Shown piece by piece: positions 1-64,000 of a stretch of 64,000 nucleotides of DNA. This DNA is from an uncultured Shinella sp. (GTDB lineage Bacteria > Pseudomonadota > Alphaproteobacteria > Rhizobiales > Rhizobiaceae). Numbering within the stretch: position 1 is the first letter of the stretch; each line of letters begins with the position of its first letter. A program made the translations under genes and the position numbers. The notes under the pieces are model-generated. The model saw nothing but the letters and a program-made list of their open reading frames with translations. It searched no databases and was not told where the DNA came from. The stretch covers positions 1 to 64,000 of the forward strand of contig NZ_CAMLFY010000013.1 of assembly GCF_946479415.1 (NCBI RefSeq), read 5' to 3'.

Positions 1-471
1 CGGCGCTTCGCCATTGGCGATGAGCAGCGCGACCTGTTCGGGCGTCGTCAGCAGGATGTCGGGCGGGTTCAGCCTCTGGCGCTGGCGTTTGGATTGCGGC
101 GTGTCGCCGGTGCGGGTCTCCACCGTGATCGGCAGGCCCATTTCCGAAACCGGCTTCATCAGGTTGCGCTCGATATCGACGGCGAGCGCCTTGAGCGGTG
201 AGATGTAAAGCGTGTGGACGCCGGTGAAGGCCGAGCCCGGTGGTATCTTTCCGCGATGGGTGAGATCGGTCAGCGCCGGCAGGAAGCCGGCAAGCGTCTT
301 GCCCGCACCGGTCGGCGCGATCAGCAGCAGGCTTTCGCCGGTATGAGCGCGGACGAGCAGCTCCATCTGATGCGCGCGCGGCTGCCAGCCCTTGTCCGCG
401 AACCAGCGGGTGAAGGATGGAGGCAACAAAGAGAGGCCGTGGGCGGCATGGCTGAGGTGAGAATCGGGCAC
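1..471 (-). CDS. Lhr-type DEXH-box helicase, N-terminal part (partial)
   Basis: The first 157 residues of a superfamily 2 helicase run off the left edge of the window. Visible are a Q-motif-like WQPRAHQ at about residues 29-35, Walker A APTGAGKT at 52-59, motif Ia SPLKAL near 91 and TTPE near 142. This arrangement matches the Lhr-like helicases found beside ATP-dependent DNA ligases in proteobacteria, which act in DNA repair. The start is GTG at 471; an in-frame TAG lies three codons upstream and no other start codon intervenes. Whether the ligase and nuclease partners follow cannot be seen here. Confidence 0.85.
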   Translation of the reverse strand, partial: MPDSHLSHAAHGLSLLPPSFTRWFADKGWQPRAHQMELLVRAHTGESLLLIAPTGAGKTLAGFLPALTDLTHRGKIPPGSAFTGVHTLYISPLKALAVDIERNLMKPVSEMGLPITVETRTGDTPQSKRQRQRLNPPDILLTTPEQVALLIANGEAP

Positions 472-673
472 GGCGTTAAGCTAATTCACGCGAGCGGAAA
501 GAAAAGCGTCCCCTGCAACAATCTCCGCGAACCGTTGAAATACGAGGCTTTCAGGGCGATCCCGGCTTTTCACGAGGCATACACGAGGCCGTTATCGCGG
601 AAGAAACATGAAACTTTTCGTGCGGGCCCTCCGTTTACCGCCCCGTGACAGAGAAATTGATAGGAGATTTCCC

Positions 674-955
674 ATGAAGAAGATTGTTCTTGCTCTGGCC
701 GCCCTTTCGTTTTCTGCAGGCGCGGCACTGGCCGAAAACCCCTATGTCGGCCGCACCGACGTGATCCAGTCCGGCCCGAATGCCGGCCAGGCGATCATGC
801 ACCCCGAGGTGAACGACCTCGATATGGGCACCACGGCGTCCATCACGTCGAACGACACCGCGCGTCAGGTCCCGAACGAGACCAATGAGCAGCTGGCTGA
901 TCCCGGCGCCAACCGTTACGGCGATTCCGATCCGGGCAGCATGCAGTACGACTGA
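674..955 (+). CDS. small exported protein, relative of the 23-24.6 kb cluster
   Basis: A 93-residue protein with a clear Sec signal peptide, cleaved after about residue 21 (ALA|ENPY). The mature part starts ENPYVGRTDV, then SGPNAGQ and TTASI, and ends with a NRYGD motif. The same blocks occur in five tandem genes at 23086-24561, so this is a dispersed paralogue. Such short rhizobial proteins resemble the DUF680-type group; function is unknown. The start at 674 was chosen because GGAG sits just upstream (663-666) and the signal peptide begins there; longer in-frame extensions look non-coding. A strong hairpin follows the gene. Confidence 0.85.
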   Translation: MKKIVLALAALSFSAGAALAENPYVGRTDVIQSGPNAGQAIMHPEVNDLDMGTTASITSNDTARQVPNETNEQLADPGANRYGDSDPGSMQYD

Positions 956-992
956 GTGCGCTCAACGCATCACGACCTGACCCAAGCAGGTC

Positions 993-1023
993 TTCGGCCC
1001 TTCCGGTATCCGGGAGGGCCGAA
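993..1023 (+). terminator. hairpin terminator between convergent genes
   Basis: A near-perfect 14-bp stem (TTCGGCCCT arm at 993, AGGGCCGAA arm ending at 1023; one G-T pair) closes on a TAT loop. It is followed by TGCGTTT, a weak T tract on the + strand. It lies between the exported-protein gene and the converging YitT-family gene and probably ends transcription from the left. Confidence 0.7.
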
Positions 1024-1036
1024 TGCGTTTGGGGGT

Positions 1037-1672
1037 TTACATCGCGATATAGCGGTCGGCGCGATGGTTGACGGTGAGGAAGAGGTTCAGCACCACGGCG
1101 CCGACGACCGAGCAGAGCACGATGAAGGGGGCGGCTACGGCAAAGGCGGCGATCAGCACGAAGAGATCGAAGGCGAGCTGCACGAGGCCGGCGCGGATGC
1201 CGAAGCGCTCCTGTAGATAGACCGCAAGAACCCCCACGCCGCCAAGGCTGGCGCGGTGGCGATAGAGGCCGAGCAGGCCGAAGCCGAGCAGGATGCCGGC
1301 CAGCACAGCCGTCCACATCGGATCGATGCTTTCGATGCGCACGAAATGCGGCTGGAACTCGGTGATGATGGAGGTCATGGTCACGGCCAGCACGGTCTTG
1401 ATGGTGAAGCCCCAGCCGAGGCGTTTCAGCGCGAGAATGTAGAAGGGGATGTTCACGACGGTGTAGTAGAGGCCGAAGCTGATACCTGTGAGATAGTGCA
1501 GGATGAAGGCGACGCCGGCGGTGCCGCTGGCCACCAGCCCGGCGCTGCTCATCAGCGCAAGACCGAGGGCCGCGATCATGCTGCTCGCAAACAAGCCCTG
1601 CGCATCTTCCAGCGGCGTGTGGCGGGTGGGGGTGGGATTCCAGAAGCCGAAACGCCGCTTGTCGCCGTCCAT
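1037..1672 (-). CDS. YitT-family (DUF161) integral membrane protein
   Basis: A 211-residue membrane protein with five to six hydrophobic segments. Landmarks are GTAGVAFILHYLTG in the second segment, a short basic loop GLYRHRASLGG and an N-terminal cytoplasmic stretch. This is the pattern of the YitT/DUF161 N-terminal family, whose transport role is not established. The start at 1672 has GGAG 6-10 bases upstream; the open frame continues further upstream but without homology-like sequence. It stands alone between a terminator hairpin and the methyltransferase gene. Confidence 0.82.
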   Translation of the reverse strand: MDGDKRRFGFWNPTPTRHTPLEDAQGLFASSMIAALGLALMSSAGLVASGTAGVAFILHYLTGISFGLYYTVVNIPFYILALKRLGWGFTIKTVLAVTMTSIITEFQPHFVRIESIDPMWTAVLAGILLGFGLLGLYRHRASLGGVGVLAVYLQERFGIRAGLVQLAFDLFVLIAAFAVAAPFIVLCSVVGAVVLNLFLTVNHRADRYIAM

Positions 1673-1748
1673 GGCCGATCTCCGATGATTTTTATCGTTG
1701 TATAGGGCGTCGCCGCTTGCGTGAAGCCTATGACTTTTTGCGCGACGC

Positions 1749-2690
1749 CTATGGCTGGCGCCGGGCAAGGAACAGCAGGCCATGCACCGGCTGGCCGCCA
1801 TCCTGGCGGATCACGCTTCTTTCCAGCGCCACCAGCTCGAAGCCGGTCTCGGCCATCCGCCTGCGGATAAAAGCCTCGGGGTGGGCGTAGCGCAGCGAGG
1901 GGCGCAGCACGGGCGCCTCGCCATCGCCGCCATCCTCCACGGAGAAGGCGAAGAGGCTGCCGGGCTTGGCAAGCCGCGCGACGCTCGCAAACACCTGTCC
2001 CAGATCGCCGAGATACATCAGCACGTCGGCAGCGCTGACGAGATCGGCGCGAGACTCCGGAAGATCACCGAAGAGGCCGCTGTCTTCTGCCGGCAGGGAA
2101 AGGTCGGCCTGTGCGAGATGGTCATAGACGGCCTTCTCTTCCGCCTTGGCCAGCATGCCGGCGGAGAGATCGAAACCTTCGAGGCGGCCGGCATTGCGGC
2201 GGAATTCTGCGCCGAACAGGCCGGTGCCGCAGCCGATATCGGCGACGAGGCCGAAATGCGCATCGTCGCCGGAATGCTTGCGCACGAGTTTTGCGAGCGT
2301 CTGCGGCACGGTATAGTCGAGCCGCTCGACCAGCGCGGTATCGAAGCGGTCGGCATAGTCGTCGAACAGGCGTTCGACATAGTGCATCGGCGGGGCGGCG
2401 GGGGCTTCAGCCATCCCGAGCACGGCAAGTTTCAGGCTGGCGCCGAAAATATCGGAGGGATCGAGCGCGATGACCTTTTCAAGGGCGGCGGCGGCTGCCT
2501 CCTTCCGGCCCGATTTCTCGGCATATTCGGCGAGCCGGAACCAGCCGGCGGCCCAGCCCGGCACCTGCTCGAGCGCCTGTTCCATGATTTCCTGCGCCTC
2601 CGCGAACTCGCCCGATTCCGCAAACATGCGGGCATAATCGGCGCGGCGGTCGGCGATGAGATCGCCGGAGGAGAAATGCGGGCTCGTCAT
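1749..2690 (-). CDS. TPR-containing SAM-dependent methyltransferase
   Basis: A 313-residue protein. Residues about 15-90 form one or two TPR-like helical repeats (EFAEAQEIMEQALEQ..., AALEKVIALDPSD). A class I methyltransferase domain follows, with motif I VADIGCGTGLFG, motif II GFDLSAGM and an ADVLMYLGDL segment. This combination is common in alphaproteobacteria and the substrate is unknown. The ATG at 2690 is preferred over one 51 bases upstream because the extra residues look like low-value sequence; neither start has a strong ribosome site. Confidence 0.82.
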   Translation of the reverse strand: MTSPHFSSGDLIADRRADYARMFAESGEFAEAQEIMEQALEQVPGWAAGWFRLAEYAEKSGRKEAAAAALEKVIALDPSDIFGASLKLAVLGMAEAPAAPPMHYVERLFDDYADRFDTALVERLDYTVPQTLAKLVRKHSGDDAHFGLVADIGCGTGLFGAEFRRNAGRLEGFDLSAGMLAKAEEKAVYDHLAQADLSLPAEDSGLFGDLPESRADLVSAADVLMYLGDLGQVFASVARLAKPGSLFAFSVEDGGDGEAPVLRPSLRYAHPEAFIRRRMAETGFELVALERSVIRQDGGQPVHGLLFLARRQP

Positions 2691-2833
2691 GGGGGCTCGG
2701 ATCTGGAAACGGATGGCCGCTACATGGCAGGGCGGCGGCAAAAGGCAAGCGAATTCTCGTGAGCGGCCGTTGCTTGCCGCAGGCGGGGCGAACGCTTATC
2801 TCAGGGGCAAACGAATTTTTGGAGAATCAGCAG

Positions 2834-3100
2834 ATGTCGAATGGCGTGAACGGGTTTCTGGGCGATAGCCCCCTGCGCGTGCTCATCAAGCTCCTGATCC
2901 TGTCGGTGGCCGTCGGCTTCCTGATGTCGATCTTCGGGCTCTACCCTGATGATATCCTGTTTGCCGCGCGCGATTTCGTCCTCGATCTCTGGCACACCGG
3001 CTTCAAGACGCTCGGCCGCCTCGGCGATTACCTGCTGCTCGGCGCCGTCATCGTTATTCCCATCTTCATCCTCATCCGCCTTCTGAGCTATCGCCGCTGA
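2834..3100 (+). CDS. small membrane protein, DUF6460-like
   Basis: An 88-residue protein with two hydrophobic helices (about residues 13-35 and 62-84) separated by an amphipathic segment LWHTGFKTLGRLGDY. It resembles a short alphaproteobacterial membrane family of unknown function (DUF6460 by recollection). GGAG at 2820-2824 supports the ATG at 2834. It ends two bases before the CAP-lipoprotein gene, so the two are probably co-transcribed. Confidence 0.75.
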   Translation: MSNGVNGFLGDSPLRVLIKLLILSVAVGFLMSIFGLYPDDILFAARDFVLDLWHTGFKTLGRLGDYLLLGAVIVIPIFILIRLLSYRR

Positions 3101-3102
3101 CC

Positions 3103-3591
3103 ATGCTGACCCGTCGCACCTTTCTTGCCGCTTCGGCGGCGGCCATCGCGGCGCTTGCAGCCGGCTGTTCCACCACCAGCGTGCTGACGCCCTCGGCCGG
3201 CACCGGCAGCGACCAGACGGCCGCCTCGCTCGGCCTCGTCAACAAGCTCCGCGCCGAGCGTGGCCTGTCGGCGCTCGTCATCGACAAGCAGGCGCAGCGC
3301 GCCGCCATGGACCAGGCGAGCCGCATGGCCTCCGCCGGCAAGATGGAACACAATATCGGCTTCGGCGCGAATTTCCTGAAGCGCATGAAGGGCATGGAGG
3401 TGGCGCTGCCGGCGGCGGAAAACATCGCGGTCGGCCAGGACAGCGCCGCGGAAGCCTTCGACGCCTGGTATCGCTCGCCGAAACATCTCGTCAACATGCT
3501 GGGCGCCGACTATCGCGGGCTCGGCGTCGCCATGGTTTCCAATCCGGCTTCGGGCGGGCAGCCGTATTGGGCGATGGTGCTGTCAGGCTGA
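3103..3591 (+). CDS. CAP-domain (SCP/PR1-like) lipoprotein
   Basis: A 162-residue protein. It opens with a twin-arginine N-region (LTRRTF) and a hydrophobic stretch leading to lipobox LAAGC with Cys22, so it is likely an exported lipoprotein. Residues about 43-160 form a CAP domain: LVNKLRAERGLSAL, MEHNIGFG, ENIAVG and a W-Y-SPKHLVNML motif with the domain's usual His and Glu. CAP proteins of bacteria have been linked to cell-envelope functions; the activity here is unknown. It begins two bases after the preceding small membrane protein gene. Confidence 0.88.
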   Translation: MLTRRTFLAASAAAIAALAAGCSTTSVLTPSAGTGSDQTAASLGLVNKLRAERGLSALVIDKQAQRAAMDQASRMASAGKMEHNIGFGANFLKRMKGMEVALPAAENIAVGQDSAAEAFDAWYRSPKHLVNMLGADYRGLGVAMVSNPASGGQPYWAMVLSG

Positions 3592-3612
3592 GCGCTTCGC
3601 CCCTCACCCTAA

Positions 3613-3743
3613 CCCTCTCCCCGCAAGCGGGGAGAGGGGACGTGGCTCATGTCGCCATGCCGTGGCGCACGGCTTAGAAACAATGGGTGAGTAACTCGGC
3701 GAGCGGCGATGTTTCTTCCTTCTCCCCGCTTGCGGGGAGAAGG
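3613..3743. repeat. paired GC-rich palindromes (rhizobial intergenic repeat)
   Basis: Two perfect palindromes lie in the 200-bp gap before the MATE gene. The first (3613-3638) has 12-bp arms CCCTCTCCCCGC around AA. The second (3718-3743) has 12-bp arms CCTTCTCCCCGC around TT, followed by TGCCGGCAGGCGGATGAGG. A related pair occurs at 8234-8335. They look like a dispersed REP/RIME-type element and may also act as transcript terminators. Confidence 0.7.
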
Positions 3744-3791
3744 TGCCGGCAGGCGGATGAGGGGCTGGAAAGCCATGAGGGGGGAGTTTGC

Positions 3792-5153
3792 ATGAATGCC
3801 ACGGCAGTAAGCGAAAACGACGGGTCCGGTCCCTTCGAGGTGACGCACCGGCTGGTGCTGGCGATCGCCATTCCCATGACGCTCGGCTTTCTCACGACGC
3901 CGCTGATCGGCCTGACGGATACGGCGGTGGCCGGGCGCCTCGGCTCGGCGGATGCGCTGGCCGGCATGGCCGTCGCCGCCATCATCTTCGACCTGCTGCT
4001 CGGCAGCTTCAATTTTCTGCGCGCCTCGACGACGGGACTGGTGGCGCAGGCCTTCGGCCGCGGCGACCGGCGTGAGGAACAGGCGGTCTACTGGCGCTCG
4101 CTCACCATCGCGCTCTGTTCGGGCTTCGTGCTGATGCTGCTGTCGCCGCTGTTGCTGTCCGGCGGGCTTTTCCTGATGGCGCCGACGCCTGAGGTGGCCG
4201 AGGTCGCCTCGACCTATTTCATGATCCGGGTGCTCTCCGCCCCCATGGCGCTCGCCAACTATGCGTTGCTCGGCTTCGTGCTCGGGCGCGGGCAGGGCAT
4301 GACGGGGCTGCTGTTGCAGGCGATCATCAACGGCATCAACATCGTGCTGTCGATCACGCTCGGCCTCGGGCTCGGCTGGGGCATTGCCGGCATCGCCTGG
4401 GGCACGTTCACAGGCGAAACGGTGGGCATGCTGGCCGGGCTTGCCATCGTCGTCTCGCGCTTCGAACGCGCCGACCGGCCCTCGCGGGCGGAAATCTTCG
4501 CGCCGGCACGGCTGAAGGCGCTGTTTTCGCTCAACCGCGATATCATGATCCGCACTTTCGTGCTGATCGGCGCCTTCGCCATCATGACCCGCATCGGCTC
4601 CTCGATGGGGCCTTTGGCGCTGGCGGCCAATGCGGTTCTCATGAACATCTTCCTCGTCGCCGGCTATTATCTCGACGGCATCGCCAATGCGGCGGAGCAG
4701 CTTGTGGGCCGCGCCTTCGGGGCGCATTTCAAGCCGGCCTTCGACCGGGCGGTGAAGCTCACATGTCTCTGGTCGCTCGGCCTCGGCGTCGTCACCACCG
4801 GGCTTTTCCTGATCTTCGGAGCTGATATCGTCGGCCTGTTGACGACGACGGAAAGCGTGCGGGCCGAGGCGGCGAAATACCTGCCCTGGGCGGCGCTGAC
4901 GGCGATCACCGGAGCGCTGGCGTTCCAGATGGATGGCGTGTTCATCGGCGCGACCTGGTCGAGCGCCATGCGCAATATGATGCTTTTGGCCTTCGTCGGC
5001 TATCTCGCGGCGCTTGCCGTCTTCGTGCCGCTGTTGGGCAATCACGGCCTGTGGCTGGCGCTCAATCTCTTCCTGGCTTTCCGGGGGATTTTTCTGGCGC
5101 TGCGCCTGCCGGCACTCGCCGGCCGGCAGTTTTCCGTGGCAAACCGGAGCTGA
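3792..5153 (+). CDS. MATE-family efflux transporter (DinF subtype)
   Basis: A 453-residue integral membrane protein with about 12 helices arranged in two related halves. The N-terminal half carries PMTLGFLTTPLIGLTDTAVAGRLGSAD, a MATE/DinF hallmark, here split as TPLIGLTDTAVAGRLGS. These transporters exchange cations for drugs or metabolites across the inner membrane. The ATG at 3792 has GGGGAG eight bases upstream and places the first helix correctly; an upstream in-frame extension covers only a palindromic repeat. It is a single gene with no visible regulator beside it. Confidence 0.9.
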   Translation: MNATAVSENDGSGPFEVTHRLVLAIAIPMTLGFLTTPLIGLTDTAVAGRLGSADALAGMAVAAIIFDLLLGSFNFLRASTTGLVAQAFGRGDRREEQAVYWRSLTIALCSGFVLMLLSPLLLSGGLFLMAPTPEVAEVASTYFMIRVLSAPMALANYALLGFVLGRGQGMTGLLLQAIINGINIVLSITLGLGLGWGIAGIAWGTFTGETVGMLAGLAIVVSRFERADRPSRAEIFAPARLKALFSLNRDIMIRTFVLIGAFAIMTRIGSSMGPLALAANAVLMNIFLVAGYYLDGIANAAEQLVGRAFGAHFKPAFDRAVKLTCLWSLGLGVVTTGLFLIFGADIVGLLTTTESVRAEAAKYLPWAALTAITGALAFQMDGVFIGATWSSAMRNMMLLAFVGYLAALAVFVPLLGNHGLWLALNLFLAFRGIFLALRLPALAGRQFSVANRS

Positions 5154-5175
5154 TCTCCGGCGAGGCAGCCGGCAT

Positions 5176-5373
5176 TCAAGCCGGCTGGATGCGTCCGAGG
5201 TTCAGACCCAGGAGATCGAGAGGGTTTTCCGGCCGTTTCGATTTTTCGCCGTCTTCCGCGTAGATATCGGCCCTGGCGCGCAGCCAGTGCGTATATTCGC
5301 GGCCTTCCGGCCGGCCTTCCTCTTCCCAGATCTCGTGCGCCCTTTTGCGGATCCGTTCGTTTTGATCGTCCAT
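5176..5373 (-). CDS. DUF2934 protein
   Basis: A 65-residue charged protein beginning MDDQNERIRKRAHEIW. The signature RIRxRAxEIWxxEGRPEGRxxxHW is the core of DUF2934, a short rhizobial family of unknown function, often near stress genes. The start at 5373 is preceded by AAGGGATGA. It lies downstream of pyrD on the same strand with a 149-base gap, so it may have its own promoter. Confidence 0.83.
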   Translation of the reverse strand: MDDQNERIRKRAHEIWEEEGRPEGREYTHWLRARADIYAEDGEKSKRPENPLDLLGLNLGRIQPA

Positions 5374-5522
5374 GGTGTCATCCCTTCCTGGCCTTTTGGC
5401 CGTTATCAGGCGGGATCGGTGCAGGCTACCGTCGATGCGAATCGGCTTCTGCCGAACACTCCACCCGCAAGAGCTAAACCCTGAGGGAGGACTTTGGTTC
5501 CGCTGTGACGCGGGCGTGGCGA

Positions 5523-6611
5523 TCAGAGGGCGCGATCGGCCCAATGGCTTGTGCGGGTGCCGCGCAGCGCGGAAATCGAAGCGATCTGCTCGCGATCACA
5601 AATGCGCGAGAGGCCGCCGACGATTTCGCCCGGTAGCGTCGGGCCGGCATAGACCATGCAGGAATAGAGCTGCACGAGGTTGGCGCCGGCGCGGATCTTC
5701 TCCGCCGCCGTCTCCGCCGAGGAGACGCCGCCGACGCCGATGATCGGCAGGGTTTCTCCGACGCGCCTGCGCATCTTGGCCAGCACCACCGTGGACTTTT
5801 CGAAGAGCGGTTTTCCCGAGAGGCCGCCGGCCTCGCCTGCATGGGTGACGTTGCGCAGGCCGGCGCGCGACAGGGTGGTGTTGGAGACGATCAGGCCGTC
5901 GAGCGGATGGGCGAGCGCCACCTCGGCGATGTCGTCGAGGCCTTCCTCGGTGAGATCGGGCGCGATCTTCAGGAAGACCGCAACCTGGCGGCCGCTGCGC
6001 GTCGCCTCTTCGGCGCGGGCGGAAAGCACGGCGGAGAGCAGCGCATGCAGGCTTTCCTTCGCCTGCAGGTCGCGCAGGCCCGGCGTGTTGGGCGAGGAAA
6101 TGTTGGCGGTGAAATAGCGCGCGACATCGTAAAAGGTGCGGATGCCGGCGACATAATCGGCGATGCGGTCTTCGCTGTCCTTGTTGGCGCCGATATTGAC
6201 GCCGATCAGCGCATCGCGCCGGCAAGCCTTCAGCCGTTCCAGCGCGGCGGCATGGCCTTCATTGTTGAAGCCGAGGCGGTTGATGACGGCATCGTCCTCG
6301 ACGAGGCGGAAGATGCGCGGCTTCGGGTTGCCTGCCTGCGCGCGCGGCGTCACCGTGCCGATCTCGGTGAAGCCGAAGCCGAGGCGCAGCAGCGCTTCCG
6401 GCACCTCGGCATTCTTGTCGTAGCCGGCGGCGAGGCCGATCGGATTGGGGAAGGTCAGGCCGGCGATGGTCTGGGCCAGCCGCGGATCGGCCTTGGCGGG
6501 GCAGGCGGGCACGATACCGGTCTTCAGCGCGGTGATGGACAGGCCATGCGCGGTTTCCGGATCGAAGAGGAAGAGGCCCTTGCGGCCAAGCGTCGAAAGC
6601 AGGGACATCAC
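5523..6611 (-). CDS. pyrD: dihydroorotate dehydrogenase (quinone), class 2
   Basis: A 362-residue enzyme that oxidises dihydroorotate to orotate in pyrimidine synthesis, passing electrons to membrane quinones. The N-terminal helices (about 1-40) are the class 2 membrane-associating extension. The FMN barrel shows GLAAGYDKNA, EIGTVTPRAQAGN, the catalytic-loop NISSPNTPG, and the phosphate-binding IIGVGGVSS and LVQLYSCMVY motifs. Its ATG overlaps the stop of the upstream DUF952 gene by four bases, so the two are translationally coupled. Confidence 0.97.
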   Translation of the reverse strand: MMSLLSTLGRKGLFLFDPETAHGLSITALKTGIVPACPAKADPRLAQTIAGLTFPNPIGLAAGYDKNAEVPEALLRLGFGFTEIGTVTPRAQAGNPKPRIFRLVEDDAVINRLGFNNEGHAAALERLKACRRDALIGVNIGANKDSEDRIADYVAGIRTFYDVARYFTANISSPNTPGLRDLQAKESLHALLSAVLSARAEEATRSGRQVAVFLKIAPDLTEEGLDDIAEVALAHPLDGLIVSNTTLSRAGLRNVTHAGEAGGLSGKPLFEKSTVVLAKMRRRVGETLPIIGVGGVSSAETAAEKIRAGANLVQLYSCMVYAGPTLPGEIVGGLSRICDREQIASISALRGTRTSHWADRAL

Positions 6612-6952
6612 AGCATCTCCGGAAACTGGTGGGCGCCATCGGGACCGAGCGGCAGGGGTTTTTCCCAGAGCACGGCGGACAGCGGCAGGGCGGCATAGAG
6701 GTGGGGGAAGAGATCGCCGCCGCGCGAGGGCTCGAAGACCAGCTTCTCGCCGAGCGCGTCACCATCCACGGCCACGAGCAGCAGGTCCGTCTGGCCGGCA
6801 AAATGGCGGGCGGCGGTTTCCTTCGCCTGGGGAGCGGTGGAGAAATGGATATAGCCGTCGGTCAGGTCGATGGCGGCACCCTCGAAAATCCCGGCCGCTT
6901 TGGCATTTTGCCACAGACTTGCCGGAACGATCTTGTAGATTGTTTTGGCCAT
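6608..6952 (-). CDS. DUF952 protein
   Basis: A 114-residue protein of the DUF952 family, recognisable from TIYKIVPASLWQ at the N-terminus and DGYIHFSTAPQAKETAARHF in the middle, ending with a P-L-P-LGPDGAHQFP block. Its activity is unknown. The start at 6952 follows GGGAGA. It is the first gene of a two-gene unit with pyrD (four-base overlap), an arrangement frequent in Rhizobiales. Confidence 0.9.
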   Translation of the reverse strand: MAKTIYKIVPASLWQNAKAAGIFEGAAIDLTDGYIHFSTAPQAKETAARHFAGQTDLLLVAVDGDALGEKLVFEPSRGGDLFPHLYAALPLSAVLWEKPLPLGPDGAHQFPEML

Positions 6953-7040
6953 CTCGTCCGTTTCTCCCTTGCCTGCCGTGTTCAACGGTAGCGCTTGCCG
7001 CAAAGAACGGCTGTTGTCCACGGCTCCTGGAGGATTTTGC

Positions 7041-7469
7041 ATGCGAATCTCTGCTCTGCCCCTGACCTTCGCCGCTTTCGTCCTCGCAGGCTCCGCCCAT
7101 GCGGACGGCGAGGGGCGCTACCGCATGGAAAAGACCGATACCGGTTTCATCCGCCTCGACACCGCCTCGGGCGATATCTCGCTCTGCCGGGAGAAGGACG
7201 GCCAGATCGTCTGCCGCATGGCGGCCGACGAGCGCGCGGCCTTCGAGAAGGAACTCGACCTGCTCACCAAACGCGTGGAAGCATTGGAAAAGGGCGGTAC
7301 AACCGCTCTGACGGATGCAAAACCCTCGCTACCGACGGATGAAGAGATTGACCGGACCATGACCGTCATGGAAAAGATGATGCAGAGGTTCATGGGCATC
7401 GTGAAAAACCTCGAGGACGGAGAGGAGAAAGCCGTTCCCGAGAAAGGCGCGGACCCGCAGAAGACCTGA
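7041..7469 (+). CDS. exported protein with C-terminal helical segment
   Basis: A 142-residue protein with a Sec signal peptide (cleavage likely at AHA|DGEG, residue 21). Next comes a short beta-like segment with two cysteines spaced SLCREKDGQIVC (possible disulfide), then a coiled-coil-prone stretch LTKRVEALEKGG and a Met-rich helix near 110-125. I do not assign a family; similar short periplasmic proteins occur in rhizobia. GGAGG at 7029-7033 supports the start. It is divergent from DUF952-pyrD. Confidence 0.78.
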   Translation: MRISALPLTFAAFVLAGSAHADGEGRYRMEKTDTGFIRLDTASGDISLCREKDGQIVCRMAADERAAFEKELDLLTKRVEALEKGGTTALTDAKPSLPTDEEIDRTMTVMEKMMQRFMGIVKNLEDGEEKAVPEKGADPQKT

Positions 7470-7510
7470 CGGAGAGCCTGCGCCCGCGCCGCCTCCGTCG
7501 TCAGGTCCCA

Positions 7511-7535
7511 TACTCTTGGGCCATTTACTCTTGGG
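7511..7535 (+). repeat. 10-bp direct repeat before the LuxR regulator
   Basis: TACTCTTGGG occurs at 7511-7520 and again at 7526-7535, a 15-bp period, ending just before the ribosome site of the response regulator. It could be a binding site for a dimeric regulator or a small local duplication. Confidence 0.5.
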
Positions 7536-7544
7536 AGGGAGCGC

Positions 7545-8198
7545 ATGGCATCGGCACTCACGATCATCATCGCGGACGACCATCCGCTGTTTCGCGGCGC
7601 CCTGAAACAGGCGCTGACGGGCATGGACGGCAATCCCGATATCGTCGAGGCCGGGGATTTCGAGGCGGCGCGCAAGGCCGCCGAGACAAACCCCAATGCC
7701 GACCTGCTGCTGCTCGATCTCGCCATGCCCGGCGTCAGCGGCCTTTCGGGCCTCATCTCGCTGCGCGCCGAATTCCAGAGCCTGCCGGTCGTCATCGTCT
7801 CGGCCAGCGACGATCCCGTCACCATCCGCCGCGCGCTCGATCTCGGCGCCTCCGGCTTCATCTCCAAATCGGCCTCCATCGAGGATATCCGCGAGGGCAT
7901 CGCTTCGGTGCTGGCCGGCAATATCTATACGCCCGGCGGCTATGTGCGCGGGCCGGAGCAGGACAGCGAGGTGGCCGATCTCATCGCACGGCTGCGCACG
8001 CTGACCCCGCAGCAATCACGCGTGCTCGCCATGCTTGCCGAGGGCCTGCTCAACAAGCAGATCGCCTACGAACTCGGCGTCTCCGAGGCCACCATCAAGG
8101 CGCATGTCTCGGCGATCCTCCTGAAGCTCAATGTCGACAGCCGCACCCAGGCAGTCATCCAGCTCGGCAAGATCGGCGCGGCACAGGCGGCGGCTTGA
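7545..8198 (+). CDS. LuxR-family response regulator (CrbR/AgmR-like)
   Basis: A 217-residue two-component regulator. The receiver domain (about 5-125) has the acidic pair DD at 11-12, phospho-acceptor Asp58 in LLLLDLAMPG and the conserved Lys in GFISKSA. A LuxR/GerE helix-turn-helix follows (about 150-205; LTPQQSRVLAMLAEGLLNKQ, then VSEATIKAHVSAIL). It converges on the SLC5-fused hybrid kinase at 8383, the gene pairing seen for CrbS/CrbR systems that control acetate or related carbon use. That partnership is inferred from context. Confidence 0.9.
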   Translation: MASALTIIIADDHPLFRGALKQALTGMDGNPDIVEAGDFEAARKAAETNPNADLLLLDLAMPGVSGLSGLISLRAEFQSLPVVIVSASDDPVTIRRALDLGASGFISKSASIEDIREGIASVLAGNIYTPGGYVRGPEQDSEVADLIARLRTLTPQQSRVLAMLAEGLLNKQIAYELGVSEATIKAHVSAILLKLNVDSRTQAVIQLGKIGAAQAAA

Positions 8199-8233
8199 AG
8201 GTTCCAGTCTGAGGGCCGAAGGCCCCTCCCCAA

Positions 8234-8335
8234 CCCCTCCCCACAAGGGGGAGGGGCTTACCGTGCGGCATCCTCGGGGCTCCAAAGTCGAGGGAAGAGC
8301 AGGCTGCTGGCCTTTCTCCCCCCTTGTGGGGGAGA
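8234..8335. repeat. second copy of the paired GC-rich palindromes
   Basis: Hairpins at 8234-8256 (CCCCTCCCC / GGGGAGGGG) and 8315-8335 (TCTCCCCC / GGGGGAGA), the latter followed by TGCCGGCAGGCAGAGAGGG. The layout matches the element at 3613-3743. It fills the gap between two converging genes and probably serves as a bidirectional terminator. Confidence 0.65.
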
Positions 8336-8382
8336 TGCCGGCAGGCAGAGAGGGCCTTTTGCTGACAGCCGCGACGCTTCCG

Positions 8383-11300
8383 TTACTCCGCCGCCTCCCG
8401 CTGCAACGCCGAAAACTGCGTCAGCCAAGCGCGCATGGAGGCCGGGCGGACGGGTTTGTTCTGCACGAGAATGGTGTCCCGCTCCGCCTCGGCGCGCACT
8501 TCCGGCGTGCGGTCGGCGGTGACGAGGAGGGCTGGGACCTCGCGGGCGAGTGCGGCGCGGAGTTTCCCGATGGCTGCAATGCCGGTGCCGTCGTCGAGAT
8601 GGTAGTCGGCGATCACGGCATCGACGGCCGGCGGGCCGGCGGCGACCAGCGCCTCGACCGCCGCGACGGATTCGGCGAGCGTCACCGTGCAGCCCCAGCC
8701 GGACAGCAGCAGGCGCATGCCGTCGAGGATTTTCGGTTCGTTGTCGATGCAGAGCACGCGCAGGCCCTTCAGCGGCTCGTCGCTGACGGGCACGGCGGCC
8801 GGCTTGTCGGCGATATGGCGGCTGGCGGCGGCATCGATCGGCACGCGGACCTTGAAGCTGGTGCCGCGGCCGGGCGTCGATTGCAGTTCGACGGGATGGG
8901 ACAGCACGCGCGAGATGCGGTCGACGATGGAAAGGCCGAGGCCGAGGCCGGGTGCGGTGCGCGCACCCTCGTCGAGCCGGGCGAATTCCTTGAAGACCGT
9001 GCGGAACTTCGAGGCGGGAATGCCGATGCCGGAATCAAGCACCTGGATGACGGCCTGCCCGCCCTTGCGGCGCACGCCGACCAGCACCTTGCCGGACTGG
9101 GTATATTTGATGGCATTCGACACGAGGTTCTGCACGACGCGGCGCAACAGGTTCGGGTCGGTGCGGATGGCGAGCGAGCTGGAGAGCACGGTCAGCTTCA
9201 GGTTCTTCGCCCGCGCCATCGGCGCGAAATCGGTCTCGATGCGCTTCAACAGGTCCTTCAGCGCCACCGTCTGCACGCGCGGCTTCATGGCGCCGGTATC
9301 GAGGCGGGAAATGTCGAGCACGGCGCCGAGGATCGCTTCCACCGATTCCAGCGAGGAATCGATGTTGTGGATCATCTCGCGGTTCTCCGTCTCGCCGAGC
9401 CGCTCGACCAGCGAGGAGGAATAGAGGCGTGCGGCATTGAGCGGCTGGAGAATGTCGTGGCCGGCGGCGGCGAAGAAGCGGGTCTTGCCGATATTGGCCT
9501 CTTCGGCGGCGGCGCGCGCCTCGGCAAGCGCGGTGTTGACGCGGGTGAGTTCGGCGGTGCGCTCGGCGACGCGGTGCTCGAGCGTTTCGTTGACCTGTTT
9601 CAGCGCGCGGTCTGCGGCGACACGGTCGGTAATGTCGGTATAGGTGGAGACGAAACCCTTTTCCGGCATGGCATTGGTGCGCACTTCCACGATGCGCTCC
9701 CCGCCCGCCAGAACCAGCGCGAAGGGCTCGTCATAGGTCATGCTGCGCGTGATGGTGACCGCGCGCTCCTCCTCCGCGATATCGCCGCGCTCGGCGAGAA
9801 TTTCCACGATGTCGGACAGTGGAAAGCCGACCTGGCCGACATATTCCGGCAAGTCGAGCAGCTGGCGGAAGCGGCGGTTCCAGACGGTGAGGTTGCCGGC
9901 GCTGTCGAAGACGGCGATGCCCTGGTCCATCTGGCCGAGTGCGGTCTGCAGCATGTCCTGATTGTATTGCAGGGCCTCGCTGGCCTGGTCGAGCAGCCAG
10001 TCGGTGTCCGTCGGCGTGTCATCGATGCGCTGGAGCACCAGGGAGAGGACGAGGCGGGCGGAGGAGGAGCCGATGGCGCTGCCGAGCAGCTGCTCGGAGA
10101 AGTGCACGATGGCCGCATCGGCCGGCGCATTGTCCTCCAGCCAGCGGCCGACCTGCCGCTCATAGGTGTGGAAGGAACGCTGCATGCGCTCTTCGCCGAG
10201 ATATTTGGCGATGGTGGTCTTGAGGTCGCGCACGGTGACCTTCGTGCGGCGGCCGCGGAAGGCGCGCTCGAGACGTGGTTTCGAGCGGATGAAGGTGCCG
10301 GCCTGGAGGCGCTCCAGCGAGGTCGGGTTGCGCGTCAGCGAGCCGATGACATAGGCGCCGACATTGACCATCATCGCGACCAGCGTGGCGTTGACCAGCG
10401 GGTCGGCATTGGCGCCGGTGAAGACGGTGGAGCCGGGGAAGAGGAAGCCGAGAATGGTTTCGGCGACATAGGCATTGTCGGCGACGCCGATGCTCGGCAG
10501 AAACAGCAGATAGGCCCAGACGACGAGGCCGCAAATCATGCCGGCCATGGCGCCGCGCGCATTGGCATTGCGCCAGAACAGGCCGCCGAGCATGGTCGGC
10601 GCGACCTGGGCCACGGCGGCAAAGGCGAGCAGGCCCATCGAGGCGAGGCCGGCATTGGCGGTGGCAGCGCGGTAATAGGCGTAGCCGAGCAGCAGCACGA
10701 AGAAGATCGCCAGCCTGCGGATGATGAGCAGCATGCGCGACAGGTCGTCCTGCTGCTCGACGCCGCCGATGAGGTTTCGCCGGAGCACGACGGGAATGAC
10801 GATGTCGTTCGACACCATGATGGAGAGCGCCACGGAGGCGACGATGACCATTGCGGTGGCGGCGGAAAAGCCCCCGACGAAGGCGATCAGCGTCAGCACC
10901 GGCTGGTCGAGCGCAAACGGCAGCGTCAGCACATAGAGGTCGCCGTCGCCGGTGCCGTTGAAGGTCATGACGCCGCCGATCGCGACGGGCAGCACGAAGA
11001 TGTTGATGGCAATGAGATAGAGCGGGAAGAGGATGCCGGCGGTGCGCAACTCGCCGGCCGTGCGGTTTTCCACGACCGTCACATGGAACTGGCGCGGGAG
11101 CATGATGATGGCGAAGGCGGAGAGAACGATAAGCAGCACCCAGCGCGCCACCGGCGTCTCATAGGTCAGCGCCTGCATGACGCGCTCGTTCTGCGAGGCC
11201 TGCTGCCACAGATCGCCCGGCCCGTCGAACATGACATAGAGCACGTAAAGGCCGACGGAGGCGATGGCGATGAGCTTGACCAGCGATTCCATCGAGATCG

Positions 11301-11883
11301 CTAGGATGAGGCCGTCCTGGTGTTCGGTCGCATCGGTGTGGCGGGTGCCGAAGACGATGGCGAAGCAGGCGAGGAAGAGCGTGACGACCAGCGGCAGGTC
11401 GATGAGCCCGCCGGAGGCGGCGATGCCGAAACCGGTCGTATCGACCATGGCCGAAACCGAACTCGACACGGCTTTCAGCTGGAGCGCGATATAGGGGATG
11501 TAGCCGATCAGCGAAATCAGCGCGACGACGGCGGCGACGCCGGGGTTCTTGCCGTAGCGGGCGGCGACGAAATCGGCAATCGACGTGAGCCGTTCGGATT
11601 TGGCGAGCGTCACGATGCGGCGGATCAGCGGCATGCCGAGCGTGAACATCAGGATCGGGCCGATATAGATGCCGGCGAATTCCAGGCCATGGGTCGTCGC
11701 GAGACCGACGCCGCCGAAATAGGTCCAGGAGGTGCAGTAGATCGCAAGGCTCAGCGCATAGACGAGCGGACGGCCCTTGGCGACGCGCTCGGACCGCTTG
11801 GCCTTGCGGTCGCCGTAACTTGCGACCGCGAAGAGCAGCAAGAGATAGGCGAGCGCGAGCGCGAATATCAGCGAGCCCGGCAT
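8383..11883 (-). CDS. SLC5-fused hybrid sensor histidine kinase (CrbS-like)
   Basis: A 1166-residue inner-membrane protein. Residues about 1-500 form a sodium/solute-symporter-like domain with around 13 helices. A STAC-type linker follows (DLKTTIAKYLGEERMQRSF...), then a PAS domain (about 645-760) and a coiled coil VNETLEHRVAERTAEL. The kinase core has H-box GHDILQPLNA with His809, N-box NLVSNAIKY and a GLGLGLSIV G-box, and a C-terminal receiver carries Asp1093 (ADYHLDDGTG). Such kinases couple solute sensing to transcription; the CrbS group responds to acetate. The convergent LuxR-type regulator at 7545 is the likely partner. Confidence 0.93.
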   Translation of the reverse strand: MPGSLIFALALAYLLLLFAVASYGDRKAKRSERVAKGRPLVYALSLAIYCTSWTYFGGVGLATTHGLEFAGIYIGPILMFTLGMPLIRRIVTLAKSERLTSIADFVAARYGKNPGVAAVVALISLIGYIPYIALQLKAVSSSVSAMVDTTGFGIAASGGLIDLPLVVTLFLACFAIVFGTRHTDATEHQDGLILAISMESLVKLIAIASVGLYVLYVMFDGPGDLWQQASQNERVMQALTYETPVARWVLLIVLSAFAIIMLPRQFHVTVVENRTAGELRTAGILFPLYLIAINIFVLPVAIGGVMTFNGTGDGDLYVLTLPFALDQPVLTLIAFVGGFSAATAMVIVASVALSIMVSNDIVIPVVLRRNLIGGVEQQDDLSRMLLIIRRLAIFFVLLLGYAYYRAATANAGLASMGLLAFAAVAQVAPTMLGGLFWRNANARGAMAGMICGLVVWAYLLFLPSIGVADNAYVAETILGFLFPGSTVFTGANADPLVNATLVAMMVNVGAYVIGSLTRNPTSLERLQAGTFIRSKPRLERAFRGRRTKVTVRDLKTTIAKYLGEERMQRSFHTYERQVGRWLEDNAPADAAIVHFSEQLLGSAIGSSSARLVLSLVLQRIDDTPTDTDWLLDQASEALQYNQDMLQTALGQMDQGIAVFDSAGNLTVWNRRFRQLLDLPEYVGQVGFPLSDIVEILAERGDIAEEERAVTITRSMTYDEPFALVLAGGERIVEVRTNAMPEKGFVSTYTDITDRVAADRALKQVNETLEHRVAERTAELTRVNTALAEARAAAEEANIGKTRFFAAAGHDILQPLNAARLYSSSLVERLGETENREMIHNIDSSLESVEAILGAVLDISRLDTGAMKPRVQTVALKDLLKRIETDFAPMARAKNLKLTVLSSSLAIRTDPNLLRRVVQNLVSNAIKYTQSGKVLVGVRRKGGQAVIQVLDSGIGIPASKFRTVFKEFARLDEGARTAPGLGLGLSIVDRISRVLSHPVELQSTPGRGTSFKVRVPIDAAASRHIADKPAAVPVSDEPLKGLRVLCIDNEPKILDGMRLLLSGWGCTVTLAESVAAVEALVAAGPPAVDAVIADYHLDDGTGIAAIGKLRAALAREVPALLVTADRTPEVRAEAERDTILVQNKPVRPASMRAWLTQFSALQREAAE

Positions 11884-12068
11884 GCTTCCTCCCGCAGTCC
11901 TTCGGCCTTTTCAAGGAGAATAGGCCAAAGCGCGCACGAAGGAAATTGCGCCGAAGGTCTGAGAACCTGAAGACGTCGCGTATAAACGTTCAATATTGAT
12001 GGATCGCAGTTTCCATGCCGCAAAAACTGCACTAATTTGCTTTTGCGTCGCAGCAAGAGGAGAGGCTT

Positions 12069-12509
12069 ATGCTCAACGAGTTCAAGGCGTTTATCGCCCG
12101 CGGCAATGTCATGGACCTTGCAGTGGGTGTCATCATCGGTGCAGCCTTCAACAAGATCGTCGAATCCGTCGTCAACGACCTTGTCATGCCGATCGTCGGC
12201 GCATTGACCGGGGGCGGTTTCGACTTTTCCAACTATTTCATCGCGCTTTCGGGCAATGTGACGGCGACATCGCTGGCCGCCGCCCGCGAACAGGGCGCGG
12301 TCTTCGCCTACGGCAATTTCATCACCGTTCTTATCAATTTCATCATCCTCGCCTGGATCATCTTCATGATGATCAAGGGCGTGAACCGCATGCGCGCGTC
12401 GCTGGAAAAGGAAAAGCAAGCCGGTGCCGCCGAGCCTGCGCCGCCGCCGGAAGACGTGCTGCTCCTCACCGAGATCCGCGACCTCTTGAAGAGCCGCCCG
12501 GCCGTCTAA
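12069..12509 (+). CDS. mscL: large-conductance mechanosensitive channel
   Basis: A 146-residue channel protein. TM1 holds the signature [18 protein letters not shown], and TM2 lies at about 85-107 ([19 protein letters not shown]). A charged C-terminal helix ends [10 protein letters not shown]. It forms a homopentamer that opens on membrane tension during osmotic downshock. A clear AGGAGAGG-like site precedes the ATG and a terminator follows, so it is monocistronic. Confidence 0.96.
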
Positions 12510-12533
12510 GCTTTCCCAAGCTAGGATTACAGG

Positions 12534-12559
12534 AAGGCCCGGTTTTCGCCGGGCCTTTT
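12534..12559 (+). terminator. rho-independent terminator of mscL
   Basis: A 9-bp perfect stem AAGGCCCGG / CCGGGCCTT with a six-base loop, followed by TT, lies 25 bases after the mscL stop. Its right edge reaches the stop codon of the convergent gene. Confidence 0.85.
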
Positions 12560-13502
12560 ATCGTGCGGGCCAGCCGTTCGCGCGCGCTTCTTCCAGCGTC
12601 GCGAGAAGCGCGTCCTTGGGCGGAAGGCCGAGCGTTTCGGAGCGGCGTTGCAGCCAGCGGGCGTGAACCATGCGGATCTCGACGGGAATGCGCGGCAGGT
12701 TCAACGCAAGAGCTGCGGCCATGCGGTGCTTGCCGCTGGTATGGCGCACGAGCTTGCCATCCGCATCGATCGCGACGCCGATGTCACGCTCGGCGAGGTC
12801 TTGCCACAGCGAGCGGGTCCAGCGATGGCGGTGGCCGGTCTGGCCGCGCAGGCCGAGATCGGAATGCGGCAGAATACCGTTCTTCTCGATATCCTCGATC
12901 AGAGCGAGGTAATATTCATAATAGCTGTCGAGCTTGTCGATCGTGTCGAGAACGATACGGTTGCGCTGCATCGTCTCCCCTTTTGTGATCCGTGCGGCAT
13001 ACCGCTGGTAGCGGTTCCCCTCCCGGAAGTTCTGCCGGGTACGGCAGAGCTCAACAACTTCCGCGTGGGAATAGGAGTTCTTGAGGGCCGTTAGAATAGG
13101 GTCCCAGTTCCCGCCATCCAGGAAATCGTCGCCGATCCAGCGGGCGCGGCCGTCATCGAAAATGTAATCGAGCAGCCGCTTCTTGATGCTCTTCGGGTCG
13201 ATCGACAGATGCAGGGCATCGGAAAAATGGAAATGGGCCTGCGCAGCGCGCACGGTATGGCCTCCCCGCGCTGCAAGGCTTTGCACGCTGCGGTCAAACC
13301 GTCGGGCAAACCCGACCTGGGCAGCCAGGAAGTCGCTTAGCGGCACCCAGTCGATCGCGCGTTGGAGGAGCGCTGGTTTGGCTCGCTGGATCCCGGGCGG
13401 CATCTTCGCGTAGGCCGGCCCTGGAAATGTCTGCTGTTCCGTCAATTCTCTACTTGGTCCGTTGTCTCGCCGTCGATGCGTGAGATAGCAACGGCCCGGC
13501 AT
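12558..13502 (-). CDS. uncharacterised protein with ParB-like C-terminal segment
   Basis: A protein of about 314 residues that I do not recognise as a whole. The C-terminal third has TSGKHRMAAALALNLPRIPVE, here seen as the block GKHRMAAALAL plus PVEIR. It resembles the GxHR-A-A motif of ParB/sulfiredoxin-type folds. The middle part is rich in Arg, Tyr and Trp. The start is uncertain: TTG at 13529, ATG at 13502 and ATG at 13403 are all in frame and none has a good ribosome site. It converges on mscL and shares its terminator region. Confidence 0.6.
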   Translation of the reverse strand: MPGRCYLTHRRRDNGPSRELTEQQTFPGPAYAKMPPGIQRAKPALLQRAIDWVPLSDFLAAQVGFARRFDRSVQSLAARGGHTVRAAQAHFHFSDALHLSIDPKSIKKRLLDYIFDDGRARWIGDDFLDGGNWDPILTALKNSYSHAEVVELCRTRQNFREGNRYQRYAARITKGETMQRNRIVLDTIDKLDSYYEYYLALIEDIEKNGILPHSDLGLRGQTGHRHRWTRSLWQDLAERDIGVAIDADGKLVRHTSGKHRMAAALALNLPRIPVEIRMVHARWLQRRSETLGLPPKDALLATLEEARANGWPAR

Positions 13503-13596
13503 CCATGGCAAATATACGACGATTTGCAAAGGGCCGTCCGCTGCACGCTACAGCGGCAAAATCTCGCGGGAAGTCCATGGAAGGCTCGTCTGCCCG

Positions 13597-15204
13597 TCAG
13601 GCCGTGGCCCCCTTCGTCTTCGTCTGATGGATTTCCACGAGGCTCGGACCTTTGCGACCGGCTGCCCGTTCAAGCGCTGCCGACAGGTCCTTGACGTCGG
13701 CGAGACGCTCGGACGGCAGGCCATAGGCGGTGCCGATGGCGATGAAATCCGGTGCCGAGGGTTTGACGCCCTCCGGCGTGATGCCGGCATCGACCATGAA
13801 ATTCTCGATTTCCTGGTAGCCGTCATTGTTCCAGACGAGGAAGATTACGCGGGCGTCGGCATCTGCGGCCGAGCCGATTTCCGAGAGCGAGAATTGCAGG
13901 CCGCCGTCGCCGACGAGGCAGATGATCGGGGCATCGGGTTCGGCCAGCGCCGCGCCGATGGCGGCCGGCGGCGCGAAGCCGAGCGCGCCATAGCCGGTCG
14001 CGGCATTGAACCAGCTGCGCGGACGCGGTGCCGCGCAATAATAATTGCCGGCATAGACGGCCTGGGTCGAGTCGCCGACGATGATCGCCTTGGGCAGCGT
14101 GCGGTAGATCGTGTCGATGATGCCGACTTCCGCCTGCATTTTCGGCGTCAGTTCATTCCACGACCCCTTGCGCGCGGTTTCCGCGCGGGCCGCGCCGTTG
14201 CCGATCGCCTTGTGGCCTTCCAGAAAACCGAGCATGCCGGCAGCGGCGGTCTTGGCGCTGGAGAAGATCGACAGGCCGGATTGCGGGGTGCGCGCAAGCT
14301 GGGCGGCGTCGATATCGATGCGGATCAGCGAGCGCAGCCGCGGGAAGCCGCCGTCGACATTGATGTCGTAGTCGGTCGGTCCGAACTCAGTGCCGAAGGC
14401 GACGACGAGGTCGGCATCCGACAGCATGCGGCGCACGGATTTCATGCTGGGGCTGGCCGGCACGCACAGCGGATGGCCGGCAAGCATGCCGCGGGCATTG
14501 ACCGTGGTAACGACGGGCGCGCCGATGCGCTCGGCAAGCGCGCGGATCTCCTCCTCCGCCGTAATCGCGCCGCCACCAGCGAGGATGACGGGGCGCGACG
14601 CATTGGTGCAGAGGATGGCGGCGCGCTGCAGCGTTTCGGCATCGGCGCGCGGGCGTGTCGCGACAGCGGCGGGGAAGCTCCCCGTTTCGATTTGCTTTGC
14701 CATCACATCCGTCGGAATTTCGATATGGACGGGACCGGGGCGGCCGGAAAGCAGCACGGCGAAGGCACGCTCGACGACGAGCGGCAGGTCGGCGGGGTTG
14801 AGCAGCGTGTGCGAATAGAGCGCCAGCGTCTTCATCATGCCCTGCTGGTCGGGCAGTTCATGCAAGAGGCCGCGGCCATGGCCGAGCGAATCGCGCTTGT
14901 TGACGCCCGAGATGACCAGCATCGGCACGGAATCCTGCCGGGCCTGCGCCATCGCGGTGATCGTGTTGGTGAGGCCGGGGCCGGTGATGACGAGCGCGAC
15001 GCCCGGCTTGCCGGAGACGCGGGCATAACCATCCGCCATGAAGCCGGCGCCCTGTTCGTGGCGCGGCGTGATGTGGCGGATTTTCGAGGCGGCAAGACCA
15101 CGATAGAGTTCGACGGTATGGACGCCGGGAATGCCGAACACGACCTCGACGCCATTGGCTTCCAGGAGATCGACGAGGACTTCGCCTACGGTTTTCGTGG
15201 TCAT
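13597..15204 (-). CDS. aruI: thiamine-diphosphate enzyme, AruI-like 2-ketoarginine decarboxylase
   Basis: A 535-residue acetolactate-synthase-fold enzyme. The N-terminal domain carries the catalytic Glu50 in RHEQGAGFMADGYAR, the central domain LAGGGAITAEEEI, and the C-terminal domain the ThDP/Mg motif GDGGLQFSLSEIG...NNDGY. In Pseudomonas, AruI decarboxylates 5-guanidino-2-oxopentanoate made by the transaminase AruH. Here the ATG overlaps the stop of an AruH-like gene by four bases, which supports that role over acetolactate synthesis; no ilvH-like small subunit is adjacent. It would yield 4-guanidinobutyraldehyde. Confidence 0.82.
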   Translation of the reverse strand: MTTKTVGEVLVDLLEANGVEVVFGIPGVHTVELYRGLAASKIRHITPRHEQGAGFMADGYARVSGKPGVALVITGPGLTNTITAMAQARQDSVPMLVISGVNKRDSLGHGRGLLHELPDQQGMMKTLALYSHTLLNPADLPLVVERAFAVLLSGRPGPVHIEIPTDVMAKQIETGSFPAAVATRPRADAETLQRAAILCTNASRPVILAGGGAITAEEEIRALAERIGAPVVTTVNARGMLAGHPLCVPASPSMKSVRRMLSDADLVVAFGTEFGPTDYDINVDGGFPRLRSLIRIDIDAAQLARTPQSGLSIFSSAKTAAAGMLGFLEGHKAIGNGAARAETARKGSWNELTPKMQAEVGIIDTIYRTLPKAIIVGDSTQAVYAGNYYCAAPRPRSWFNAATGYGALGFAPPAAIGAALAEPDAPIICLVGDGGLQFSLSEIGSAADADARVIFLVWNNDGYQEIENFMVDAGITPEGVKPSAPDFIAIGTAYGLPSERLADVKDLSAALERAAGRKGPSLVEIHQTKTKGATA

Positions 15205-16391
15205 GCGCGGCGTTCCTTCGGCAGGGCGGATCGGGTGGCGAGTGCTGCGATGCGTCGGCAGGCCTCGTCGATATGGTCGTCGGGCACGGTGAGGCTGAGG
15301 CGGATATAGTCCGCCGCCTGCTCTCCGAAGGACGAGCCGGGCATGACCGCGACGAGTTCTTCGCGCAGGAGCGCCCAGGCGAAATCCTCGCCGCTCATGC
15401 CGGTCTCGGAAACATCGACCACGATGAACATGCCGGCTTCCGGCGGCAGCGGCGTCAGGCCGGGGGCGCGCGACAGCGCCTCGGCAAAGCGGGTGGCGCG
15501 GGCCTGGTAGGTCCGGCGCATGGTGGCGGCGGTCGAAATCGGATTGTCGAGCGCATAGGCCGTCATGTCGGCGATGAAGGGCTGGCCGCCGAACAGCATG
15601 GTCTCGGATACGGCAAGCAGGCGCGTGCAGAATTCTTTCGGGCCGACCGTCCAGCCGCTGCGGAAACCGGGCGCGGCATGGGATTTCGAGATCGAGGAGA
15701 CGACGATGGTGCGTTCGGCGAGATCGGCATTGTCGAAGGGCGAGGCGAAGGTCGCCCCGAAGACGAGTTGTTCGTAGACCTCGTCGCAGACGATCCAGAG
15801 ATCGTGCTTGCGGCAGACGGCGCCGATCTCGGCGATTTCCTGGGCGGTCAGCACGGCGCCTGTCGGGTTGTGCGGTGTATTGAGCAATAGCACGCGGCTT
15901 TGCGGCGTGATGGCGGCCTCGAGATCGGCGGCCTTCATGTGAAAGCCGTTTTCCGGGCGCAGCGGCACGGGGACCTGCACGGCGCCCGTCGCGCGGATGA
16001 CGCCTTCATAGGTGGCATAGAGCGGGTCGCCGACGAGCACGGCGTCGCCCGCCTCGACGAGGCCGAGCATGACGGCGAAAAGCGCGGTCTGGGTGCCGGG
16101 GAAACACAGCACGTTTTCGGCGGTCACGTCGCTGCGCCGCTTCTGGTATTTGCGCACGACGGCATCGACGACGGAAGGTTCGCCGCGGCCGTTGGAATAG
16201 CGGTAGCGGCCGGCATGCATGGCGCGCACGGCCTCGGCCAGCAGCGCGGGATCCGGCGGCACGTCGGGCTCGCCGATGGTGAGCTCGATCACGGCATTGC
16301 CCTCGCGCTTCAGGCGTCGTGCCTCGGCATGAATGGCCCATTTTTCGGATCCGAGATTCTGAAGCCGGTCTGTGATGGACGCGTAGCGCAT
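15201..16391 (-). CDS. aruH: PLP aminotransferase, AruH-like arginine:pyruvate transaminase
   Basis: A 396-residue class I/II aminotransferase. It shows RYSNGRGEPSVVDAV, NTPHNPTGAVLTAQE, the CDEVYEQL segment and the PLP-lysine motif SSISKSHAAPGFRSGW. In the arginine transaminase pathway AruH converts L-arginine plus pyruvate to 2-ketoarginine plus alanine. Coupling by a four-base overlap to the AruI-like decarboxylase is the main evidence for substrate. The ATG at 16391 was chosen because GGAG lies six bases upstream; ATGs 6 and 15 bases further up are too close to it or lack one. Confidence 0.82.
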   Translation of the reverse strand: MRYASITDRLQNLGSEKWAIHAEARRLKREGNAVIELTIGEPDVPPDPALLAEAVRAMHAGRYRYSNGRGEPSVVDAVVRKYQKRRSDVTAENVLCFPGTQTALFAVMLGLVEAGDAVLVGDPLYATYEGVIRATGAVQVPVPLRPENGFHMKAADLEAAITPQSRVLLLNTPHNPTGAVLTAQEIAEIGAVCRKHDLWIVCDEVYEQLVFGATFASPFDNADLAERTIVVSSISKSHAAPGFRSGWTVGPKEFCTRLLAVSETMLFGGQPFIADMTAYALDNPISTAATMRRTYQARATRFAEALSRAPGLTPLPPEAGMFIVVDVSETGMSGEDFAWALLREELVAVMPGSSFGEQAADYIRLSLTVPDDHIDEACRRIAALATRSALPKERRA

Positions 16392-16425
16392 GGCCATTCT
16401 CCGCATGTCGATTTCGGGGGGTGGT

Positions 16426-17064
16426 TTAACCGTCGATGCGCGGGGCGTCGACCGGCTTCAGGGATATTCCAAGCAAGGTTTCGATCGAGGTCAGGGCGAT
16501 CTCGACCAGTTCGCTGTCGCCGAACAGCTCGCCGGCCAGGCAGCCCTCCAGCCAGAGGCCGTCGAGCAGGCCGTTGATGGCGATCGCCAGCCTTCGGCAG
16601 CGTTCCGGCGAGGAATCCGCGCCGCGGGTGGAAAGGAAATCGGCGAGCAGGCTTTCCAGCGTGTCGCGGAAGCTGAGGTAGCCTTCGCGGTGGATCGCGG
16701 CCAGCTCCGGATCGACGCTGACGCGGCTGATGAACGAGGCCCAGAGCGACAGGCTGCGGCTGTTGGCGACCGGCTCCGTCAGATTGATGACGATGAAGTC
16801 GCGCAGCCTTGTTTCCGCATCACCCGAGACCCGCTCGGCCTTCTCCGTCAGCCGCGTGATGACGACGCGGTAGGCCTCCTGAAGGATATGCTCCTTCGAC
16901 TGGAAATAGTGCCGGATCAGGCCCGCCGTGACACCCGCCCTGATGGCGATCTGCCGGACCGTGGCGCCTTCCAGCCCGTATTCCGCGATGCAGTCGAGCG
17001 TCGCCTCGATCAGATCGTGGCGGCGTTCGGCCTCGGGGGCGCGATGGAAGGTCCGGCGGGCCAT
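16426..17064 (-). CDS. TetR-family regulator (BetI-like)
   Basis: A 212-residue repressor-type protein. The N-terminal HTH (about 18-62) reads IAEYGLEGATVRQIAIRAGV then GLIRHYFQSKEHIL, and the C-terminal ligand domain resembles BetI/TetR_C_6 proteins. GAGGAG seven bases before the ATG at 17064 fixes the start. It is encoded between the dimethylargininase-like gene and aruH on the same strand, so it probably controls arginine or methylarginine catabolism and perhaps the divergent transporter. The effector is unknown. Confidence 0.87.
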   Translation of the reverse strand: MARRTFHRAPEAERRHDLIEATLDCIAEYGLEGATVRQIAIRAGVTAGLIRHYFQSKEHILQEAYRVVITRLTEKAERVSGDAETRLRDFIVINLTEPVANSRSLSLWASFISRVSVDPELAAIHREGYLSFRDTLESLLADFLSTRGADSSPERCRRLAIAINGLLDGLWLEGCLAGELFGDSELVEIALTSIETLLGISLKPVDAPRIDG

Positions 17065-17085
17065 TGGTTCTCCTCTAGTTTCTAC

Positions 17086-17128
17086 GCAGTTCCGGACGCA
17101 AAACCGCGCACACTTTTGCTGGAACTGC
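17086..17128. promoter_or_regulatory. nested inverted repeat upstream of the TetR gene
   Basis: GCAGTTCC at 17086-17093 pairs with GGAACTGC at 17121-17128, and inside it GCAAAA (17098-17103) pairs with TTTTGC (17114-17119). It occupies the 65-base gap between the hydrolase stop and the TetR start. It could be an autoregulatory operator or an intercistronic hairpin; the spacing of the arms favours an RNA hairpin slightly. Confidence 0.45.
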
Positions 17129-17129
17129 T

Positions 17130-18008
17130 TTAAGCCGCGCGGCGCAGCACCGGCCGCGTCAGGCAGGTCGGGCCGCCCTCGCAAGCGATGCACAGCGCAT
17201 CGGCCTCGAAGGTCTGCACGGTGCAGCCGGCCGCTTCCATGGCCGCCTTGGTTGCCGGGAAACCTTCGACCATGATGACCTCGTGCGGGCGGGTCGGCAG
17301 CACGTTGAGCGACAGGCCGTTGCTGGCGTGGAATTCGTCGGCCGGCGCTTCGATGAGCGTTACGCCACGCTTCTTCAGGAGCTGGTAGAAGGCGGCCGGC
17401 AGGAGCGGTGCGAAGACCAGCGCGAGATTGTCGGCCAGCGGGCTCATCACGCTCATCAGGTGCAGGCAGGCCTCTTCACCCTGCCAGAGCGGCAGGTCAT
17501 AGGCGAGAACCGTGACACCGTGCGGTGCCAGGATCGCGGAAATCTGGTCGATGCCCTCCTGGTTGGTGCGCACGCCGCGGCCGATGACCAGCGTCTTGGC
17601 ATCGAGCCAGATGCAGTCGCCGCCTTCGACGGTGCCGGTGCCTTCGATGCGGCCGAGGATCGGGATCTGGCGCTCGGCATAGGCCTTTTCGTGCAGGGCG
17701 GTTTCGGCGACGCGCAGCGGCTTGCCCATGCGCAGCAGGATCGCGCCATGGTCGGACATCAGCGAGGGATCATGGGTGAACATGGCATCGGCCAGGCCGT
17801 CGCCGTCGTCCTCGAGCCAGATGATTTCGGTGCCGGATTTCTCCACCATGTCCGCAAAGGCCTTGTACTGGTGCACGGCGCGCGCGCCATCGAAGGTCGG
17901 GCCGTAATGCCACTTGGCGGGATCGGCGGACGCGAGGCTGGAACCGGGGCGGCGCATGAGAACGCGCATCAGAGGGGCCGACATTTCCTGCGAACCATAG
18001 GCGGTCAT
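17130..18008 (-). CDS. dimethylarginine dimethylaminohydrolase-like guanidino-hydrolase
   Basis: A 292-residue member of the amidinotransferase/DDAH fold. Visible landmarks are FTHDP at 77-81, EGGD near 128-131, the catalytic His183 (CLHLMSVMSP) and the catalytic Cys282 in EGGPTCLTRP at the C-terminus. Enzymes of this group hydrolyse N-methylarginines to citrulline plus methylamines; some act on arginine itself. It leads the leftward catabolic operon and diverges from an arginine-type ABC transporter. GGGAG six bases before the ATG supports the start. Confidence 0.82.
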   Translation of the reverse strand: MTAYGSQEMSAPLMRVLMRRPGSSLASADPAKWHYGPTFDGARAVHQYKAFADMVEKSGTEIIWLEDDGDGLADAMFTHDPSLMSDHGAILLRMGKPLRVAETALHEKAYAERQIPILGRIEGTGTVEGGDCIWLDAKTLVIGRGVRTNQEGIDQISAILAPHGVTVLAYDLPLWQGEEACLHLMSVMSPLADNLALVFAPLLPAAFYQLLKKRGVTLIEAPADEFHASNGLSLNVLPTRPHEVIMVEGFPATKAAMEAAGCTVQTFEADALCIACEGGPTCLTRPVLRRAA

Positions 18009-18071
18009 TCAATACTCCCAAGGAATTTTTGATCGAAAGCGGGTGCTGCCAGAAAAGTCAGCGATCGCACT

Positions 18072-18099
18072 ATTATACGCTTGAACAATTTCTTAACAA
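18072..18099 (-). promoter_or_regulatory. sigma-70-type promoter for the hydrolase operon
   Basis: Reading leftward, a -35 TTGTTA (18099-18094), a 16-base spacer and a perfect -10 TATAAT (18077-18072) point at the hydrolase gene, leaving a leader of about 57 bases. CTTG at one end and CAAG at the other, 13 bases apart, overlap the -35 and could be part of an operator. Confidence 0.6.
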
Positions 18100-18221
18100 G
18101 TGCCACGATGCAATCCACAAGACGAAACGACGGGCCGAAGATGCCCGCGGGAACGCTGAAAAACAGGGGAATTTGGCATGTGTCATGCATCGATTTTCCG
18201 TGCGCTGGAGATCTCTCCACG

Positions 18222-18995
18222 ATGACGGAACGCGCCGAGGCTATCGCGGTCACGGACCTGCACAAGCGCTTCGGACCGCTCGAGGTTCTCAAGGGCGTAT
18301 CGCTCACCGCGCATGAGGGCGACGTCATCGCCATCATCGGAGGATCGGGATCGGGCAAGTCGACCTTCCTTCGCTGCATCAACATGCTGGAGCTGCCGAG
18401 CGCCGGCACGGTGACCATCCACGGCGAGACGATCGCCATGAAGAAGGATGGTCATGGCGGCATGATGCCATCGGACCGCAAGCAGGTGCAGCGCCTGCGC
18501 TCCCGCCTCGGCATGGTCTTCCAGAGCTTCAATCTGTGGCAGCACATGACGATCCTCGAAAACGTCATCGAGGCGCCGGTGCATGTGCTCGGCATCAAGA
18601 AGGACGAGGCGATCGAGCGGGCCGAAACGCTGCTGCGCCGCGTCGGTCTTTACGAGAAGCGCGATGCCTATCCGGCGTTCCTTTCGGGCGGCCAGCAGCA
18701 GCGCGCGGCGATCGCCCGTGCGCTCGCCATCCAGCCCCATGTCATGCTGTTCGACGAACCCACCTCCGCGCTCGACCCGGAACTGGTGGGCGAGGTGCTC
18801 ACCGTCATCGGCGACCTCGCCAAGGAAAAGCGCACCATGATCCTCGTCACGCACGAGATGAAGTTCGCGCGCAACGTGGCGAGCCACGTCGTTTTCCTGG
18901 CGAACGGCGTCATCGAGGAACAGGGCCCGCCGGACGAGATCTTCGGCGCACCGAAATCGGAGCGGCTGAAGAAGTTCATCAGTTCCATCCACTGA
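18222..18995 (+). CDS. polar amino acid ABC transporter ATPase (ArtP/OccP/AotP-like)
   Basis: A 257-residue ATPase with Walker A GGSGSGKST at 40-48, Q-loop VFQSFNLW, signature LSGGQQQR and Walker B VMLFDEPTSALD. It is typical of the histidine/arginine/opine uptake subfamily. It energises the two permeases encoded downstream. The ATG at 18222 begins the conserved domain; the in-frame extension upstream covers the divergent promoter region. It is the first gene of the rightward transport operon opposite the arginine catabolic genes. Confidence 0.92.
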   Translation: MTERAEAIAVTDLHKRFGPLEVLKGVSLTAHEGDVIAIIGGSGSGKSTFLRCINMLELPSAGTVTIHGETIAMKKDGHGGMMPSDRKQVQRLRSRLGMVFQSFNLWQHMTILENVIEAPVHVLGIKKDEAIERAETLLRRVGLYEKRDAYPAFLSGGQQQRAAIARALAIQPHVMLFDEPTSALDPELVGEVLTVIGDLAKEKRTMILVTHEMKFARNVASHVVFLANGVIEEQGPPDEIFGAPKSERLKKFISSIH

Positions 18996-19024
18996 GAAGC
19001 AAGAAAACCAACAGAGGGAAAATC

Positions 19025-19807
19025 ATGAAGAGTGCCTTGAAGACAATCGCCCTTGCCGCCGTAATCGGCCTTTCGGCCATTTCGGGTGCCGCGGCCGAGC
19101 AGGTCCGCGTCGGTTTTGCCGCCGAGCCCTATCCGCCCTTCACCTCGCCGGATGCCTCGGGCAACTGGGAAGGCTGGGAAGTGGACTTCATGAAGGCGAT
19201 CTGCGCGGAAGCGAAGCTCGACTGCGTCGTCACGCCCGTCGCCTGGGACGGCATCATCCCGGCGCTGACCACCAACAAGATCGACATGATCATCGGCTCC
19301 ATGTCGATCACGGCGGAACGCCTGCAGACGATCGACTTCTCCGACAAGTACTACAACTCGCCTCCGGGCATCATCGGCGCCAAGGATGCGAAGTTCGACG
19401 CGACGCCGGAAGGCCTTGCCGGCAAGACGCTCGGCGTGCAGGTCGCGACCATCCACCAGGTCTATGCCAACAAGTATTTCGCTGCCGCCGGTGCGACGGT
19501 CAAGGAATACCAGACGCAGGATGAGGCCAACAACGACCTGGCCGCCGGCCGTATCGACGCCGTGCAGGCCGATTCGATTGCGCTCGGCGACTTCCTGAAG
19601 ACCGAACAGGGTTCGGCCTGCTGCGACATGAAGGGCACCGTGAAGGACGATCCGGAAATCCTTGGCCTCGGCGTCGGCGTCGGCCTGCGCAAGGGCGAGA
19701 CGGACCTGAAGGACAAGATCAACGCCGCCATCAAGGCGATCCGCGCCAACGGCACCTACGACACGTTCTCGAAGAAGTATTTCGACTTCGACGTCTACGG
19801 CGGCTGA
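19025..19807 (+). CDS. periplasmic amino acid-binding protein (arginine/opine type)
   Basis: A 260-residue SBP_bac_3 protein. The signal peptide is residues 1-24 (GAAA|EQVRVGF). The ligand domain contains EPYPPFTSPDASGNWEGWEVDFM (seen as EPYPPF then GWEVDFM), DMIIGSMSITAERLQTIDFS and a C-terminal CCDMKG pair. Context with an arginine transaminase and dimethylargininase suggests arginine or methylarginines as ligand, which is inference. AGAGGG lies six bases before the ATG. A strong hairpin follows the stop. Confidence 0.92.
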   Translation: MKSALKTIALAAVIGLSAISGAAAEQVRVGFAAEPYPPFTSPDASGNWEGWEVDFMKAICAEAKLDCVVTPVAWDGIIPALTTNKIDMIIGSMSITAERLQTIDFSDKYYNSPPGIIGAKDAKFDATPEGLAGKTLGVQVATIHQVYANKYFAAAGATVKEYQTQDEANNDLAAGRIDAVQADSIALGDFLKTEQGSACCDMKGTVKDDPEILGLGVGVGLRKGETDLKDKINAAIKAIRANGTYDTFSKKYFDFDVYGG

Positions 19808-19825
19808 TCAGGTTTCGCAGTGTAA

Positions 19826-19849
19826 TGCCGGCGGCTCGTGCCGCCGGCA
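19826..19849 (+). promoter_or_regulatory. intercistronic hairpin after the binding-protein gene
   Basis: A perfect 10-bp stem TGCCGGCGGC / GCCGCCGGCA around TCGT, without a T tract. Hairpins at this place in ABC operons usually protect the binding-protein mRNA and reduce expression of the permeases. Confidence 0.7.
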
Positions 19850-19876
19850 ATTCTCCTCGAACGGACGCGAGACCCC

Positions 19877-20605
19877 ATGGCCGATGCCGGATCGCTGATC
19901 AACTGGAGCCTGCTTGCGCTCGAGCCGCCCGGCTGGGGCGGGGTGCTTCTGGCGGGGCTGTGGAATTCCATCCAGATCGCCATCGGCGGCTACGGGCTCG
20001 GCCTCATGCTTGGCACCGGCGGCGCCATGGGCAAGCTTTACGGCGGCCCGGTCACCAAGGACCTGCTTGAAGTTTACACGACGCTGGTGCGCGCCGTGCC
20101 GGAACTCGTCCTCATCCTCATTCTTTATTATGCCGGCACGGATGTTCTGAGCCAGATCTCCATTGCCTTTGGTTGGGGTGCGGTCGATATCAGCGGCCTT
20201 GCCGCCGGCATCTTCGTCATCGGCGTCGTGCAGGGCGCCTATTCCACCGAGGTCATCCGCGGCGCGATCAAGGCGGTGCCGGCCGGCCAGATCGAAGCGG
20301 CTCGCGCCTATGGCATGTCGCCCACCCAGATCATGCGCCGCATCACCTTGCCGGCCATGCTGCCGCATGCCATTCCCGGCCTCTCCAATCTCTGGCTGAT
20401 CGCCACCAAGGACACGGCGCTGCTCGCCGTCGTCGGCTTCTCCGAGCTGACGCTGGTGACGCGTCAGGCGGCAGGCAGCACCAAGGCCTATCTTCTGTTC
20501 TTCTGCGCGGCGGGCGCGCTCTATCTGATGATCACGCTGCTTTCCAACGTGCTGATCGGTTTCATCGAGCGTCACTACCGGCGCGGCATGACGAGGACGG
20601 CGTGA
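19877..20605 (+). CDS. amino acid ABC transporter permease 1
   Basis: A 242-residue HisM/HisQ-type permease with five predicted helices and the EAA loop EAARAYGMSPTQIMRRITLP that docks the ATPase. The ATG at 19877 precedes the first hydrophobic segment by a short periplasmic stretch; the ribosome site is weak, as expected for an internal operon gene. It ends in TGATG, so its stop overlaps the start of the second permease by one base. Confidence 0.9.
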   Translation: MADAGSLINWSLLALEPPGWGGVLLAGLWNSIQIAIGGYGLGLMLGTGGAMGKLYGGPVTKDLLEVYTTLVRAVPELVLILILYYAGTDVLSQISIAFGWGAVDISGLAAGIFVIGVVQGAYSTEVIRGAIKAVPAGQIEAARAYGMSPTQIMRRITLPAMLPHAIPGLSNLWLIATKDTALLAVVGFSELTLVTRQAAGSTKAYLLFFCAAGALYLMITLLSNVLIGFIERHYRRGMTRTA

Positions 20606-21423
20606 TGACGGAACAAACCGTTTCGGCGATGGCGCTGACCGAACTGCCCAGCAAGCAGAGCTTCTTCAAGCCGCACCGCATCGTGCTGATGGCGATTGCC
20701 GCGATCTTCGTGTTCTGCATCATCTGGTTCATGCGCTGGGAATGGGTGCCGAAATATTCCGGCGCGCTGGCCCATGGCGTCGGCGTGACGCTGCTGATGC
20801 TGTTTGCCACCTCGATCCTCGGCTTCTTTCTTGCGGTGCCGATCGGTCTCGTGCAGGTGACGGGGCCGTGGCCGCTGAAAATGCTGGCCAAGGGCTTCTG
20901 CACCATCATCCGCGGCACGCCGCTGCTGTTGCAGCTCTGGCTGCTCTATTATGGCCTGGGGTCGCTGTTTCCGCAGTTTCCCGGCATTCGCAGCTCGTTC
21001 CTCTGGCCCTATCTGCGCGAGGCCTGGCCCTATGGCGTGGCCGCGCTGACCCTGTCCTTCGCCGCCTATGAGGGCGAGGTGATGCGCGGCGCCTTTGCCG
21101 GTGTGCCGCCGGGTGAGCTGGAGGCCGCACGCGCCTATGGCATGAGCCCCTTCACCATGTTCCGCCGCATCTGGCTGCCGCGCGCCGTCTATCGCGCGCT
21201 GCCGACGCTCAACGGCGAAACCGTGTTGCAGCTGAAATCGACGCCGCTCGTCGCAACGATCACCGTCATCGATGCCTATGCCGTCATCTCCAAGGTGCGG
21301 CAGGCGACCTATCTCACCTATGAGCCGCTGCTGCTGCTCGCGCTCATCTATCTCTGCCTCACCGCCATTCTGGTCGTGGCCTTCCGCTATTTCGAAAGCA
21401 AAATCCCTTCACGTGGTGCCTGA
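20605..21423 (+). CDS. amino acid ABC transporter permease 2
   Basis: A 272-residue permease with an N-terminal cytoplasmic tail of about 28 residues and five to six helices. Motifs are IIRGTPLLLQLWLLYYG, typical of the HisM/ArtM group, and the EAA loop EAARAYGMSPFTMFRRIWLP. It forms the membrane channel with the first permease. It is coupled to that gene by a one-base stop/start overlap and is followed one base later by the M20 hydrolase gene. Confidence 0.9.
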   Translation: MTEQTVSAMALTELPSKQSFFKPHRIVLMAIAAIFVFCIIWFMRWEWVPKYSGALAHGVGVTLLMLFATSILGFFLAVPIGLVQVTGPWPLKMLAKGFCTIIRGTPLLLQLWLLYYGLGSLFPQFPGIRSSFLWPYLREAWPYGVAALTLSFAAYEGEVMRGAFAGVPPGELEAARAYGMSPFTMFRRIWLPRAVYRALPTLNGETVLQLKSTPLVATITVIDAYAVISKVRQATYLTYEPLLLLALIYLCLTAILVVAFRYFESKIPSRGA

Positions 21424-21424
21424 T

Positions 21425-22594
21425 ATGTCCATTCATACGTCTCTTCAAAATTCCATGCCTGAACTGGTGGCGATCCGCCGCGACCTGCACGAACATCCCG
21501 AACTCGGCCTCGAGGAGTTTCGCACCTCCGACGTCATCGCCCGCCATCTCGAAAGCTACGGCTATAAGGTGACGCGCGGCCTTGCGACGACCGGCCTCGT
21601 TGCGACGCTGACGAACGGCACCGGCCGCAAGTCCATCGGCATTCGCGCCGATATCGATGCCCTGCCGATCTTCGAGGAAACGGGCCTGCCCTATGCCAGC
21701 AAGACGCCCGGCAAGATGCATGCCTGCGGCCATGACGGCCACACGACCATGCTTCTGGGCGCGGCCAAGGCGATTGCCGAGCGGCGCAATTTCGACGGCA
21801 CCGTGCACCTGATCTTCCAGCCGGCCGAGGAAAACTTCGGCGGCGCCAGGATCATGGTGGAGGAGGGGTTGTTTACCCAGTTCCCCTGCGATGCCGTCTT
21901 CGGGCTGCACAACGAGCCGAACCTGCCCTTCGGCCAGTTCGCGCTGCGCGAAGGCCCGATCATGGCGGCGGTCGACGAGGCGCGCATCACGGTCAACGGC
22001 GTCGGCGGCCACGGGGCCGAACCGCAGGAGACGCTCGACCCGATCGTCTGCGGCGCCTCCATCGTCATGGCGCTGCAAACCATCGTCTCGCGCAACATTC
22101 ATCCGCTCGATCCGACGGTCGTGACGGTCGGCTCGTTCCATTCGGGCTCGGCCAGCAACATCATCCCGAGCCGCGCGGAAATCGTGCTCGGCATCCGCTC
22201 CTTCGATCCGGGCGTGCGCGACGAACTGGAGCGCCGTATCCGGCTCATCGCCGAACGGCAGGCCGAGAGCTACGGCATGAGCGCCACGGTCAACTATCAG
22301 CGCTTCTACGACGCGACCATCAACCACAAGGCCGAGACGGATCTCGTGCGCGATCTGGCGATCCGTTTCGCCGGCGCCGACAAGGTCGTTGACCTCGAAC
22401 GCCCCTTCATGGGCAGCGAGGATTTCGCCTATATGCTGAAGGAACGCCCCGGCACCTATTTCTTCCTGGGCGGCAAGAGCGGCGAAAACGACAAATCGCT
22501 GCATCACCCCGGCTATAATTTCAACGACGACCTGCTTCCGGTCGGCGCCGCCTTCTGGACGGAGCTTGCCGAACACTATCTGCGGGCCGCCTGA
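21425..22594 (+). CDS. M20-family amidohydrolase (hippurate hydrolase-like)
   Basis: A 389-residue metallohydrolase of the M20D group. Metal ligands are visible in MHACGHDGHTTM, the EE pair in QPAEENFGG, and a later His in GLHNEPN; a dimerisation insert follows GVGGHGAEPQ. Family members split N-acyl amino acids or amino acid conjugates. As the last gene of the transport operon it may release arginine or a derivative from an imported conjugate. The ATG at 21425 starts right after the permease stop. Confidence 0.87.
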   Translation: MSIHTSLQNSMPELVAIRRDLHEHPELGLEEFRTSDVIARHLESYGYKVTRGLATTGLVATLTNGTGRKSIGIRADIDALPIFEETGLPYASKTPGKMHACGHDGHTTMLLGAAKAIAERRNFDGTVHLIFQPAEENFGGARIMVEEGLFTQFPCDAVFGLHNEPNLPFGQFALREGPIMAAVDEARITVNGVGGHGAEPQETLDPIVCGASIVMALQTIVSRNIHPLDPTVVTVGSFHSGSASNIIPSRAEIVLGIRSFDPGVRDELERRIRLIAERQAESYGMSATVNYQRFYDATINHKAETDLVRDLAIRFAGADKVVDLERPFMGSEDFAYMLKERPGTYFFLGGKSGENDKSLHHPGYNFNDDLLPVGAAFWTELAEHYLRAA

Positions 22595-23085
22595 CCGCTT
22601 TTTTGCAAGGGACCGGGTTTGCGCGTGGCAAATCCGGTGCCGCTTCAAGGGGCGACGAGCCGTTTCGCCACCTTTTCGTCATTTTTCCTGACCCGTCCGT
22701 CGGTGAAATCTGCCTTCCGCGCCCCTGAAAAAGCACGCGGATGTGATCGGCTGCGAGCCGCAAAACCTTGAAATTGCCGCCTGGCCTTCCTGTGCCACAA
22801 TTCTTGACGACGGATAACTACGCGTGTTTCAGGGCGCGTTGCGGCAGATAAAACAAACAAAAATCAAATGGATAGATCGAGTGCTCGGGCGTGTCATTAC
22901 GCGCTGCCGGGGCGATTTTTCGTGCGCCGCGAGGGCGTTCAAAACGGCCCTTCGATCGTCAACGTTTCATTGACAATTAGTTTACCGCCCTCAAACTTGC
23001 GTACCATTTAATGAGGGTCCATATCAAAGGTGTCTTCAGGGGCAATCTTCTGGAGAGCATCGCAAGAACAAAAGGAAATACCACC
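22595..23085. other. 491-bp gap without a gene
   Basis: No convincing coding sequence on either strand. Composition becomes AT-richer around 22850-22880. TTGACA at 22970-22975 could be a -35 for the exported-protein cluster, but no good -10 lies 16-18 bases downstream. A GGAG-like site and AAGGAA (23073-23078) lead into the gene at 23086. Confidence 0.5.
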
Positions 23086-23334
23086 ATGAAGAAGCTCGTT
23101 GTTGCCACCGCCCTGCTCGCCCTCACAGCCGGCACCGCCTTTGCGGAAAGCCCTTATGCAGGACGCACCGATGTCTTCACCTCCGGCCCGAACGCCGGCC
23201 AGTCGATTACCGACCAGACGGTCACTTCTTCGGTTGGGCATATGGCACGCCCGGCCGCATCCGACGGCGTCGTCGATCACATCGACCCTGCTGCCAATCG
23301 CTACGGCGACGGCGCTCCCTACGCAAGCCGCTGA
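23086..23334 (+). CDS. small exported protein, cluster member 1
   Basis: An 82-residue protein with a signal peptide cleaved at AFA|ESPY (about residue 20). The mature part is ESPYAGRTDVFTSGPNAG, then DQTVTSS, and ends ANRYGDGAPYASR. It is closest to the isolated copy at 674 and to member 5. AAGGAA lies seven bases upstream of the ATG. It starts an array of five related genes read in the same direction; function is unknown (DUF680-like appearance). Confidence 0.85.
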   Translation: MKKLVVATALLALTAGTAFAESPYAGRTDVFTSGPNAGQSITDQTVTSSVGHMARPAASDGVVDHIDPAANRYGDGAPYASR

Positions 23335-23407
23335 GCAAAACGCCAGAAACCAGCCCGGGGCGCGCCGGAAGGCCGACCGCCCCCATCAAATAGGAAAGAG
23401 TAAGACC

Positions 23408-23641
23408 ATGAACAAGTTCGCAATCGCCATCGCCGCCCTGTCGCTCTCCGCCGGTGCCGCTTTCGCTGAAAACCCCAACTTCGGCGCCAACGAATTCCCG
23501 CAGACCAGCAAGGTCGCCGTCGACCACACCACCACGGCGTCGATCAAGTCGGGCAATAGCTATGCCGCAGAGCGCGTCGCCAACAAGGACGCTTCGTCGA
23601 CGCTTCGTTACGGCGACGCCGCTCCCTACGCCACCCGTTAA
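23408..23641 (+). CDS. small exported protein, cluster member 2
   Basis: A 77-residue protein with signal peptide ending AFA|ENPN. The mature region has NFGANEFPQTSKVAVD, TTTASIKSG and the family's C-terminal RYGDAAPYATR. It is identical in protein sequence to member 3, 310 bp downstream, differing in this coding region by one silent C-to-T change (CTC versus CTT in the signal peptide). GGAAAGAG precedes the start. This is a very recent tandem duplication. Confidence 0.88.
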   Translation: MNKFAIAIAALSLSAGAAFAENPNFGANEFPQTSKVAVDHTTTASIKSGNSYAAERVANKDASSTLRYGDAAPYATR

Positions 23642-23664
23642 TCAACGCCTCATGCAGGCCCTTC

Positions 23665-23687
23665 GCCGACCGGCAGGTCCGGTCGGC
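23665..23687 (+). promoter_or_regulatory. intercistronic hairpin, copy 1
   Basis: Nine-bp stem GCCGACCGG / CCGGTCGGC with a five-base loop between cluster members 2 and 3. Copies sit at 23975-23997 and 24279-24301. With no T tract, it looks more like an RNA-stabilising element than a full terminator. Confidence 0.65.
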
Positions 23688-23717
23688 TGATCCTCCCAAA
23701 TTCGAAAGGTTAAGACC

Positions 23718-23951
23718 ATGAACAAGTTCGCAATCGCCATCGCCGCCCTGTCGCTTTCCGCCGGTGCCGCTTTCGCTGAAAACCCCAACTTCGGCGCCAA
23801 CGAATTCCCGCAGACCAGCAAGGTCGCCGTCGACCACACCACCACGGCGTCGATCAAGTCGGGCAATAGCTATGCCGCAGAGCGCGTCGCCAACAAGGAC
23901 GCTTCGTCGACGCTTCGTTACGGCGACGCCGCTCCCTACGCCACCCGTTAA
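23718..23951 (+). CDS. small exported protein, cluster member 3
   Basis: A second copy of the 77-residue product of 23408-23641, with the same amino acid sequence. The 310-bp unit includes the gene, the hairpin and the ribosome site GAAAGG, so the whole transcription-translation module was duplicated. Its own ribosome site (TCGAAAGGTTAAGACC) differs from that of member 2 and matches members 4 and 5. Confidence 0.88.
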   Translation: MNKFAIAIAALSLSAGAAFAENPNFGANEFPQTSKVAVDHTTTASIKSGNSYAAERVANKDASSTLRYGDAAPYATR

Positions 23952-23974
23952 TCAACGCCTCATGCAGGCCCTTC

Positions 23975-23997
23975 GCCGACCGGCAGGTCCGGTCGGC
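23975..23997 (+). promoter_or_regulatory. intercistronic hairpin, copy 2
   Basis: Same 9-bp stem and loop as at 23665-23687, exactly 310 bases later, between members 3 and 4. Confidence 0.65.
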
Positions 23998-24027
23998 TGA
24001 TCCTCCCAAATTCGAAAGGTTAAGACC

Positions 24028-24255
24028 ATGAACAAGTTCGCAATCGCCATCGCCGCCCTGTCGCTTTCCGCCGGTGCCGCTTTCGCTGAAAACCCGAATT
24101 TCGGCCGCACGGACCTCCAGTCCAACCAGCCGGCTGTTGATCAGTCCACCACGGCCTCGATCAAGTCGCACAAGGATGCGGCTGCTGTCGACAACCAGGA
24201 AGTTGCGATTTCCTCGACCCGCTACGGCGACGGCGCTCCCTACGCCGGCCGTTAA
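24028..24255 (+). CDS. small exported protein, cluster member 4
   Basis: A 75-residue protein whose signal peptide is identical to members 2 and 3. The mature region has diverged: ENPNFGRTDLQSNQPAVD, then TTASIKSHKDAAAVD, ending TRYGDGAPYAGR. The sharp change from identity to divergence right after the signal peptide suggests gene conversion or selection acting on the 5' half. Confidence 0.87.
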   Translation: MNKFAIAIAALSLSAGAAFAENPNFGRTDLQSNQPAVDQSTTASIKSHKDAAAVDNQEVAISSTRYGDGAPYAGR

Positions 24256-24278
24256 TCAACACTTCACGCAGACCCTTC

Positions 24279-24301
24279 GCCGACCGGCAGGTCCGGTCGG
24301 C
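24279..24301 (+). promoter_or_regulatory. intercistronic hairpin, copy 3
   Basis: Third copy of the GCCGACCGG / CCGGTCGGC hairpin, between members 4 and 5. Confidence 0.65.
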
Positions 24302-24330
24302 CGATCCTCCCCATTCGAAAGGTTAAGACC

Positions 24331-24561
24331 ATGAAAAAGTTTGCAATCGCCATCGCCGCCCTGTCGCTCTCCGCTGGTGCCGCTTTCGCTGAAAACCCGA
24401 ATTTCGGCCGCACCGACGTCCAGCAGTACGGCCCGAACGCCGGCAAGCCGGTTATCGACCAGACCACCACGGCTTCGATCAGCAACAGCGGCCCGCAGGG
24501 CAAGGTCGACTATGTCGATCCGGCTGCCAACCGCTACGGCGACGGTGCGCCGCGCAACTAA
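24331..24561 (+). CDS. small exported protein, cluster member 5
   Basis: A 76-residue protein starting MKKFAIAIAAL with cleavage at AFA|ENPN. The mature part combines NFGRTDVQQYGPNAGKPV, shared with member 1 and the 674 gene, with QTTTASIS, shared with members 2-4, and ends ANRYGDGAPRN. It thus looks like the bridge between the two subtypes. GAAAGG lies upstream. A strong terminator follows at 24641. Confidence 0.87.
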   Translation: MKKFAIAIAALSLSAGAAFAENPNFGRTDVQQYGPNAGKPVIDQTTTASISNSGPQGKVDYVDPAANRYGDGAPRN

Positions 24562-24640
24562 CCGCGACGATCCGCGGCCATAGGCCAGCTCTCGCGAGGC
24601 GCCCCCTCTCTCTGCCTCGGTCCCCAGGACTGGCCTGTCA

Positions 24641-24673
24641 AACCTCCGCCGTTCCCCTCGGCGGAGGTTTTTT
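24641..24673 (+). terminator. rho-independent terminator after the small-protein cluster
   Basis: A perfect 10-bp stem AACCTCCGCC / GGCGGAGGTT with a nine-base loop, running into a six-T tract. It separates the exported-protein array from the cytochrome bd genes. Confidence 0.9.
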
Positions 24674-24747
24674 GTTGCCTTGCCGCCGAGCGAAATGCCG
24701 CACGCGGGCGATTGTCGCGGTGCGGCAACGTGGGCGTGTGCGCCGAA

Positions 24748-24761
24748 TTGACTTTTATCTG
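24748..24761 (+). promoter_or_regulatory. possible FNR/FixK-type site before cydA
   Basis: TTGAC-TTTT-ATCTG matches 8 of 10 specified bases of the anaerobox TTGAY-N4-RTCAA and is centred about 79 bases upstream of the cydA start. Oxygen control of bd oxidases by FNR/FixK is common; the second half-site is imperfect. Confidence 0.35.
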
Positions 24762-24833
24762 TTCGAAACCGCATCCTTTGCGGCGGCTGCGGGCTTGAGA
24801 AGGCGCGCGGTGGCTGATGAAAGGACGTGGCCC

Positions 24834-26246
24834 ATGTTCGAACAGTTGGACGCAACGCTGCTTGCCCGCTTCCAGTTTGCCTTCACCGTTTCCTTCCACA
24901 TCGTCTTTCCAGCCTTTTCGATCGGTCTCGCGAGCTACCTCGCCGTGCTGGAGGGGCTGTGGCTCTGGACGAAGGACGAGGTCTATTTCGCGCTCTTCAA
25001 TTTCTGGAAGACGATTTTTGCGCTCGCTTTCGGCATGGGTGTCGTCTCGGGCATCGTCATGTCCTACCAGTTCGGCACGAACTGGAGCGTCTTCTCCGAC
25101 AAGGCCGGGCCGGTCATCGGACCGCTGATGGGTTATGAGGTGATGACCGCTTTCTTCCTGGAGGCGGGTTTCCTCGGCGTCATGCTGTTCGGCCTCAACC
25201 GCGTCGGGCCGAAGCTGCATTTCTTCGCCACGCTCATGGTCGCCCTGGGCACGCTGATCTCGGCCACCTGGATCCTTGCCGCCAATTCCTGGATGCAGAC
25301 GCCCGCCGGCTTTTCCGTGAACGAGGCGGGGCAGTTCGTTCCGACCGACTGGTGGGCGGTGATCTTCAACCCGTCCTTCCCCTATCGCCTCGTACACATG
25401 GTGCTGGCCGCCTATCTCACCACCGCCCTCGTCGTCGGCGCGGTCGGTGCCTATCATCTGCTGCGCGGCGATGCGCCGAAGCGGGCGAAAAAGATGTTCT
25501 CCATGGCCATGTGGATGGCGGCCATCGTCGCCCCCATCCAGATCTTCGCAGGCGACATGCACGGGCTGAACACGCTGGAGCACCAGCCCGTCAAGGTCAT
25601 GGCAATGGAGGGGCACTATCAGAGCCATCCCGACGGCGCGCCGCTCATCCTCTTCGGCCTTCCGAATTCCGCCGAGCAGCGCGTCGATTACGCCATCGAG
25701 ATTCCGAAACTGTCGAGCCTCATCCTCAAACACGATCTCAACGCGCCGCTTGCCGGTCTCGACACGGTGCCGAAGGAATTGCAGCCGCCGGTCGCCGTCG
25801 TCTTCTGGTCCTTCCGCATCATGGTTGCCATCGGCTTTGCCATGCTTGGCCTTGGGCTCTGGTCGCTCTGGTGTCGCTGGCGCGGCACGCTCGGCGAAAA
25901 CCGCTGGCTGCACCGCGCCGCCATCGTCATGGGGCCTGCCGGTTTCGTCGCCGTGCTCGCCGGATGGGTGACGACGGAGGTCGGCCGCCAGCCTTATACG
26001 GTCTATGGCCACCTGCTGACTGCCCAGTCCGTCGCGCCCATCGATGCGCCGGCCGTGGCAACCTCGCTGATCACCTTCATTATCGTCTATTTCCTCGTCT
26101 TCGGCGCCGGCACCTTCTACATCCTGCGTCTGATGGGCCGCTTGCCGCGCGATCCGATGCCCGATCTCGCCGAGGGGCCGCTCCGCTCCGCCGGCATCAC
26201 GCCCGCCGCCGCACTCGACAACGGGAGCCACCATCATGGCGCTTGA
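24834..26246 (+). CDS. cydA: cytochrome bd-type quinol oxidase subunit I (CIO-like)
   Basis: A 470-residue membrane subunit carrying the haems of a bd-type terminal oxidase that oxidises quinol and reduces oxygen. The N-terminal LLARFQFAFTVSFHIVFPAF holds the haem b595/d His. MGYEVMTAFFLEAGFLGVML, AGDMHGLNTLEHQPVK and GWVTTEVGRQPYTVYG are family signatures. The Q-loop is short, the form called cyanide-insensitive oxidase (CioA). AAGGA precedes the ATG at 24834. It overlaps cydB by 11 bases. Confidence 0.93.
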   Translation: MFEQLDATLLARFQFAFTVSFHIVFPAFSIGLASYLAVLEGLWLWTKDEVYFALFNFWKTIFALAFGMGVVSGIVMSYQFGTNWSVFSDKAGPVIGPLMGYEVMTAFFLEAGFLGVMLFGLNRVGPKLHFFATLMVALGTLISATWILAANSWMQTPAGFSVNEAGQFVPTDWWAVIFNPSFPYRLVHMVLAAYLTTALVVGAVGAYHLLRGDAPKRAKKMFSMAMWMAAIVAPIQIFAGDMHGLNTLEHQPVKVMAMEGHYQSHPDGAPLILFGLPNSAEQRVDYAIEIPKLSSLILKHDLNAPLAGLDTVPKELQPPVAVVFWSFRIMVAIGFAMLGLGLWSLWCRWRGTLGENRWLHRAAIVMGPAGFVAVLAGWVTTEVGRQPYTVYGHLLTAQSVAPIDAPAVATSLITFIIVYFLVFGAGTFYILRLMGRLPRDPMPDLAEGPLRSAGITPAAALDNGSHHHGA

Positions 26247-27240
26247 TCTTCCCTTCATCTGGGCGGCCATCATCGCCTTTGCCGTGCTCGCCTATGTCGT
26301 CCTAGACGGTTTCGATCTCGGTGTCGGCATTCTCTTTCCCTTCTTCAAGGAGAAGCACGACCGCGACGTGATGATGAATTCCGTCGCGCCCGTCTGGGAT
26401 GGTAACGAGACCTGGCTGGTGCTGGGCGGCGGGGGCTTGATGGCGGTGTTTCCGCTCGCCTATGCCACCATCCTGCCGGCGCTCTACATGCCGCTGATCC
26501 TCATGCTGCTCGGCCTCATCTTCCGTGGCGTCGCCTTCGAATATCGCTGGCGCACCCGGCGTGGCGAATTCCTCTGGGACATCGCCTTTGCCGGCGGCTC
26601 CATGGTCGCGGCCTTTACGCAGGGCGTGGCGCTCGGCGCGCTGGTGCAGGGTATTCCCGTGGAAAACCGCGCCTATGCCGGCGGCTGGTGGGATTGGCTC
26701 ACACCCTTTTCCATCGCAACCGGGCTTGCGCTCGTCATCGGCTATGCGCTGCTGGGCGCCACCTGGCTGGTGATGAAGACCAGCGGTGACCTTGCCGCCC
26801 GTGCGCGTGGCCATGCCTTGAAGGCCGGCATCGGCACGCTCCTGGCCATGGGCGTTTTCAGCCTGTGGACGCCCTTTCTCGAGCCGCTCTATTTCGAGCG
26901 CTGGTTCGGCTGGCCGACCTTGGTCTTCAGCCTGCTCGTGCCGCTCCTCGTGCTCGGCTGCTTTACGCTTCTGGTGCACGGTCTGAGAACGGAGCACGAT
27001 TCGCGCCCCTTCCTCGCCGCACTTGGCCTTTTCGTGCTCGGCTTCGCCGGCATCGGCATCAGCTTCTACCCCTATATCGTGCCGGCTTCGCTGACGATCT
27101 GGCAGGCGGCGGCCCCCGAGGAGAGCCTCATCTTCCTGCTGGTGGGCGCCATAGTGCTGATCCCCGTCATCCTCGCCTATACCGGCTATGCCTATTGGGT
27201 GTTCCGCGGCAAGGTCGATCCGGAAGAGGGGTATCACTGA
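26236..27240 (+). CDS. cydB: cytochrome bd-type quinol oxidase subunit II
   Basis: A 334-residue subunit with about eight helices. Family motifs are FAVLAYVVLDGFDLGVGIL at the N-terminus, SVAPVWDGNETWLVLGGGGL and LIFRGVAFEYRWR, and the C-terminal Y-Y-V-FRGKV tail is present. It assembles with CydA in the inner membrane. It starts within the cydA 3' end (11-base overlap), and its TGA overlaps the ATG of the tiny third gene by one base. Confidence 0.94.
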   Translation: MALDLPFIWAAIIAFAVLAYVVLDGFDLGVGILFPFFKEKHDRDVMMNSVAPVWDGNETWLVLGGGGLMAVFPLAYATILPALYMPLILMLLGLIFRGVAFEYRWRTRRGEFLWDIAFAGGSMVAAFTQGVALGALVQGIPVENRAYAGGWWDWLTPFSIATGLALVIGYALLGATWLVMKTSGDLAARARGHALKAGIGTLLAMGVFSLWTPFLEPLYFERWFGWPTLVFSLLVPLLVLGCFTLLVHGLRTEHDSRPFLAALGLFVLGFAGIGISFYPYIVPASLTIWQAAAPEESLIFLLVGAIVLIPVILAYTGYAYWVFRGKVDPEEGYH

Positions 27241-27353
27241 TGGCGAAGCCTTCCGTGACGAAGAAGCTCCTGTGGTTCGCCGGGCTTTGGGCGGGTGGTG
27301 TTCTGGCCGTTGCAGGCCTTGGATTAATTATCAAATTAGCGATCGGGACGTGA
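27240..27353 (+). CDS. DUF2474 small subunit of the bd oxidase
   Basis: A 37-residue single-helix membrane protein: a basic N-terminus (AKPSVTKKLLW) and a helix from about residue 12 to 35 with WFAGLWAGG. This is the DUF2474 pattern, the CydX-like small protein of cyanide-insensitive bd oxidases. Its ATG overlaps the cydB stop (TGATG). It is easily missed because of its length. Confidence 0.85.
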   Translation: MAKPSVTKKLLWFAGLWAGGVLAVAGLGLIIKLAIGT

Positions 27354-27412
27354 CATCACGTTACGTGAAAGCATCCAGCTTCGCGCCAGCTTGCTTGCCT
27401 AGGTTCCGCCTC

Positions 27413-27488
27413 GGCCAGCATGCAGGCCCGCAAGCGAAAGACAGGACCGCACCCTCCTTTTGCTTAACCCCCGGGCCTGCATGTGGCC
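27413..27488. repeat. inverted repeat element 1
   Basis: CATGCAGGCCCG (27419-27430) pairs perfectly with CGGGCCTGCATG (27472-27483). The arms extend by GGCCA/TGGCC across a one-base bulge, giving 17 paired bases around a 41-base loop. It directly abuts the second, longer element. Confidence 0.7.
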
Positions 27489-27489
27489 T

Positions 27490-27633
27490 CGGACCGATGA
27501 ACATCCGGTCCATGCCGGCCTGCAAATGGCGCTTTCCCGTGCTTCCGGTGCTCACGTACCAAAGTACGCTGCGCTCCGGGTCCCGCAAAATCACCCTTTT
27601 CGGCACGTCCTGCACCGGATGTTCATCGGTCCG
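27490..27633. repeat. inverted repeat element 2 (RIME-like long palindrome)
   Basis: A perfect 20-bp arm (27490-27509, starting CGGACCGATG) is matched by its reverse complement at 27614-27633. The interior is an imperfect palindrome centred on CGTAC-CAAA-GTACG near 27555-27568, so the whole 144 bp could fold as one long hairpin. Size and place resemble rhizobial intergenic mosaic elements; no coding capacity. Confidence 0.65.
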
Positions 27634-27703
27634 CCCGCGACAGCGAGACGCCTTTCCCCCCGGTCATTCCTCTGCTATCCGGGTCTCGCAAAAGGAGACC
27701 GGA

Positions 27704-28003
27704 ATGGCGAAGACGGCTGAAGACTGCACGACGATGGCGGATATCCGCGAAAACATCGACCGGGTCGACCAGGCGCTGATGGCGCTCTTCGAGGAGCGCT
27801 GGAGCTTCATCCGCCGTGCCGCCGAGATCAAGGCGGGGCTGGGCATTCCCGCCGACGTGCCGGTGCGTGTGAAGGAAGTGCGCGACAACGCCAACCGCAA
27901 TGCTGAGGCGCATGGCCTCGACGGCGATTTCTACGAGGGTATCTGGGCGCAGCTCATCCAGCATGCCATCGCCTATGAGAAGGCCGAGCTCGGCGAAGAC
28001 TAA
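27704..28003 (+). CDS. chorismate mutase, AroQ type
   Basis: A 99-residue all-helical monofunctional chorismate mutase, converting chorismate to prephenate. Active-site residues are in DIRENIDRVDQALMALFEERW, seen here as IRENIDRVDQALM, and in the RRAAEIKAG and VRVKEVRDNA segments. The C-terminal helix has IWAQLIQHAIAYE. An isochorismate-pyruvate lyase activity cannot be excluded. AAAAGGAG seven bases before the ATG sets the start. It ends eight bases before the convergent galE stop. Confidence 0.88.
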   Translation: MAKTAEDCTTMADIRENIDRVDQALMALFEERWSFIRRAAEIKAGLGIPADVPVRVKEVRDNANRNAEAHGLDGDFYEGIWAQLIQHAIAYEKAELGED

Positions 28004-28011
28004 GCGTCGTC

Positions 28012-29004
28012 TCAGATCTGGTTGCGCTTGCCGAGATGCTCTTCCCAATCGAGCGCGGTACGCACGATGAAATCGAGATCGTCATGTTGCGGCTGCCAGT
28101 TCAGTTCCGTCATCGCGATGGAGGGATTGGCGACGATCAGCACGGCATCGCCCGGCCGGCGGCCGGCGATCCTGACCGGGAAATCCTGGCCCGATACCGC
28201 CTTCACCTGCTTTAGCACCTCCAGCACCGAGAAACCCTTGCCATAGCCGCAATTGGCGACGATCGAGCCGCCGCCGGCGCGCATGCGCTGCAGGGCCTTG
28301 AGATGCGCGTTGGCGAGGTCGCTGACATGGATATAGTCGCGGATGCAGGTGCCGTCGGGGGTCGGATAATCCGTGCCGTAGACGTCCATGCCGTCGCGCT
28401 TGCCAAGCGCGGCCTGGCTCGCCACCTTGATGAGGTGGGTGGCGCCCGCGCCGGACTGGCCGGTGCGACCGCGCGGATCGGCGCCGGCGACGTTGAAATA
28501 GCGCAGCGCCGTATAGATGAAGTCATGCGCGGCGGCGGTGTCGCGCAGCATGATCTCCGTCATCAGCTTGGAGGCGCCATAGGGCGATTCCGGACGAAGG
28601 GCGGCGGTCTCCAGCACCGGCTCGGTGCCGTCGGGCGTGCCGTAGACGGCTGCCGTCGAGGAGAAGACGAAATACGGCACCTTGGCCGCCACGGCGGCCG
28701 CGATCAGCGCCCGTGACTTGACGGTGTTGTTCTCATAGTAGGAGAGGGGATCGGCGACCGATTCCGGCACGATGATCGAGCCGGCGAAATGGATGATCGC
28801 GTCGATATTGTTTTCGCTGAAGATGGTGGACAAGAGCGCGGTATCGGCAATGTCGCCCTCATAGAAGCGCGCCTCGGGCGCGACCGCCCAGCGGAAGCCC
28901 GTGGAAAGCCGGTCCAGCACCACCACATCCTCGCCGGCATCGACCAGCGCCCAGACCATATGGCTGCCGATATAACCTGCGCCGCCCGTAACCAGAACCG
29001 CCAT
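28012..29004 (-). CDS. galE: UDP-glucose 4-epimerase
   Basis: A 330-residue SDR enzyme interconverting UDP-glucose and UDP-galactose, used for exopolysaccharide and LPS. The NAD-binding VTGGAGYIGSH is at residues 4-14, the catalytic SSTAAVYG and YGASK (YxxxK) are present, and CIRDYIHVSDLANAH is the GalE signature. Rhizobial exoB encodes the same activity. GGGGGA precedes the ATG. It is divergent from the small ATPase gene. Confidence 0.93.
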   Translation of the reverse strand: MAVLVTGGAGYIGSHMVWALVDAGEDVVVLDRLSTGFRWAVAPEARFYEGDIADTALLSTIFSENNIDAIIHFAGSIIVPESVADPLSYYENNTVKSRALIAAAVAAKVPYFVFSSTAAVYGTPDGTEPVLETAALRPESPYGASKLMTEIMLRDTAAAHDFIYTALRYFNVAGADPRGRTGQSGAGATHLIKVASQAALGKRDGMDVYGTDYPTPDGTCIRDYIHVSDLANAHLKALQRMRAGGGSIVANCGYGKGFSVLEVLKQVKAVSGQDFPVRIAGRRPGDAVLIVANPSIAMTELNWQPQHDDLDFIVRTALDWEEHLGKRNQI

Positions 29005-29107
29005 GCATTCCCCCGAATCGCTCGAATTTCAGGCATATCAGCGCGCCGGCCGACAAGACGCAACCGCAATCGCGCCGGGCTCTTTCCGACATCAGAAAGG
29101 TAACACT

Positions 29108-29635
29108 ATGACGGACCGCTTTATCGTGCTTTCCGGCTGCTCCGGCGGCGGAAAATCGACGCTTCTGGAAGAGTTGCGCCGGCGCGGCCATGCGACGGTC
29201 GAGGAGCCCGGCCGTCGCATCGTGCAGGAGGAACTGGCGAGCGGCGGCACGGCCTTGCCCTGGTTGGATCTCACCGCCTTCGCGCGCCGCGCCATTGCGA
29301 TGGCGCTGGCCGATCGGGAGGCGATGCGCGATCAGACCGGCCTCGTCTTCTTCGATCGCGGCTTGATCGACGCCGCCGCGGCGCTGGAGGCTCAGACAGG
29401 GGAGCCGGTTCTGGCATCGCTCGCCGCGCAGCATCGCTACAACGCGCACGTCTTCCTCACGCCGCCCTGGCCGGACATCTATGTGGGTGATCCGGAACGC
29501 CGTCACGGTTTCGAAGCCGCGCTTGCCGAATATGAGCGGCTTGAAAGGACCTATCCGGCGCTCGGCTACGAGACGGTCATCCTGCCGAAAGTGTCGGTGG
29601 CCGAGCGGGCCGATGTCCTGCTCGCCCGGCTGTGA
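29108..29635 (+). CDS. AAA_28-type small ATPase/kinase-like protein
   Basis: A 175-residue P-loop protein. Walker A is SGCSGGGKSTL at about 8-18, then EEPGRRIVQEEL, a VFFDRGLIDAAAAL segment with the acidic residue typical of nucleoside-kinase-like AAA_28 proteins, and VFLTPPWPDIY near the C-terminus. These proteins are abundant in rhizobia; the substrate is unknown. AGAAAGG precedes the ATG at 29108. Confidence 0.85.
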   Translation: MTDRFIVLSGCSGGGKSTLLEELRRRGHATVEEPGRRIVQEELASGGTALPWLDLTAFARRAIAMALADREAMRDQTGLVFFDRGLIDAAAALEAQTGEPVLASLAAQHRYNAHVFLTPPWPDIYVGDPERRHGFEAALAEYERLERTYPALGYETVILPKVSVAERADVLLARL

Positions 29636-29641
29636 CGGGTT

Positions 29642-30808
29642 TCAGCGTGCCGCAATATAGCGCGCGAGCCGGTCGGCGGCTTCGGCGATCTGCCGGGGAT
29701 CACGCAGGAAGCAGGCGCGCATGAAGAGTTCGCCACCGGGACCGAAGGCCGTGCCCGGCGCCAGGCCGACATTGGTGCGATCGACGATGTCGATTGCGGT
29801 ACGGCGCGAATCCGTCACGCCGTCGATTTTCAGGAAGGCATAGAGCGCGCCATCCGGCTTCAATGTCTCGACACGGTTCGTGGCGATCAGCGCATCGCAG
29901 AACACGTCGCGGTTCTTCGTCGCCTTGTCGATGTTCGCCTGCAAAAAGGCGTCGCCTTCATCCAGCGCCACGATGGCGCCCTGTTGCAGGAACTGCGGTA
30001 CGCCGGAGGTGGAATACTGGACGAGATTTTCCAGCACCTGACCCATTTCCGGTGGCGCGACGATCCAGCCGACACGCCAGCCGGTCATCGACCAGTTCTT
30101 CGAGAAAGAATTGACGAAGACGACCTTGTCACCGTCTTCCATCACATCGAGAAAGGACGGCGCCCTCTCCCCGGCGTAATGATAAAGCGCATAGATCTCG
30201 TCGGCCATGATCCAGAGATCGTGGCGCCGGGCAATCGCGAGAAGGTTCTCGAGGTCTTCCCGCGTTGCCGTCCAGCCGGTCGGATTGGAGGGTGTGTTGA
30301 CGAAGAGAACGCGGGTCTTCGGCGTGATCGCCGCCTCGACACGGTCGAGATCGACCTGCCAGCGCCCGCCGGCAAAATCGAGCGTCACGGCAAGGGGATT
30401 GGCGCCCGAAAGCTCCGCCGCCGCCGCAAAATTCGGCCATGCCGGCGTCAGATAGATCATGTCGTCGCCGGGCGAGACCAGTGCCTCGATGGCAAGCTTG
30501 ATCGCCTGCATGCCGGAGCCGACGACGTAAAAATGCTCCGCCGGCAGCGTTATGCCGAAGCGCCGGGCATAATACCGCGACAGGGCCGCGCGAAGCTCCG
30601 GAATGCCGCGCTGCCATGTATAGAACGTCTCGCCCCGCAACAACGCTTCGGACGCCGCCCGCGCAATGAACTCCGGCGTCGGAAGATCGCCTTCCCCCAC
30701 CCACAGCGGGATCAGCCCCTCACGCCCGCGCGCATAGTTCACGACTTCGACAATGCCGCTTTCGGGCGCACGAAGCGAGCGGGGGCTGAGGTTTTGGGCA
30801 AGGGACAT
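29642..30808 (-). CDS. class I/II pyridoxal-phosphate aminotransferase
   Basis: A 388-residue enzyme of the aspartate-aminotransferase fold. Landmarks are FYTWQRGIPELRAAL, NTPSNPTGWTATRE, the DEIYALY segment, the PLP-lysine motif NSFSKNWSMTGWRVGW and a C-terminal Arg in FMRACFL. The amino donor is not evident from sequence. GGAG lies 12 bases upstream of the ATG. It converges on the small ATPase gene and has no operon partners. Confidence 0.88.
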   Translation of the reverse strand: MSLAQNLSPRSLRAPESGIVEVVNYARGREGLIPLWVGEGDLPTPEFIARAASEALLRGETFYTWQRGIPELRAALSRYYARRFGITLPAEHFYVVGSGMQAIKLAIEALVSPGDDMIYLTPAWPNFAAAAELSGANPLAVTLDFAGGRWQVDLDRVEAAITPKTRVLFVNTPSNPTGWTATREDLENLLAIARRHDLWIMADEIYALYHYAGERAPSFLDVMEDGDKVVFVNSFSKNWSMTGWRVGWIVAPPEMGQVLENLVQYSTSGVPQFLQQGAIVALDEGDAFLQANIDKATKNRDVFCDALIATNRVETLKPDGALYAFLKIDGVTDSRRTAIDIVDRTNVGLAPGTAFGPGGELFMRACFLRDPRQIAEAADRLARYIAAR

Positions 30809-30957
30809 GCAGGGTCACTCCGTCTGATTTTGCCTCCTTGATTTGGAAAGCAGAAAAAGCCTAGCCGGTTTGGCCGGCGCGTTCACGCGAGTTTCTCTGA
30901 CGCGTCCATCGAAATTGGTGATGGAAGAGGCGCCCCATCGCCTGGATCATCACGCCC

Positions 30958-33666
30958 TTAAATCGATTGTCCTGTAATTTCGTCGGCGAGTTGGCTGACC
31001 GCAGGATCGTTTTGTCGCTTTAAGGCCGCCAGGTCCTCCTCGAACCACCATGGCGGATAAATCGATCGGTTTGTTATGGGCCGCGCATGGTAGCGGTAGT
31101 TCTTGATGCGTTCGTCACCGGACAGATAATGCAACCAAACGGCCGCCCTCAGGGGAAGATCCGACGCGACCTCCAATGCCTCCTCGAAGCGTACGAGCCG
31201 CTCGTAGTGGGCGCGATCCTGCGGGGCTGCCTGCCCGATGGGATAATCCAGCATGGCATAGTGCGAACACAGCACGGTCGGCTTTCCGTGCAATCCCAAC
31301 TCGATCGTGGACGTTCCGTTATAGACCAGCCCCATATCGATAAGGGTCATGAGATCCGCCATGTCGAACCAGTCATGCCCGAGTACGGAAACGTTCTCGT
31401 GATGGGGAACGTCGATCAGTTGCGCAAATGTTTCCGTGAGATAGGCGCCGATTTCGTTGCGATGCTCATGTGGATGGGGCTTTACCAACAGCAGCGTTTT
31501 CGAACCTGCGACGGAAGCGACCGTGTGGTTTATCCAATCATACATCGATTTATGGGCGGGACCGCCGTCGACCGGAACGCCGGAATCGCAAACGACCTTG
31601 CCGAAGGCGCATGCGACTTTCCCCCCTGCCGCTCGCCATGCGGCTATTTTTTGTACCACGGCTTCCGCTTCTGCCGGATGCTTCGACCCCACCCGGCGTG
31701 ATCGACGCAGGCGCGTTATGTCCTGCACGCGTTCAAGGATATCCGCGGCCTGTGGTAGAAACCGGCTGTAGTAATTCTCGAACTCCTGCGGGGTTGGAAA
31801 GCTGGGGGACCGCAAGAGCCCCGCTGCCGTCATGTTGCGAACAGCCATGCGGGAGGAGACCGGCTCGGAGAAGTTGGCGAAGTAGTTTTGATAGCCGTTT
31901 GCGCCTTGCGCACAGAAGAAGCGCTCGGGATCACCATTCTTGGCACACCAGGCGTGAACGATAGCGTCGGGTATTCTGGCCTGAAACGTCACCAACATGC
32001 CGGCGGGCAGCCCGACCGTTTGTAGAGCCTTGCGCATTTGCGGCAATACGGTTGCGGTCGATGCGGCCCAAGTGGTTTGTTTGCGGAGATATGTATTCAA
32101 TGCGGGGCAGTCGTATTCAACGCGATATCGACGCTGCTTGATGGCTGCTTCTTCCCATAGGGCCTGGTCGAAGTTGATACCGCCCACCCGGAGATGGCCA
32201 TTGGGAATATCGATGAGCATATCCTGTTCGCGATCGACTTCAATGTCGTTTCGCAACTGTCCCGTGGCACGAATGCAGCCCAGAAAGCAGTCGATTTCGG
32301 GCCGCCCCGTTGGCTCTAGAGGGAAAACGCCTTCCACGAGCGGGATAATCGCCCAGCCGCGCCGCTTGACTTCCTGCATCACCGTAATCGGAAGAAGAGT
32401 CGACAGGTTCGCCGTCATTGGCAACACGAACAGGACCCCCTTTGGGTCCGAAGGTTGTGGAATTTCGGACAAGAGGGCTGCAGCACGCGCTGAAAAGCCG
32501 AGCTGTCCGAGATGGATGACGGCTTTCCAGTGTTCATGTGCATCGGGACGAACGTTGTCCGACAGAAGGTATGCGGCATGGCGGGCCAGGAAGGCATATG
32601 CTTCGGCAAAGCGCCCTTGCCGCTGTAGTATGACCGCAAAAGTGGCGTAACCGATTTTATCCCGGAGCCTTTGCGGCAGATGTTTATGAATATCCTCGGC
32701 GATTTTGTATTCGCCGCATCGTGCGGCCCAGTCAAAGCAGAACCGGACGTCGATGGCAGAAAGTGGGCGGTGCAGATGCGTGGCGATAAGCTGTCGCGAA
32801 GGCTCCGCCCAGCGGTCGTAATCGGCTTTGATCAGGTTGGCGACGATGGGCCAGCGAACAAGGTAGCCGAGTGGGTGGCTCGCAAGCGCATACAGTCCCT
32901 CCGCCAGTTGCTCGGCCTCTGCCGTCAGTCCAATCTTCGCCGTAATATCGAGTGCTGAAATGAGCGGCCACGCGCGCAGGAGGCTGCGTCCTGCGGCGAG
33001 CGATGCAAAGGGTTCCTTCGAGCTGGTTTGCACCATTGAGTAGATTGGCGCGGCCAAGCGGGAGATTTCCGGCGCTATGCTAAGGTAGCATTCACGCGCC
33101 GCTGCGAAGGCGGGGCCATAGTTGGCAATCGGTCTGCGTGCAGTGGCAGACATCGATCGGATTGCCTTCAGCTTGCCAACGAGGGTCTTGGCCTTATTAA
33201 AGCGATTGCGACAATGGGCGATGTGCTCGACGAGTTTTCCCTGCTCAAGCAGCGATTTTCGCTCTATCGCCAGCTTCCGGTCGTCCGCTTCCTCTGCCTT
33301 GGTCTCGACGGTGATCCGATCGACAATCGCCAGCACCTGGTCAAGCCATCGCCGCTGCGATTTGTCTCCAGCTCGCGCCATGGCGGTCCGAATGGCGACG
33401 ACGGCGCCGTCTATATGTCCGTGTTTTGCGTAGACGACAGCGCGTATATAAGTCAGGTAAAGACCGGTCTCGCCGGAGAAGTCTTCCCGGCCGAAGGCTT
33501 CAAACAGGGATGCGCGCCCATCGGCTGAGGCCATCAGCTGCGTAATCGCGAAGGCATCATCATAAGAAGGTGTCCGCGTCCGCTTCTCGGACGCCGCAAC
33601 GCGCTTCAGCAGGTCGAGAACATTCGTCTCACCTGTCTCGGGCGCGAAGTAAGCTGCGTCGGCCAT
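30958..33666 (-). CDS. large glycosyltransferase-like protein with helical-repeat N-terminus (paralogue A)
   Basis: A 902-residue protein. The first 450 residues are helical and TPR-like (for example ILQRQGRFAEAYAFLARHA). The C-terminal half resembles Capsule_synth/GT-B proteins, with CAFGKVVCDS, LLVKPHPHE near 727 and YNGTSTIELGLHGKP near 780. It is a paralogue of the 41500 gene and diverges from pseB. A TPR region plus transferase is the design of flagellin glycosyltransferase FlmG, so transfer of the nonulosonic acid made next door is a reasonable inference. The ATG at 33666 has GGAG at the right distance; a TTG at 33795 would add 43 residues. Confidence 0.75.
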   Translation of the reverse strand: MADAAYFAPETGETNVLDLLKRVAASEKRTRTPSYDDAFAITQLMASADGRASLFEAFGREDFSGETGLYLTYIRAVVYAKHGHIDGAVVAIRTAMARAGDKSQRRWLDQVLAIVDRITVETKAEEADDRKLAIERKSLLEQGKLVEHIAHCRNRFNKAKTLVGKLKAIRSMSATARRPIANYGPAFAAARECYLSIAPEISRLAAPIYSMVQTSSKEPFASLAAGRSLLRAWPLISALDITAKIGLTAEAEQLAEGLYALASHPLGYLVRWPIVANLIKADYDRWAEPSRQLIATHLHRPLSAIDVRFCFDWAARCGEYKIAEDIHKHLPQRLRDKIGYATFAVILQRQGRFAEAYAFLARHAAYLLSDNVRPDAHEHWKAVIHLGQLGFSARAAALLSEIPQPSDPKGVLFVLPMTANLSTLLPITVMQEVKRRGWAIIPLVEGVFPLEPTGRPEIDCFLGCIRATGQLRNDIEVDREQDMLIDIPNGHLRVGGINFDQALWEEAAIKQRRYRVEYDCPALNTYLRKQTTWAASTATVLPQMRKALQTVGLPAGMLVTFQARIPDAIVHAWCAKNGDPERFFCAQGANGYQNYFANFSEPVSSRMAVRNMTAAGLLRSPSFPTPQEFENYYSRFLPQAADILERVQDITRLRRSRRVGSKHPAEAEAVVQKIAAWRAAGGKVACAFGKVVCDSGVPVDGGPAHKSMYDWINHTVASVAGSKTLLLVKPHPHEHRNEIGAYLTETFAQLIDVPHHENVSVLGHDWFDMADLMTLIDMGLVYNGTSTIELGLHGKPTVLCSHYAMLDYPIGQAAPQDRAHYERLVRFEEALEVASDLPLRAAVWLHYLSGDERIKNYRYHARPITNRSIYPPWWFEEDLAALKRQNDPAVSQLADEITGQSI

Positions 33667-34344
33667 ACGGCTCCAATCCTGATCCTCCTCGTAGGCGGTG
33701 GAGGCAACCAAAATATTTTGCGAGCGAATAGAAGTCGCCCGTCTTTCGTATCTCTTTCCGTGGCGTTCTAGCACCTGGGAATGTCCATGGTTCAAAATCC
33801 GTCATCGCCCCTCGCTTAAATCACAAGCGAGAGGAAATGGCGTCATATTTTCGGGCGAATGCCATCACATGCCTACAGGCGTCAAGGTCAAACGCTTGTC
33901 GGGTGCCGGAAGTGCTGGACAGTTTATTTGGTTTTGCAGGTGTCGGGAATTGCAGAATTCCTGGCGCAGGCACGGAAGGCATTGATAGGGGCATGACCGT
34001 TTGTCGGATTGCACGCCCTTGCGGCATGCACTTTCAGGATGCTGGACGAGTACGAAACGGTGTCGTTACAGCGTCTTTGTGGCTGCATTCGGATCGGGGT
34101 CTTGCGCTTGGTGCGGTGGATAAATGCGGCTGGAATCCTCGCGAAGTTCGCTGCGGGCCGGTCTTGCAAAAGAGTAGGAGTTTGCGATAGAGAGCGCTGA
34201 CAATGACACCTGAACTCTTCGTCTTTCCGGAACATTTCCGAACAGATCAAGAGTTTAAAGAATTCCTTCCCTTGTGTGGCGGCGTTCATATCTTTGGTTT
34301 CGGATCAAATCTGCCACAAGTTCAAAGAAGTAGAAACGAGCACT
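33667..34344. other. 678-bp divergent gap before pseB
   Basis: No convincing gene. Short open frames on both strands lack ribosome sites and familiar sequence. The stretch 33667-33795 could encode an N-terminal extension of the leftward transferase from a TTG. The rest is somewhat AT-richer than the flanks and must carry the promoters for the transferase and the pse operon; I could not place them with confidence. Confidence 0.5.
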
Positions 34345-35343
34345 ATGCACGACAGACCCTCCATCCTTGTCACCGGCGGCACTGGTTCGTTCGGCCATAC
34401 CTTTGTTCCGATGACGCTGGCGAAATACAATCCCAAGCGGCTGGTCATTTTGTCGCGAGACGAAATGAAGCAGTGGGAAATGGCCAAGCTCTATGGCGAT
34501 GACCCCCGCGTTCGCTTCTTTATCGGCGACGTGCGTGATGGTGCGCGCTTGCAGCGGGCTCTCGATGGCATCGACTACGTCGTCCACGCTGCCGCCACGA
34601 AGATCGTCCCGACAGCCGAATACAATCCGTTCGAATGCGTGAAGACCAACGTGATGGGCGCCATGAACCTGATCGATGCCTGCATCGACAAGGGCGTCAA
34701 GCGGTGCGTCGCGCTATCGACCGACAAGGCGAGCAGCCCGCTCAACCTCTATGGTGCGACCAAGCTGGCTTCCGACAAGCTGTTTGTCGCCGGCAATTCC
34801 TATTCAGGCACGCACAATACGCGTTTTTCGGTTGTTCGCTACGGCAACGTCATGGGCTCGCGCGGCTCGATTATTCCGCTGTTCCAGTCGCTGGCAGGCA
34901 CCGGCAAGCTTCCGATCACCGACGTTCGCATGACCCGCTTCATGATCTCTCTTGAAGAGGCCGTGGAACTGGTCTGGCATGCATTCGACGACATGATCGG
35001 CGGCGAAATCTACGTGAAGAAGATTCCCTCCATGCGCGTCGTCGACATTGCGTCCACGCTTGCGCCTGAAGCCGAGCACGACATCATCGGCATTCGTCCG
35101 GGTGAAAAGCTGCACGAGCAGATGATCGGCGAAGAGGATGCGTACAACACGTACGAATATCCTGGTCACTTCAAGATTCTTCCGTCCATCCACAACTGGC
35201 ATCTCGATGAAAGCCGCATCAAGGATGGCACGCGCGTCCCGGAGGGCTTCTCCTATCGTTCCGACAACAACTCGGAATGGATGTCTGATGCGCAGCTCTC
35301 GTCTTGGATCGACGCGAACGCCGGCAAGATCGGAAAGATCTGA
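34345..35343 (+). CDS. pseB: UDP-GlcNAc 4,6-dehydratase (5-inverting)
   Basis: A 332-residue SDR that carries out the first step of pseudaminic acid synthesis, making UDP-2-acetamido-2,6-dideoxy-L-arabino-hexos-4-ulose. The cofactor motif is TGGTGSFG. The catalytic STDKASSPLNLYGATK, with Asp-Lys in place of the usual Ser-Tyr pair, marks the inverting PseB/FlaA1 group. IRPGEKLHEQMI is also typical. The ATG at 34345 starts MHDRPSILVTGG. It heads a seven-gene operon; pseC begins after a one-base gap. Confidence 0.93.
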   Translation: MHDRPSILVTGGTGSFGHTFVPMTLAKYNPKRLVILSRDEMKQWEMAKLYGDDPRVRFFIGDVRDGARLQRALDGIDYVVHAAATKIVPTAEYNPFECVKTNVMGAMNLIDACIDKGVKRCVALSTDKASSPLNLYGATKLASDKLFVAGNSYSGTHNTRFSVVRYGNVMGSRGSIIPLFQSLAGTGKLPITDVRMTRFMISLEEAVELVWHAFDDMIGGEIYVKKIPSMRVVDIASTLAPEAEHDIIGIRPGEKLHEQMIGEEDAYNTYEYPGHFKILPSIHNWHLDESRIKDGTRVPEGFSYRSDNNSEWMSDAQLSSWIDANAGKIGKI

Positions 35344-35344
35344 C

Positions 35345-36505
35345 ATGGTTATTCCGTACGGGCGGCAAGACATCACCGAGGCCGATATCGACGCCGTCCG
35401 TGCGGTGTTGACGTCGGATTATCTTACGCAGGGACCCGCGGTAGGGCGGTTCGAGCGCGCACTGGCCGACGTTACAGAAGCCAAGTACTGCATCGCGTCG
35501 AACAGTGCCACGTCATCCTTGCATAACGCATGCAATGCGCTCGGCGTCGGGCCGGGCGATGTCGTCTGGACAAGCCCGATCACGTTCGTGGCCAGTGCGA
35601 ATTGTGCCCGCTATTGTGGCGCCGATGTCGATTTCGTGGATATTGACGCCCGTAGTTACACGATGAGCCCGGAACGCCTCGAAGCGAAGCTGCGTTCGGC
35701 GGAAAAGGAGGGGCGTCTTCCCAAAGTCGTCATCCCCGTCCATCTGGCCGGGCAGCCGGCCGACATGCCCGCGATTCGGGCCTTGTCGGAGCGTTACGGC
35801 TTCAAGGTTGTGGAAGACGCATCGCACGCCATCGGCGGCCGTATCGGTGATCGGCCGGTTGGTGCGTGCCAGTATTCCGATATCACCGTGTTCAGCTTCC
35901 ATCCTGTCAAGATCGTGACGACCGGTGAGGGTGGCGCAGCCACGACCAATGATCCTGTCCTGGCGCGGCGTATGGCTCTGTTCAACAGCCATGGTATCAC
36001 CCGTGATGCTACGGAAATGAGCAAGGAGCCGGACGGCGCCTGGTACTATGAGCAGGTCGCTCTCGGCTACAACTACCGCATGACGGATATCCAGGCGGCG
36101 CTTGGCCTCAGTCAGATGGAGCGGCTGACAGAGTATGTTGCAAAGCGCCATGTCATTGCCCGCATTTATGATGAGCAACTGCGTGGACTGCCCCTGGTAA
36201 CGCCGTGGCGCTCTGAGGGGGACTATTCCGGCTTTCATCTCTATGTGATCCGCTTGCAGCTCGATAAGGCCAAGCTGTCGCGGCGTGCGCTGTTCGACCT
36301 CCTGCGAAGCCGGAATATTCTGGTCAACCTCCATTATATTCCCGTCTACCGGCAGCCGGATTTCCAGCAGTTCGGCGCAAGGCCTGAGGATTTCCCCGAA
36401 GCGGAAGCCTATTATGCGGAGGCGATCAGCCTGCCGCTTTACCCCACGATGACTGACGAGCAACAGAGTTTCGTCATTTCGACGATTCGTGAGGCTTTGG
36501 CATGA
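35345..36505 (+). CDS. pseC: UDP-4-amino-4,6-dideoxy-L-altrosamine transaminase
   Basis: A 386-residue DegT/DnrJ/EryC1-type aminotransferase. Features are IPYGRQDITEADIDAV at the N-terminus, SNSATSSLHNACNALG, the VEDASHAIGG segment and the PLP-lysine motif FSFHPVKIVTTGEGGA. GYNYRMTDIQAALGLSQ and NLHYIPVYRQP are typical of PseC. It installs the 4-amino group that PseH would normally... not alter but leave free before N-acetylation by PseH, a gene not seen here. It overlaps pseF by four bases. Confidence 0.93.
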   Translation: MVIPYGRQDITEADIDAVRAVLTSDYLTQGPAVGRFERALADVTEAKYCIASNSATSSLHNACNALGVGPGDVVWTSPITFVASANCARYCGADVDFVDIDARSYTMSPERLEAKLRSAEKEGRLPKVVIPVHLAGQPADMPAIRALSERYGFKVVEDASHAIGGRIGDRPVGACQYSDITVFSFHPVKIVTTGEGGAATTNDPVLARRMALFNSHGITRDATEMSKEPDGAWYYEQVALGYNYRMTDIQAALGLSQMERLTEYVAKRHVIARIYDEQLRGLPLVTPWRSEGDYSGFHLYVIRLQLDKAKLSRRALFDLLRSRNILVNLHYIPVYRQPDFQQFGARPEDFPEAEAYYAEAISLPLYPTMTDEQQSFVISTIREALA

Positions 36506-37209
36506 GACTAGCCGTCATCCCGGCCCGCGGAGGGAGCAAGCGTACGCCACGCAAGAATGTGCGCCCCTTCGCAGGCCGTCCGATGATCGCTTGGCCTATC
36601 GAAGCGGCTATCTCTTCCGGCGTGTTCGACGCTGTTGTCGTGTCGACCGACGACGAGGAGATAGCTGCGACGGCCGAGGCATGCGGCGCGACTGTTCCTT
36701 TCAGGAGGCCTGTGCATCTCTCCGATGACCACACGCCGACGCGACCTGTCATTCGGCATGCGATCGAAGCGGTGGAAGCGTCCGGTGCGACGGTCGAGCA
36801 GGTTTGCTGCCTCTATGCAACGACCCCCTTCATCACGGCCGACGATCTCGTTGCCGGACTGAAGGCGCTGGAGACGTCTGCGAACGGTTTCTCCGTTTCC
36901 GTCACGCATTACGCGCATCCGATCCAACGGGCTTTACGCCTTTGCGCGGATGGCACGACATTGCCATTGGACGAAGCCAAGTTGGCGACACGTTCACAGG
37001 ATCTGGAAGAAATGGTGCATGACGCGGGCTCCTTCTATTGGGGAACACGGGGTGCGTTCATGAGCGAGCGTTCGATTCTGGCCTCGGGGTCGGCTGCCGT
37101 CGTCCTGCCGACCTGGCGGGTTTGTGATATCGATACGGAAGATGACTGGACACGCGCCGAATTGATGTTCCAGGCAATGTTTCCAAGCGGCAAGCCGGAT
37201 CAAAGATGA
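36502..37209 (+). CDS. pseF: CMP-pseudaminic acid synthetase
   Basis: A 235-residue cytidylyltransferase. The nucleotide-binding IPARGGSKRTPRKN (residues about 6-19) is typical of the NeuA/PseF family, followed by GRPMIAWPI, VSTDDEEIA and the CCLYATTPF segment in the middle. It activates the finished sugar with CTP for transfer. Four-base overlaps link it to pseC upstream and pseG downstream. Confidence 0.92.
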   Translation: MRLAVIPARGGSKRTPRKNVRPFAGRPMIAWPIEAAISSGVFDAVVVSTDDEEIAATAEACGATVPFRRPVHLSDDHTPTRPVIRHAIEAVEASGATVEQVCCLYATTPFITADDLVAGLKALETSANGFSVSVTHYAHPIQRALRLCADGTTLPLDEAKLATRSQDLEEMVHDAGSFYWGTRGAFMSERSILASGSAAVVLPTWRVCDIDTEDDWTRAELMFQAMFPSGKPDQR

Positions 37210-38243
37210 TTGCGTTTTGCGTCGATGCAACACCGCAAGTCGGGATGGGGCATCTGGTTCGTTGCCGGGTCCTTGCCGATGCGTTTCAGGCGATCGGGCA
37301 GAAAGCGGTCATCTACGGCCCGTCCACATCCTACCGGCTTGCCGAAGATGAAACGCGGTTTGCCGCGTGGTGCGAGCGGGTGCCCGGCGCGTCGATAGGG
37401 GCGGATGCGGCCGCTTTCATGGCATTTGCTGACGCACATGGCGCAAAAAAAGCAGTCATCGACGACTACCGTGCGAATGGTGAATTCCAGCAGGTGCTTC
37501 AGAACGCGGGCATGGACTGGTTGCAGCAGTTCGACGCCAGCCGTGAACAGGTTTTCCTAGGTCGCCTCGTCGTGAACGCTTCGCCCTATGAGCGTCCCGA
37601 ACATTACCGGGCCGTCGCCTCGCATCCTGAGGTTCGATTCCTTCTGGGACCCCGCTATGCGATCCTCCGCAAAGAATTCGAAGGGATCGTGGTCCCCAAG
37701 CCGAGAGAGCAAACCGGCAACGTGTTCCTGTCGTTTGGAGGGGGAGACGACAAGGGAGCGGCACTTGGCGTGCTTTCTGCGCTCCAACCGATTGCAGGGC
37801 CGGATACGCGCCTCCATCTCGTGTCGGGTGCCTCCAATCCGCGAATCGCGGAAATTGCCGCGAGAATTGAAGCGGAAGGTTGGAGGAACGTCATTCTGCA
37901 CGTCAATCCTCCTGATATTCCGAAGCTGATGGTCGCCTCCGATCTTGCTATTCTTGGCGGTGGAACCACCACCTATGAGGCCGCCCGTTGCGGCCTCCCG
38001 ATGCTTCTGCTGGCCATCGCCGAAAATCAGGTCCGGCAGTCTCAAGGCTGGGAGGATCTCGGTGCTGCCCGTTATCTCGGGCGCTGGGGCGACGTGACGC
38101 CTGGAGAGGTAGCCGAAGCCTATGCGACGCTTGTCGAAACCGTGGGTCTTGCCGCAGAAATGGCACGGCGCGGTACGGAATTGGTTGATTGCGGCGGGAC
38201 GCGCCGCTTGATGAACATGTTATTGAAAGGCGTGGAAGAATGA
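37206..38243 (+). CDS. pseG: UDP-2,4-diacetamido-trideoxy-altropyranose hydrolase
   Basis: A 345-residue GT-B-fold hydrolase that removes UDP from the diamino sugar. The N-terminal GMGHLVRCRVLADAF contains the catalytic His of PseG. FLSFGGGDDKG and ILGGGTTTYEAARCGLPML are the nucleotide-binding part. No GNAT (PseH) domain is fused to either end, as happens in some species. Its TGA overlaps the start of the ATP-grasp gene (ATGA). Confidence 0.9.
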   Translation: MIAFCVDATPQVGMGHLVRCRVLADAFQAIGQKAVIYGPSTSYRLAEDETRFAAWCERVPGASIGADAAAFMAFADAHGAKKAVIDDYRANGEFQQVLQNAGMDWLQQFDASREQVFLGRLVVNASPYERPEHYRAVASHPEVRFLLGPRYAILRKEFEGIVVPKPREQTGNVFLSFGGGDDKGAALGVLSALQPIAGPDTRLHLVSGASNPRIAEIAARIEAEGWRNVILHVNPPDIPKLMVASDLAILGGGTTTYEAARCGLPMLLLAIAENQVRQSQGWEDLGAARYLGRWGDVTPGEVAEAYATLVETVGLAAEMARRGTELVDCGGTRRLMNMLLKGVEE

Positions 38244-39400
38244 GCAAGGTTGCCCTGGTTTTGGGAACGAATGCCGGTCAGGCCGACTTGATCCGCCATC
38301 TGAAGGATGATGCCTGGGTCGTGCATGCTTGTGCGCACCGGGCAGGTGGCGCCGGCGAGCCGCTTGCGGACGCATTCCATCTTCTGGATATCAGTAAGCC
38401 CGCGGATGTGACCGCACTGGCAAAAGACGTCCACGCCGAAATTGTCTATTCCTGCTCGTCGGATATTGCGGTACCCGCAGTTATCGAAGCATCCGATGCG
38501 CTCGGTTTGCCGCATTTTTTCGATCCCGAACTGATCGACCTCTTCAATCAGAAGACCAAGCTGCGTGCGTGGCTCAATGAGCAGGACCTCAGTCCCGTAC
38601 CATTCATTCGTCTTTCCGATGTCGCGGAGGCTGCCGGCTGGTCTATTTTTCCGTGCATCGTGAAGCCCTCGGATAGCCAAGGCCAACGCGGTGTCGCCAA
38701 GATCGAAGACATTCAGGATCTTTCTGGTGCCGTCGAACGGGCGATTGCGCTTTCTCCCACCGGGTCGGCCATCATCGAAGCCTATCTTAATGGTGTAGAG
38801 GTTTCGACGAACGTGCTCGTTTCGGGCGGCAAGATCGTCGTCGCCGAACTTTCCGAGCGCCTCGTCCATGGCGATCATATGATCGGCGTACCCTCGGGTC
38901 ATCTAATCCCGACCGCCAATGTTTCCCAGGCTGATGTCGATGCGACCGACCGGCTTGTCCGCGATGTCGTGCAGCGCCTCGGCATTAGCAACGGGTGCCT
39001 CTATTTTCAGATGAAGGTGACCGACAAGGGGCCGAGGATTGTCGAGATTGCGCCGCGCATCGATGGTTGCCATATCTGGCGTCTGATCCTTGCCGCCCGG
39101 GACTTCGACTTCATGGAACTGACCCTGAAAACCCTCACCGGCGAAATCCTGGACGTGGTCGAAGGTCGGGATACGGAGGAGGCCGTTTATGAGCTGATGT
39201 TCCAGCAGGCTGCACCCGGTACGGTTTTCCAGGCGGAAAATTTCCCGCGCCCCGACGATGCCGTCTATCACGAGTGGCGCTACAATGACGGCGATGTCGT
39301 CGGTGCGATTAACGGCCGGCTCGAAGTGGTCGGCTATTATGTCCGCCTGTCGCCGGAATGGACCCGCCGCCGTGCCGAAGTGATGGCGAAAGGAGCTTGA
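38240..39400 (+). CDS. ATP-grasp ligase in the pseudaminic acid operon
   Basis: A 386-residue carboxylate-amine ligase-like protein. Residues 1-90 form a pre-grasp Rossmann-like domain. The ATP-grasp fold covers about 100-300, with IVKPSDSQGQRGVAKI as the flexible loop, IIEAYLNGVEVSTNVLV, and the Mg site KGPRIVEIAPRIDGCH. Such enzymes join a carboxylate to an amine through an acyl phosphate. It sits between pseG and pseI, where an N-acyl group must be added, so it may attach an amino or hydroxy acid to a sugar amine. That role is inferred; no characterised homologue is recalled. Confidence 0.78.
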   Translation: MSKVALVLGTNAGQADLIRHLKDDAWVVHACAHRAGGAGEPLADAFHLLDISKPADVTALAKDVHAEIVYSCSSDIAVPAVIEASDALGLPHFFDPELIDLFNQKTKLRAWLNEQDLSPVPFIRLSDVAEAAGWSIFPCIVKPSDSQGQRGVAKIEDIQDLSGAVERAIALSPTGSAIIEAYLNGVEVSTNVLVSGGKIVVAELSERLVHGDHMIGVPSGHLIPTANVSQADVDATDRLVRDVVQRLGISNGCLYFQMKVTDKGPRIVEIAPRIDGCHIWRLILAARDFDFMELTLKTLTGEILDVVEGRDTEEAVYELMFQQAAPGTVFQAENFPRPDDAVYHEWRYNDGDVVGAINGRLEVVGYYVRLSPEWTRRRAEVMAKGA

Positions 39401-39402
39401 AG

Positions 39403-40302
39403 GTGAGGGTCGCTGTAACCGGAGCGAACGGTTTTCTCGGTGGTAACCTGCTGCGGGCGCTTGTTAATGCCGGCATGGCGGTAACAGCGTTGACGCGCGA
39501 TGCGGAGGCCCTAGCGAAGACAGCGCCCGTTGGCGTGACCGTTCATGAAACCGATTACAGCGCCGAATCCATTACCGGCTGGATGGAGGGACAGGATGCT
39601 GTCGTCCATTTGGGTGGACGCAGGATGGCGCGAACCGATGCCGCCCGGGGAATGGGTCCTTTCCTGGAGCCCAATCTGGCCTTGACGGAGCGTGTCGCCG
39701 CAGCCGCTGTCGCTGCCGGTGTCGGTCGCGTGGTGTTCGCTTCGAGCACCGCCGTCTATTCCGCCCTTGACGCCGTACCCTTCGTCGAGACCTGCATACC
39801 CCATCCGATCAATGCCTATGGCTTGTCGAAATTGATGGGAGAGCAGATCATCGAACTGATATGCCGCGGGACGAAGACCGAAGCGATATCACTGCGCTTC
39901 TCGGCGCTCTTTGGTGCGGGAGAACGGACAACCGGCGTGCTCATGCGCTTTGTCGCTGAAGCAGAAGCCGGGCGCGACATCGTCATGAACGGAAACCCCC
40001 AATACGGCGTCGATCAACTCTATGTGGAGGATGCTGCCGGGGGTATTATCGCAGCGCTGATGTCGCCATCGGCTCGAGGTGTTTACAATATCGGCGGCGG
40101 GCGGGCTTGGTCTGTTGCCGAAATGGCTGAAGCGGTTGTCGCTGCCTGTGCTCATCCGGTGTCTATCCGCCATGAAGATCCCCATGACGGACCGGTGCCC
40201 CAGCCGTTCATGGCCATCGATAAGGCGGCCCGCGATCTCGGCTGGTCACCGAAGTTCGATCTTGTTTCCGGTCTTGCCTCAATGGCGCCCAGAACGCCTT
40301 GA
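39403..40302 (+). CDS. NAD-dependent epimerase/dehydratase-like SDR
   Basis: A 299-residue extended SDR. The cofactor motif TGANGFLGGNLL is at residues 6-17, then FASSTAVYS and the YGLSK (YxxxK) catalytic pair, VDQLYVEDAAGGIIAAL and a NIGGGRAWSV segment. The start is GTG at 39403, supported by AAAGGAG nine bases upstream. It could epimerise or reduce a nonulosonic acid precursor or make a second activated sugar. It is not part of the standard six-step Pse pathway. Confidence 0.82.
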   Translation: MRVAVTGANGFLGGNLLRALVNAGMAVTALTRDAEALAKTAPVGVTVHETDYSAESITGWMEGQDAVVHLGGRRMARTDAARGMGPFLEPNLALTERVAAAAVAAGVGRVVFASSTAVYSALDAVPFVETCIPHPINAYGLSKLMGEQIIELICRGTKTEAISLRFSALFGAGERTTGVLMRFVAEAEAGRDIVMNGNPQYGVDQLYVEDAAGGIIAALMSPSARGVYNIGGGRAWSVAEMAEAVVAACAHPVSIRHEDPHDGPVPQPFMAIDKAARDLGWSPKFDLVSGLASMAPRTP

Positions 40303-40367
40303 CGTCGCCGTTATTAAGTTGTTTTCCCTGTGGCAAGTTTTGCCACCAACCAGTTTGAAAGCTCCTC

Positions 40368-41429
40368 ATGTCGCAGTTCAAGAAAGCCGTCTACGCCGGG
40401 ACAGACAAAGTGCTCGACGACAGCCCGTTCATCATCGCCGAGATGTCCGGGAACCATAATGCATCGCTTGAGCGCGCCTTCGAAATCGTTGACGCTGCCG
40501 CCGAAGCCGGCGCAGACGCGCTGAAGCTGCAGACCTACACTGCCGAAACCATGACGCTGAACATGACGCGTGGCGAATTCAGCATTTCCGACCCCAAATC
40601 CCTGTGGGCCGGCCGTGACCTCTATAGCCTTTACAAGGAAGCCCATACGCCCTGGGAGTGGCACAAGCCGATTTTCGATCGTGCTCGCCAGCACGGTATG
40701 CTCTGCTTCTCGTCTGCTTTCGACGAGACGTCTGTTGATTTTCTGGAGACGCTGGATGTGCCGGCCTACAAAGTCGCGTCCTTTGAGCTGACCGATATTC
40801 CGCTCATCCGCAAGGTGGCCGCAACCGGTAAGCCGCTCATCATGTCGACCGGCATGGCGACGATCGGGGAGATTGATGATGCCGTAACGGCGGCTCGCGA
40901 AGCCGGGTGCGAAACGCTGGCATTGTTGAAGTGCACGAGCACATATCCTGCCCCGCCGGCCAATACGAACCTCCTTACGATCCCTCACATGGCGCAGTTG
41001 TTCGGCTGTGAAGTGGGACTTTCGGACCACACGCTCGGCGTCGGCGTTCCCGTCGGTGCAACGGCACTGGGAGCGACGGTCATCGAAAAGCACTTCTGCT
41101 TGGCACGTAGCGAAGGCGGCGTCGATTCTGCTTTCTCGCTGGAACCGGCAGAATTCAAGCAGATGGTCGAGGAGTGCAAGCGGGTGAAGCAGGCCGTAGG
41201 CCGGGTGTGGTACGGCGCCACCGAATCGGAGGTGAAGGCGCGCACGCGCCGTCGTTCGCTCTATGTCGGCGTCGACCTGCAGCCTGGCGATGAACTTACC
41301 GTCGAAAACCTCCGGCGCATTCGTCCGGGTCTCGGCCTGGCACCGAAATTCTATGACACTCTGCTGGGCCGCAAGGTCACCAAGGCGGTTCCGGCAGGTA
41401 CGCCGGTCTCTTGGGACCTTTTCTCCTGA
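40368..41429 (+). CDS. pseI: pseudaminic acid synthase
   Basis: A 353-residue NeuB-family enzyme condensing the trideoxy hexose with phosphoenolpyruvate. The TIM barrel has IIAEMSGNHNASLERA, LKLQTYTAETMTL, KVASFELTDIPL, STGMATIGEI and the metal motif EKHFCLARSEGGVDSAFS. A C-terminal SAF domain (about 285-350) reads RRSLYVGVDLQPGDELT. The family splits into Neu, Leg and Pse synthases; the PseB/C/F/G neighbours favour Pse. Confidence 0.93.
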   Translation: MSQFKKAVYAGTDKVLDDSPFIIAEMSGNHNASLERAFEIVDAAAEAGADALKLQTYTAETMTLNMTRGEFSISDPKSLWAGRDLYSLYKEAHTPWEWHKPIFDRARQHGMLCFSSAFDETSVDFLETLDVPAYKVASFELTDIPLIRKVAATGKPLIMSTGMATIGEIDDAVTAAREAGCETLALLKCTSTYPAPPANTNLLTIPHMAQLFGCEVGLSDHTLGVGVPVGATALGATVIEKHFCLARSEGGVDSAFSLEPAEFKQMVEECKRVKQAVGRVWYGATESEVKARTRRRSLYVGVDLQPGDELTVENLRRIRPGLGLAPKFYDTLLGRKVTKAVPAGTPVSWDLFS

Positions 41430-41499
41430 CCCCATACGGCCCCTGCAAAGGGAAGGGGATCTGATCTGCGGCTGAAGTATTTTATTGGGGTGATATGCA

Positions 41500-44400
41500 A
41501 TGATACCGGAACGCAATCAGGTTGATGCCGAAAATCCGCCATCGAACGGATTTGCAGATGCGGTCGTCACATCGGATCCCCTGGCCGAGAACGCCGTGCC
41601 GGCTCGCGGCACGGTTGTTGAACTTGTAACAAATAACAATCCCGATGTGAGCCTCAAGGAAACTGTTCCCGAGCCCACAGGTGCCAAGAAGCCGAAAGCT
41701 GCCAAGGCAAAGGGCGCAGTACGCCCCGCAGTCCGTAAGCCAGCCTCTCGCCCTGCTGGTGTGCGGCAATCGATCATCCGCCCCTTCAAGAAAATGTTGG
41801 CCGCTGTCCGCAAGATTCATCGTAACGCTGTCGGTACCGGCCGTCAGAGGGTGCGTGGCCATATCGACAAGATGGATTTCAACCAGGCTCCCGGCAAGCT
41901 TTTGCCGACGTCCTGGAAGGACGCATCGAGATTACGCCGACTGAAGACGAGCTCAAGCAGTCAAGAAATCTTCGAGGCAATGCTGGCTATCGGGCGCGGG
42001 GAGGCGCAGCGGGGAGTCGTCAACCTGAGCACAGCTGGCTTCCTCAATACGGTGCTTGCTTCCACCGAGCTGCGAGAAAAACTCATCCAACCTGTGAAGG
42101 ATGCTGTTGAGCAGTATCCGGGCAGCGTTTATCTCACATATGTATATTCTGTCATGCTTGCGAAGGCTGGCGAATATGGCCAGGCGGCCGATTTTGTTCT
42201 TTCTGCGATGAGACAGGAGCGGGAATCGCACGCCGATTCCCAATCCCAGTCGAGAGCGCCGTCCTCGCGCGCCAAGCTTCTGACCAAAGTTTGGCGTGTC
42301 GTCGATTCCATATCGCGCGACAACATGGCCGTGACGGGAGATGGCGGCGCCGAAGGAGAGGATTCTCAGGGAGATCCGTTGGCTGGCGAGCGTTCCTGGC
42401 AACAGGGACAGACAGGCACATATCTCGACGCATGCAGGCAAAACTTTGAGCATGGCAAAAGCCTAAAGGCACGTCTCGATGCAATCGAAAGCATGACGAA
42501 GCTGGGTTTGCGCCGTATGCCGGCCTATCATGACGCCTATGCGCTTGCCCGGGGATCCTATCTCGAAATTCGCCCAAAATGGGCCGACATGGTCGGGCTT
42601 CCTTTGAAATCGAAGCAGCTCGGTCTTGCCTCTGATAAGGGCATGAAAGCCGTAAGGCTATTGACCCAGGTAATGCGTGTTGCGGAGAAATTGGGCTTCA
42701 CCGAAGATTTGGAGCTTATTTCAGCCACGCTGTTCAAGATTTCCAAAAATCCGAAAGCGAGCGGTTCGGCCTGGACGATTGCTGCGGCGCTTTCGGCTGT
42801 CGATGCCGAGCGCTGGCATAAGCCTACTCTTGGCGTGTTGAGAAAACTGAAACTATCCAGAAACTCGGCTCGCGACGTCAAGGCGTTCTTCCTTTGGGCC
42901 TTGAGATGCGGCGAATATGGATGGGCCATGTCCGTCTATAAAACTCTGCCGAACACGGTTGCGATGTCGGTGGCGGCCGCACCCATGGCCAAGATCCTTC
43001 AGCGGAAGGGCAGCTTCAGTGCCGCGGCAACGCTGCTGAAGCGGGTTTGCGCGGCAAACCTGATTAAGCTCGATAAGTTTGATCCGATTGTTCATTGGGG
43101 TTACATCAAGCAAATCGGCGAAATGGAATTTGCCGCAAGCACGACAAAATATCTCCGGATGGTGCCGCAGCCCACCGAACCCAAGGGGGTCATTTTTCTC
43201 GCTCCGCGGGCTGTCGACCAGACGACTCGCTTCCCGCTGATCGTCCTGCTCGAAATGAAAAGACGAGGCTGGGCCATCATTCCGCTTTTTGAGGGCACGC
43301 TTCCACTAGACAAGACCGGTAACCCGAAGATTGACCAGTTCTTGGGATGCTTCCTGGGAAGCGGAAGGTTGCGGGCCGAGCGGGAGAAGGCATTTGATCC
43401 GATCGAGAATTTCAACGTCGAGGTTGAGACAGGCCATCTCCGCTGGGACACGATCGATCTCACGCATCCCCTCTGGGAAGAGGCTGCGGTTAACAGGCGT
43501 CGGTACAATGTCGATTACACCTGCCCCGCATTGGTCAGCAATCTGTCACGGCTTGCGAATTTGACGCGCATGACGGGCGTGGTGCTTCAGACGGCGCGAC
43601 GTGTGATGGCGGAGCTGGATCTGCCCTTGGGATTCATGGTGAATTTCCAAGCGCGCCTCCCTGATGTCGTGGTGCGCCTCTATTGTGAAACCCATGGAGA
43701 TCCCGAAAAGTTTTTCTGTATTCACGGCACGAATGGCTACCAGAACTATTTCGCCAATTTCTCGTCGCCGGTTTCAACGCGAATGGCCATCCGGAACATG
43801 ACGGCCACCCGGGTCAATCGTACGGCAAGTTTTCCAACGCCGTCCGAGTTTGAAACGTTCTTTGATGAGCATCGGGACGAAGCTCCCTCGATCCTTGAGC
43901 GGGTAAGGGATATAACGAAAGTCAGGCGTTCGACGAGTACGCTGACGGAGCGTCCCGCGGAAGCCGAAGCATGCCGGGAGCGCATTGCCGCATGGCGCGC
44001 CGAAGGCGGGTTGGTGGCCTGTGCATTTGGCAAAGTGGTCTGCGATTCGGCAGTTCCATTTGATGGCGGGCCGGTTCACCGGAACATGGCCGAATGGCTC
44101 AATCATACAATAGACGCCGTCCGCGGGTCCCGGACGCTATTGTTGATAAAGCCTCACCCTCACGAATTGAAGAATGAAATCGGCGCCTTCCTGACGGAGT
44201 TCTTCAGGGACCTGATCACCGGAGATTTGCCGGAAAATGTCATCTACCTCGGCCACAACTGGTTCGACATGGCTGACATGAAGGATCTTATCGACGTCGG
44301 CACGGTCTATAACGGCACGACAACCATAGAATTGGGCCTTTTGCAGATTCCGGGTATCGTCTGCTCAGACTTTGCGCCCCGTGATTATCCTGTTGGACAG

Positions 44401-45507
44401 ATTGCGCCACGTGATCGCGCGCACTACGAGCGGATGCTTCGAGGAGAGGAAAGCGTCAATGTGGGCGACGATGTTCCTTTGAGAGCAGCGACCTGGCTTC
44501 ATTACATGAGTGGGAGTTACCGTATTCGGGATTATCGCTACCACTCCCGCCAGATCACAAACAAGGTTGTGAGCCCTCCATATTGGTTCCACGATGATGT
44601 TACGGCCTATCTGCAGCACGGAGACCCGAACGTGGAATTCCTGGCAGATCAGCTTCTGCCGTCGCCCCAGCCTGTGGGCAGGGATGGGTCGGCTCCGGGA
44701 GAAAATCAGTCTAGCAACGTCGTTGTCGCTTTCGAACCTGCTTCGGCCGGTAGCGTTACCGTATCTTCCGACGTGCGGTCAGTGACGGAGGGGAGTTGGG
44801 CCGCGCAACCTTCTAATTTTACAGCAAGTGGGCGGAATGATCGGACCTTCCAGAAGTTGGCCAGTCTTTTCCAGGCCGAAGGTATAGAGCGCCCGAGGAT
44901 CCTCTCCTTCGGGTGCTCTGAAGGCCTCGAGACATTGGACATACTTCGTGTAATTCCGAATGCTGAGGTTCATGGCTGCGACATCAATCGAGATGCTCTT
45001 GCGGTTGCTGCTGAGCGGTGCAGGGATACGGGCATATCGATTTATGAAAGTACGTCTTCAGAACTGCGCGCGCGCGGCCCTTTTCACGCCGTCGTCGCGA
45101 TGAATGTCCTTGTGAATTGGCCGGCAAGTTATAGCCTTGATGAAATCGGCCATCTCTATCCGTTTAAGTTGTTTGATGACACCATCACCACGATCTTCGA
45201 TACTTTGGCGCCGGGAGGATATCTCGGTGTCTATAACGCGTGCTTCTGCGTAGAGCACACGCGTGTGGGAGAGCAGTTTGAAGCTGTCGAGCAATCGGTC
45301 CCGAAGGACAATGGATGGGTTGACAAGTATGGTACCGACAACCGCAGGATTGCCGTAGCATGTGACACGAAGCGAGTGCCCATAGCCATGAAAGATTGGC
45401 GTCGCTACATGAACAACAATGCTGGAGATTCCGCCCCAAAGACGGTGCATTTCGAGACCTCCGGCCCAGCAAATTGCAAGACAATCCTTTGGCGTAAGAA
45501 AGCGTGA
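41500..45507 (+). CDS. giant glycosyltransferase-like protein fused to a methyltransferase (paralogue B)
   Basis: A 1335-residue protein. Residues 1-110 are Ala/Lys/Pro-rich and low complexity; about 130-600 are helical and TPR-like. About 600-1060 match paralogue A at 30958 (CAFGKVVCDS, LLIKPHPHE near 883, YNGTTTIELGLLQIP near 936). After a Ser/Gly-rich linker, about 1130-1335 form a methyltransferase domain with ILSFGCSEGLETLDI and AVVAMNVLVNWP. The fusion suggests one polypeptide that transfers and O- or N-methylates a surface sugar, perhaps on flagellin. GGGGTG precedes the ATG. It lies 70 bp after pseI. Confidence 0.75.
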   Translation: MIPERNQVDAENPPSNGFADAVVTSDPLAENAVPARGTVVELVTNNNPDVSLKETVPEPTGAKKPKAAKAKGAVRPAVRKPASRPAGVRQSIIRPFKKMLAAVRKIHRNAVGTGRQRVRGHIDKMDFNQAPGKLLPTSWKDASRLRRLKTSSSSQEIFEAMLAIGRGEAQRGVVNLSTAGFLNTVLASTELREKLIQPVKDAVEQYPGSVYLTYVYSVMLAKAGEYGQAADFVLSAMRQERESHADSQSQSRAPSSRAKLLTKVWRVVDSISRDNMAVTGDGGAEGEDSQGDPLAGERSWQQGQTGTYLDACRQNFEHGKSLKARLDAIESMTKLGLRRMPAYHDAYALARGSYLEIRPKWADMVGLPLKSKQLGLASDKGMKAVRLLTQVMRVAEKLGFTEDLELISATLFKISKNPKASGSAWTIAAALSAVDAERWHKPTLGVLRKLKLSRNSARDVKAFFLWALRCGEYGWAMSVYKTLPNTVAMSVAAAPMAKILQRKGSFSAAATLLKRVCAANLIKLDKFDPIVHWGYIKQIGEMEFAASTTKYLRMVPQPTEPKGVIFLAPRAVDQTTRFPLIVLLEMKRRGWAIIPLFEGTLPLDKTGNPKIDQFLGCFLGSGRLRAEREKAFDPIENFNVEVETGHLRWDTIDLTHPLWEEAAVNRRRYNVDYTCPALVSNLSRLANLTRMTGVVLQTARRVMAELDLPLGFMVNFQARLPDVVVRLYCETHGDPEKFFCIHGTNGYQNYFANFSSPVSTRMAIRNMTATRVNRTASFPTPSEFETFFDEHRDEAPSILERVRDITKVRRSTSTLTERPAEAEACRERIAAWRAEGGLVACAFGKVVCDSAVPFDGGPVHRNMAEWLNHTIDAVRGSRTLLLIKPHPHELKNEIGAFLTEFFRDLITGDLPENVIYLGHNWFDMADMKDLIDVGTVYNGTTTIELGLLQIPGIVCSDFAPRDYPVGQIAPRDRAHYERMLRGEESVNVGDDVPLRAATWLHYMSGSYRIRDYRYHSRQITNKVVSPPYWFHDDVTAYLQHGDPNVEFLADQLLPSPQPVGRDGSAPGENQSSNVVVAFEPASAGSVTVSSDVRSVTEGSWAAQPSNFTASGRNDRTFQKLASLFQAEGIERPRILSFGCSEGLETLDILRVIPNAEVHGCDINRDALAVAAERCRDTGISIYESTSSELRARGPFHAVVAMNVLVNWPASYSLDEIGHLYPFKLFDDTITTIFDTLAPGGYLGVYNACFCVEHTRVGEQFEAVEQSVPKDNGWVDKYGTDNRRIAVACDTKRVPIAMKDWRRYMNNNAGDSAPKTVHFETSGPANCKTILWRKKA

Positions 45508-45592
45508 CACCTGCATGCTGGAGGTGCCTTTAATGTCGGTGCGCAAAATTTGAGGGTGGTGTCGCCGTTTTATTCAGCGGCGTCAGTTTTAC

Positions 45593-45615
45593 GCTTGTAA
45601 AATAACTTTACAAGC
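45593..45615. promoter_or_regulatory. AT-rich inverted repeat
   Basis: GCTTGTAAA (45593-45601) and TTTACAAGC (45607-45615) are perfect 9-bp arms around ATAAC, in the 242-bp gap between two transferase genes. It could be an operator for the downstream gene or a weak terminator; no T tract follows. Confidence 0.45.
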
Positions 45616-45758
45616 TTGTCATCGGTGGTTGGGCGTCGCATCGTTTGACTTTCAGATATCGGCTGATATCAAGCGCAGGGTCCAAATTGCCACGCGGGGA
45701 TCCTCGATGGGGATGAGCGCGGTTTGATTTCTCCTGCGTTCATTGTTGGATGGATGCA

Positions 45759-47087
45759 ATGGTGAGCCTGAAGGTGCTGTCATGGCGCAGGCTTCCCGCA
45801 TATGCCTTGGAGCTAAATGTGCAAAGTCTGGCGCGAATTTTCGGCTTCCTGACAGAAAAGCGGAGCGCCGAACTTCCAAAGTGGTTTCAGCCAAATCAAC
45901 CAAAAGATGCGCTCAGCGAAAGGCCGATTTTTCTGTACCAATCCTGGATTCCAGAGCATACCGATAAGCTAATTCTATCGCTGGCTCGGCCGCAAGAATA
46001 CCAGCTCAAGAACATTGATATGTTTTCGGGTCAAGCTGACAAATTAACGCGAGCCTCCATCCTGAAGTTCGCCGCCAAAAACGGCGATCTCTACAGGAAG
46101 ATGTGTCTTCATAAGCTCATGCCTTATCGGGAGAGGGCAGCCGGTCTCGTCGTTACCTTGGATTGGACGCCAGCGATGCGGCATCTGGTTTATGCGGCAA
46201 GCCAATTGGGCATTCCGACGATTCTGGTCCCTCATGAATCTGTTTTCGCTTCACGGAGCATGTACTACTTGCATCCCAAGCTGTTTATCGACACGCCAGC
46301 CTGCGATCTTGTTTGCACGTGGGGTGATCTTCAAACGGAGATTTTTATTGAGCGGGGCTATCCTGTAGAGCGGATCGTCAAGACGGGTGGGCCAAAGTTC
46401 GACTACCTCCAAAGTGTCCGCAACCTGAACCCTTCCCACAAGGAACCTTTGCGCGCGCTCGGTCTTGATCCATTCAAGTTTACCGTCACCTTCGCGACCC
46501 AGCCACTTGATAGTCAATATACATCCTGGAAGAAGACGATGCGCGCTCAGGAAGATGCGCTGACCGATGCATTAGATTGGATCCAGGCCAGAGAAAATAC
46601 CCAGTTGATGATACGGCTGCCGCCCTCCAGGGGGGAGCTGTTTGGGAAGTCTACCTATGAGCGCATCGCGGCAATGCCGAATGCCGCCGTTGACGACTCA
46701 AACCTTTATTTGCTTTCCGCTGAAGAAGCGATTGCGGCGTCGGAAACGATCATCTCGGTAAACAGTACAATGCTTCTCGAGGCTGCCCTATGTGGGCGCA
46801 CAGCGATCAGCTCGAAATATATTCACTTCGATCAGATTTGGGACAATCTGAAGATTCCCGTTGCGCACAATAGGGCAGAACTGCACGCATCGCTTGATGC
46901 CGCTCGTTCACAACCTGCTGAGATCGTGGCGAAATACGACATTGGATGGGCGGAGAAGCAGTTTTCCAACTCGGGCTTTGACGGTCGTGCTGCGGAACGC
47001 ATTTCAGAAATCTTTGTACAGATTTCACGCGGCAATTTTGACCTCAAGCCTGGCTATGCGCAAACTACCCCATTCCTGCCGGGGTAG
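45759..47087 (+). CDS. GT-B-fold glycosyl/glycerophosphotransferase-like protein
   Basis: A protein of about 442 residues with the outline of CDP-glycerol glycerophosphotransferase or UDP-GlcNAc 2-epimerase-like GT-B folds. It has GIPTILVPHESVFASRSM in the first domain, VKTGGPKFDYLQ at the hinge, and TIISVNSTMLLEAALCGRTAIS, the usual nucleotide-sugar pocket, in the second. The exact start is unclear: ATGs at 45750 and 45759 are in frame, the latter with GGATGG upstream. Base composition is more AT-rich than the flanks. It likely contributes to the surface-glycan locus. Confidence 0.72.
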   Translation: MVSLKVLSWRRLPAYALELNVQSLARIFGFLTEKRSAELPKWFQPNQPKDALSERPIFLYQSWIPEHTDKLILSLARPQEYQLKNIDMFSGQADKLTRASILKFAAKNGDLYRKMCLHKLMPYRERAAGLVVTLDWTPAMRHLVYAASQLGIPTILVPHESVFASRSMYYLHPKLFIDTPACDLVCTWGDLQTEIFIERGYPVERIVKTGGPKFDYLQSVRNLNPSHKEPLRALGLDPFKFTVTFATQPLDSQYTSWKKTMRAQEDALTDALDWIQARENTQLMIRLPPSRGELFGKSTYERIAAMPNAAVDDSNLYLLSAEEAIAASETIISVNSTMLLEAALCGRTAISSKYIHFDQIWDNLKIPVAHNRAELHASLDAARSQPAEIVAKYDIGWAEKQFSNSGFDGRAAERISEIFVQISRGNFDLKPGYAQTTPFLPG

Positions 47088-47155
47088 GGACATCTCCTGT
47101 TGGTTCCCTATTCCCCGGCTTTTTGCCCCGGGCTCCGCAGCATGAGGGCTTCCCA

Positions 47156-48004
47156 CTAGTCGTCGTCGGATGTGGGGGACACATCCGTGGTCTCACCCTC
47201 CGGTGAGTTGGAGACTGCTGCTGAATCCTGCACCGCTCGCGCGGGAAGCCATAGTTTATAGTGTTCGTCGATCTTGCGAAGTGTATGAAAGCCAGGGCGG
47301 TTCCGCTGTATTTTTCCCGACTGCTCCCGGCGGACAATTTCATCCAGTGCTGCTTGCGGGTTGTCGAAGGGAACCCCCGAAAGATCTTGCGCAAAAAATT
47401 CCCACCATTTCACTTTCAGCATACGCGCGATCAGCTGCGGTTTATCGAAACGCATACGGATAATTTTTGCAGGTACGCCTCCTACGATCGCGTAGTCGGG
47501 GACATCGGTCGTGACCACCGCGCCGGCAGCTATGATGGCGCCGTTGCCGACAGTGACGCCGTCGAGAATCATGACATTGGACCCGATCCAGACATCGTTG
47601 CCAATTCTTGCCGCGGCGCGGTGTGCTTCCGGACTGTTTTCCGGCGTGCGTTGCGTCGCTTCAAATCCAGTCCAGTCCCCGAAAAAAGCAAACTTTTCAG
47701 GACGGTATTGGACGGACGTCGTTCCCATCCACGTGGTTGGGTGATTGGGCTCTCCGATATTGAAGTTCGCTCCGATACTACAGTAGCGTCCGATGGTGGG
47801 GTTGCCGGAGATATAAGCCGATCTGAGGAAGGAAAACGCTCCAACCCTTAGATTGCTGTAGCACCATAAGTCTTGGAAACGGACGGGGGCTTCAAATGTC
47901 AGTTTGGAACGAGGATCTAAGACTGTTTTCCCGGAGAAGATCGCGCCATGGGTCTTCAAGTCGCTGAGCTTCAGTTTTTCTATAATCTGGTTCTCGCTGG
48001 CCAT
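47156..48004 (-). CDS. left-handed beta-helix acyltransferase (CatB-like)
   Basis: A 282-residue protein with hexapeptide repeats: [20 protein letters not shown], then [36 protein letters not shown], here read as [14 protein letters not shown] and [16 protein letters not shown]. The active-site His is in [19 protein letters not shown] ends the helix. These enzymes O- or N-acetylate sugars or antibiotics. A glycan-modifying role fits the neighbouring transferases. The ATG at 48004 has GAGGGGG upstream; an ATG six codons earlier is possible. Confidence 0.8.
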
Positions 48005-48187
48005 ATGTCTGTTCCCCCTCATGCCCGCCTACGAAGCCTCTGCAATTTCGCATGCACGGGACATCCCTCTTTGGTCAAGGGAAATTGCACGGGAGCCGTG
48101 AATTGGAATGCGTCCATTTTCAATGAGCGGTGTAGAGGCTGATTTCAACGGCATCCCGGGTGACGAAACGTCTAGAGCGCGTCCGGT

Positions 48188-48817
48188 TTAATCTGGTTCA
48201 TATCCAGCGGCTCTGAAGTAGTTTTGGCATTCGGCGGGCGTGAAGAGTTTGATGAGAGAAGTTGCGGCATTCCACAGGGCTGTGATGGTCCGTTCGGCCC
48301 TTGCGCGCATCATCGCCTTGAGCTTGGCGAATGCGTTTTCGATGGGATTGAAGTCTGGGCTGTAGGGCGGCAGGTAGAGCAAGGTCGCGCCAGCCGCTTC
48401 GATAGCGCCGCGGACACCGGCGGCCTTGTGGGCGGGCAGATTATCCATGACGACGATGTCGCCGGCGGTAAGGGTGGGAACCAGCACCTGCTCGATATAG
48501 GCGCGGAACACGTTGCCGTTCATCGCACCGTCGTAGACGAATGGCGCGGTCATGCCGGTCATTCTGAGTGCGCCGGTGAAGGTCGTGGTTTTCCAATGGC
48601 CGTGCGGCACACCGGCCCGGCAGCGCTCACCGCAAGGCGCACGGCCGCGCAAGCGCGCCATCTTGGTCGACAGACCGGTCTCGTCGATGAAGACCAGTTT
48701 CGCCGGATCGAGATCGGGTTGACCGTCGAACCAGGCACGTCGGCGCTTCAGGATGTCGGGGCGGTCCTGCTCCAGTGCATGTGCGGACTTTTTTGAACGT
48801 CCACCCGTGCCCGCCAA
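48188..48817 (-). CDS. IS630 transposase, catalytic part (second frame)
   Basis: A 209-residue reading frame with the DDE catalytic core: LVFIDETGLSTKM (first Asp), VVMDNLPAHKA (second Asp) and YSPDFNPIENAFAKLK (Glu). It is in the +1 frame relative to the upstream part, and continuity of sequence (TFKK-SAHALEQDRPD) places the switch at the A6-G run at 48788-48794. It is either made by frameshifting or split by a one-base insertion. Confidence 0.85.
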   Translation of the reverse strand: MAGTGGRSKKSAHALEQDRPDILKRRRAWFDGQPDLDPAKLVFIDETGLSTKMARLRGRAPCGERCRAGVPHGHWKTTTFTGALRMTGMTAPFVYDGAMNGNVFRAYIEQVLVPTLTAGDIVVMDNLPAHKAAGVRGAIEAAGATLLYLPPYSPDFNPIENAFAKLKAMMRARAERTITALWNAATSLIKLFTPAECQNYFRAAGYEPD

Positions 48818-49136
48818 GCCAGTCGCTCAAGGCGCTCCGGCCGATACGCATAGAGCGCTCCATATCGAGGCGCTCGACCATCTCGTTGAGCGTGATGTCC
48901 TTGCGGTCCTCGATCATCCCGACGATGAAGTCCGCATATCCGTCGAGGCGTGATCCGCGCCGCCGCCCTTGGGGTCGCGGTTTCAGTTCGCCGATCTTCG
49001 CTCGCGCAATCCAGCGAATGGCGCTCGACACCCCAACGCCGAACCGTGCCGCCGCCTGACGGGCCGATGCCCCTTCGTCAGCGGCCTTCAACACGCGCAA
49101 CCGCAAATCCTCGCCAAGGGCTCTGGCCACAATCAA
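48627..49136 (-). CDS. IS630 transposase, N-terminal DNA-binding part (first frame)
   Basis: A helix-turn-helix region (GASARQAAARFGVGVSSAIRWI) followed by a second HTH (ITLNEMVERLDMERSMRIG, SALSDWL). Authentic sequence ends near WTFKK at about 48790; beyond that the frame reads nonsense until a stop at 48627. The first-frame product alone would bind ends but lacks the DDE residues. Confidence 0.8.
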   Translation of the reverse strand: MIVARALGEDLRLRVLKAADEGASARQAAARFGVGVSSAIRWIARAKIGELKPRPQGRRRGSRLDGYADFIVGMIEDRKDITLNEMVERLDMERSMRIGRSALSDWLGGHGWTFKKVRTCTGAGPPRHPEAPTCLVRRSTRSRSGETGLHRRDRSVDQDGALARPCALR

Positions 49137-49243
49137 CCTCCGCTAAAGCCCATGTTGAATCAGAAGCCAGCCAGCACGTCACATCACATTCGATTCATCG
49201 ATCCCCGGACATGCTCTAGACCGCAGCAGGCCAGAAAACATCT

Positions 49244-50878
49244 TCATATTATAATGAAGTCTGCAGCAGTGAGCGTCAGATTCTTCGACAGCAACGCGAA
49301 TTGAGTTGCGCCAGCCCCTCCTGCGCCGTCGATATCGTAACTCAGCTTTCCAGTCTTGTCGTCATAGATGATGCGATCGGATGCGTCGGCAGCCGCAGAC
49401 CCGATGCGGAAGGCGCCTGACGAGAGTGCACCGTCCCTCAAGGCCTTGAAGACCGAGTTATCCAGCCAGATGGCGTCGTCTACGACATTGAAGTCTTGAA
49501 TGGTGTCGATATTGCTAGTGACGTTAAGCTTGGTGTTGAATACGAACACATCGTCGCCGCCGCTGCCGATCAGGCGGTCGTTGCCGTCATACCCTTTGAG
49601 GATGTCGTTGCCGTTTCCGCCATCGATGGTGTTGTTTCCGCTGTTCCCGAAGATGTAGTCGTTTCCATAAGAGCCGATAATGTTTTCGATCGAGAAATAG
49701 GTATCCCCTTTGGCATCACCGGTATTGATCGCCGCGTTGGCCAGGCTTGCTATCACAGCGCCGCCGTCTGCGTAGGAGACGGTGTCGGTCCCGGCTCCAC
49801 CATCCAGCCTATCGGCTCCGCCATCTCCGATGAGAAGATCATTGCCGGCCTCGCCGTGAAGCGAATCGTCCCCCTGCCTGCCTTTGAGCTTGTCATGTCC
49901 AGCGCCGCCCGCGAGGTCGTTGTCGTTACTGCCTCCCTGCAGAACGTCGTTATACTTGCTGCCGATAAGATTTTCGACGGACATGAAGGTGTCGCCGCGC
50001 GCGTCGCCGGTATTGCCGTTCGCGGTGGTATAGAGGCTGACCGATAATCCGCTTTGCGACGTTGAATAGTCGGCGGCGTCGGCGCCGGCGCCGCCTTGGA
50101 GAAAGTCAGCCCCGGCTCCGCCTATCAACCGATCGTCGCCTGCTTCACCTTTCAAGGTGTCGTTACCGCCGCCGCCAGAGAGGGTATTGTTGTTCGAATT
50201 TCCCGTGATCTTGTTTTTCAGCTCATTGCCGCTGCCGCGTATGGTGGAATCCTCCAGCACCAGATTGTCGACGAATTGACCAAGGGCATAGTCGAGCGAA
50301 CTGAAGACGGTATCATTTCCTCCTCCGGAAAATTCAACCACTGCGTCGTAAGGGTTGTCCACATGATAGATGGTGTTTCCTGCGCCCCCAACCATGATGT
50401 CGGCACCTTGTCCGCCATATATACTGTCGCCTCCACCATTTCCGTATATAACATCGTTTCCGGCTCCTCCACGCAGCACGTTGGATGTTGAGGATCCATT
50501 GACGATGTCATCGCCGGCCATCATCAAATCAAGAATTTCCCAGCTTTGTTTTGTTTTAAACGTATCGACATCGATGTCTATATTGCTAACTGACCATCCG
50601 CTGGATGAATATGTACCAGCGCTGTCATGGCCGCTGTAGCTATAAGAAAAAGAATTCACCGTCCCGTGAATATCGGTAATTTTGCTTCCTGATGTGTCGT
50701 AAGTGAATACACCACGAAAGATGGAGTATATATTATAACCAGTAAAGCCATCTCCGTCATAGTCGTAGAATTTTATCTCTGACGGCGTTGTGTTGACAGA
50801 TCCATGCTGGCTGAATTTCGACGGGGTCAAGTCTTCGAGAAACATATCCCCAGCAGAGGCAATATAGAAATTAGCCAT
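49244..50878 (-). CDS. RTX calcium-binding repeat protein
   Basis: A 544-residue protein with several blocks of the nonapeptide GGxGxDxhx, for example LRGGAGNDVIYGNGGGDSIYGG (split here as RGGAGNDVIYG and GGGDSIYGG), GGGGNDTLKGEAGDDRLIGG and GGNGNDILKGYDGNDRLIG. The C-terminal 70 residues (DTIQDFNVVDDAIWLDNSVF onward) resemble the secretion-signal module of type I secreted proteins. No catalytic domain is evident; residues 1-110 are unlike known enzymes. No ABC exporter lies in the window. It may be a surface or biofilm protein. Confidence 0.88.
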   Translation of the reverse strand: MANFYIASAGDMFLEDLTPSKFSQHGSVNTTPSEIKFYDYDGDGFTGYNIYSIFRGVFTYDTSGSKITDIHGTVNSFSYSYSGHDSAGTYSSSGWSVSNIDIDVDTFKTKQSWEILDLMMAGDDIVNGSSTSNVLRGGAGNDVIYGNGGGDSIYGGQGADIMVGGAGNTIYHVDNPYDAVVEFSGGGNDTVFSSLDYALGQFVDNLVLEDSTIRGSGNELKNKITGNSNNNTLSGGGGNDTLKGEAGDDRLIGGAGADFLQGGAGADAADYSTSQSGLSVSLYTTANGNTGDARGDTFMSVENLIGSKYNDVLQGGSNDNDLAGGAGHDKLKGRQGDDSLHGEAGNDLLIGDGGADRLDGGAGTDTVSYADGGAVIASLANAAINTGDAKGDTYFSIENIIGSYGNDYIFGNSGNNTIDGGNGNDILKGYDGNDRLIGSGGDDVFVFNTKLNVTSNIDTIQDFNVVDDAIWLDNSVFKALRDGALSSGAFRIGSAAADASDRIIYDDKTGKLSYDIDGAGGAGATQFALLSKNLTLTAADFIII

Positions 50879-51030
50879 GCTTCAATCCACCGTTTTGGCT
50901 TGCAGTTTTAGCTCAAAACATCTCATGAATGGTAATGCAAGGCAACGCTGTATGGTGGGGGAGTAAGCGCAACACGTCCGATGCGTCGGCAGCACAGAGC
51001 ACGAAAGTGGGCGCAATAAGCATAAAAATA

Positions 51031-51105
51031 GTGCCCGGAGGCGGATTTGAACCACCGGCACGCGGATTTTCAATTGGCTAAATATCCACTAAGCTATGGT
51101 CTATA
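51031..51105 (-). pseudogene. decayed tRNA-Phe copy (left edge of island)
   Basis: Bases 51031-51074 match the 3' two-fifths of the intact tRNA-Phe at 53901-53944 in 43 of 44 positions, including T arm, variable loop and the GAA anticodon side. The remaining 5' part is recognisable but degenerate (one deletion and many substitutions), so it cannot fold. The CCA end is altered (AGTG instead of TGGTG). This is the signature of a duplicated attachment site. Confidence 0.75.
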
Positions 51106-51154
51106 TATCGCCTCTATGCGCATGTGCTAGAAATGCGCTAATTTTATGAGCCGG

Positions 51155-51472
51155 CTATATACCCACGGCTTTTCTTAACGCCTCATTCATCCGTCCTTGC
51201 CAGCCTTTGCCACTCGCTCGAAACTTAGCAATCACGTCTTCGTCCAACCGGAGGGTGACTTGCTTTTTCGGATGTTCCAGCGGTGGGCGCCCACGCGATC
51301 TGCGATGCTCTTCGATAGCTCTGAAAAACTCAGGCGGCAGCACCTCTTTCGCCGGGCGCATGTTGGCAAGCTCTTCGTCGGTCAACTCGGGAAAATCGAC
51401 GGCATCCCAGTCTTCTTTTGTATAACCGTGACCTGGCTCGAACGTTTTCAATTTTTGGGTCTTGGTGGCCAT
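51155..51472 (-). CDS. brnA: BrnA-type antitoxin
   Basis: A 105-residue protein. The N-terminal half (FPELTDEELANMRPAKEV) binds the toxin, and the C-terminal ribbon-helix-helix reads KKQVTLRLDEDVIAKFRASGKGWQ, seen as KQVTLRLDEDVIAKFR. This is the BrnA/COG3514 pattern. It overlaps the end of brnT by 25 bases and is translated from the same transcript. BrnA neutralises BrnT and represses the operon in Brucella. Confidence 0.9.
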   Translation of the reverse strand: MATKTQKLKTFEPGHGYTKEDWDAVDFPELTDEELANMRPAKEVLPPEFFRAIEEHRRSRGRPPLEHPKKQVTLRLDEDVIAKFRASGKGWQGRMNEALRKAVGI

Positions 51473-51732
51473 GGAAGCCTCCTTCTTTCTCTGTCGCTCG
51501 CAGGACGAAAACTGATGATCGATATAGTTTCCGTTCCGAGTGTCGCGAAAATAACTGCTGCCGTCCCATCCCGAAAATAACCGATAGCCTTCAAGCGCCT
51601 TCCGCCAGAAGCATCTGGCTTGCTGTCCTCAATGATGGCACTCGCCCAATCGAGGTCGCTTACATCGGCAAAATCGAGACCATGCTTTTCAAGGTTGGCC
51701 CGCCGTTTGGGTTCATCCCATACAATTTTCAT
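51448..51732 (-). CDS. brnT: BrnT-type RNase toxin
   Basis: A 94-residue DUF497 protein. The family opening IVWDEPKRRANLEKHGLDFADV is present (WDEPKRRANLEKHGLDF), followed by RRLKAIGYF and the TISIISFRPASDRERR ending with the Arg-Glu-Arg residues of the RelE-like fold. BrnT cleaves RNA and inhibits translation. There is no ribosome-binding site; the promoter's -10 box ends six bases before the ATG, implying a leaderless message. Confidence 0.9.
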   Translation of the reverse strand: MKIVWDEPKRRANLEKHGLDFADVSDLDWASAIIEDSKPDASGGRRLKAIGYFRDGTAAVIFATLGTETISIISFRPASDRERRRLPWPPRPKN

Positions 51733-51737
51733 GATTT

Positions 51738-51766
51738 AATGTAACTACATTTATGAGCGATATCAA
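51738..51766 (-). promoter_or_regulatory. brnTA promoter with palindromic operator
   Basis: Leftward: -35 TTGATA (51766-51761), a 17-base spacer and -10 TACATT (51743-51738). The -10 is one arm of a perfect palindrome AATGTA-AC-TACATT (51738-51751), a natural site for the BrnT-BrnA complex. Transcription should start at about the brnT ATG. Confidence 0.6.
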
Positions 51767-51952
51767 GCGGCATATGGCGCCGAAACACGGCAGCTGAGGC
51801 TGCTAAATAGCTTCACATAACTGCCAAGAAACATAATTAAAACTTTCCGTCAGAAATCATTCTGGCTCTGCCCCCATAAAAGCGGACGTGGGGTAAGTTC
51901 ACAAAAAGAGTAACAGCGGCTTAAAGTCGAGTAGCGTATTGGAGTGTTGTGC

Positions 51953-52171
51953 ATGTCTGAATTGGATGATCTTCTCCGCCAGAAATCAGAAATCGAAGCG
52001 CGCATCGTTGATGTTCGAGCGAAAGAAATCGACCACCTAAAACTCGAATTCGCTAATCTGGCGTATAAGCTCAGAGAGTTGAATGGCTTGCCCAAAGCGC
52101 TTGTAGAAATCTTCACCGACAAAGCGGGAACATTCAATTCTTTCCGCGTTATGAACGTGAAGAAGCTGTAG
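51953..52171 (+). CDS. small coiled-coil protein, H-NS N-terminal-like
   Basis: A 72-residue protein. Residues 1-45 (ELDDLLRQKSEIEARIVDVRAKEID, here in parts ELDDLLRQKSEIEARI) form an acidic/basic coiled coil like the dimerisation domain of H-NS-family proteins. The usual C-terminal DNA-binding loop is missing. It could be a natural antagonist of full-length H-NS-like proteins or an unrelated coiled-coil protein. GGAG nine bases upstream supports the ATG at 51953. Confidence 0.6.
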   Translation: MSELDDLLRQKSEIEARIVDVRAKEIDHLKLEFANLAYKLRELNGLPKALVEIFTDKAGTFNSFRVMNVKKL

Positions 52172-52183
52172 CCGTCCCGGTTT

Positions 52184-52789
52184 GTGCGAGATCAAGCTAT
52201 GGACTTGGCATATCTAGCGAGAAACGCGGCCTCGGCCGAACGCGCGCGATCAAGGATACTACGCGCGGGATTTACGATCAGCGGCCATAAAATCTGGATG
52301 GAAGAAGAGGACCTAGTCTGTAGGATTTTCTATCCTGACTATTTCGCCATATGTCAGATTCTGGATACACGGTCAAAAAAGGCAATCCAAACACGTTGCC
52401 AAAAATTAGGCTTGGTGCCTCCCAGGCAGTCCTGGCAGTGGTCAGCGAGACAGCAACTACGGAAACTCTATCCGGAGGCTGGAAAAGAGGAAATTTGCGA
52501 GATTTTCCCCGGGGTAGACTGGCGGAAAATCCAGTCAGCCGCCCGCTATTACGGCTATCGTCGAAAGAAAAAGCCTTACAAGATCACCGGCATTATCTCG
52601 CTCGATCAAAGTCGAAGCCGTTGTTATGATATAGGCTGGACCATGCGCGACTTCGACGAGGAAGCCGGAACGAAAAGATATTTTCAAACCCGCGGCTACC
52701 GCAGCAAATATCCGAATTTTAGAGCTATCAATCGAGGTGTAAGGGCACTCGGGGGACGCCTCGAAATTCGGTGGGATGAGCAACGCTAA
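52184..52789 (+). CDS. unknown protein with two Myb/SANT-like helical segments
   Basis: About 196-201 residues, not recognised. Two stretches share the pattern W-E-ED-L...YP...I...R-IQ-R...LG: KIWMEEEDLVCRIFYPDY and WQWSARQQLRKLYPEAGKEE, each followed by a basic segment, which suggests tandem helix-turn-helix DNA binding. The GTG at 52184 or the ATG at 52199 may be the start. It follows the coiled-coil gene by 12-27 bases and is AT-rich, as is the rest of the island. Confidence 0.6.
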   Translation: MRDQAMDLAYLARNAASAERARSRILRAGFTISGHKIWMEEEDLVCRIFYPDYFAICQILDTRSKKAIQTRCQKLGLVPPRQSWQWSARQQLRKLYPEAGKEEICEIFPGVDWRKIQSAARYYGYRRKKKPYKITGIISLDQSRSRCYDIGWTMRDFDEEAGTKRYFQTRGYRSKYPNFRAINRGVRALGGRLEIRWDEQR

Positions 52790-52866
52790 TTCTCACTGGG
52801 CGTTTTACGGCCTCCGGCAAAATGTTTTCCCCGTATGGCTAGGCGACTGGTTGGCTAAGCTGACAG

Positions 52867-52897
52867 CAGCCCTCGACCCGCAAGGAGCTGAGGGCTG
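52867..52897 (+). terminator. hairpin after the island's rightward genes
   Basis: CAGCCCTC / GAGGGCTG, an 8-bp perfect stem with a 15-base loop, followed by ATTTAAA. It lies between converging genes in the island. Confidence 0.5.
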
Positions 52898-52899
52898 AT

Positions 52900-53496
52900 T
52901 TAAAAAGGTTTTCCAGCAGCCTGAATAACCTTTCGAAACGTCAGAGATATCCTTCTGCCGCGATTCACGTTCGTCCCGTCCACGGCATCTGACTTTCGAG
53001 CTGGAATTTCGTGCGTCCAGTCATATCGGCTCACCCCCTTCAGCAATATGCCTGAGCGTGGATGGAGCAACACGGCAAGTGATCTGGAACTAGACCGTTC
53101 CCGAAAAATCATCTCGCATTGGGATAAAAGGCTTATCGAAATGATCGTGTCACCGAAACACGGCACACAATCGACGTGGGCGCTTATGCCTTGACCCGGC
53201 AAATACTCATTTGCGATCACTTGATCGGGCAAATCAACGAAATAGCCGCGCGTGACCAATCGTTCTGCAAGCGTTTCAAGCCATGAAGGTAGCTTACCTA
53301 GATAAGCGTCTGCCGTAACGGCACGCGCTCTATAGTCATAGAGATAGCCAAAATGCCGCACGCGGCGCTTAAGCGTATTGCTCCATTCTCCGGCGTCGAG
53401 CCGATTTTTGATTGCCTCCTCCTCCTCTCGGGAAAGGAATTCGGTAATGTATATGGCACCCGGAGGCAGGGTAGCCGTATCTAAGGCATGATCCAT
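52900..53496 (-). CDS. AlkB-like 2-oxoglutarate/Fe(II) dioxygenase
   Basis: A 198-residue protein with the AlkB fold. The iron ligands are His107 and Asp109 (ISAHVDC) and His162 (WTHEI), and the 2-oxoglutarate Arg is in GRRISLTFR at 180-188. NEYLPGQGISAH and SLLSQCEMIF are typical of the ALKBH8/ABH-like branch. It may demethylate nucleic acids, but AlkB relatives on mobile DNA vary in substrate. GGAGGAG lies 11 bases upstream of the ATG. Confidence 0.85.
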   Translation of the reverse strand: MDHALDTATLPPGAIYITEFLSREEEEAIKNRLDAGEWSNTLKRRVRHFGYLYDYRARAVTADAYLGKLPSWLETLAERLVTRGYFVDLPDQVIANEYLPGQGISAHVDCVPCFGDTIISISLLSQCEMIFRERSSSRSLAVLLHPRSGILLKGVSRYDWTHEIPARKSDAVDGTNVNRGRRISLTFRKVIQAAGKPF

Positions 53497-53898
53497 TTAC
53501 GGCCAATCTCCTCCTTTAACCAAAACACGTGGGTCACAAATTCGTCGCTCTCGTCGACGGCTCCAACGCTGTCGTCCTTCGCTTCACATGCGAGTAACCG
53601 GCATAGTCCGAAAAGCGGAACGGATAGGCAACAGGCAACGCATAATCATTGCGCTCGGCAGATCCGTCCATATCAAAAGCTCCAGGGAAAAGGCTGTTTT
53701 TGCCGCTTCTCACGCTGCAACATGACGCTCAAGTGGTCACGCTGATAGCACGCCCGCCCTAAACTGTGCTAACGCGTGACCGTCGCAGGCGCGGCGGGCC
53801 TTGAAGGAAAAGAGCAATTTTGCGGGGTGTGCTAGCGTATTTCCAGCACAAGCGGGCTCAAAGAGCTTTTCAAAAGTTCAATTATTTTAAGGGCTTAA
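53497..53898. other. 402-bp gap between the island genes and tRNA-Phe
   Basis: No gene is seen on either strand and no recombinase remnant was recognised. The stretch is AT-richer toward the tRNA. An integrase is expected next to a tRNA attachment site; its absence suggests deletion. Confidence 0.5.
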
Positions 53899-53974
53899 TG
53901 GTGCCCGGAGGCGGATTTGAACCACCGACACGCGGATTTTCAATCCGCTGCTCTACCAACTGAGCTATCCGGGC
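53899..53974 (-). tRNA. tRNA-Phe (GAA)
   Basis: A 76-base cloverleaf on the minus strand: acceptor GCCCGGA / TCCGGGC, D arm GCTC-AGTTGGTA-GAGC, anticodon loop TTGAAAA with anticodon GAA, T arm with GGTTCAAATCC and an encoded CCA. It lies downstream of yacG, its usual alphaproteobacterial neighbour. Its 3' half is repeated at 51031, marking it as an integration site. Confidence 0.96.
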
Positions 53975-54146
53975 ATCCGGGTGGATTTCGGTTGGAAATC
54001 CGTGGGGCGCTTGGTTTCGCCCCGGAAGCGAGCGGGGTTATAGCATCTTGCAAAAATGTGTCCACCCCTATCGGCGGTTTTTTGCCGGAAAAATGACAGT
54101 CTTTTCAAGTTGTGGAAAAGATTGGATTTTTGCCACGACGAAGGGC

Positions 54147-54356
54147 TTAGATTTCGTCGTCTTCGGGCTTTTCTTCCCCATCGGCAACCGGAATGGCATA
54201 GGAACCGGAGAGCCAGCGGTTGAGATCGACGTCGCGGCAGCGGTTCGAGCAGAAGGGGTAATGCTCGCGCGCCGAGGGACGGCTGCAGATCGGGCAGGGA
54301 ACAGCCTTGCGCAGCGGCGCGACGGTGGCCGCAGGCTTTTCCGGTTCGTCCGCCAT
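54147..54356 (-). CDS. yacG: DNA gyrase inhibitor YacG
   Basis: A 69-residue zinc protein. Ligands are Cys21, Cys24, Cys36 and Cys40 in CPICSRPS...FCSNRC, followed by the family DLNRWLSGSYAIP. YacG binds GyrB and inhibits DNA binding in E. coli. Its ATG overlaps the maf stop (TGATG), and it is the last protein gene of the murA block before tRNA-Phe. Confidence 0.94.
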   Translation of the reverse strand: MADEPEKPAATVAPLRKAVPCPICSRPSAREHYPFCSNRCRDVDLNRWLSGSYAIPVADGEEKPEDDEI

Positions 54357-54976
54357 CAGGCGCCCGCCCAGCCGGCATGCACGTCGAAACCTTCGCCCGA
54401 CAGCAGCGTCAGCGTCTCGTAGAGCGGCAGACCGACGACATTGGTGTAGGAGCCGACGAGCTTGACGACGAAGCTGCCGGCGATGCCCTGGATGGCATAG
54501 CCGCCCGCTTTGCCGCGCCATTGGCCGGAGGCGAGATATTGTTCGATATCGGTGGTCGACAGGCGCTTGAAGCGCACCTTCGTGTCGATGACCTTCTGGC
54601 GCACCGTGCGATCAGGCGTGATGAGGCACACGCCGGTGAAGACGCGGTGGCTGCGGCCGGAGAGCAGATGCAGCGCGCTGGAGGCCTCGTCGATCATCTC
54701 GGTCTTCGGCAGGATGCGCCGGCCGACGGAGACGACCGTATCGGCCGAAAGGATATAGCTGCCGGCGAAGGCCGGATCGCCCTTGATGGCGGCAAGCGCC
54801 GCCTGCGCCTTGCCGGTCGACAGGCGCCGTGCAAGCGAGCGGGGATGCTCGGAGCGCTTCGGCGTCTCGTCGATATCCATCGGCATCAGGCGCGCGGGCT
54901 CGATGCCCGCTTGCGCGAGCAGTTCGACGCGGCGCGGCGAGCCGGAGGCGAGGATGAGCTTGTCGGTCTGCGCCAT
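54356..54976 (-). CDS. maf: Maf-like nucleoside triphosphate pyrophosphatase
   Basis: A 206-residue house-cleaning pyrophosphatase. The N-terminal [25 protein letters not shown] with the catalytic Asp, and [11 protein letters not shown] are family signatures. Maf proteins hydrolyse dTTP, UTP or modified nucleotides. CGGAGA lies seven bases before the ATG. It is in the infA-maf-yacG order usual in alphaproteobacteria. Confidence 0.94.
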
Positions 54977-55066
54977 GGGATCTCCGGGAAGGCGCCGGGG
55001 GCGCCGGATTTCGCTCTCTGGCCGGGGGCCGAACGAGGGCGCTGCCCCAGGGCTTTGAAAAGCGTC

Positions 55067-55285
55067 TTACTTGAAACGGTAGGTGATGCGACCCTTGGTG
55101 AGGTCGTAAGGGGTCATCTCGACCAGCACCTTGTCGCCGGCGAGAACGCGGATGCGGTTCTTGCGCATGCGGCCTGCGGTGTGTGCGATGATCTCGTGCT
55201 CGTTTTCAAGCTTGACGCGAAACGTTGCGTTCGGGAGCAGTTCCGTCACGATGCCGGGAAATTCGAGGACTTCTTCTTTTGCCAT
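55067..55285 (-). CDS. infA: translation initiation factor IF-1
   Basis: A 72-residue S1/OB-fold protein that stabilises 30S initiation complexes. The sequence [33 protein letters not shown] and [12 protein letters not shown] is diagnostic. AGGAA precedes the ATG. It lies alone between the phosphatase gene and maf with modest gaps. Confidence 0.97.
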
Positions 55286-55430
55286 CTTGTGATGATATTC
55301 CTGTAGGGTGAATTCGGGGAGGCCGGATGCCCGCCTCGAAAAATTTGCCGGAAACTACACAATCCCCGGTGCTTTGTGAACACCGAAGCGCGGGGTTTCT
55401 GCATTTGCTGAAAATCAGGCCTTGCTGGGC

Positions 55431-55892
55431 TCAGGCCGGATCCTTCAGGCGCTTCTCTATCAGAGTTTTCAGGAATTCGCGAACATCGCGATAGGAGCTG
55501 AGAATCTGGTTGCGGGTCCCGGTCGCCACCGTGGGGTCCGGCGTCGGCCAGTACATGACATCGACGGCCATGGAGCGGGTTAGTTCGAGCGCGGCATGGT
55601 GGGCTTCCGGCGCCAGCGTCACGATGAGGTCGAAATAGTCGTCCTCCAGCTCATCCAGCGAATGCGGCGCATGGCGGCCAAGCGACAGGCCGACCTCGTC
55701 GAGCACGGCATCGACGAAGGGGTCCCGCTCTCCGGGGCGCACGCCGGCCGAAGCGATATAGGTGCCGGGCAAAAGGCTGCGGGCCAGAGTTTCGGCCATC
55801 GGCGAGCGCACGGCATTCATGCGGCACATGAAGAGGATCGAACGGGGCGTCCGCGACGAGGCTTCCAGGGCTGTCGGGAACACACCCTCCAT
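55431..55892 (-). CDS. low-molecular-weight tyrosine phosphatase-like protein
   Basis: A 153-residue protein of the LMW-PTP/arsenate reductase group. The phosphate loop CRMNAVRS gives Cys23 and Arg29 of CX5R(S). The general-acid Asp is in WPTPDPTVA near 117-121. Its substrate is unknown; in this conserved block it is usually annotated as a protein tyrosine phosphatase. It starts four bases after the UPF0262 stop. Confidence 0.88.
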   Translation of the reverse strand: MEGVFPTALEASSRTPRSILFMCRMNAVRSPMAETLARSLLPGTYIASAGVRPGERDPFVDAVLDEVGLSLGRHAPHSLDELEDDYFDLIVTLAPEAHHAALELTRSMAVDVMYWPTPDPTVATGTRNQILSSYRDVREFLKTLIEKRLKDPA

Positions 55893-55896
55893 TCGC

Positions 55897-56373
55897 TCAC
55901 CCGCGCCAGTAGAGAACGCAGACGAGCGTGAACAGCCGGCGGGCGGTGTCGAAATCGAATTTGATCTTGCCCGACAGCCGGTCCATCAAGGTCTGCGAAC
56001 CCTCGTTGTGGATGCCGCGCCGACCCATGTCGATCGCCTCGATCTGGCTCGGCGTGGAGGAACGGATCGCCTGGTAATAGCTTTCGCAGATCAGGAAATA
56101 ATCCTTCACGATACGGCGGAACGGCGTCAGCGAGAGGATGTGGGTTGCGACGTCTTCACCTGCCTCCGTGCGAATGGCGAAGACCAGCTTGCTGTCGAGA
56201 AGCGAAATGTTGAGACGGTAGGGGCCGCCAGCATGGCCGACCGGCTCGAAGGTGTTTTCCTCGATGAGATCGAAGATGGCAACGGCACGTTCGTGCTCCA
56301 CGTCAGGCGTAGCGCGGCCGATCGTGTCGTCCAGCACCACGTCGCAGAGGCGGAAGTTGCCCTTCGTGCCCAT
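55897..56373 (-). CDS. UPF0262 family protein
   Basis: A 158-residue protein conserved in alphaproteobacteria. Recognisable blocks are [58 protein letters not shown] and [16 protein letters not shown]. Function is unknown, but it is almost always found between hisD and the phosphatase gene. It begins three bases after the hisD stop. Confidence 0.93.
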
Positions 56374-56376
56374 GCC

Positions 56377-57675
56377 TCAGCTCTCCAGATTGAGCCGGAT
56401 GGCGACGGAGCGGGCATGCGCGCCGAGGCCTTCTGCTTCCGCCAGCGTGATGGCCGCTGGGCCGAGTGCGCGAAGCTGATCGGGACCGAGGCGCAGGATC
56501 GACGTGCGCTTCATATAATCGAGCACCGAGAGGCCCGAGGAGAAGCGGGCCGAGCGGGCGGTCGGCAGAACGTGGTTGGAGCCGCCGACATAATCGCCGA
56601 TGACTTCAGGCGTATGGCGGCCGACGAAGATGGCGCCGGCATTGCGGATCTCGGGCATCAGCGCATCGGGATCGGCGGTCGCGATTTCCAGGTGCTCGGC
56701 GGCGATGCGATTTGCCAGCGGCACGGCTTTCTTGAGGTCCGGAACGAGGATGATGGCGCCGAAATCGCGCCAGCTGGCGGCGGCGGTTTCAGAGCGCACA
56801 AGCGTCTTCAGTTGACGCTCGACGGCGGCCTCGACGGCATCGGCAAGAGCCGTGCTGTCGGTGACGAGGATCGACTGGGCACCGACATCGTGTTCGGCCT
56901 GGGCGAGCAGGTCTGCGGCGAGCCAGTCCGGATCGTTGTCGGCATCGGCGATGACGAGCACTTCCGAGGGGCCGGCGATCATGTCGATGCCCACGGTGCC
57001 GAAGACCTGGCGCTTGGCGGCGGCGACGAAGGCATTGCCGGGGCCGGTGATCTTGGCGACGGGCGCGATGGTCTGCGTGCCATAGGCGAGCGCTGCGACA
57101 GCCTGCGCGCCGCCGATGCGGTAGATTTCATCGATGCCGGCAATGCGCGCGGCCGCAAGCACGGCTGGGTTGATCTCGCCGTCCTTGGCCGGCACGACCA
57201 TGACGATGCGCGGCACACCGGCCACCTTGGCCGGCACGGCATTCATCAGAACCGAGCTTGGATAGCTCGCCGTGCCGCCGGGCACATAGAGACCGACGGC
57301 ATCGATGGCCGTCCAGCGCGAGCCGAGGCCGACGCCGATCTCGTCCTCGTAGATATCGTCCTTCGGCTTCTGGCGGGCATGGTGCTTTTCGATGCGCTGG
57401 GCGGCGAGTTCGAGGGCGGCGATGATTTTCGGATCGACGGTGTCATAGGCCTGTTCGATTTCTTCCAGCGACACGCGCATGGAAGTCACGGAAAAATCGA
57501 GGCCGTCGAACTTCTTGGAATAGTCGGCCAGCGCCTTGTCGCCGCGGGCGCGCACATCGTCGATGATGGCGCGCACGACCGTGTTGACGTCTTCGGAGAC
57601 CTCGCGCTTGGTGGTCAGGAAGGCAGCGAAACGGCTTTCGAAGTCGCTGCTCTGGTAGTCAAGTCTGATCGCCAA
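56377..57675 (-). CDS. hisD: histidinol dehydrogenase
   Basis: A 432-residue NAD enzyme catalysing the last two steps of histidine synthesis. The signatures VGLYVPGGTASYPSS, KITGPGNAFVAAAKRQVFG, DMIAGPSE and the zinc-binding AQAEHD and RTSILRL segments are present. The TTG at 57675 is preferred (AGGGACG upstream, product beginning AIRLDY as in relatives). An ATG at 57717 without ribosome site would add 14 residues. Confidence 0.94.
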   Translation of the reverse strand: MAIRLDYQSSDFESRFAAFLTTKREVSEDVNTVVRAIIDDVRARGDKALADYSKKFDGLDFSVTSMRVSLEEIEQAYDTVDPKIIAALELAAQRIEKHHARQKPKDDIYEDEIGVGLGSRWTAIDAVGLYVPGGTASYPSSVLMNAVPAKVAGVPRIVMVVPAKDGEINPAVLAAARIAGIDEIYRIGGAQAVAALAYGTQTIAPVAKITGPGNAFVAAAKRQVFGTVGIDMIAGPSEVLVIADADNDPDWLAADLLAQAEHDVGAQSILVTDSTALADAVEAAVERQLKTLVRSETAAASWRDFGAIILVPDLKKAVPLANRIAAEHLEIATADPDALMPEIRNAGAIFVGRHTPEVIGDYVGGSNHVLPTARSARFSSGLSVLDYMKRTSILRLGPDQLRALGPAAITLAEAEGLGAHARSVAIRLNLES

Positions 57676-57721
57676 GTCTGTCGTCCCTGTCGTCTCCCGG
57701 CAAAACTGCCGGTTCATGCAT

Positions 57722-58159
57722 TCAAACCGCTGGATGGCGGGGCTTCAAGCTGGTTTCCCATGCTCCGCCGGTATCTGCAAGCTGAACTTCGACGCATTCC
57801 ACATCGAGCGCCACGGAAGCATTGCCCGAGAGCACGACTTCCAGCGTTCCATCAGGGCCTTCGCCCTTCGGCGTGAAGTTTACGGCGAGCAGGGAGAAGA
57901 CGGCGCTCGTATCCTTGCGGTCGATGCCGAGGGAGCGCACGGCGTTGACGCGCTTGAAGGCGACGACGGCGCGGCGGCGCTCAAAACTCTTGCCGCGGCT
58001 TGCGGCATTTTCCCAGACGAAGCGGTTGACGACAACCGAAAAGACATGCTGGCGGGCGTCGAAGGCGAGGCCGTCGGTCTTGAAGACCGCGTCCTGGAGA
58101 TGGGCCGAGACGACCGCGAGGTCTTCGGCGTCGAGGGCAAGCAGTTTCAGGCTGTCCAT
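57722..58159 (-). CDS. DUF2948 protein
   Basis: A 145-residue protein with the DUF2948 outline: LKLLALDAEDLAVVSAHLQDAV, RFVWENAASRGKSFERRRA and a C-terminal DVECVEVQLADTG. It is conserved between murA and hisD in alphaproteobacteria and uncharacterised. AAGGACA sits nine bases before the ATG at 58159. Confidence 0.9.
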   Translation of the reverse strand: MDSLKLLALDAEDLAVVSAHLQDAVFKTDGLAFDARQHVFSVVVNRFVWENAASRGKSFERRRAVVAFKRVNAVRSLGIDRKDTSAVFSLLAVNFTPKGEGPDGTLEVVLSGNASVALDVECVEVQLADTGGAWETSLKPRHPAV

Positions 58160-58264
58160 AATCGATGTCCTTCCCGTGGATGCCGCCGTGCGCGGCATCC
58201 CGTATATTCGGTAAACGAGATAGGACGGCACGCGGCGGACTGCAACGCCGCCGCGTGGGAAAGA

Positions 58265-59557
58265 TCAATCGCTGACGCGTTCGACGATGGCGCCGCAGCG
58301 GGTGAGCTTCTCTTCGAGGCGCTCGAAGCCGCGGTCGAGATGGTAGACGCGCGAGACCATCGTCTCGCCCTCGGCGGCAAGGCCGGCGATGACGAGCGAT
58401 ACGGAGGCGCGCAGGTCCGTCGCCATGACGGGCGCGCCGCGCAGGCGTTCCACACCCTCGATCTTCGCCGTCTGGCCGGAGAGCGAGATCTTCGCGCCGA
58501 GGCGGGCGAGTTCCTGCACATGCATGAAGCGGTTTTCGAAGATCGTCTCGGTGATGTGCGAAATGCCGCTCGACTTGGTCATCAGGCCCATGAACTGCGC
58601 CTGCAGGTCCGTCGGGAAGCCCGGGAAGGGATCGGTGACGACGTCCACCGGCTTGATGCCGCCGCCGTTGCGCACGACGCGCAGGCCGCTTTCCGTCGAG
58701 GTGATCTCGGCGCCGGAGCGGCGGATCGCCTCAAGCGCGGTGTCGAGCAGCGATGCGTCCGTGCCTTCCAGCACGACGTCGCCGCCGGTCATGGCCACAG
58801 CCATGGCATAGGTGCCGGTCTCGATCCGATCCGGCAGGACGCGGTGGCGCGCGCCGGAGAGCTGCGTGACGCCCTCGATGGTGATGGTGGAGGTGCCGGC
58901 ACCCGTGATCTTCGCGCCCATGGCGTTCAGGCACTTGGCAAGATCCTGCACCTCAGGCTCGCGGGCGGCATTGCCGATGACGGTCGTGCCGCGGGCGAGC
59001 GTCGCCGCCATCATGAGGACGTGCGTCGCGCCGACCGAGACCTTCGGGAAGGTGTAGCGCGCGCCGATCAGGCCGCCGGCCGGGGCCGTCGCCTCGATAT
59101 AGCCGCCGTCGATCTCGAGCTTGGCGCCGAGCGCCGCAAGGGCCTCGATGAAGAGGTCGACCGGGCGCGTGCCGATGGCGCAACCGCCGGGCAGCGAGAC
59201 GCGGGCCTTGCCTTCGCGGGCGAGCAGCGGGCCGATGACCCAGAAGGAGGCGCGCATCTTCGAGACCAGCTCATAAGGAGCGGTCGTGTCGACGATGTTG
59301 CGCGAGGTGAAGGTGACGGTGCGCGAATAGCCCTCGCCCTGGCGTTCGCGGCGGCCGTTGACGGTGATGTCGGCGCCGTGGTTGCCAAGGATGCGGATAA
59401 GCTGCTCGACATCGGCGAGATGCGGCACGTTTTCTAGCGTCAGCGTGTCGTCGGTAAGCAACGACGCGATCATCAGCGGCAGCGCGGCGTTCTTGGCGCC
59501 GGAGATCGGGATGATGCCCTTGAGTTCGTTGCCGCCTACAATCCTGATACGATCCAT
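58265..59557 (-). CDS. murA: UDP-N-acetylglucosamine 1-carboxyvinyltransferase
   Basis: A 430-residue EPSP-synthase-fold enzyme for the first committed step of peptidoglycan synthesis. The catalytic loop [14 protein letters not shown] holds Cys126, the target of fosfomycin. [10 protein letters not shown] at the N-terminus, [15 protein letters not shown] and [16 protein letters not shown] are family hallmarks. It heads the leftward murA-to-yacG block. Confidence 0.97.
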
Positions 59558-59722
59558 ATGCGATTACGGGCCGGGCCCGCCTTTCTTGATATATAGGCTT
59601 TCGGAGATTGCGGCCTCTTTAGAGCATCGCGAAAGAAAAATGAAGACCGTGCCGACCGACCACGCATGCGCACGCCCGGCTGGACGATCACCCCCGTAAC
59701 CTTCGTGGTGAAGACATCCCGA

Positions 59723-59923
59723 CTAACCGTCCGATTCGTCTTTTTTTGCGGCAGGCGTCCCGCCGGGCAAACCGGTCGTCTCATCCGCCTCGCCGGCACG
59801 GCGCGCACGCGCCTGCTGCTTGCGGCGCTGGAGATTGTCGCGCAGCGTCTTGGCCAGCCGCTCCGCCCGGATCTCCGCTTCCGTCCTGATTTTCCCGCTT
59901 TTCGTCTCGTCTCTGCCGCTCAT
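59723..59923 (-). CDS. small charged conserved protein near murA
   Basis: A 66-residue, very basic protein: helical AERLAKTLRDNLQRRKQQARARR followed by an acidic tail. Short proteins of this type lie upstream of murA in many Rhizobiales; no function is known. The initiator ATG at 59923 follows AAGGGATT. It ends 165 bases before the murA start on the same strand. Confidence 0.72.
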   Translation of the reverse strand: MSGRDETKSGKIRTEAEIRAERLAKTLRDNLQRRKQQARARRAGEADETTGLPGGTPAAKKDESDG

Positions 59924-60072
59924 AATCCCTTCTCATAATGAAATCGCGGATGCGAAAAAAGCACCCTCGTCATCAGTTTGTTGCGATAATCGCGAAATCG
60001 CCGCTTGCACTGCCCATCCACCTATGGCAATAGGCCCTCGCTCACGCGAAAGCGCCTTCCGCTTCGCAAGAT

Positions 60073-60147
60073 GCTGCTATAGCTCAGGGGTAGAGCACTC
60101 CCTTGGTAAGGGAGAGGCCGAGAGTTCAAATCTCTCTAGCAGCACCA
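60073..60147 (+). tRNA. tRNA-Thr (GGT)
   Basis: A 75-base cloverleaf with acceptor GCTGCTA / TAGCAGC, D arm AGCTC-AGGGGTA-GAGC, anticodon stem CTCCC / GGGAG with loop TTGGTAA (anticodon GGT, reading ACC and ACU), T arm GAGAG-TTCAAAT-CTCTC and an encoded CCA end. Its 3' 22 bases overlap the end of the opposing AraC gene. Confidence 0.96.
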
Positions 60148-61148
60148 TTCTTTCTCCCCGTTTTTGCATTTTCCAGGCTGCTTGCGGTCGTCTTCTTGCG
60201 CGCCTGGCCCGGCGGTTCGCCGACGATGCGTTTGAAGGCGCGGGCGAAGGCGGCCTGGGAGCCGAAGCCGAGACGGCGGGCGGCAGTGTCGATGGCGAGC
60301 TTGTCGCGGCGGAACCATTGTTCGGCAAGCCGCATGCGCAGCGCGAGTACATAGCGCTGCGGGGTGACCCCTGTTACCTCAACGAAGCGCTTGGCGAAGA
60401 CCGAGCGGGAGCTGCCCATTTCCTGCGCCATGTCGGCAAGTGTCCAGTTGCGGCCGGGTTCGCGGTGCAGGGCGGCAATGACGCGGCCGAGGCGCGGGTC
60501 GCGCAAGGCCTCGACCCAGCCGGTCGCGTCGCCGCAGCCGCATTCCACCCAGCCGCGCACGATGGAGGCGGCGATGACATCGGCGAGGCGGGCGAGGATG
60601 CCGGCCGAGCCCACGCGCTCCTCCGCCATTTCCCGCTCCATCGCACCCAGCAGCGGCATCAGTTCCGGCTGGCGGCCGATCAGCGCGCCGACGGACATGA
60701 TCTGTGGCATCAGGCCGACGAGTGGATGCAGCGTGTCCAGCTCGAATTCCATGCGGCCGGTAAAGATGAGGGTGTCGCTCTCCCGGTCCGCGGATTTGAT
60801 GCACGCTTCCACCGCCTCGACTTCGGGGCAGAGCGGCTTGTGCGTGTAGCTCTCGTAGTCGCGCATCCGGACATTCGGGCCGGTGACGATTTCGTGTGCC
60901 TCGCCACGCGGCAATAGCACGGCGTCGCCGCAGCCGAGAGGGCGCTCGGCTTGGCCCGGCGCGCGCAAGATGACCTTGCCGCGCGCGATGAAGTGGAAAC
61001 GGGCTTCCGGTCCCGCGGCAAAGCGGATGCCGAAGGGCGGGGTCAGTTGCAGGCGGCCGTAGCTGGCGCCGCGCAGGCGCATGCCCATCAGAAGCTCGCT
61101 GACGGGATCATGCGCATTTTGGGTCGGGTCGGACGATCGATCAAACAT
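60126..61148 (-). CDS. AraC-family regulator with cupin_6-type N-terminus
   Basis: A 340-residue regulator. The N-terminal cupin (about 1-180) includes ARFHFIARGKVILRAPG and LPRGEAHEIV. The C-terminal AraC domain (about 215-315) has WTLADMAQEMGSSRSVFAKRF and the second HTH DTAARRLGFGSQAAFARAFKR. It diverges from an MFS exporter by 79 bases, suggesting that it controls that gene. The C-terminal coding end overlaps the tRNA-Thr gene by 22 bases. Confidence 0.88.
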   Translation of the reverse strand: MFDRSSDPTQNAHDPVSELLMGMRLRGASYGRLQLTPPFGIRFAAGPEARFHFIARGKVILRAPGQAERPLGCGDAVLLPRGEAHEIVTGPNVRMRDYESYTHKPLCPEVEAVEACIKSADRESDTLIFTGRMEFELDTLHPLVGLMPQIMSVGALIGRQPELMPLLGAMEREMAEERVGSAGILARLADVIAASIVRGWVECGCGDATGWVEALRDPRLGRVIAALHREPGRNWTLADMAQEMGSSRSVFAKRFVEVTGVTPQRYVLALRMRLAEQWFRRDKLAIDTAARRLGFGSQAAFARAFKRIVGEPPGQARKKTTASSLENAKTGRKNGAAREI

Positions 61149-61227
61149 TGCGGATAAAATGGCATTGTACGTCCCGTGTTTCAACCCATCTTTCCAGCAC
61201 GCACCTGCAACAGGAAAGGGATGGCAG

Positions 61228-62418
61228 ATGACGGATGCAACAATATCAGTGCCCGAGAGCGAGGCCGAGGCCCGCCCGGCCTGGGGAGCCGTGCTCGCCA
61301 TGACGCTCGGCGTGTTCGGGCTGGTGGGAGCGGAATTCCTGCCGGCGAGCCTTTTGACACCGATGGCGGGCGATCTCGGAATTTCCGAGGGCATGGCGGG
61401 GCAGGCGGTGACGGCGACGGCCGCCGTCGCGCTGGTGACGAGCCTTGTCATCACCGTGGTGACCCGCAAGCTCGACCGCCGGCTGGTGCTGCTTGGGCTT
61501 TCGGTACTCCTGATCTTTTCCAACCTGCTCGTGGCGATGTCATCGAACCTGCCCATGCTGCTTGCCGGCCGCGTGCTGCTCGGCATGGCGCTTGGCGGCT
61601 TCTGGACGCTTTCGGCCGCGACTATGATGCGGCTGGTGCCGGAGGCGCTGGTGGCGAAGGCACTGTCGGTGATGTTCCTCGGGGTGTCGCTGGCGACGGT
61701 CTTTGCAGCCCCGGTCGGCAGCTATGTCGGCGATATCGTCGGCTGGCGAAATGTCTTTCTGGGGGCGGCCGTGCTTGGTGCGCTGGCGCTTGTCGTGCAG
61801 CTGGCCACGCTGCCCTCGCTGCCGCCGCGCGGTCATTCGCGCTTCGGCACGCTGGTGGAAGTGCTGGCACGGCCGGGCGTCGGTTTTGCCATGCTGGCGA
61901 TCCTGCTTGTCTTTACCGGCCACTTCGCCTTCTTCACCTATATAAGGCCATTCCTCGAAACGGTGACGGGCGTCGGCGTCGAGGGCGTTTCGGGCATGCT
62001 GCTTGGTTTCGGCATCGCCACCTTCTTCGGCAATTATCTCGGTGCCGTGCTGCTTGAACGCTCCATGCGCTTCACGCTGACGATCATGCCGCTCGTCATG
62101 GGAACTCTCGCCCTCTCGCTTTCCGCCTTCGGCGGCAGCCTCGCCGGCGATGCGGCCATGGTCGCGCTCTGGGGCCTCGCCTTCGGCGCGGTGCCGGTCG
62201 CCTGGTCGACCTGGATCACGCGGGCCGTGCCGGATGAAGCGGAAAGTGCCGGTGGCCTCTTCGTCGCCGCGATCAACTTCGCGATTGCGACGGGGGCAGC
62301 GGCCGGCGGTGCCCTGTTTGATGCCAATGGCGTGTCGAGCGTCTTCGTCGCCAGCGGCGTCGCCCTCTTCCTCGCTGCGCTCACCATCGTCTCGACGGTG
62401 CGTACAAAGCCTGCCTGA
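61228..62418 (+). CDS. MFS transporter (DHA1-type)
   Basis: A 396-residue transporter with 12 helices. GVFGLVGAEFLPASLLTPMAGDLGIS, read as FGLVGAEFLPASLLTPM, marks helix 1 of sugar/drug-H+ antiporters (AraJ/NepI-like). The LDRRLVLL loop 2-3 and GMALGGFWTLSAA segments follow. The substrate is unknown. The ATG at 61228 has GGAAAGGG 8-15 bases upstream (an ATG at 61221 is out of frame). It is divergently paired with the AraC regulator. Confidence 0.88.
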   Translation: MTDATISVPESEAEARPAWGAVLAMTLGVFGLVGAEFLPASLLTPMAGDLGISEGMAGQAVTATAAVALVTSLVITVVTRKLDRRLVLLGLSVLLIFSNLLVAMSSNLPMLLAGRVLLGMALGGFWTLSAATMMRLVPEALVAKALSVMFLGVSLATVFAAPVGSYVGDIVGWRNVFLGAAVLGALALVVQLATLPSLPPRGHSRFGTLVEVLARPGVGFAMLAILLVFTGHFAFFTYIRPFLETVTGVGVEGVSGMLLGFGIATFFGNYLGAVLLERSMRFTLTIMPLVMGTLALSLSAFGGSLAGDAAMVALWGLAFGAVPVAWSTWITRAVPDEAESAGGLFVAAINFAIATGAAAGGALFDANGVSSVFVASGVALFLAALTIVSTVRTKPA

Positions 62419-62539
62419 TTGTTCGGGATGGCGGCGTCTCGTCGCCATCCCCGCTCGTTTCCGTGTTGTTATTCCCGCCCTGTTCCCGCCCGCCCTTTTC
62501 GCGTTACAACGTCCACCGAGGATTTTGGAGGAGCGGCGC

Positions 62540-63691
62540 GTGACGGCAGGTGATTTTTCGCGGGGGACGTTTGTCGGGCGCGTCTGGCGGCCGGATGTGC
62601 AGGGGCCGGCGGTGGTGGTGCTGAGGGATGGCAAGCTTTGCGACATCACCTCGAAGGATGTCCCGACCATTCGGGACTTGCTGGAAAAGGACGACCCGGT
62701 CGCGATCGCCCGTGCGGCACCATGCGAATCGCTCGGCACGCTCGATGCCGTGCTGGAGGCTTCCATCGAGGGCGCCGGCAATTTCTCGCGCCTGCATCTG
62801 CTTGCCCCCTGCGATCTGCAGGCCGTGAAGGCCTGCGGCGTGACCTTTGCCCGCTCTATGATCGAGCGCGTGATCGAGGAAAAGGCGGCCGGCAATCCGG
62901 CGCTGGCGGAAAAGGTGCGCGGGCGGGTCACCGCGATCATCGGTGATAGCCTGCGCGATCTGAAGGCGGGTTCGGAAGCGGCTGCCAAGGTCAAGGCGGC
63001 GCTGATCGAGGAGGGTGTCTGGTCGCAATATCTCGAGGTGGGTATCGGGCCGGATGCGGAGGTGTTCACCAAGGCACCGGTCCTGTCGTCCGTCGGCTGG
63101 GGCGCGTCGGTCGGGCTGCACCCGGTTTCCAAATGGAACAATCCGGAGCCGGAAATCGTGCTGGCCGTCGATAGTGCGGGTCGCGTCAAGGGTGCGACGC
63201 TGGGCAACGACGTCAACCTGCGCGATGTCGAGGGGCGCTCGGCGCTGCTGCTCGGCAAGGCGAAAGACAACAACGCCTCCTCCGCCATCGGTCCCTTCAT
63301 CCGGCTGTTCGACGAAACCTACTCCATTGATGATGTGCGCAAGGCTGATCTCGATCTCCTGATCGAAGGCGAAGATGGTTTCGTGCTGAAGGGCCGCAGC
63401 ACGATGCGCGAGATCAGCCGCGACCCGCTCGATTTGGTCGCGCAGACCATCGGCAAGCATCATCAATATCCCGATGGCTTCATGCTGTTCATGGGCACGC
63501 TGTTTGCGCCGGTCGAGGATCGCGATGCGCCGGGGCAGGGCTTTACGCACAAGACGGGCGACCGCGTGGTGATTTCCAATGCGGAACTCGGGTCGCTTGC
63601 CAATACGGTGCGCCTCTCCACCGAATGCCCGCCCTGGACCTTCGGCATCGCCGCGCTGATGCGCAATCTCTCCTCGCGCGGGCTGATCTGA
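62540..63691 (+). CDS. fumarylacetoacetate hydrolase-family protein
   Basis: A 383-residue protein with a catalytic FAH domain in the C-terminal half. Metal-site residues are in the GPDAEVFTKAPVLSSVG, PEPEIVLAVDS and GYTLGNDVNLRD-like segments, seen as GATLGNDVNLRD. KAKDNNASSAIGPF and FMGTLFAP are also typical. Family members cleave C-C bonds of keto acids or decarboxylate them. GGAGGAG six bases before the GTG at 62540 fixes the start. It is followed one base later by an Lrp/AsnC gene. Confidence 0.87.
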   Translation: MTAGDFSRGTFVGRVWRPDVQGPAVVVLRDGKLCDITSKDVPTIRDLLEKDDPVAIARAAPCESLGTLDAVLEASIEGAGNFSRLHLLAPCDLQAVKACGVTFARSMIERVIEEKAAGNPALAEKVRGRVTAIIGDSLRDLKAGSEAAAKVKAALIEEGVWSQYLEVGIGPDAEVFTKAPVLSSVGWGASVGLHPVSKWNNPEPEIVLAVDSAGRVKGATLGNDVNLRDVEGRSALLLGKAKDNNASSAIGPFIRLFDETYSIDDVRKADLDLLIEGEDGFVLKGRSTMREISRDPLDLVAQTIGKHHQYPDGFMLFMGTLFAPVEDRDAPGQGFTHKTGDRVVISNAELGSLANTVRLSTECPPWTFGIAALMRNLSSRGLI

Positions 63692-63692
63692 G

Positions 63693-64000
63693 ATGGCCGA
63701 GGGCGTGCTGGACGAGACGAGCCGCAAGATCCTGCGTCTGCTGCAAAGCGAGCCGGAGTTGACCGTCGCCGAGATCGGCAAGCGCGTGGGCTTGAGCCAT
63801 ACGCCCTGCTGGCGGCGCATCAAGGAGATGGAAAAGCAGGGCATCATCCGCGGCCGCATCATTGCCGTCGAACCAAGGATGGTCGGCTTCGAGGTCTCGG
63901 TTTTCTGTTTCGTGCGGCTGAAGCAGCATGACGAGGCGACGCTACTGGAGTTCGAAAAGGCCGTCAAGAACATGCCCGAGGTCGTGCAGTGCTATTCCAT
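63693..64000 (+). CDS. Lrp/AsnC-family regulator (partial, 3' end missing)
   Basis: The first 102 residues of a feast/famine regulator. The HTH covers about 8-60 (DETSRKILRLLQSEPELTVAEIGKRVGLSHTPCWRRIKEM, recognisable from ILRLLQSEPELT and GLSHTPCWRRI). The start of the RAM ligand domain (VSVFCFVRL) is visible, and the gene runs off the right edge. It lies one base after the FAH-family gene and probably shares its operon. Confidence 0.92.
   Translation, partial: MAEGVLDETSRKILRLLQSEPELTVAEIGKRVGLSHTPCWRRIKEMEKQGIIRGRIIAVEPRMVGFEVSVFCFVRLKQHDEATLLEFEKAVKNMPEVVQCYS

Follow-up and report, generated by a model that had tools for sequence, protein, structure and literature searches.

The locus described here raises the question of how a pseudaminic acid operon might operate in the absence of PseH. 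To our knowledge PseH has been regarded as indispensable for the synthesis of pseudaminic acid, and operons that lack it consequently look incomplete. In the window, i.e. the whole stretch of 64,000 nucleotides analyzed here from an uncultured Shinella sp., a compact operon encodes PseB, PseC, PseF, PseG and PseI along with an ATP-grasp protein and an extended SDR. The observations presented below suggest that it represents a genuine, widely distributed variant of the pathway, most likely with the ATP-grasp and the SDR in PseH's place, and that its sugar is probably decorated differently from the usual pseudaminic acid.

A pseudaminic acid operon without PseH

The genes at 34345-41429 are arranged in the order pseB-pseC-pseF-pseG-ATP-grasp-SDR-pseI, all on the + strand, and are listed below with the large gene that lies downstream of them:

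34345..35343, + strand: pseB, UDP-GlcNAc 4,6-dehydratase (inverting); TIGR03589, 518.7 bits (cut-off 407.75)
35345..36505, + strand: pseC, aminotransferase, with its ATG at 35345; TIGR03588, 541.3 bits (cut-off 423.5)
36502..37209, + strand: pseF, CMP-Pse synthetase; TIGR03584, 288 bits (cut-off 205.7)
37206..38243, + strand: pseG, UDP-sugar hydrolase of the ATP-grasp-associated sub-family (clade of 23 PseG); TIGR03590, 141.9 bits
38240..39400, + strand: ATP-grasp ligase, proposed PseH replacement; PF13535 (ATP-grasp_4), 47.6 bits (cut-off 27)
39403..40302, + strand: extended SDR, likely partner of the ligase; PF01370, 4-epimerase fold
40368..41429, + strand: pseI, pseudaminic acid synthase; TIGR03586, 487.8 bits (cut-off 340.25)
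41500..45507, + strand: 1335-aa protein belonging to an undescribed family, with a methyltransferase domain at its C terminus (from a domain match and locus counts)

PseB, PseC, PseF and PseI all score above their NCBIfam equivalog cut-offs. PseG falls slightly short of its own (cut-off 153.55) while keeping the GxGH motif, and PseI has the motif LLKCTSTYP, the usual form being LLHCTSxYP. ATGA overlaps join pseC to pseF, pseF to pseG and pseG to the ATP-grasp gene; two bases separate the stop of the latter from the GTG start of the SDR, and 65 bases lie between the SDR and pseI. The profiles and coordinates thus bear out the tight operon, with an ATP-grasp gene joined by ATGA overlap to pseG and an additional SDR, that had been recognized in a first-pass annotation. 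The nearest relative of the ATP-grasp is from Shinella sp. M31 (91% identical).

The same annotation had seen no GNAT gene or fusion. This was corroborated by Pfam and NCBIfam searches, which found no GNAT match in the ten proteins encoded at 30958-47084, and by two PseH/GNAT profiles of our own, which gave no match at E <= 10 when applied to every frame of at least 60 residues across the whole window. GNAT profiles built for this analysis and Pfam were added beside TIGR03585, which was dropped as the sole test for PseH, since just 3 of the 65 PseI-bearing alphaproteobacterial genomes have a match above its cut-off. In whole genomes the profile A2 has incomplete sensitivity: its best matches in the control genomes G367 and G268 reach just 43.0 and 37.8 bits, although each has a local GNAT according to the iterated profile (loci L198 and L199).

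A conserved module of an ATP-grasp and an SDR

An AlphaFold2 model of the ATP-grasp (pLDDT 94.9) has, over its whole length, the fold of carboxylate-amine ligases, and its best structural matches include an L-amino acid ligase and PurT. By its PF13535 domain and its fold the protein belongs to that superfamily, and ATP-dependent amide formation is predicted for it. The alignment A1 of 42 ATP-grasps contains 46 invariant columns, indicating that these relatives constitute a family of their own; the LAL C-terminal domain PF18603 is not matched in the window protein at E <= 0.001 and is present in a second ATP-grasp of locus L005. The SDR adopts a fold like that of the UDP-sugar 4-epimerases (3m2p chain A, TM 0.88). 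An alignment of 25 sequences shows no variation at its catalytic Ser, Tyr and Lys or at an Arg that follows the second strand. This Arg presumably hints at NADP(H), and we therefore guess that the SDR catalyzes a net redox step on a UDP-sugar.

A scan of one genome per species with A1 yielded 185 stretches encoding relatives, of which the best 80 were retained, giving 79 loci. Thirty-two of these (L001-L032, best segment 32-59% identical) form the family set; L033-L079, with weak and partial matches only, were left out. The 32 loci, many of which come from MAGs, are from Alphaproteobacteria (17), Psychrobacter (2), Sulfurimonas (1), Bacteroidota (5), a spirochaete, Bacillota (2), Nocardioides (2), a WOR-3 bacterium and the haloarchaeon Natronoglomus. 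The SDR, which the earlier annotation had left unlinked to the ligase, is the next gene after the ATP-grasp in 31 of the 32, the sole exception being L032; the two thus constitute a conserved module. A pseG gene lies immediately 5' of the ATP-grasp in 22 loci as determined by script (including L005, where there is only a 120-aa pseG-like piece) and, by manual inspection, also in L003. A PseG-ATP-grasp fusion in L003 was rejected, as the 659-aa frame overlies an ordinary pseG in another frame. In 26 loci pseI follows within four genes, and in 28 it is present somewhere in the locus. Those without it are L011, L012 and L028, each a contig roughly 5 kb long (L011 still has pseB, pseC and pseF), and L027, where the ATP-grasp/SDR pair lies outside a Pse operon with no pseG or pseI nearby.

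Relatives of the 1335-aa protein occur in 18 of the 32 loci as against none of 40 control loci (defined below). Searches of Pfam and NCBIfam found no family in it beyond the methyltransferase domain, and no PDB match was better than E 0.18; it is a candidate transferase for the pathway product.

On two roseobacter plasmids relatives occur near transport and capsule export genes. On a Tritonibacter plasmid an N-acetyltransferase of the AAC(3) type adjoins pseG and the ATP-grasp. In the Bacteroidota loci L020 and L023 pseG has as neighbors a PIG-L deacetylase and a protein of the formyltransferase type; perhaps an exchange of the other N-acyl group takes place there, with N-7 left to the ATP-grasp. 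Among the neighbors scanned, no donor-making enzyme that would name the acid recurs across loci. No paper on the module was found by title among the matches listed from the open-licence literature.

PseH-like GNATs and the ATP-grasp are nearly mutually exclusive

As a control pool we used the alphaproteobacterial genomes with a PseI over the cut-off (65 of 385), among which the ATP-grasp family is clear in R. herbae, already in the set, and weak in G082 (99.9 bits). Forty of the 65 PseI loci, the best-scoring except for one that was skipped, served as controls. An iterated GNAT/PseH profile detected the domain in 1 of the 32 ATP-grasp loci versus 31 of the 40 controls (Fisher p 4e-11), the control stretches extending to at most 19 kb around PseI and some being truncated where a contig ends, in the most extreme case to 3.5 kb. 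The single positive is L032, also the only locus without the SDR. Restricted to Alphaproteobacteria, the counts are 0 of 17 versus 31 of 40 (p 2e-8).

Because the iterated profile had been seeded partly from control loci, a Pfam cross-check was added. Up to 8 kb from the ATP-grasps there were 57 unassigned ORFs with lengths of 110-290 aa, and 52 of them were scanned. PF13302, PF13420 and PF00583 each had one member among the 52 (E <= 1e-8), which fits L032; PF13302 again had a single member at E <= 0.001, among 25 of 40 families listed. The AAC(3)-type family was matched by one of the 52. All 26 of the control GNAT domains scanned match PF13302. In 13 of the 40 controls the GNAT forms the C-terminal part of the PseG frame, so that ordinary operons often place PseH where the ATP-grasp follows pseG. 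Thus, PseH-like GNATs and the ATP-grasp are nearly mutually exclusive in Pse loci.

Of the 32 whole ATP-grasp genomes, one (G011) has a TIGR03585 match above cut-off, and 30 have weak ones. A2 exceeds 75 bits in two, G020 and G011, the matching frames being 484 and 462 aa long. Judged by their size, these frames may encode a fused PseG-PseH that belongs to an additional, ordinary pathway. Nine of the 40 controls also lack a local GNAT; in three (G303, G097 and G284) A2 has a match above 75 bits elsewhere in the genome, and in the remaining six it has none. With six of 40 ordinary loci devoid of any recognized PseH, the absence of a recognizable PseH is not special to the module.

PseG and PseI diverge together with the ATP-grasp

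Were the ligase to act after PseC and before PseG, the later enzymes of the pathway would be expected to be adapted to its product, while the earlier ones need not be. On quick trees of rows from ATP-grasp and control loci, in which some branches are long, the number of label changes (shuffled mean in parentheses) was 3 (19.2) for PseG and 2 (21.3) for PseI, and 7 (12.3), 6 (13.5) and 5 (10.9) for PseB, PseC and PseF respectively; the labels of the latter three also cluster beyond the shuffles, to a far lesser degree. One PseG clade (SH-aLRT 98) unites 23 members from alpha- and gammaproteobacteria, a spirochaete and Bacteroidota. Outside it, the Nocardioides and haloarchaeal versions are placed elsewhere and L032 just outside. 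The five rows nearest to the window PseG and PseI are all ATP-grasp rows, while for its PseB, PseC and PseF they are a mix of both groups. By these sequence relationships, the PseG and PseI found beside the ATP-grasp form their own sub-families, with PseB and PseC mixing with the ordinary ones.

Pairwise distances point the same way. In the 13 loci with all genes, the window included (78 pairs), the correlation (rho) with ATP-grasp distance was 0.95 for PseI, 0.94 for PseG, 0.92 for the SDR, 0.80 for PseF, 0.49 for PseC and 0.41 for PseB. Over all available pairs it was 0.89 for PseG, 0.84 for the SDR, 0.77 for PseI, 0.70 for PseF and 0.47 for both PseC and PseB. In both sets the pairs are non-independent and gene adjacency contributes to the values; adjacency alone can make neighboring genes co-diverge. 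Marker residues, chosen post hoc and then recounted over all rows, further set the sub-families apart. In PseG these are Q95 (25 of 28 ATP-grasp rows versus 2 of 29 controls), G180 (24 versus 1), D182 (23 versus 1) and W282 (23 versus 0). In PseI, K188 in the motif LLKCTSxYP occurs in 23 of 28 ATP-grasp rows versus 2 of 40 controls, 36 of which have H.

A proposed pathway and its alternatives

The first-pass annotation had proposed that the ligase acylates a sugar amine, either in place of acetate or as a later decoration. PseG and PseI handle the acylated sugar. The near-exclusion of GNATs and the divergence of PseG and PseI with the ATP-grasp favor the former option and not the latter. Accordingly, we consider it likely that the ATP-grasp replaces the acetyl-CoA-dependent step of PseH by other chemistry in a pseudaminic-acid-type operon with adapted PseG and PseI.

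Building on the observed gene content, the near-constant ligase/SDR pairing, the near-exclusion of GNATs and the joint PseG/PseI divergence, we infer a place for the ligase step, the amine acylated and a role for the SDR as follows. PseB and PseC would generate UDP-4-amino-4,6-dideoxy-L-AltNAc. The ATP-grasp would activate a free carboxylic acid as an acyl phosphate and couple it to the 4-amine of this PseC product. The C4 amine of the UDP-sugar becomes N-7 of the nonulosonic acid, which is where the new acyl group would come to lie. That UDP-sugar would also be the substrate of the SDR, whose reaction is most likely a reduction, e.g. of a carbonyl of the new acyl group. The adapted PseG and then PseI would yield a free nonulosonic acid with the altered group, and PseF its CMP-sugar.

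A bolder form of this proposal, which we offer tentatively and regard as somewhat doubtful in its entirety, is that PseG, the ligase, the SDR and PseI form a transferable cassette, that the 7-N group is a free keto or other acid ligated with ATP and then reduced by the SDR on the UDP-sugar to give undescribed nonulosonic acids, and that the large transferase family passes the sugar on in Proteobacteria. Such a cassette would range over Proteobacteria, Bacteroidota, Spirochaetota and Actinomycetota, with part of it in a haloarchaeon.

The strongest alternative, which we nevertheless hold to be unlikely, is that an unlinked or promiscuous N-acetyltransferase serves N-7, with the ATP-grasp and SDR adding or making another group, whether on the nonulosonic acid (free or CMP-bound) or on a neighboring sugar. 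The weak TIGR03585 matches in 30 of the 32 ATP-grasp genomes and the redundancy of PseH in Caulobacter, as described in part of PMC7591256, would accommodate it. So would the AAC(3)-type enzyme near the module on one plasmid, which counts against the ligase reading in that it could acetylate the amine. Neither the near-exclusion of local GNATs nor a specialized PseG and PseI would be expected, however, were the group added after PseI.

A distinctly improbable alternative is that the ligase uses acetate, with ordinary Pse5Ac7Ac as the product and a separate task for the SDR. PurT couples formate, a small acid, to a sugar-borne amine, and its presence among the best structural matches agrees with such a role, as does the retention of the window PseI in the PseI equivalog; but this would leave unexplained both the PseG and PseI sub-families and the constant SDR. 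That the pair makes an unrelated metabolite and merely shares the operon, as L027 might suggest, is very improbable given pseI in 28 of 32 loci, the short contigs of three of the other four, the pseB, pseC and pseF of L011 and the joint divergence of the ATP-grasp with PseG and PseI.

Implications

Replacement of PseH by a ligase, if true, would explain a set of seemingly incomplete PseH-less operons. It would also provide a gene signature, namely an ATP-grasp and SDR beside pseG together with a PseI bearing LLKCTSxYP, from which an unusual acyl group on N-7 could be predicted, and it would make enzymes available for the synthesis of new nonulosonic acids. Sugars of this type occur on flagella and capsules and contribute to recognition by phages, plants and animals. 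The placement of the product on flagellin, suggested in the first-pass annotation, found no support, the relatives on the two roseobacter plasmids being near transport and capsule export genes.

Comparison with known systems

Five of the six enzymes of the Helicobacter/Campylobacter CMP-pseudaminic acid pathway (PseB, C, H, G, I, F) are encoded in the window operon, which differs in having the ATP-grasp and SDR instead of PseH, and a PseG and PseI of separate sub-families. The Caulobacter flm and Rhizobium NGR234 rkp-3 systems (rkpL, M, N, O, Q; rkp3_013) are alphaproteobacterial Pse pathways that share the core enzymes; in the sections of PMC7591256 that cover them, the third step belongs to an N-acetyltransferase (FlmH, Rkp3_013) and no ligase is mentioned. 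In the same sections, Caulobacter lacking FlmH and two paralogues does not show the phenotype of the other pathway mutants, implying that PseH can be covered by other enzymes.

The window ATP-grasp is 12-16% identical to the L-amino acid ligases (BL00235, RizA, BacD), PurT, PurD and PurK, and the SDR shares its fold and catalytic Ser, Tyr and Lys with the UDP-sugar 4-epimerases (3m2p, MoeE5) at 21-28% identity. Lactoyl pseudaminic acid, known from Psychrobacter marincola (PMC7281560, in part), was set aside as the product, as it carries lactate on N-5 and not N-7. From marine bacteria, N-acetyl-alanyl groups are known on 4-amino-4,6-dideoxy-glucose (PMC3210612, in part).

A further parallel is offered by the sfmABCDE operon of Shewanella oneidensis, in which, according to the relevant passages of PMC3765264, NeuB-domain, oxidoreductase and ATP-grasp_4 (sfmE) genes occur together and are required for flagellin modification. 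There the sugar behaves like a Pse that bears a single N-acetyl and a C9H16O7 unit, and of the pathway enzymes only PseB and PseC homologues are described, outside the sfm cluster; on our reading of these passages, SfmE joins the extra unit to a free amine. The sfm operon, as reported there, also has genes for a TPP enzyme and a methyltransferase; none of the ten proteins at 30958-47084 is a TPP enzyme, and the only methyltransferase domain among them is that of the 1335-aa protein. Like sfm, as far as those passages go and with SfmE likened by its domain description alone, the window has an ATP-grasp and an oxidoreductase beside a NeuB-type gene.

Large protein family flanking the operon and other genes of the window

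The pse operon is flanked by two related proteins of a hitherto undescribed family:

41500-45507, + strand: 1335-aa protein
30958-33795, - strand: 945-aa protein

An invariant KPHPHE motif and an NGTTTIELG-like stretch typify this family, relatives of which were recovered in 18 of the 32 ATP-grasp loci, all 18 of them proteobacterial, as against none of the 40 alphaproteobacterial control loci that have pseI without the ATP-grasp/SDR module. The two window proteins are candidate transferases.

Away from the operon the window has another gene pair:

13597-16406, - strand: 5-guanidino-2-oxopentanoate decarboxylase family protein and an adjoining aminotransferase

The former scores 786 bits (cut-off 500). 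The top model for the aminotransferase is GntC, with a score under the GntC cut-off.

Variation among the Pse loci

Three control loci (L167, L177 and L197) possess neither a GNAT nor an ATP-grasp gene in the Pse operon; their PseB or PseC rank with the closest to those of the window. The L167 genome has a PseH-like match outside this operon; profile searches recovered none above 75 bits elsewhere in the L177 and L197 genomes.

A second NeuB/PseI-like gene (weak match), mostly encoding about 305-315 aa, occurs near pseG in several roseobacter-type loci: L007, L009, L013, L014, L026, L201 and L202. The module itself is plasmid-borne in L201 (p4 of Tritonibacter mobilis) and L202 (pMaD10 of Marinovum algicola). 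The pMaD10 ATP-grasp gene looks interrupted in that record, because the match is split into two segments and no open frame longer than 262 codons was found.

In two Bacteroidota Pse operons that carry the ATP-grasp gene (L020, 2190-3549; L023, 7539-8942) a formyltransferase-type protein and a PIG-L de-N-acetylase adjoin pseG. In a spirochaete MAG (L005, 3508-4713) a gene between pseG and the module encodes an additional ATP-grasp protein that carries the C-terminal domain of L-amino acid ligases. In L009 (8696-11131) about 435 N-terminal residues are in frame with the ATP-grasp domain, and on inspection by eye this extension looks hydrolase- and TPR-like.
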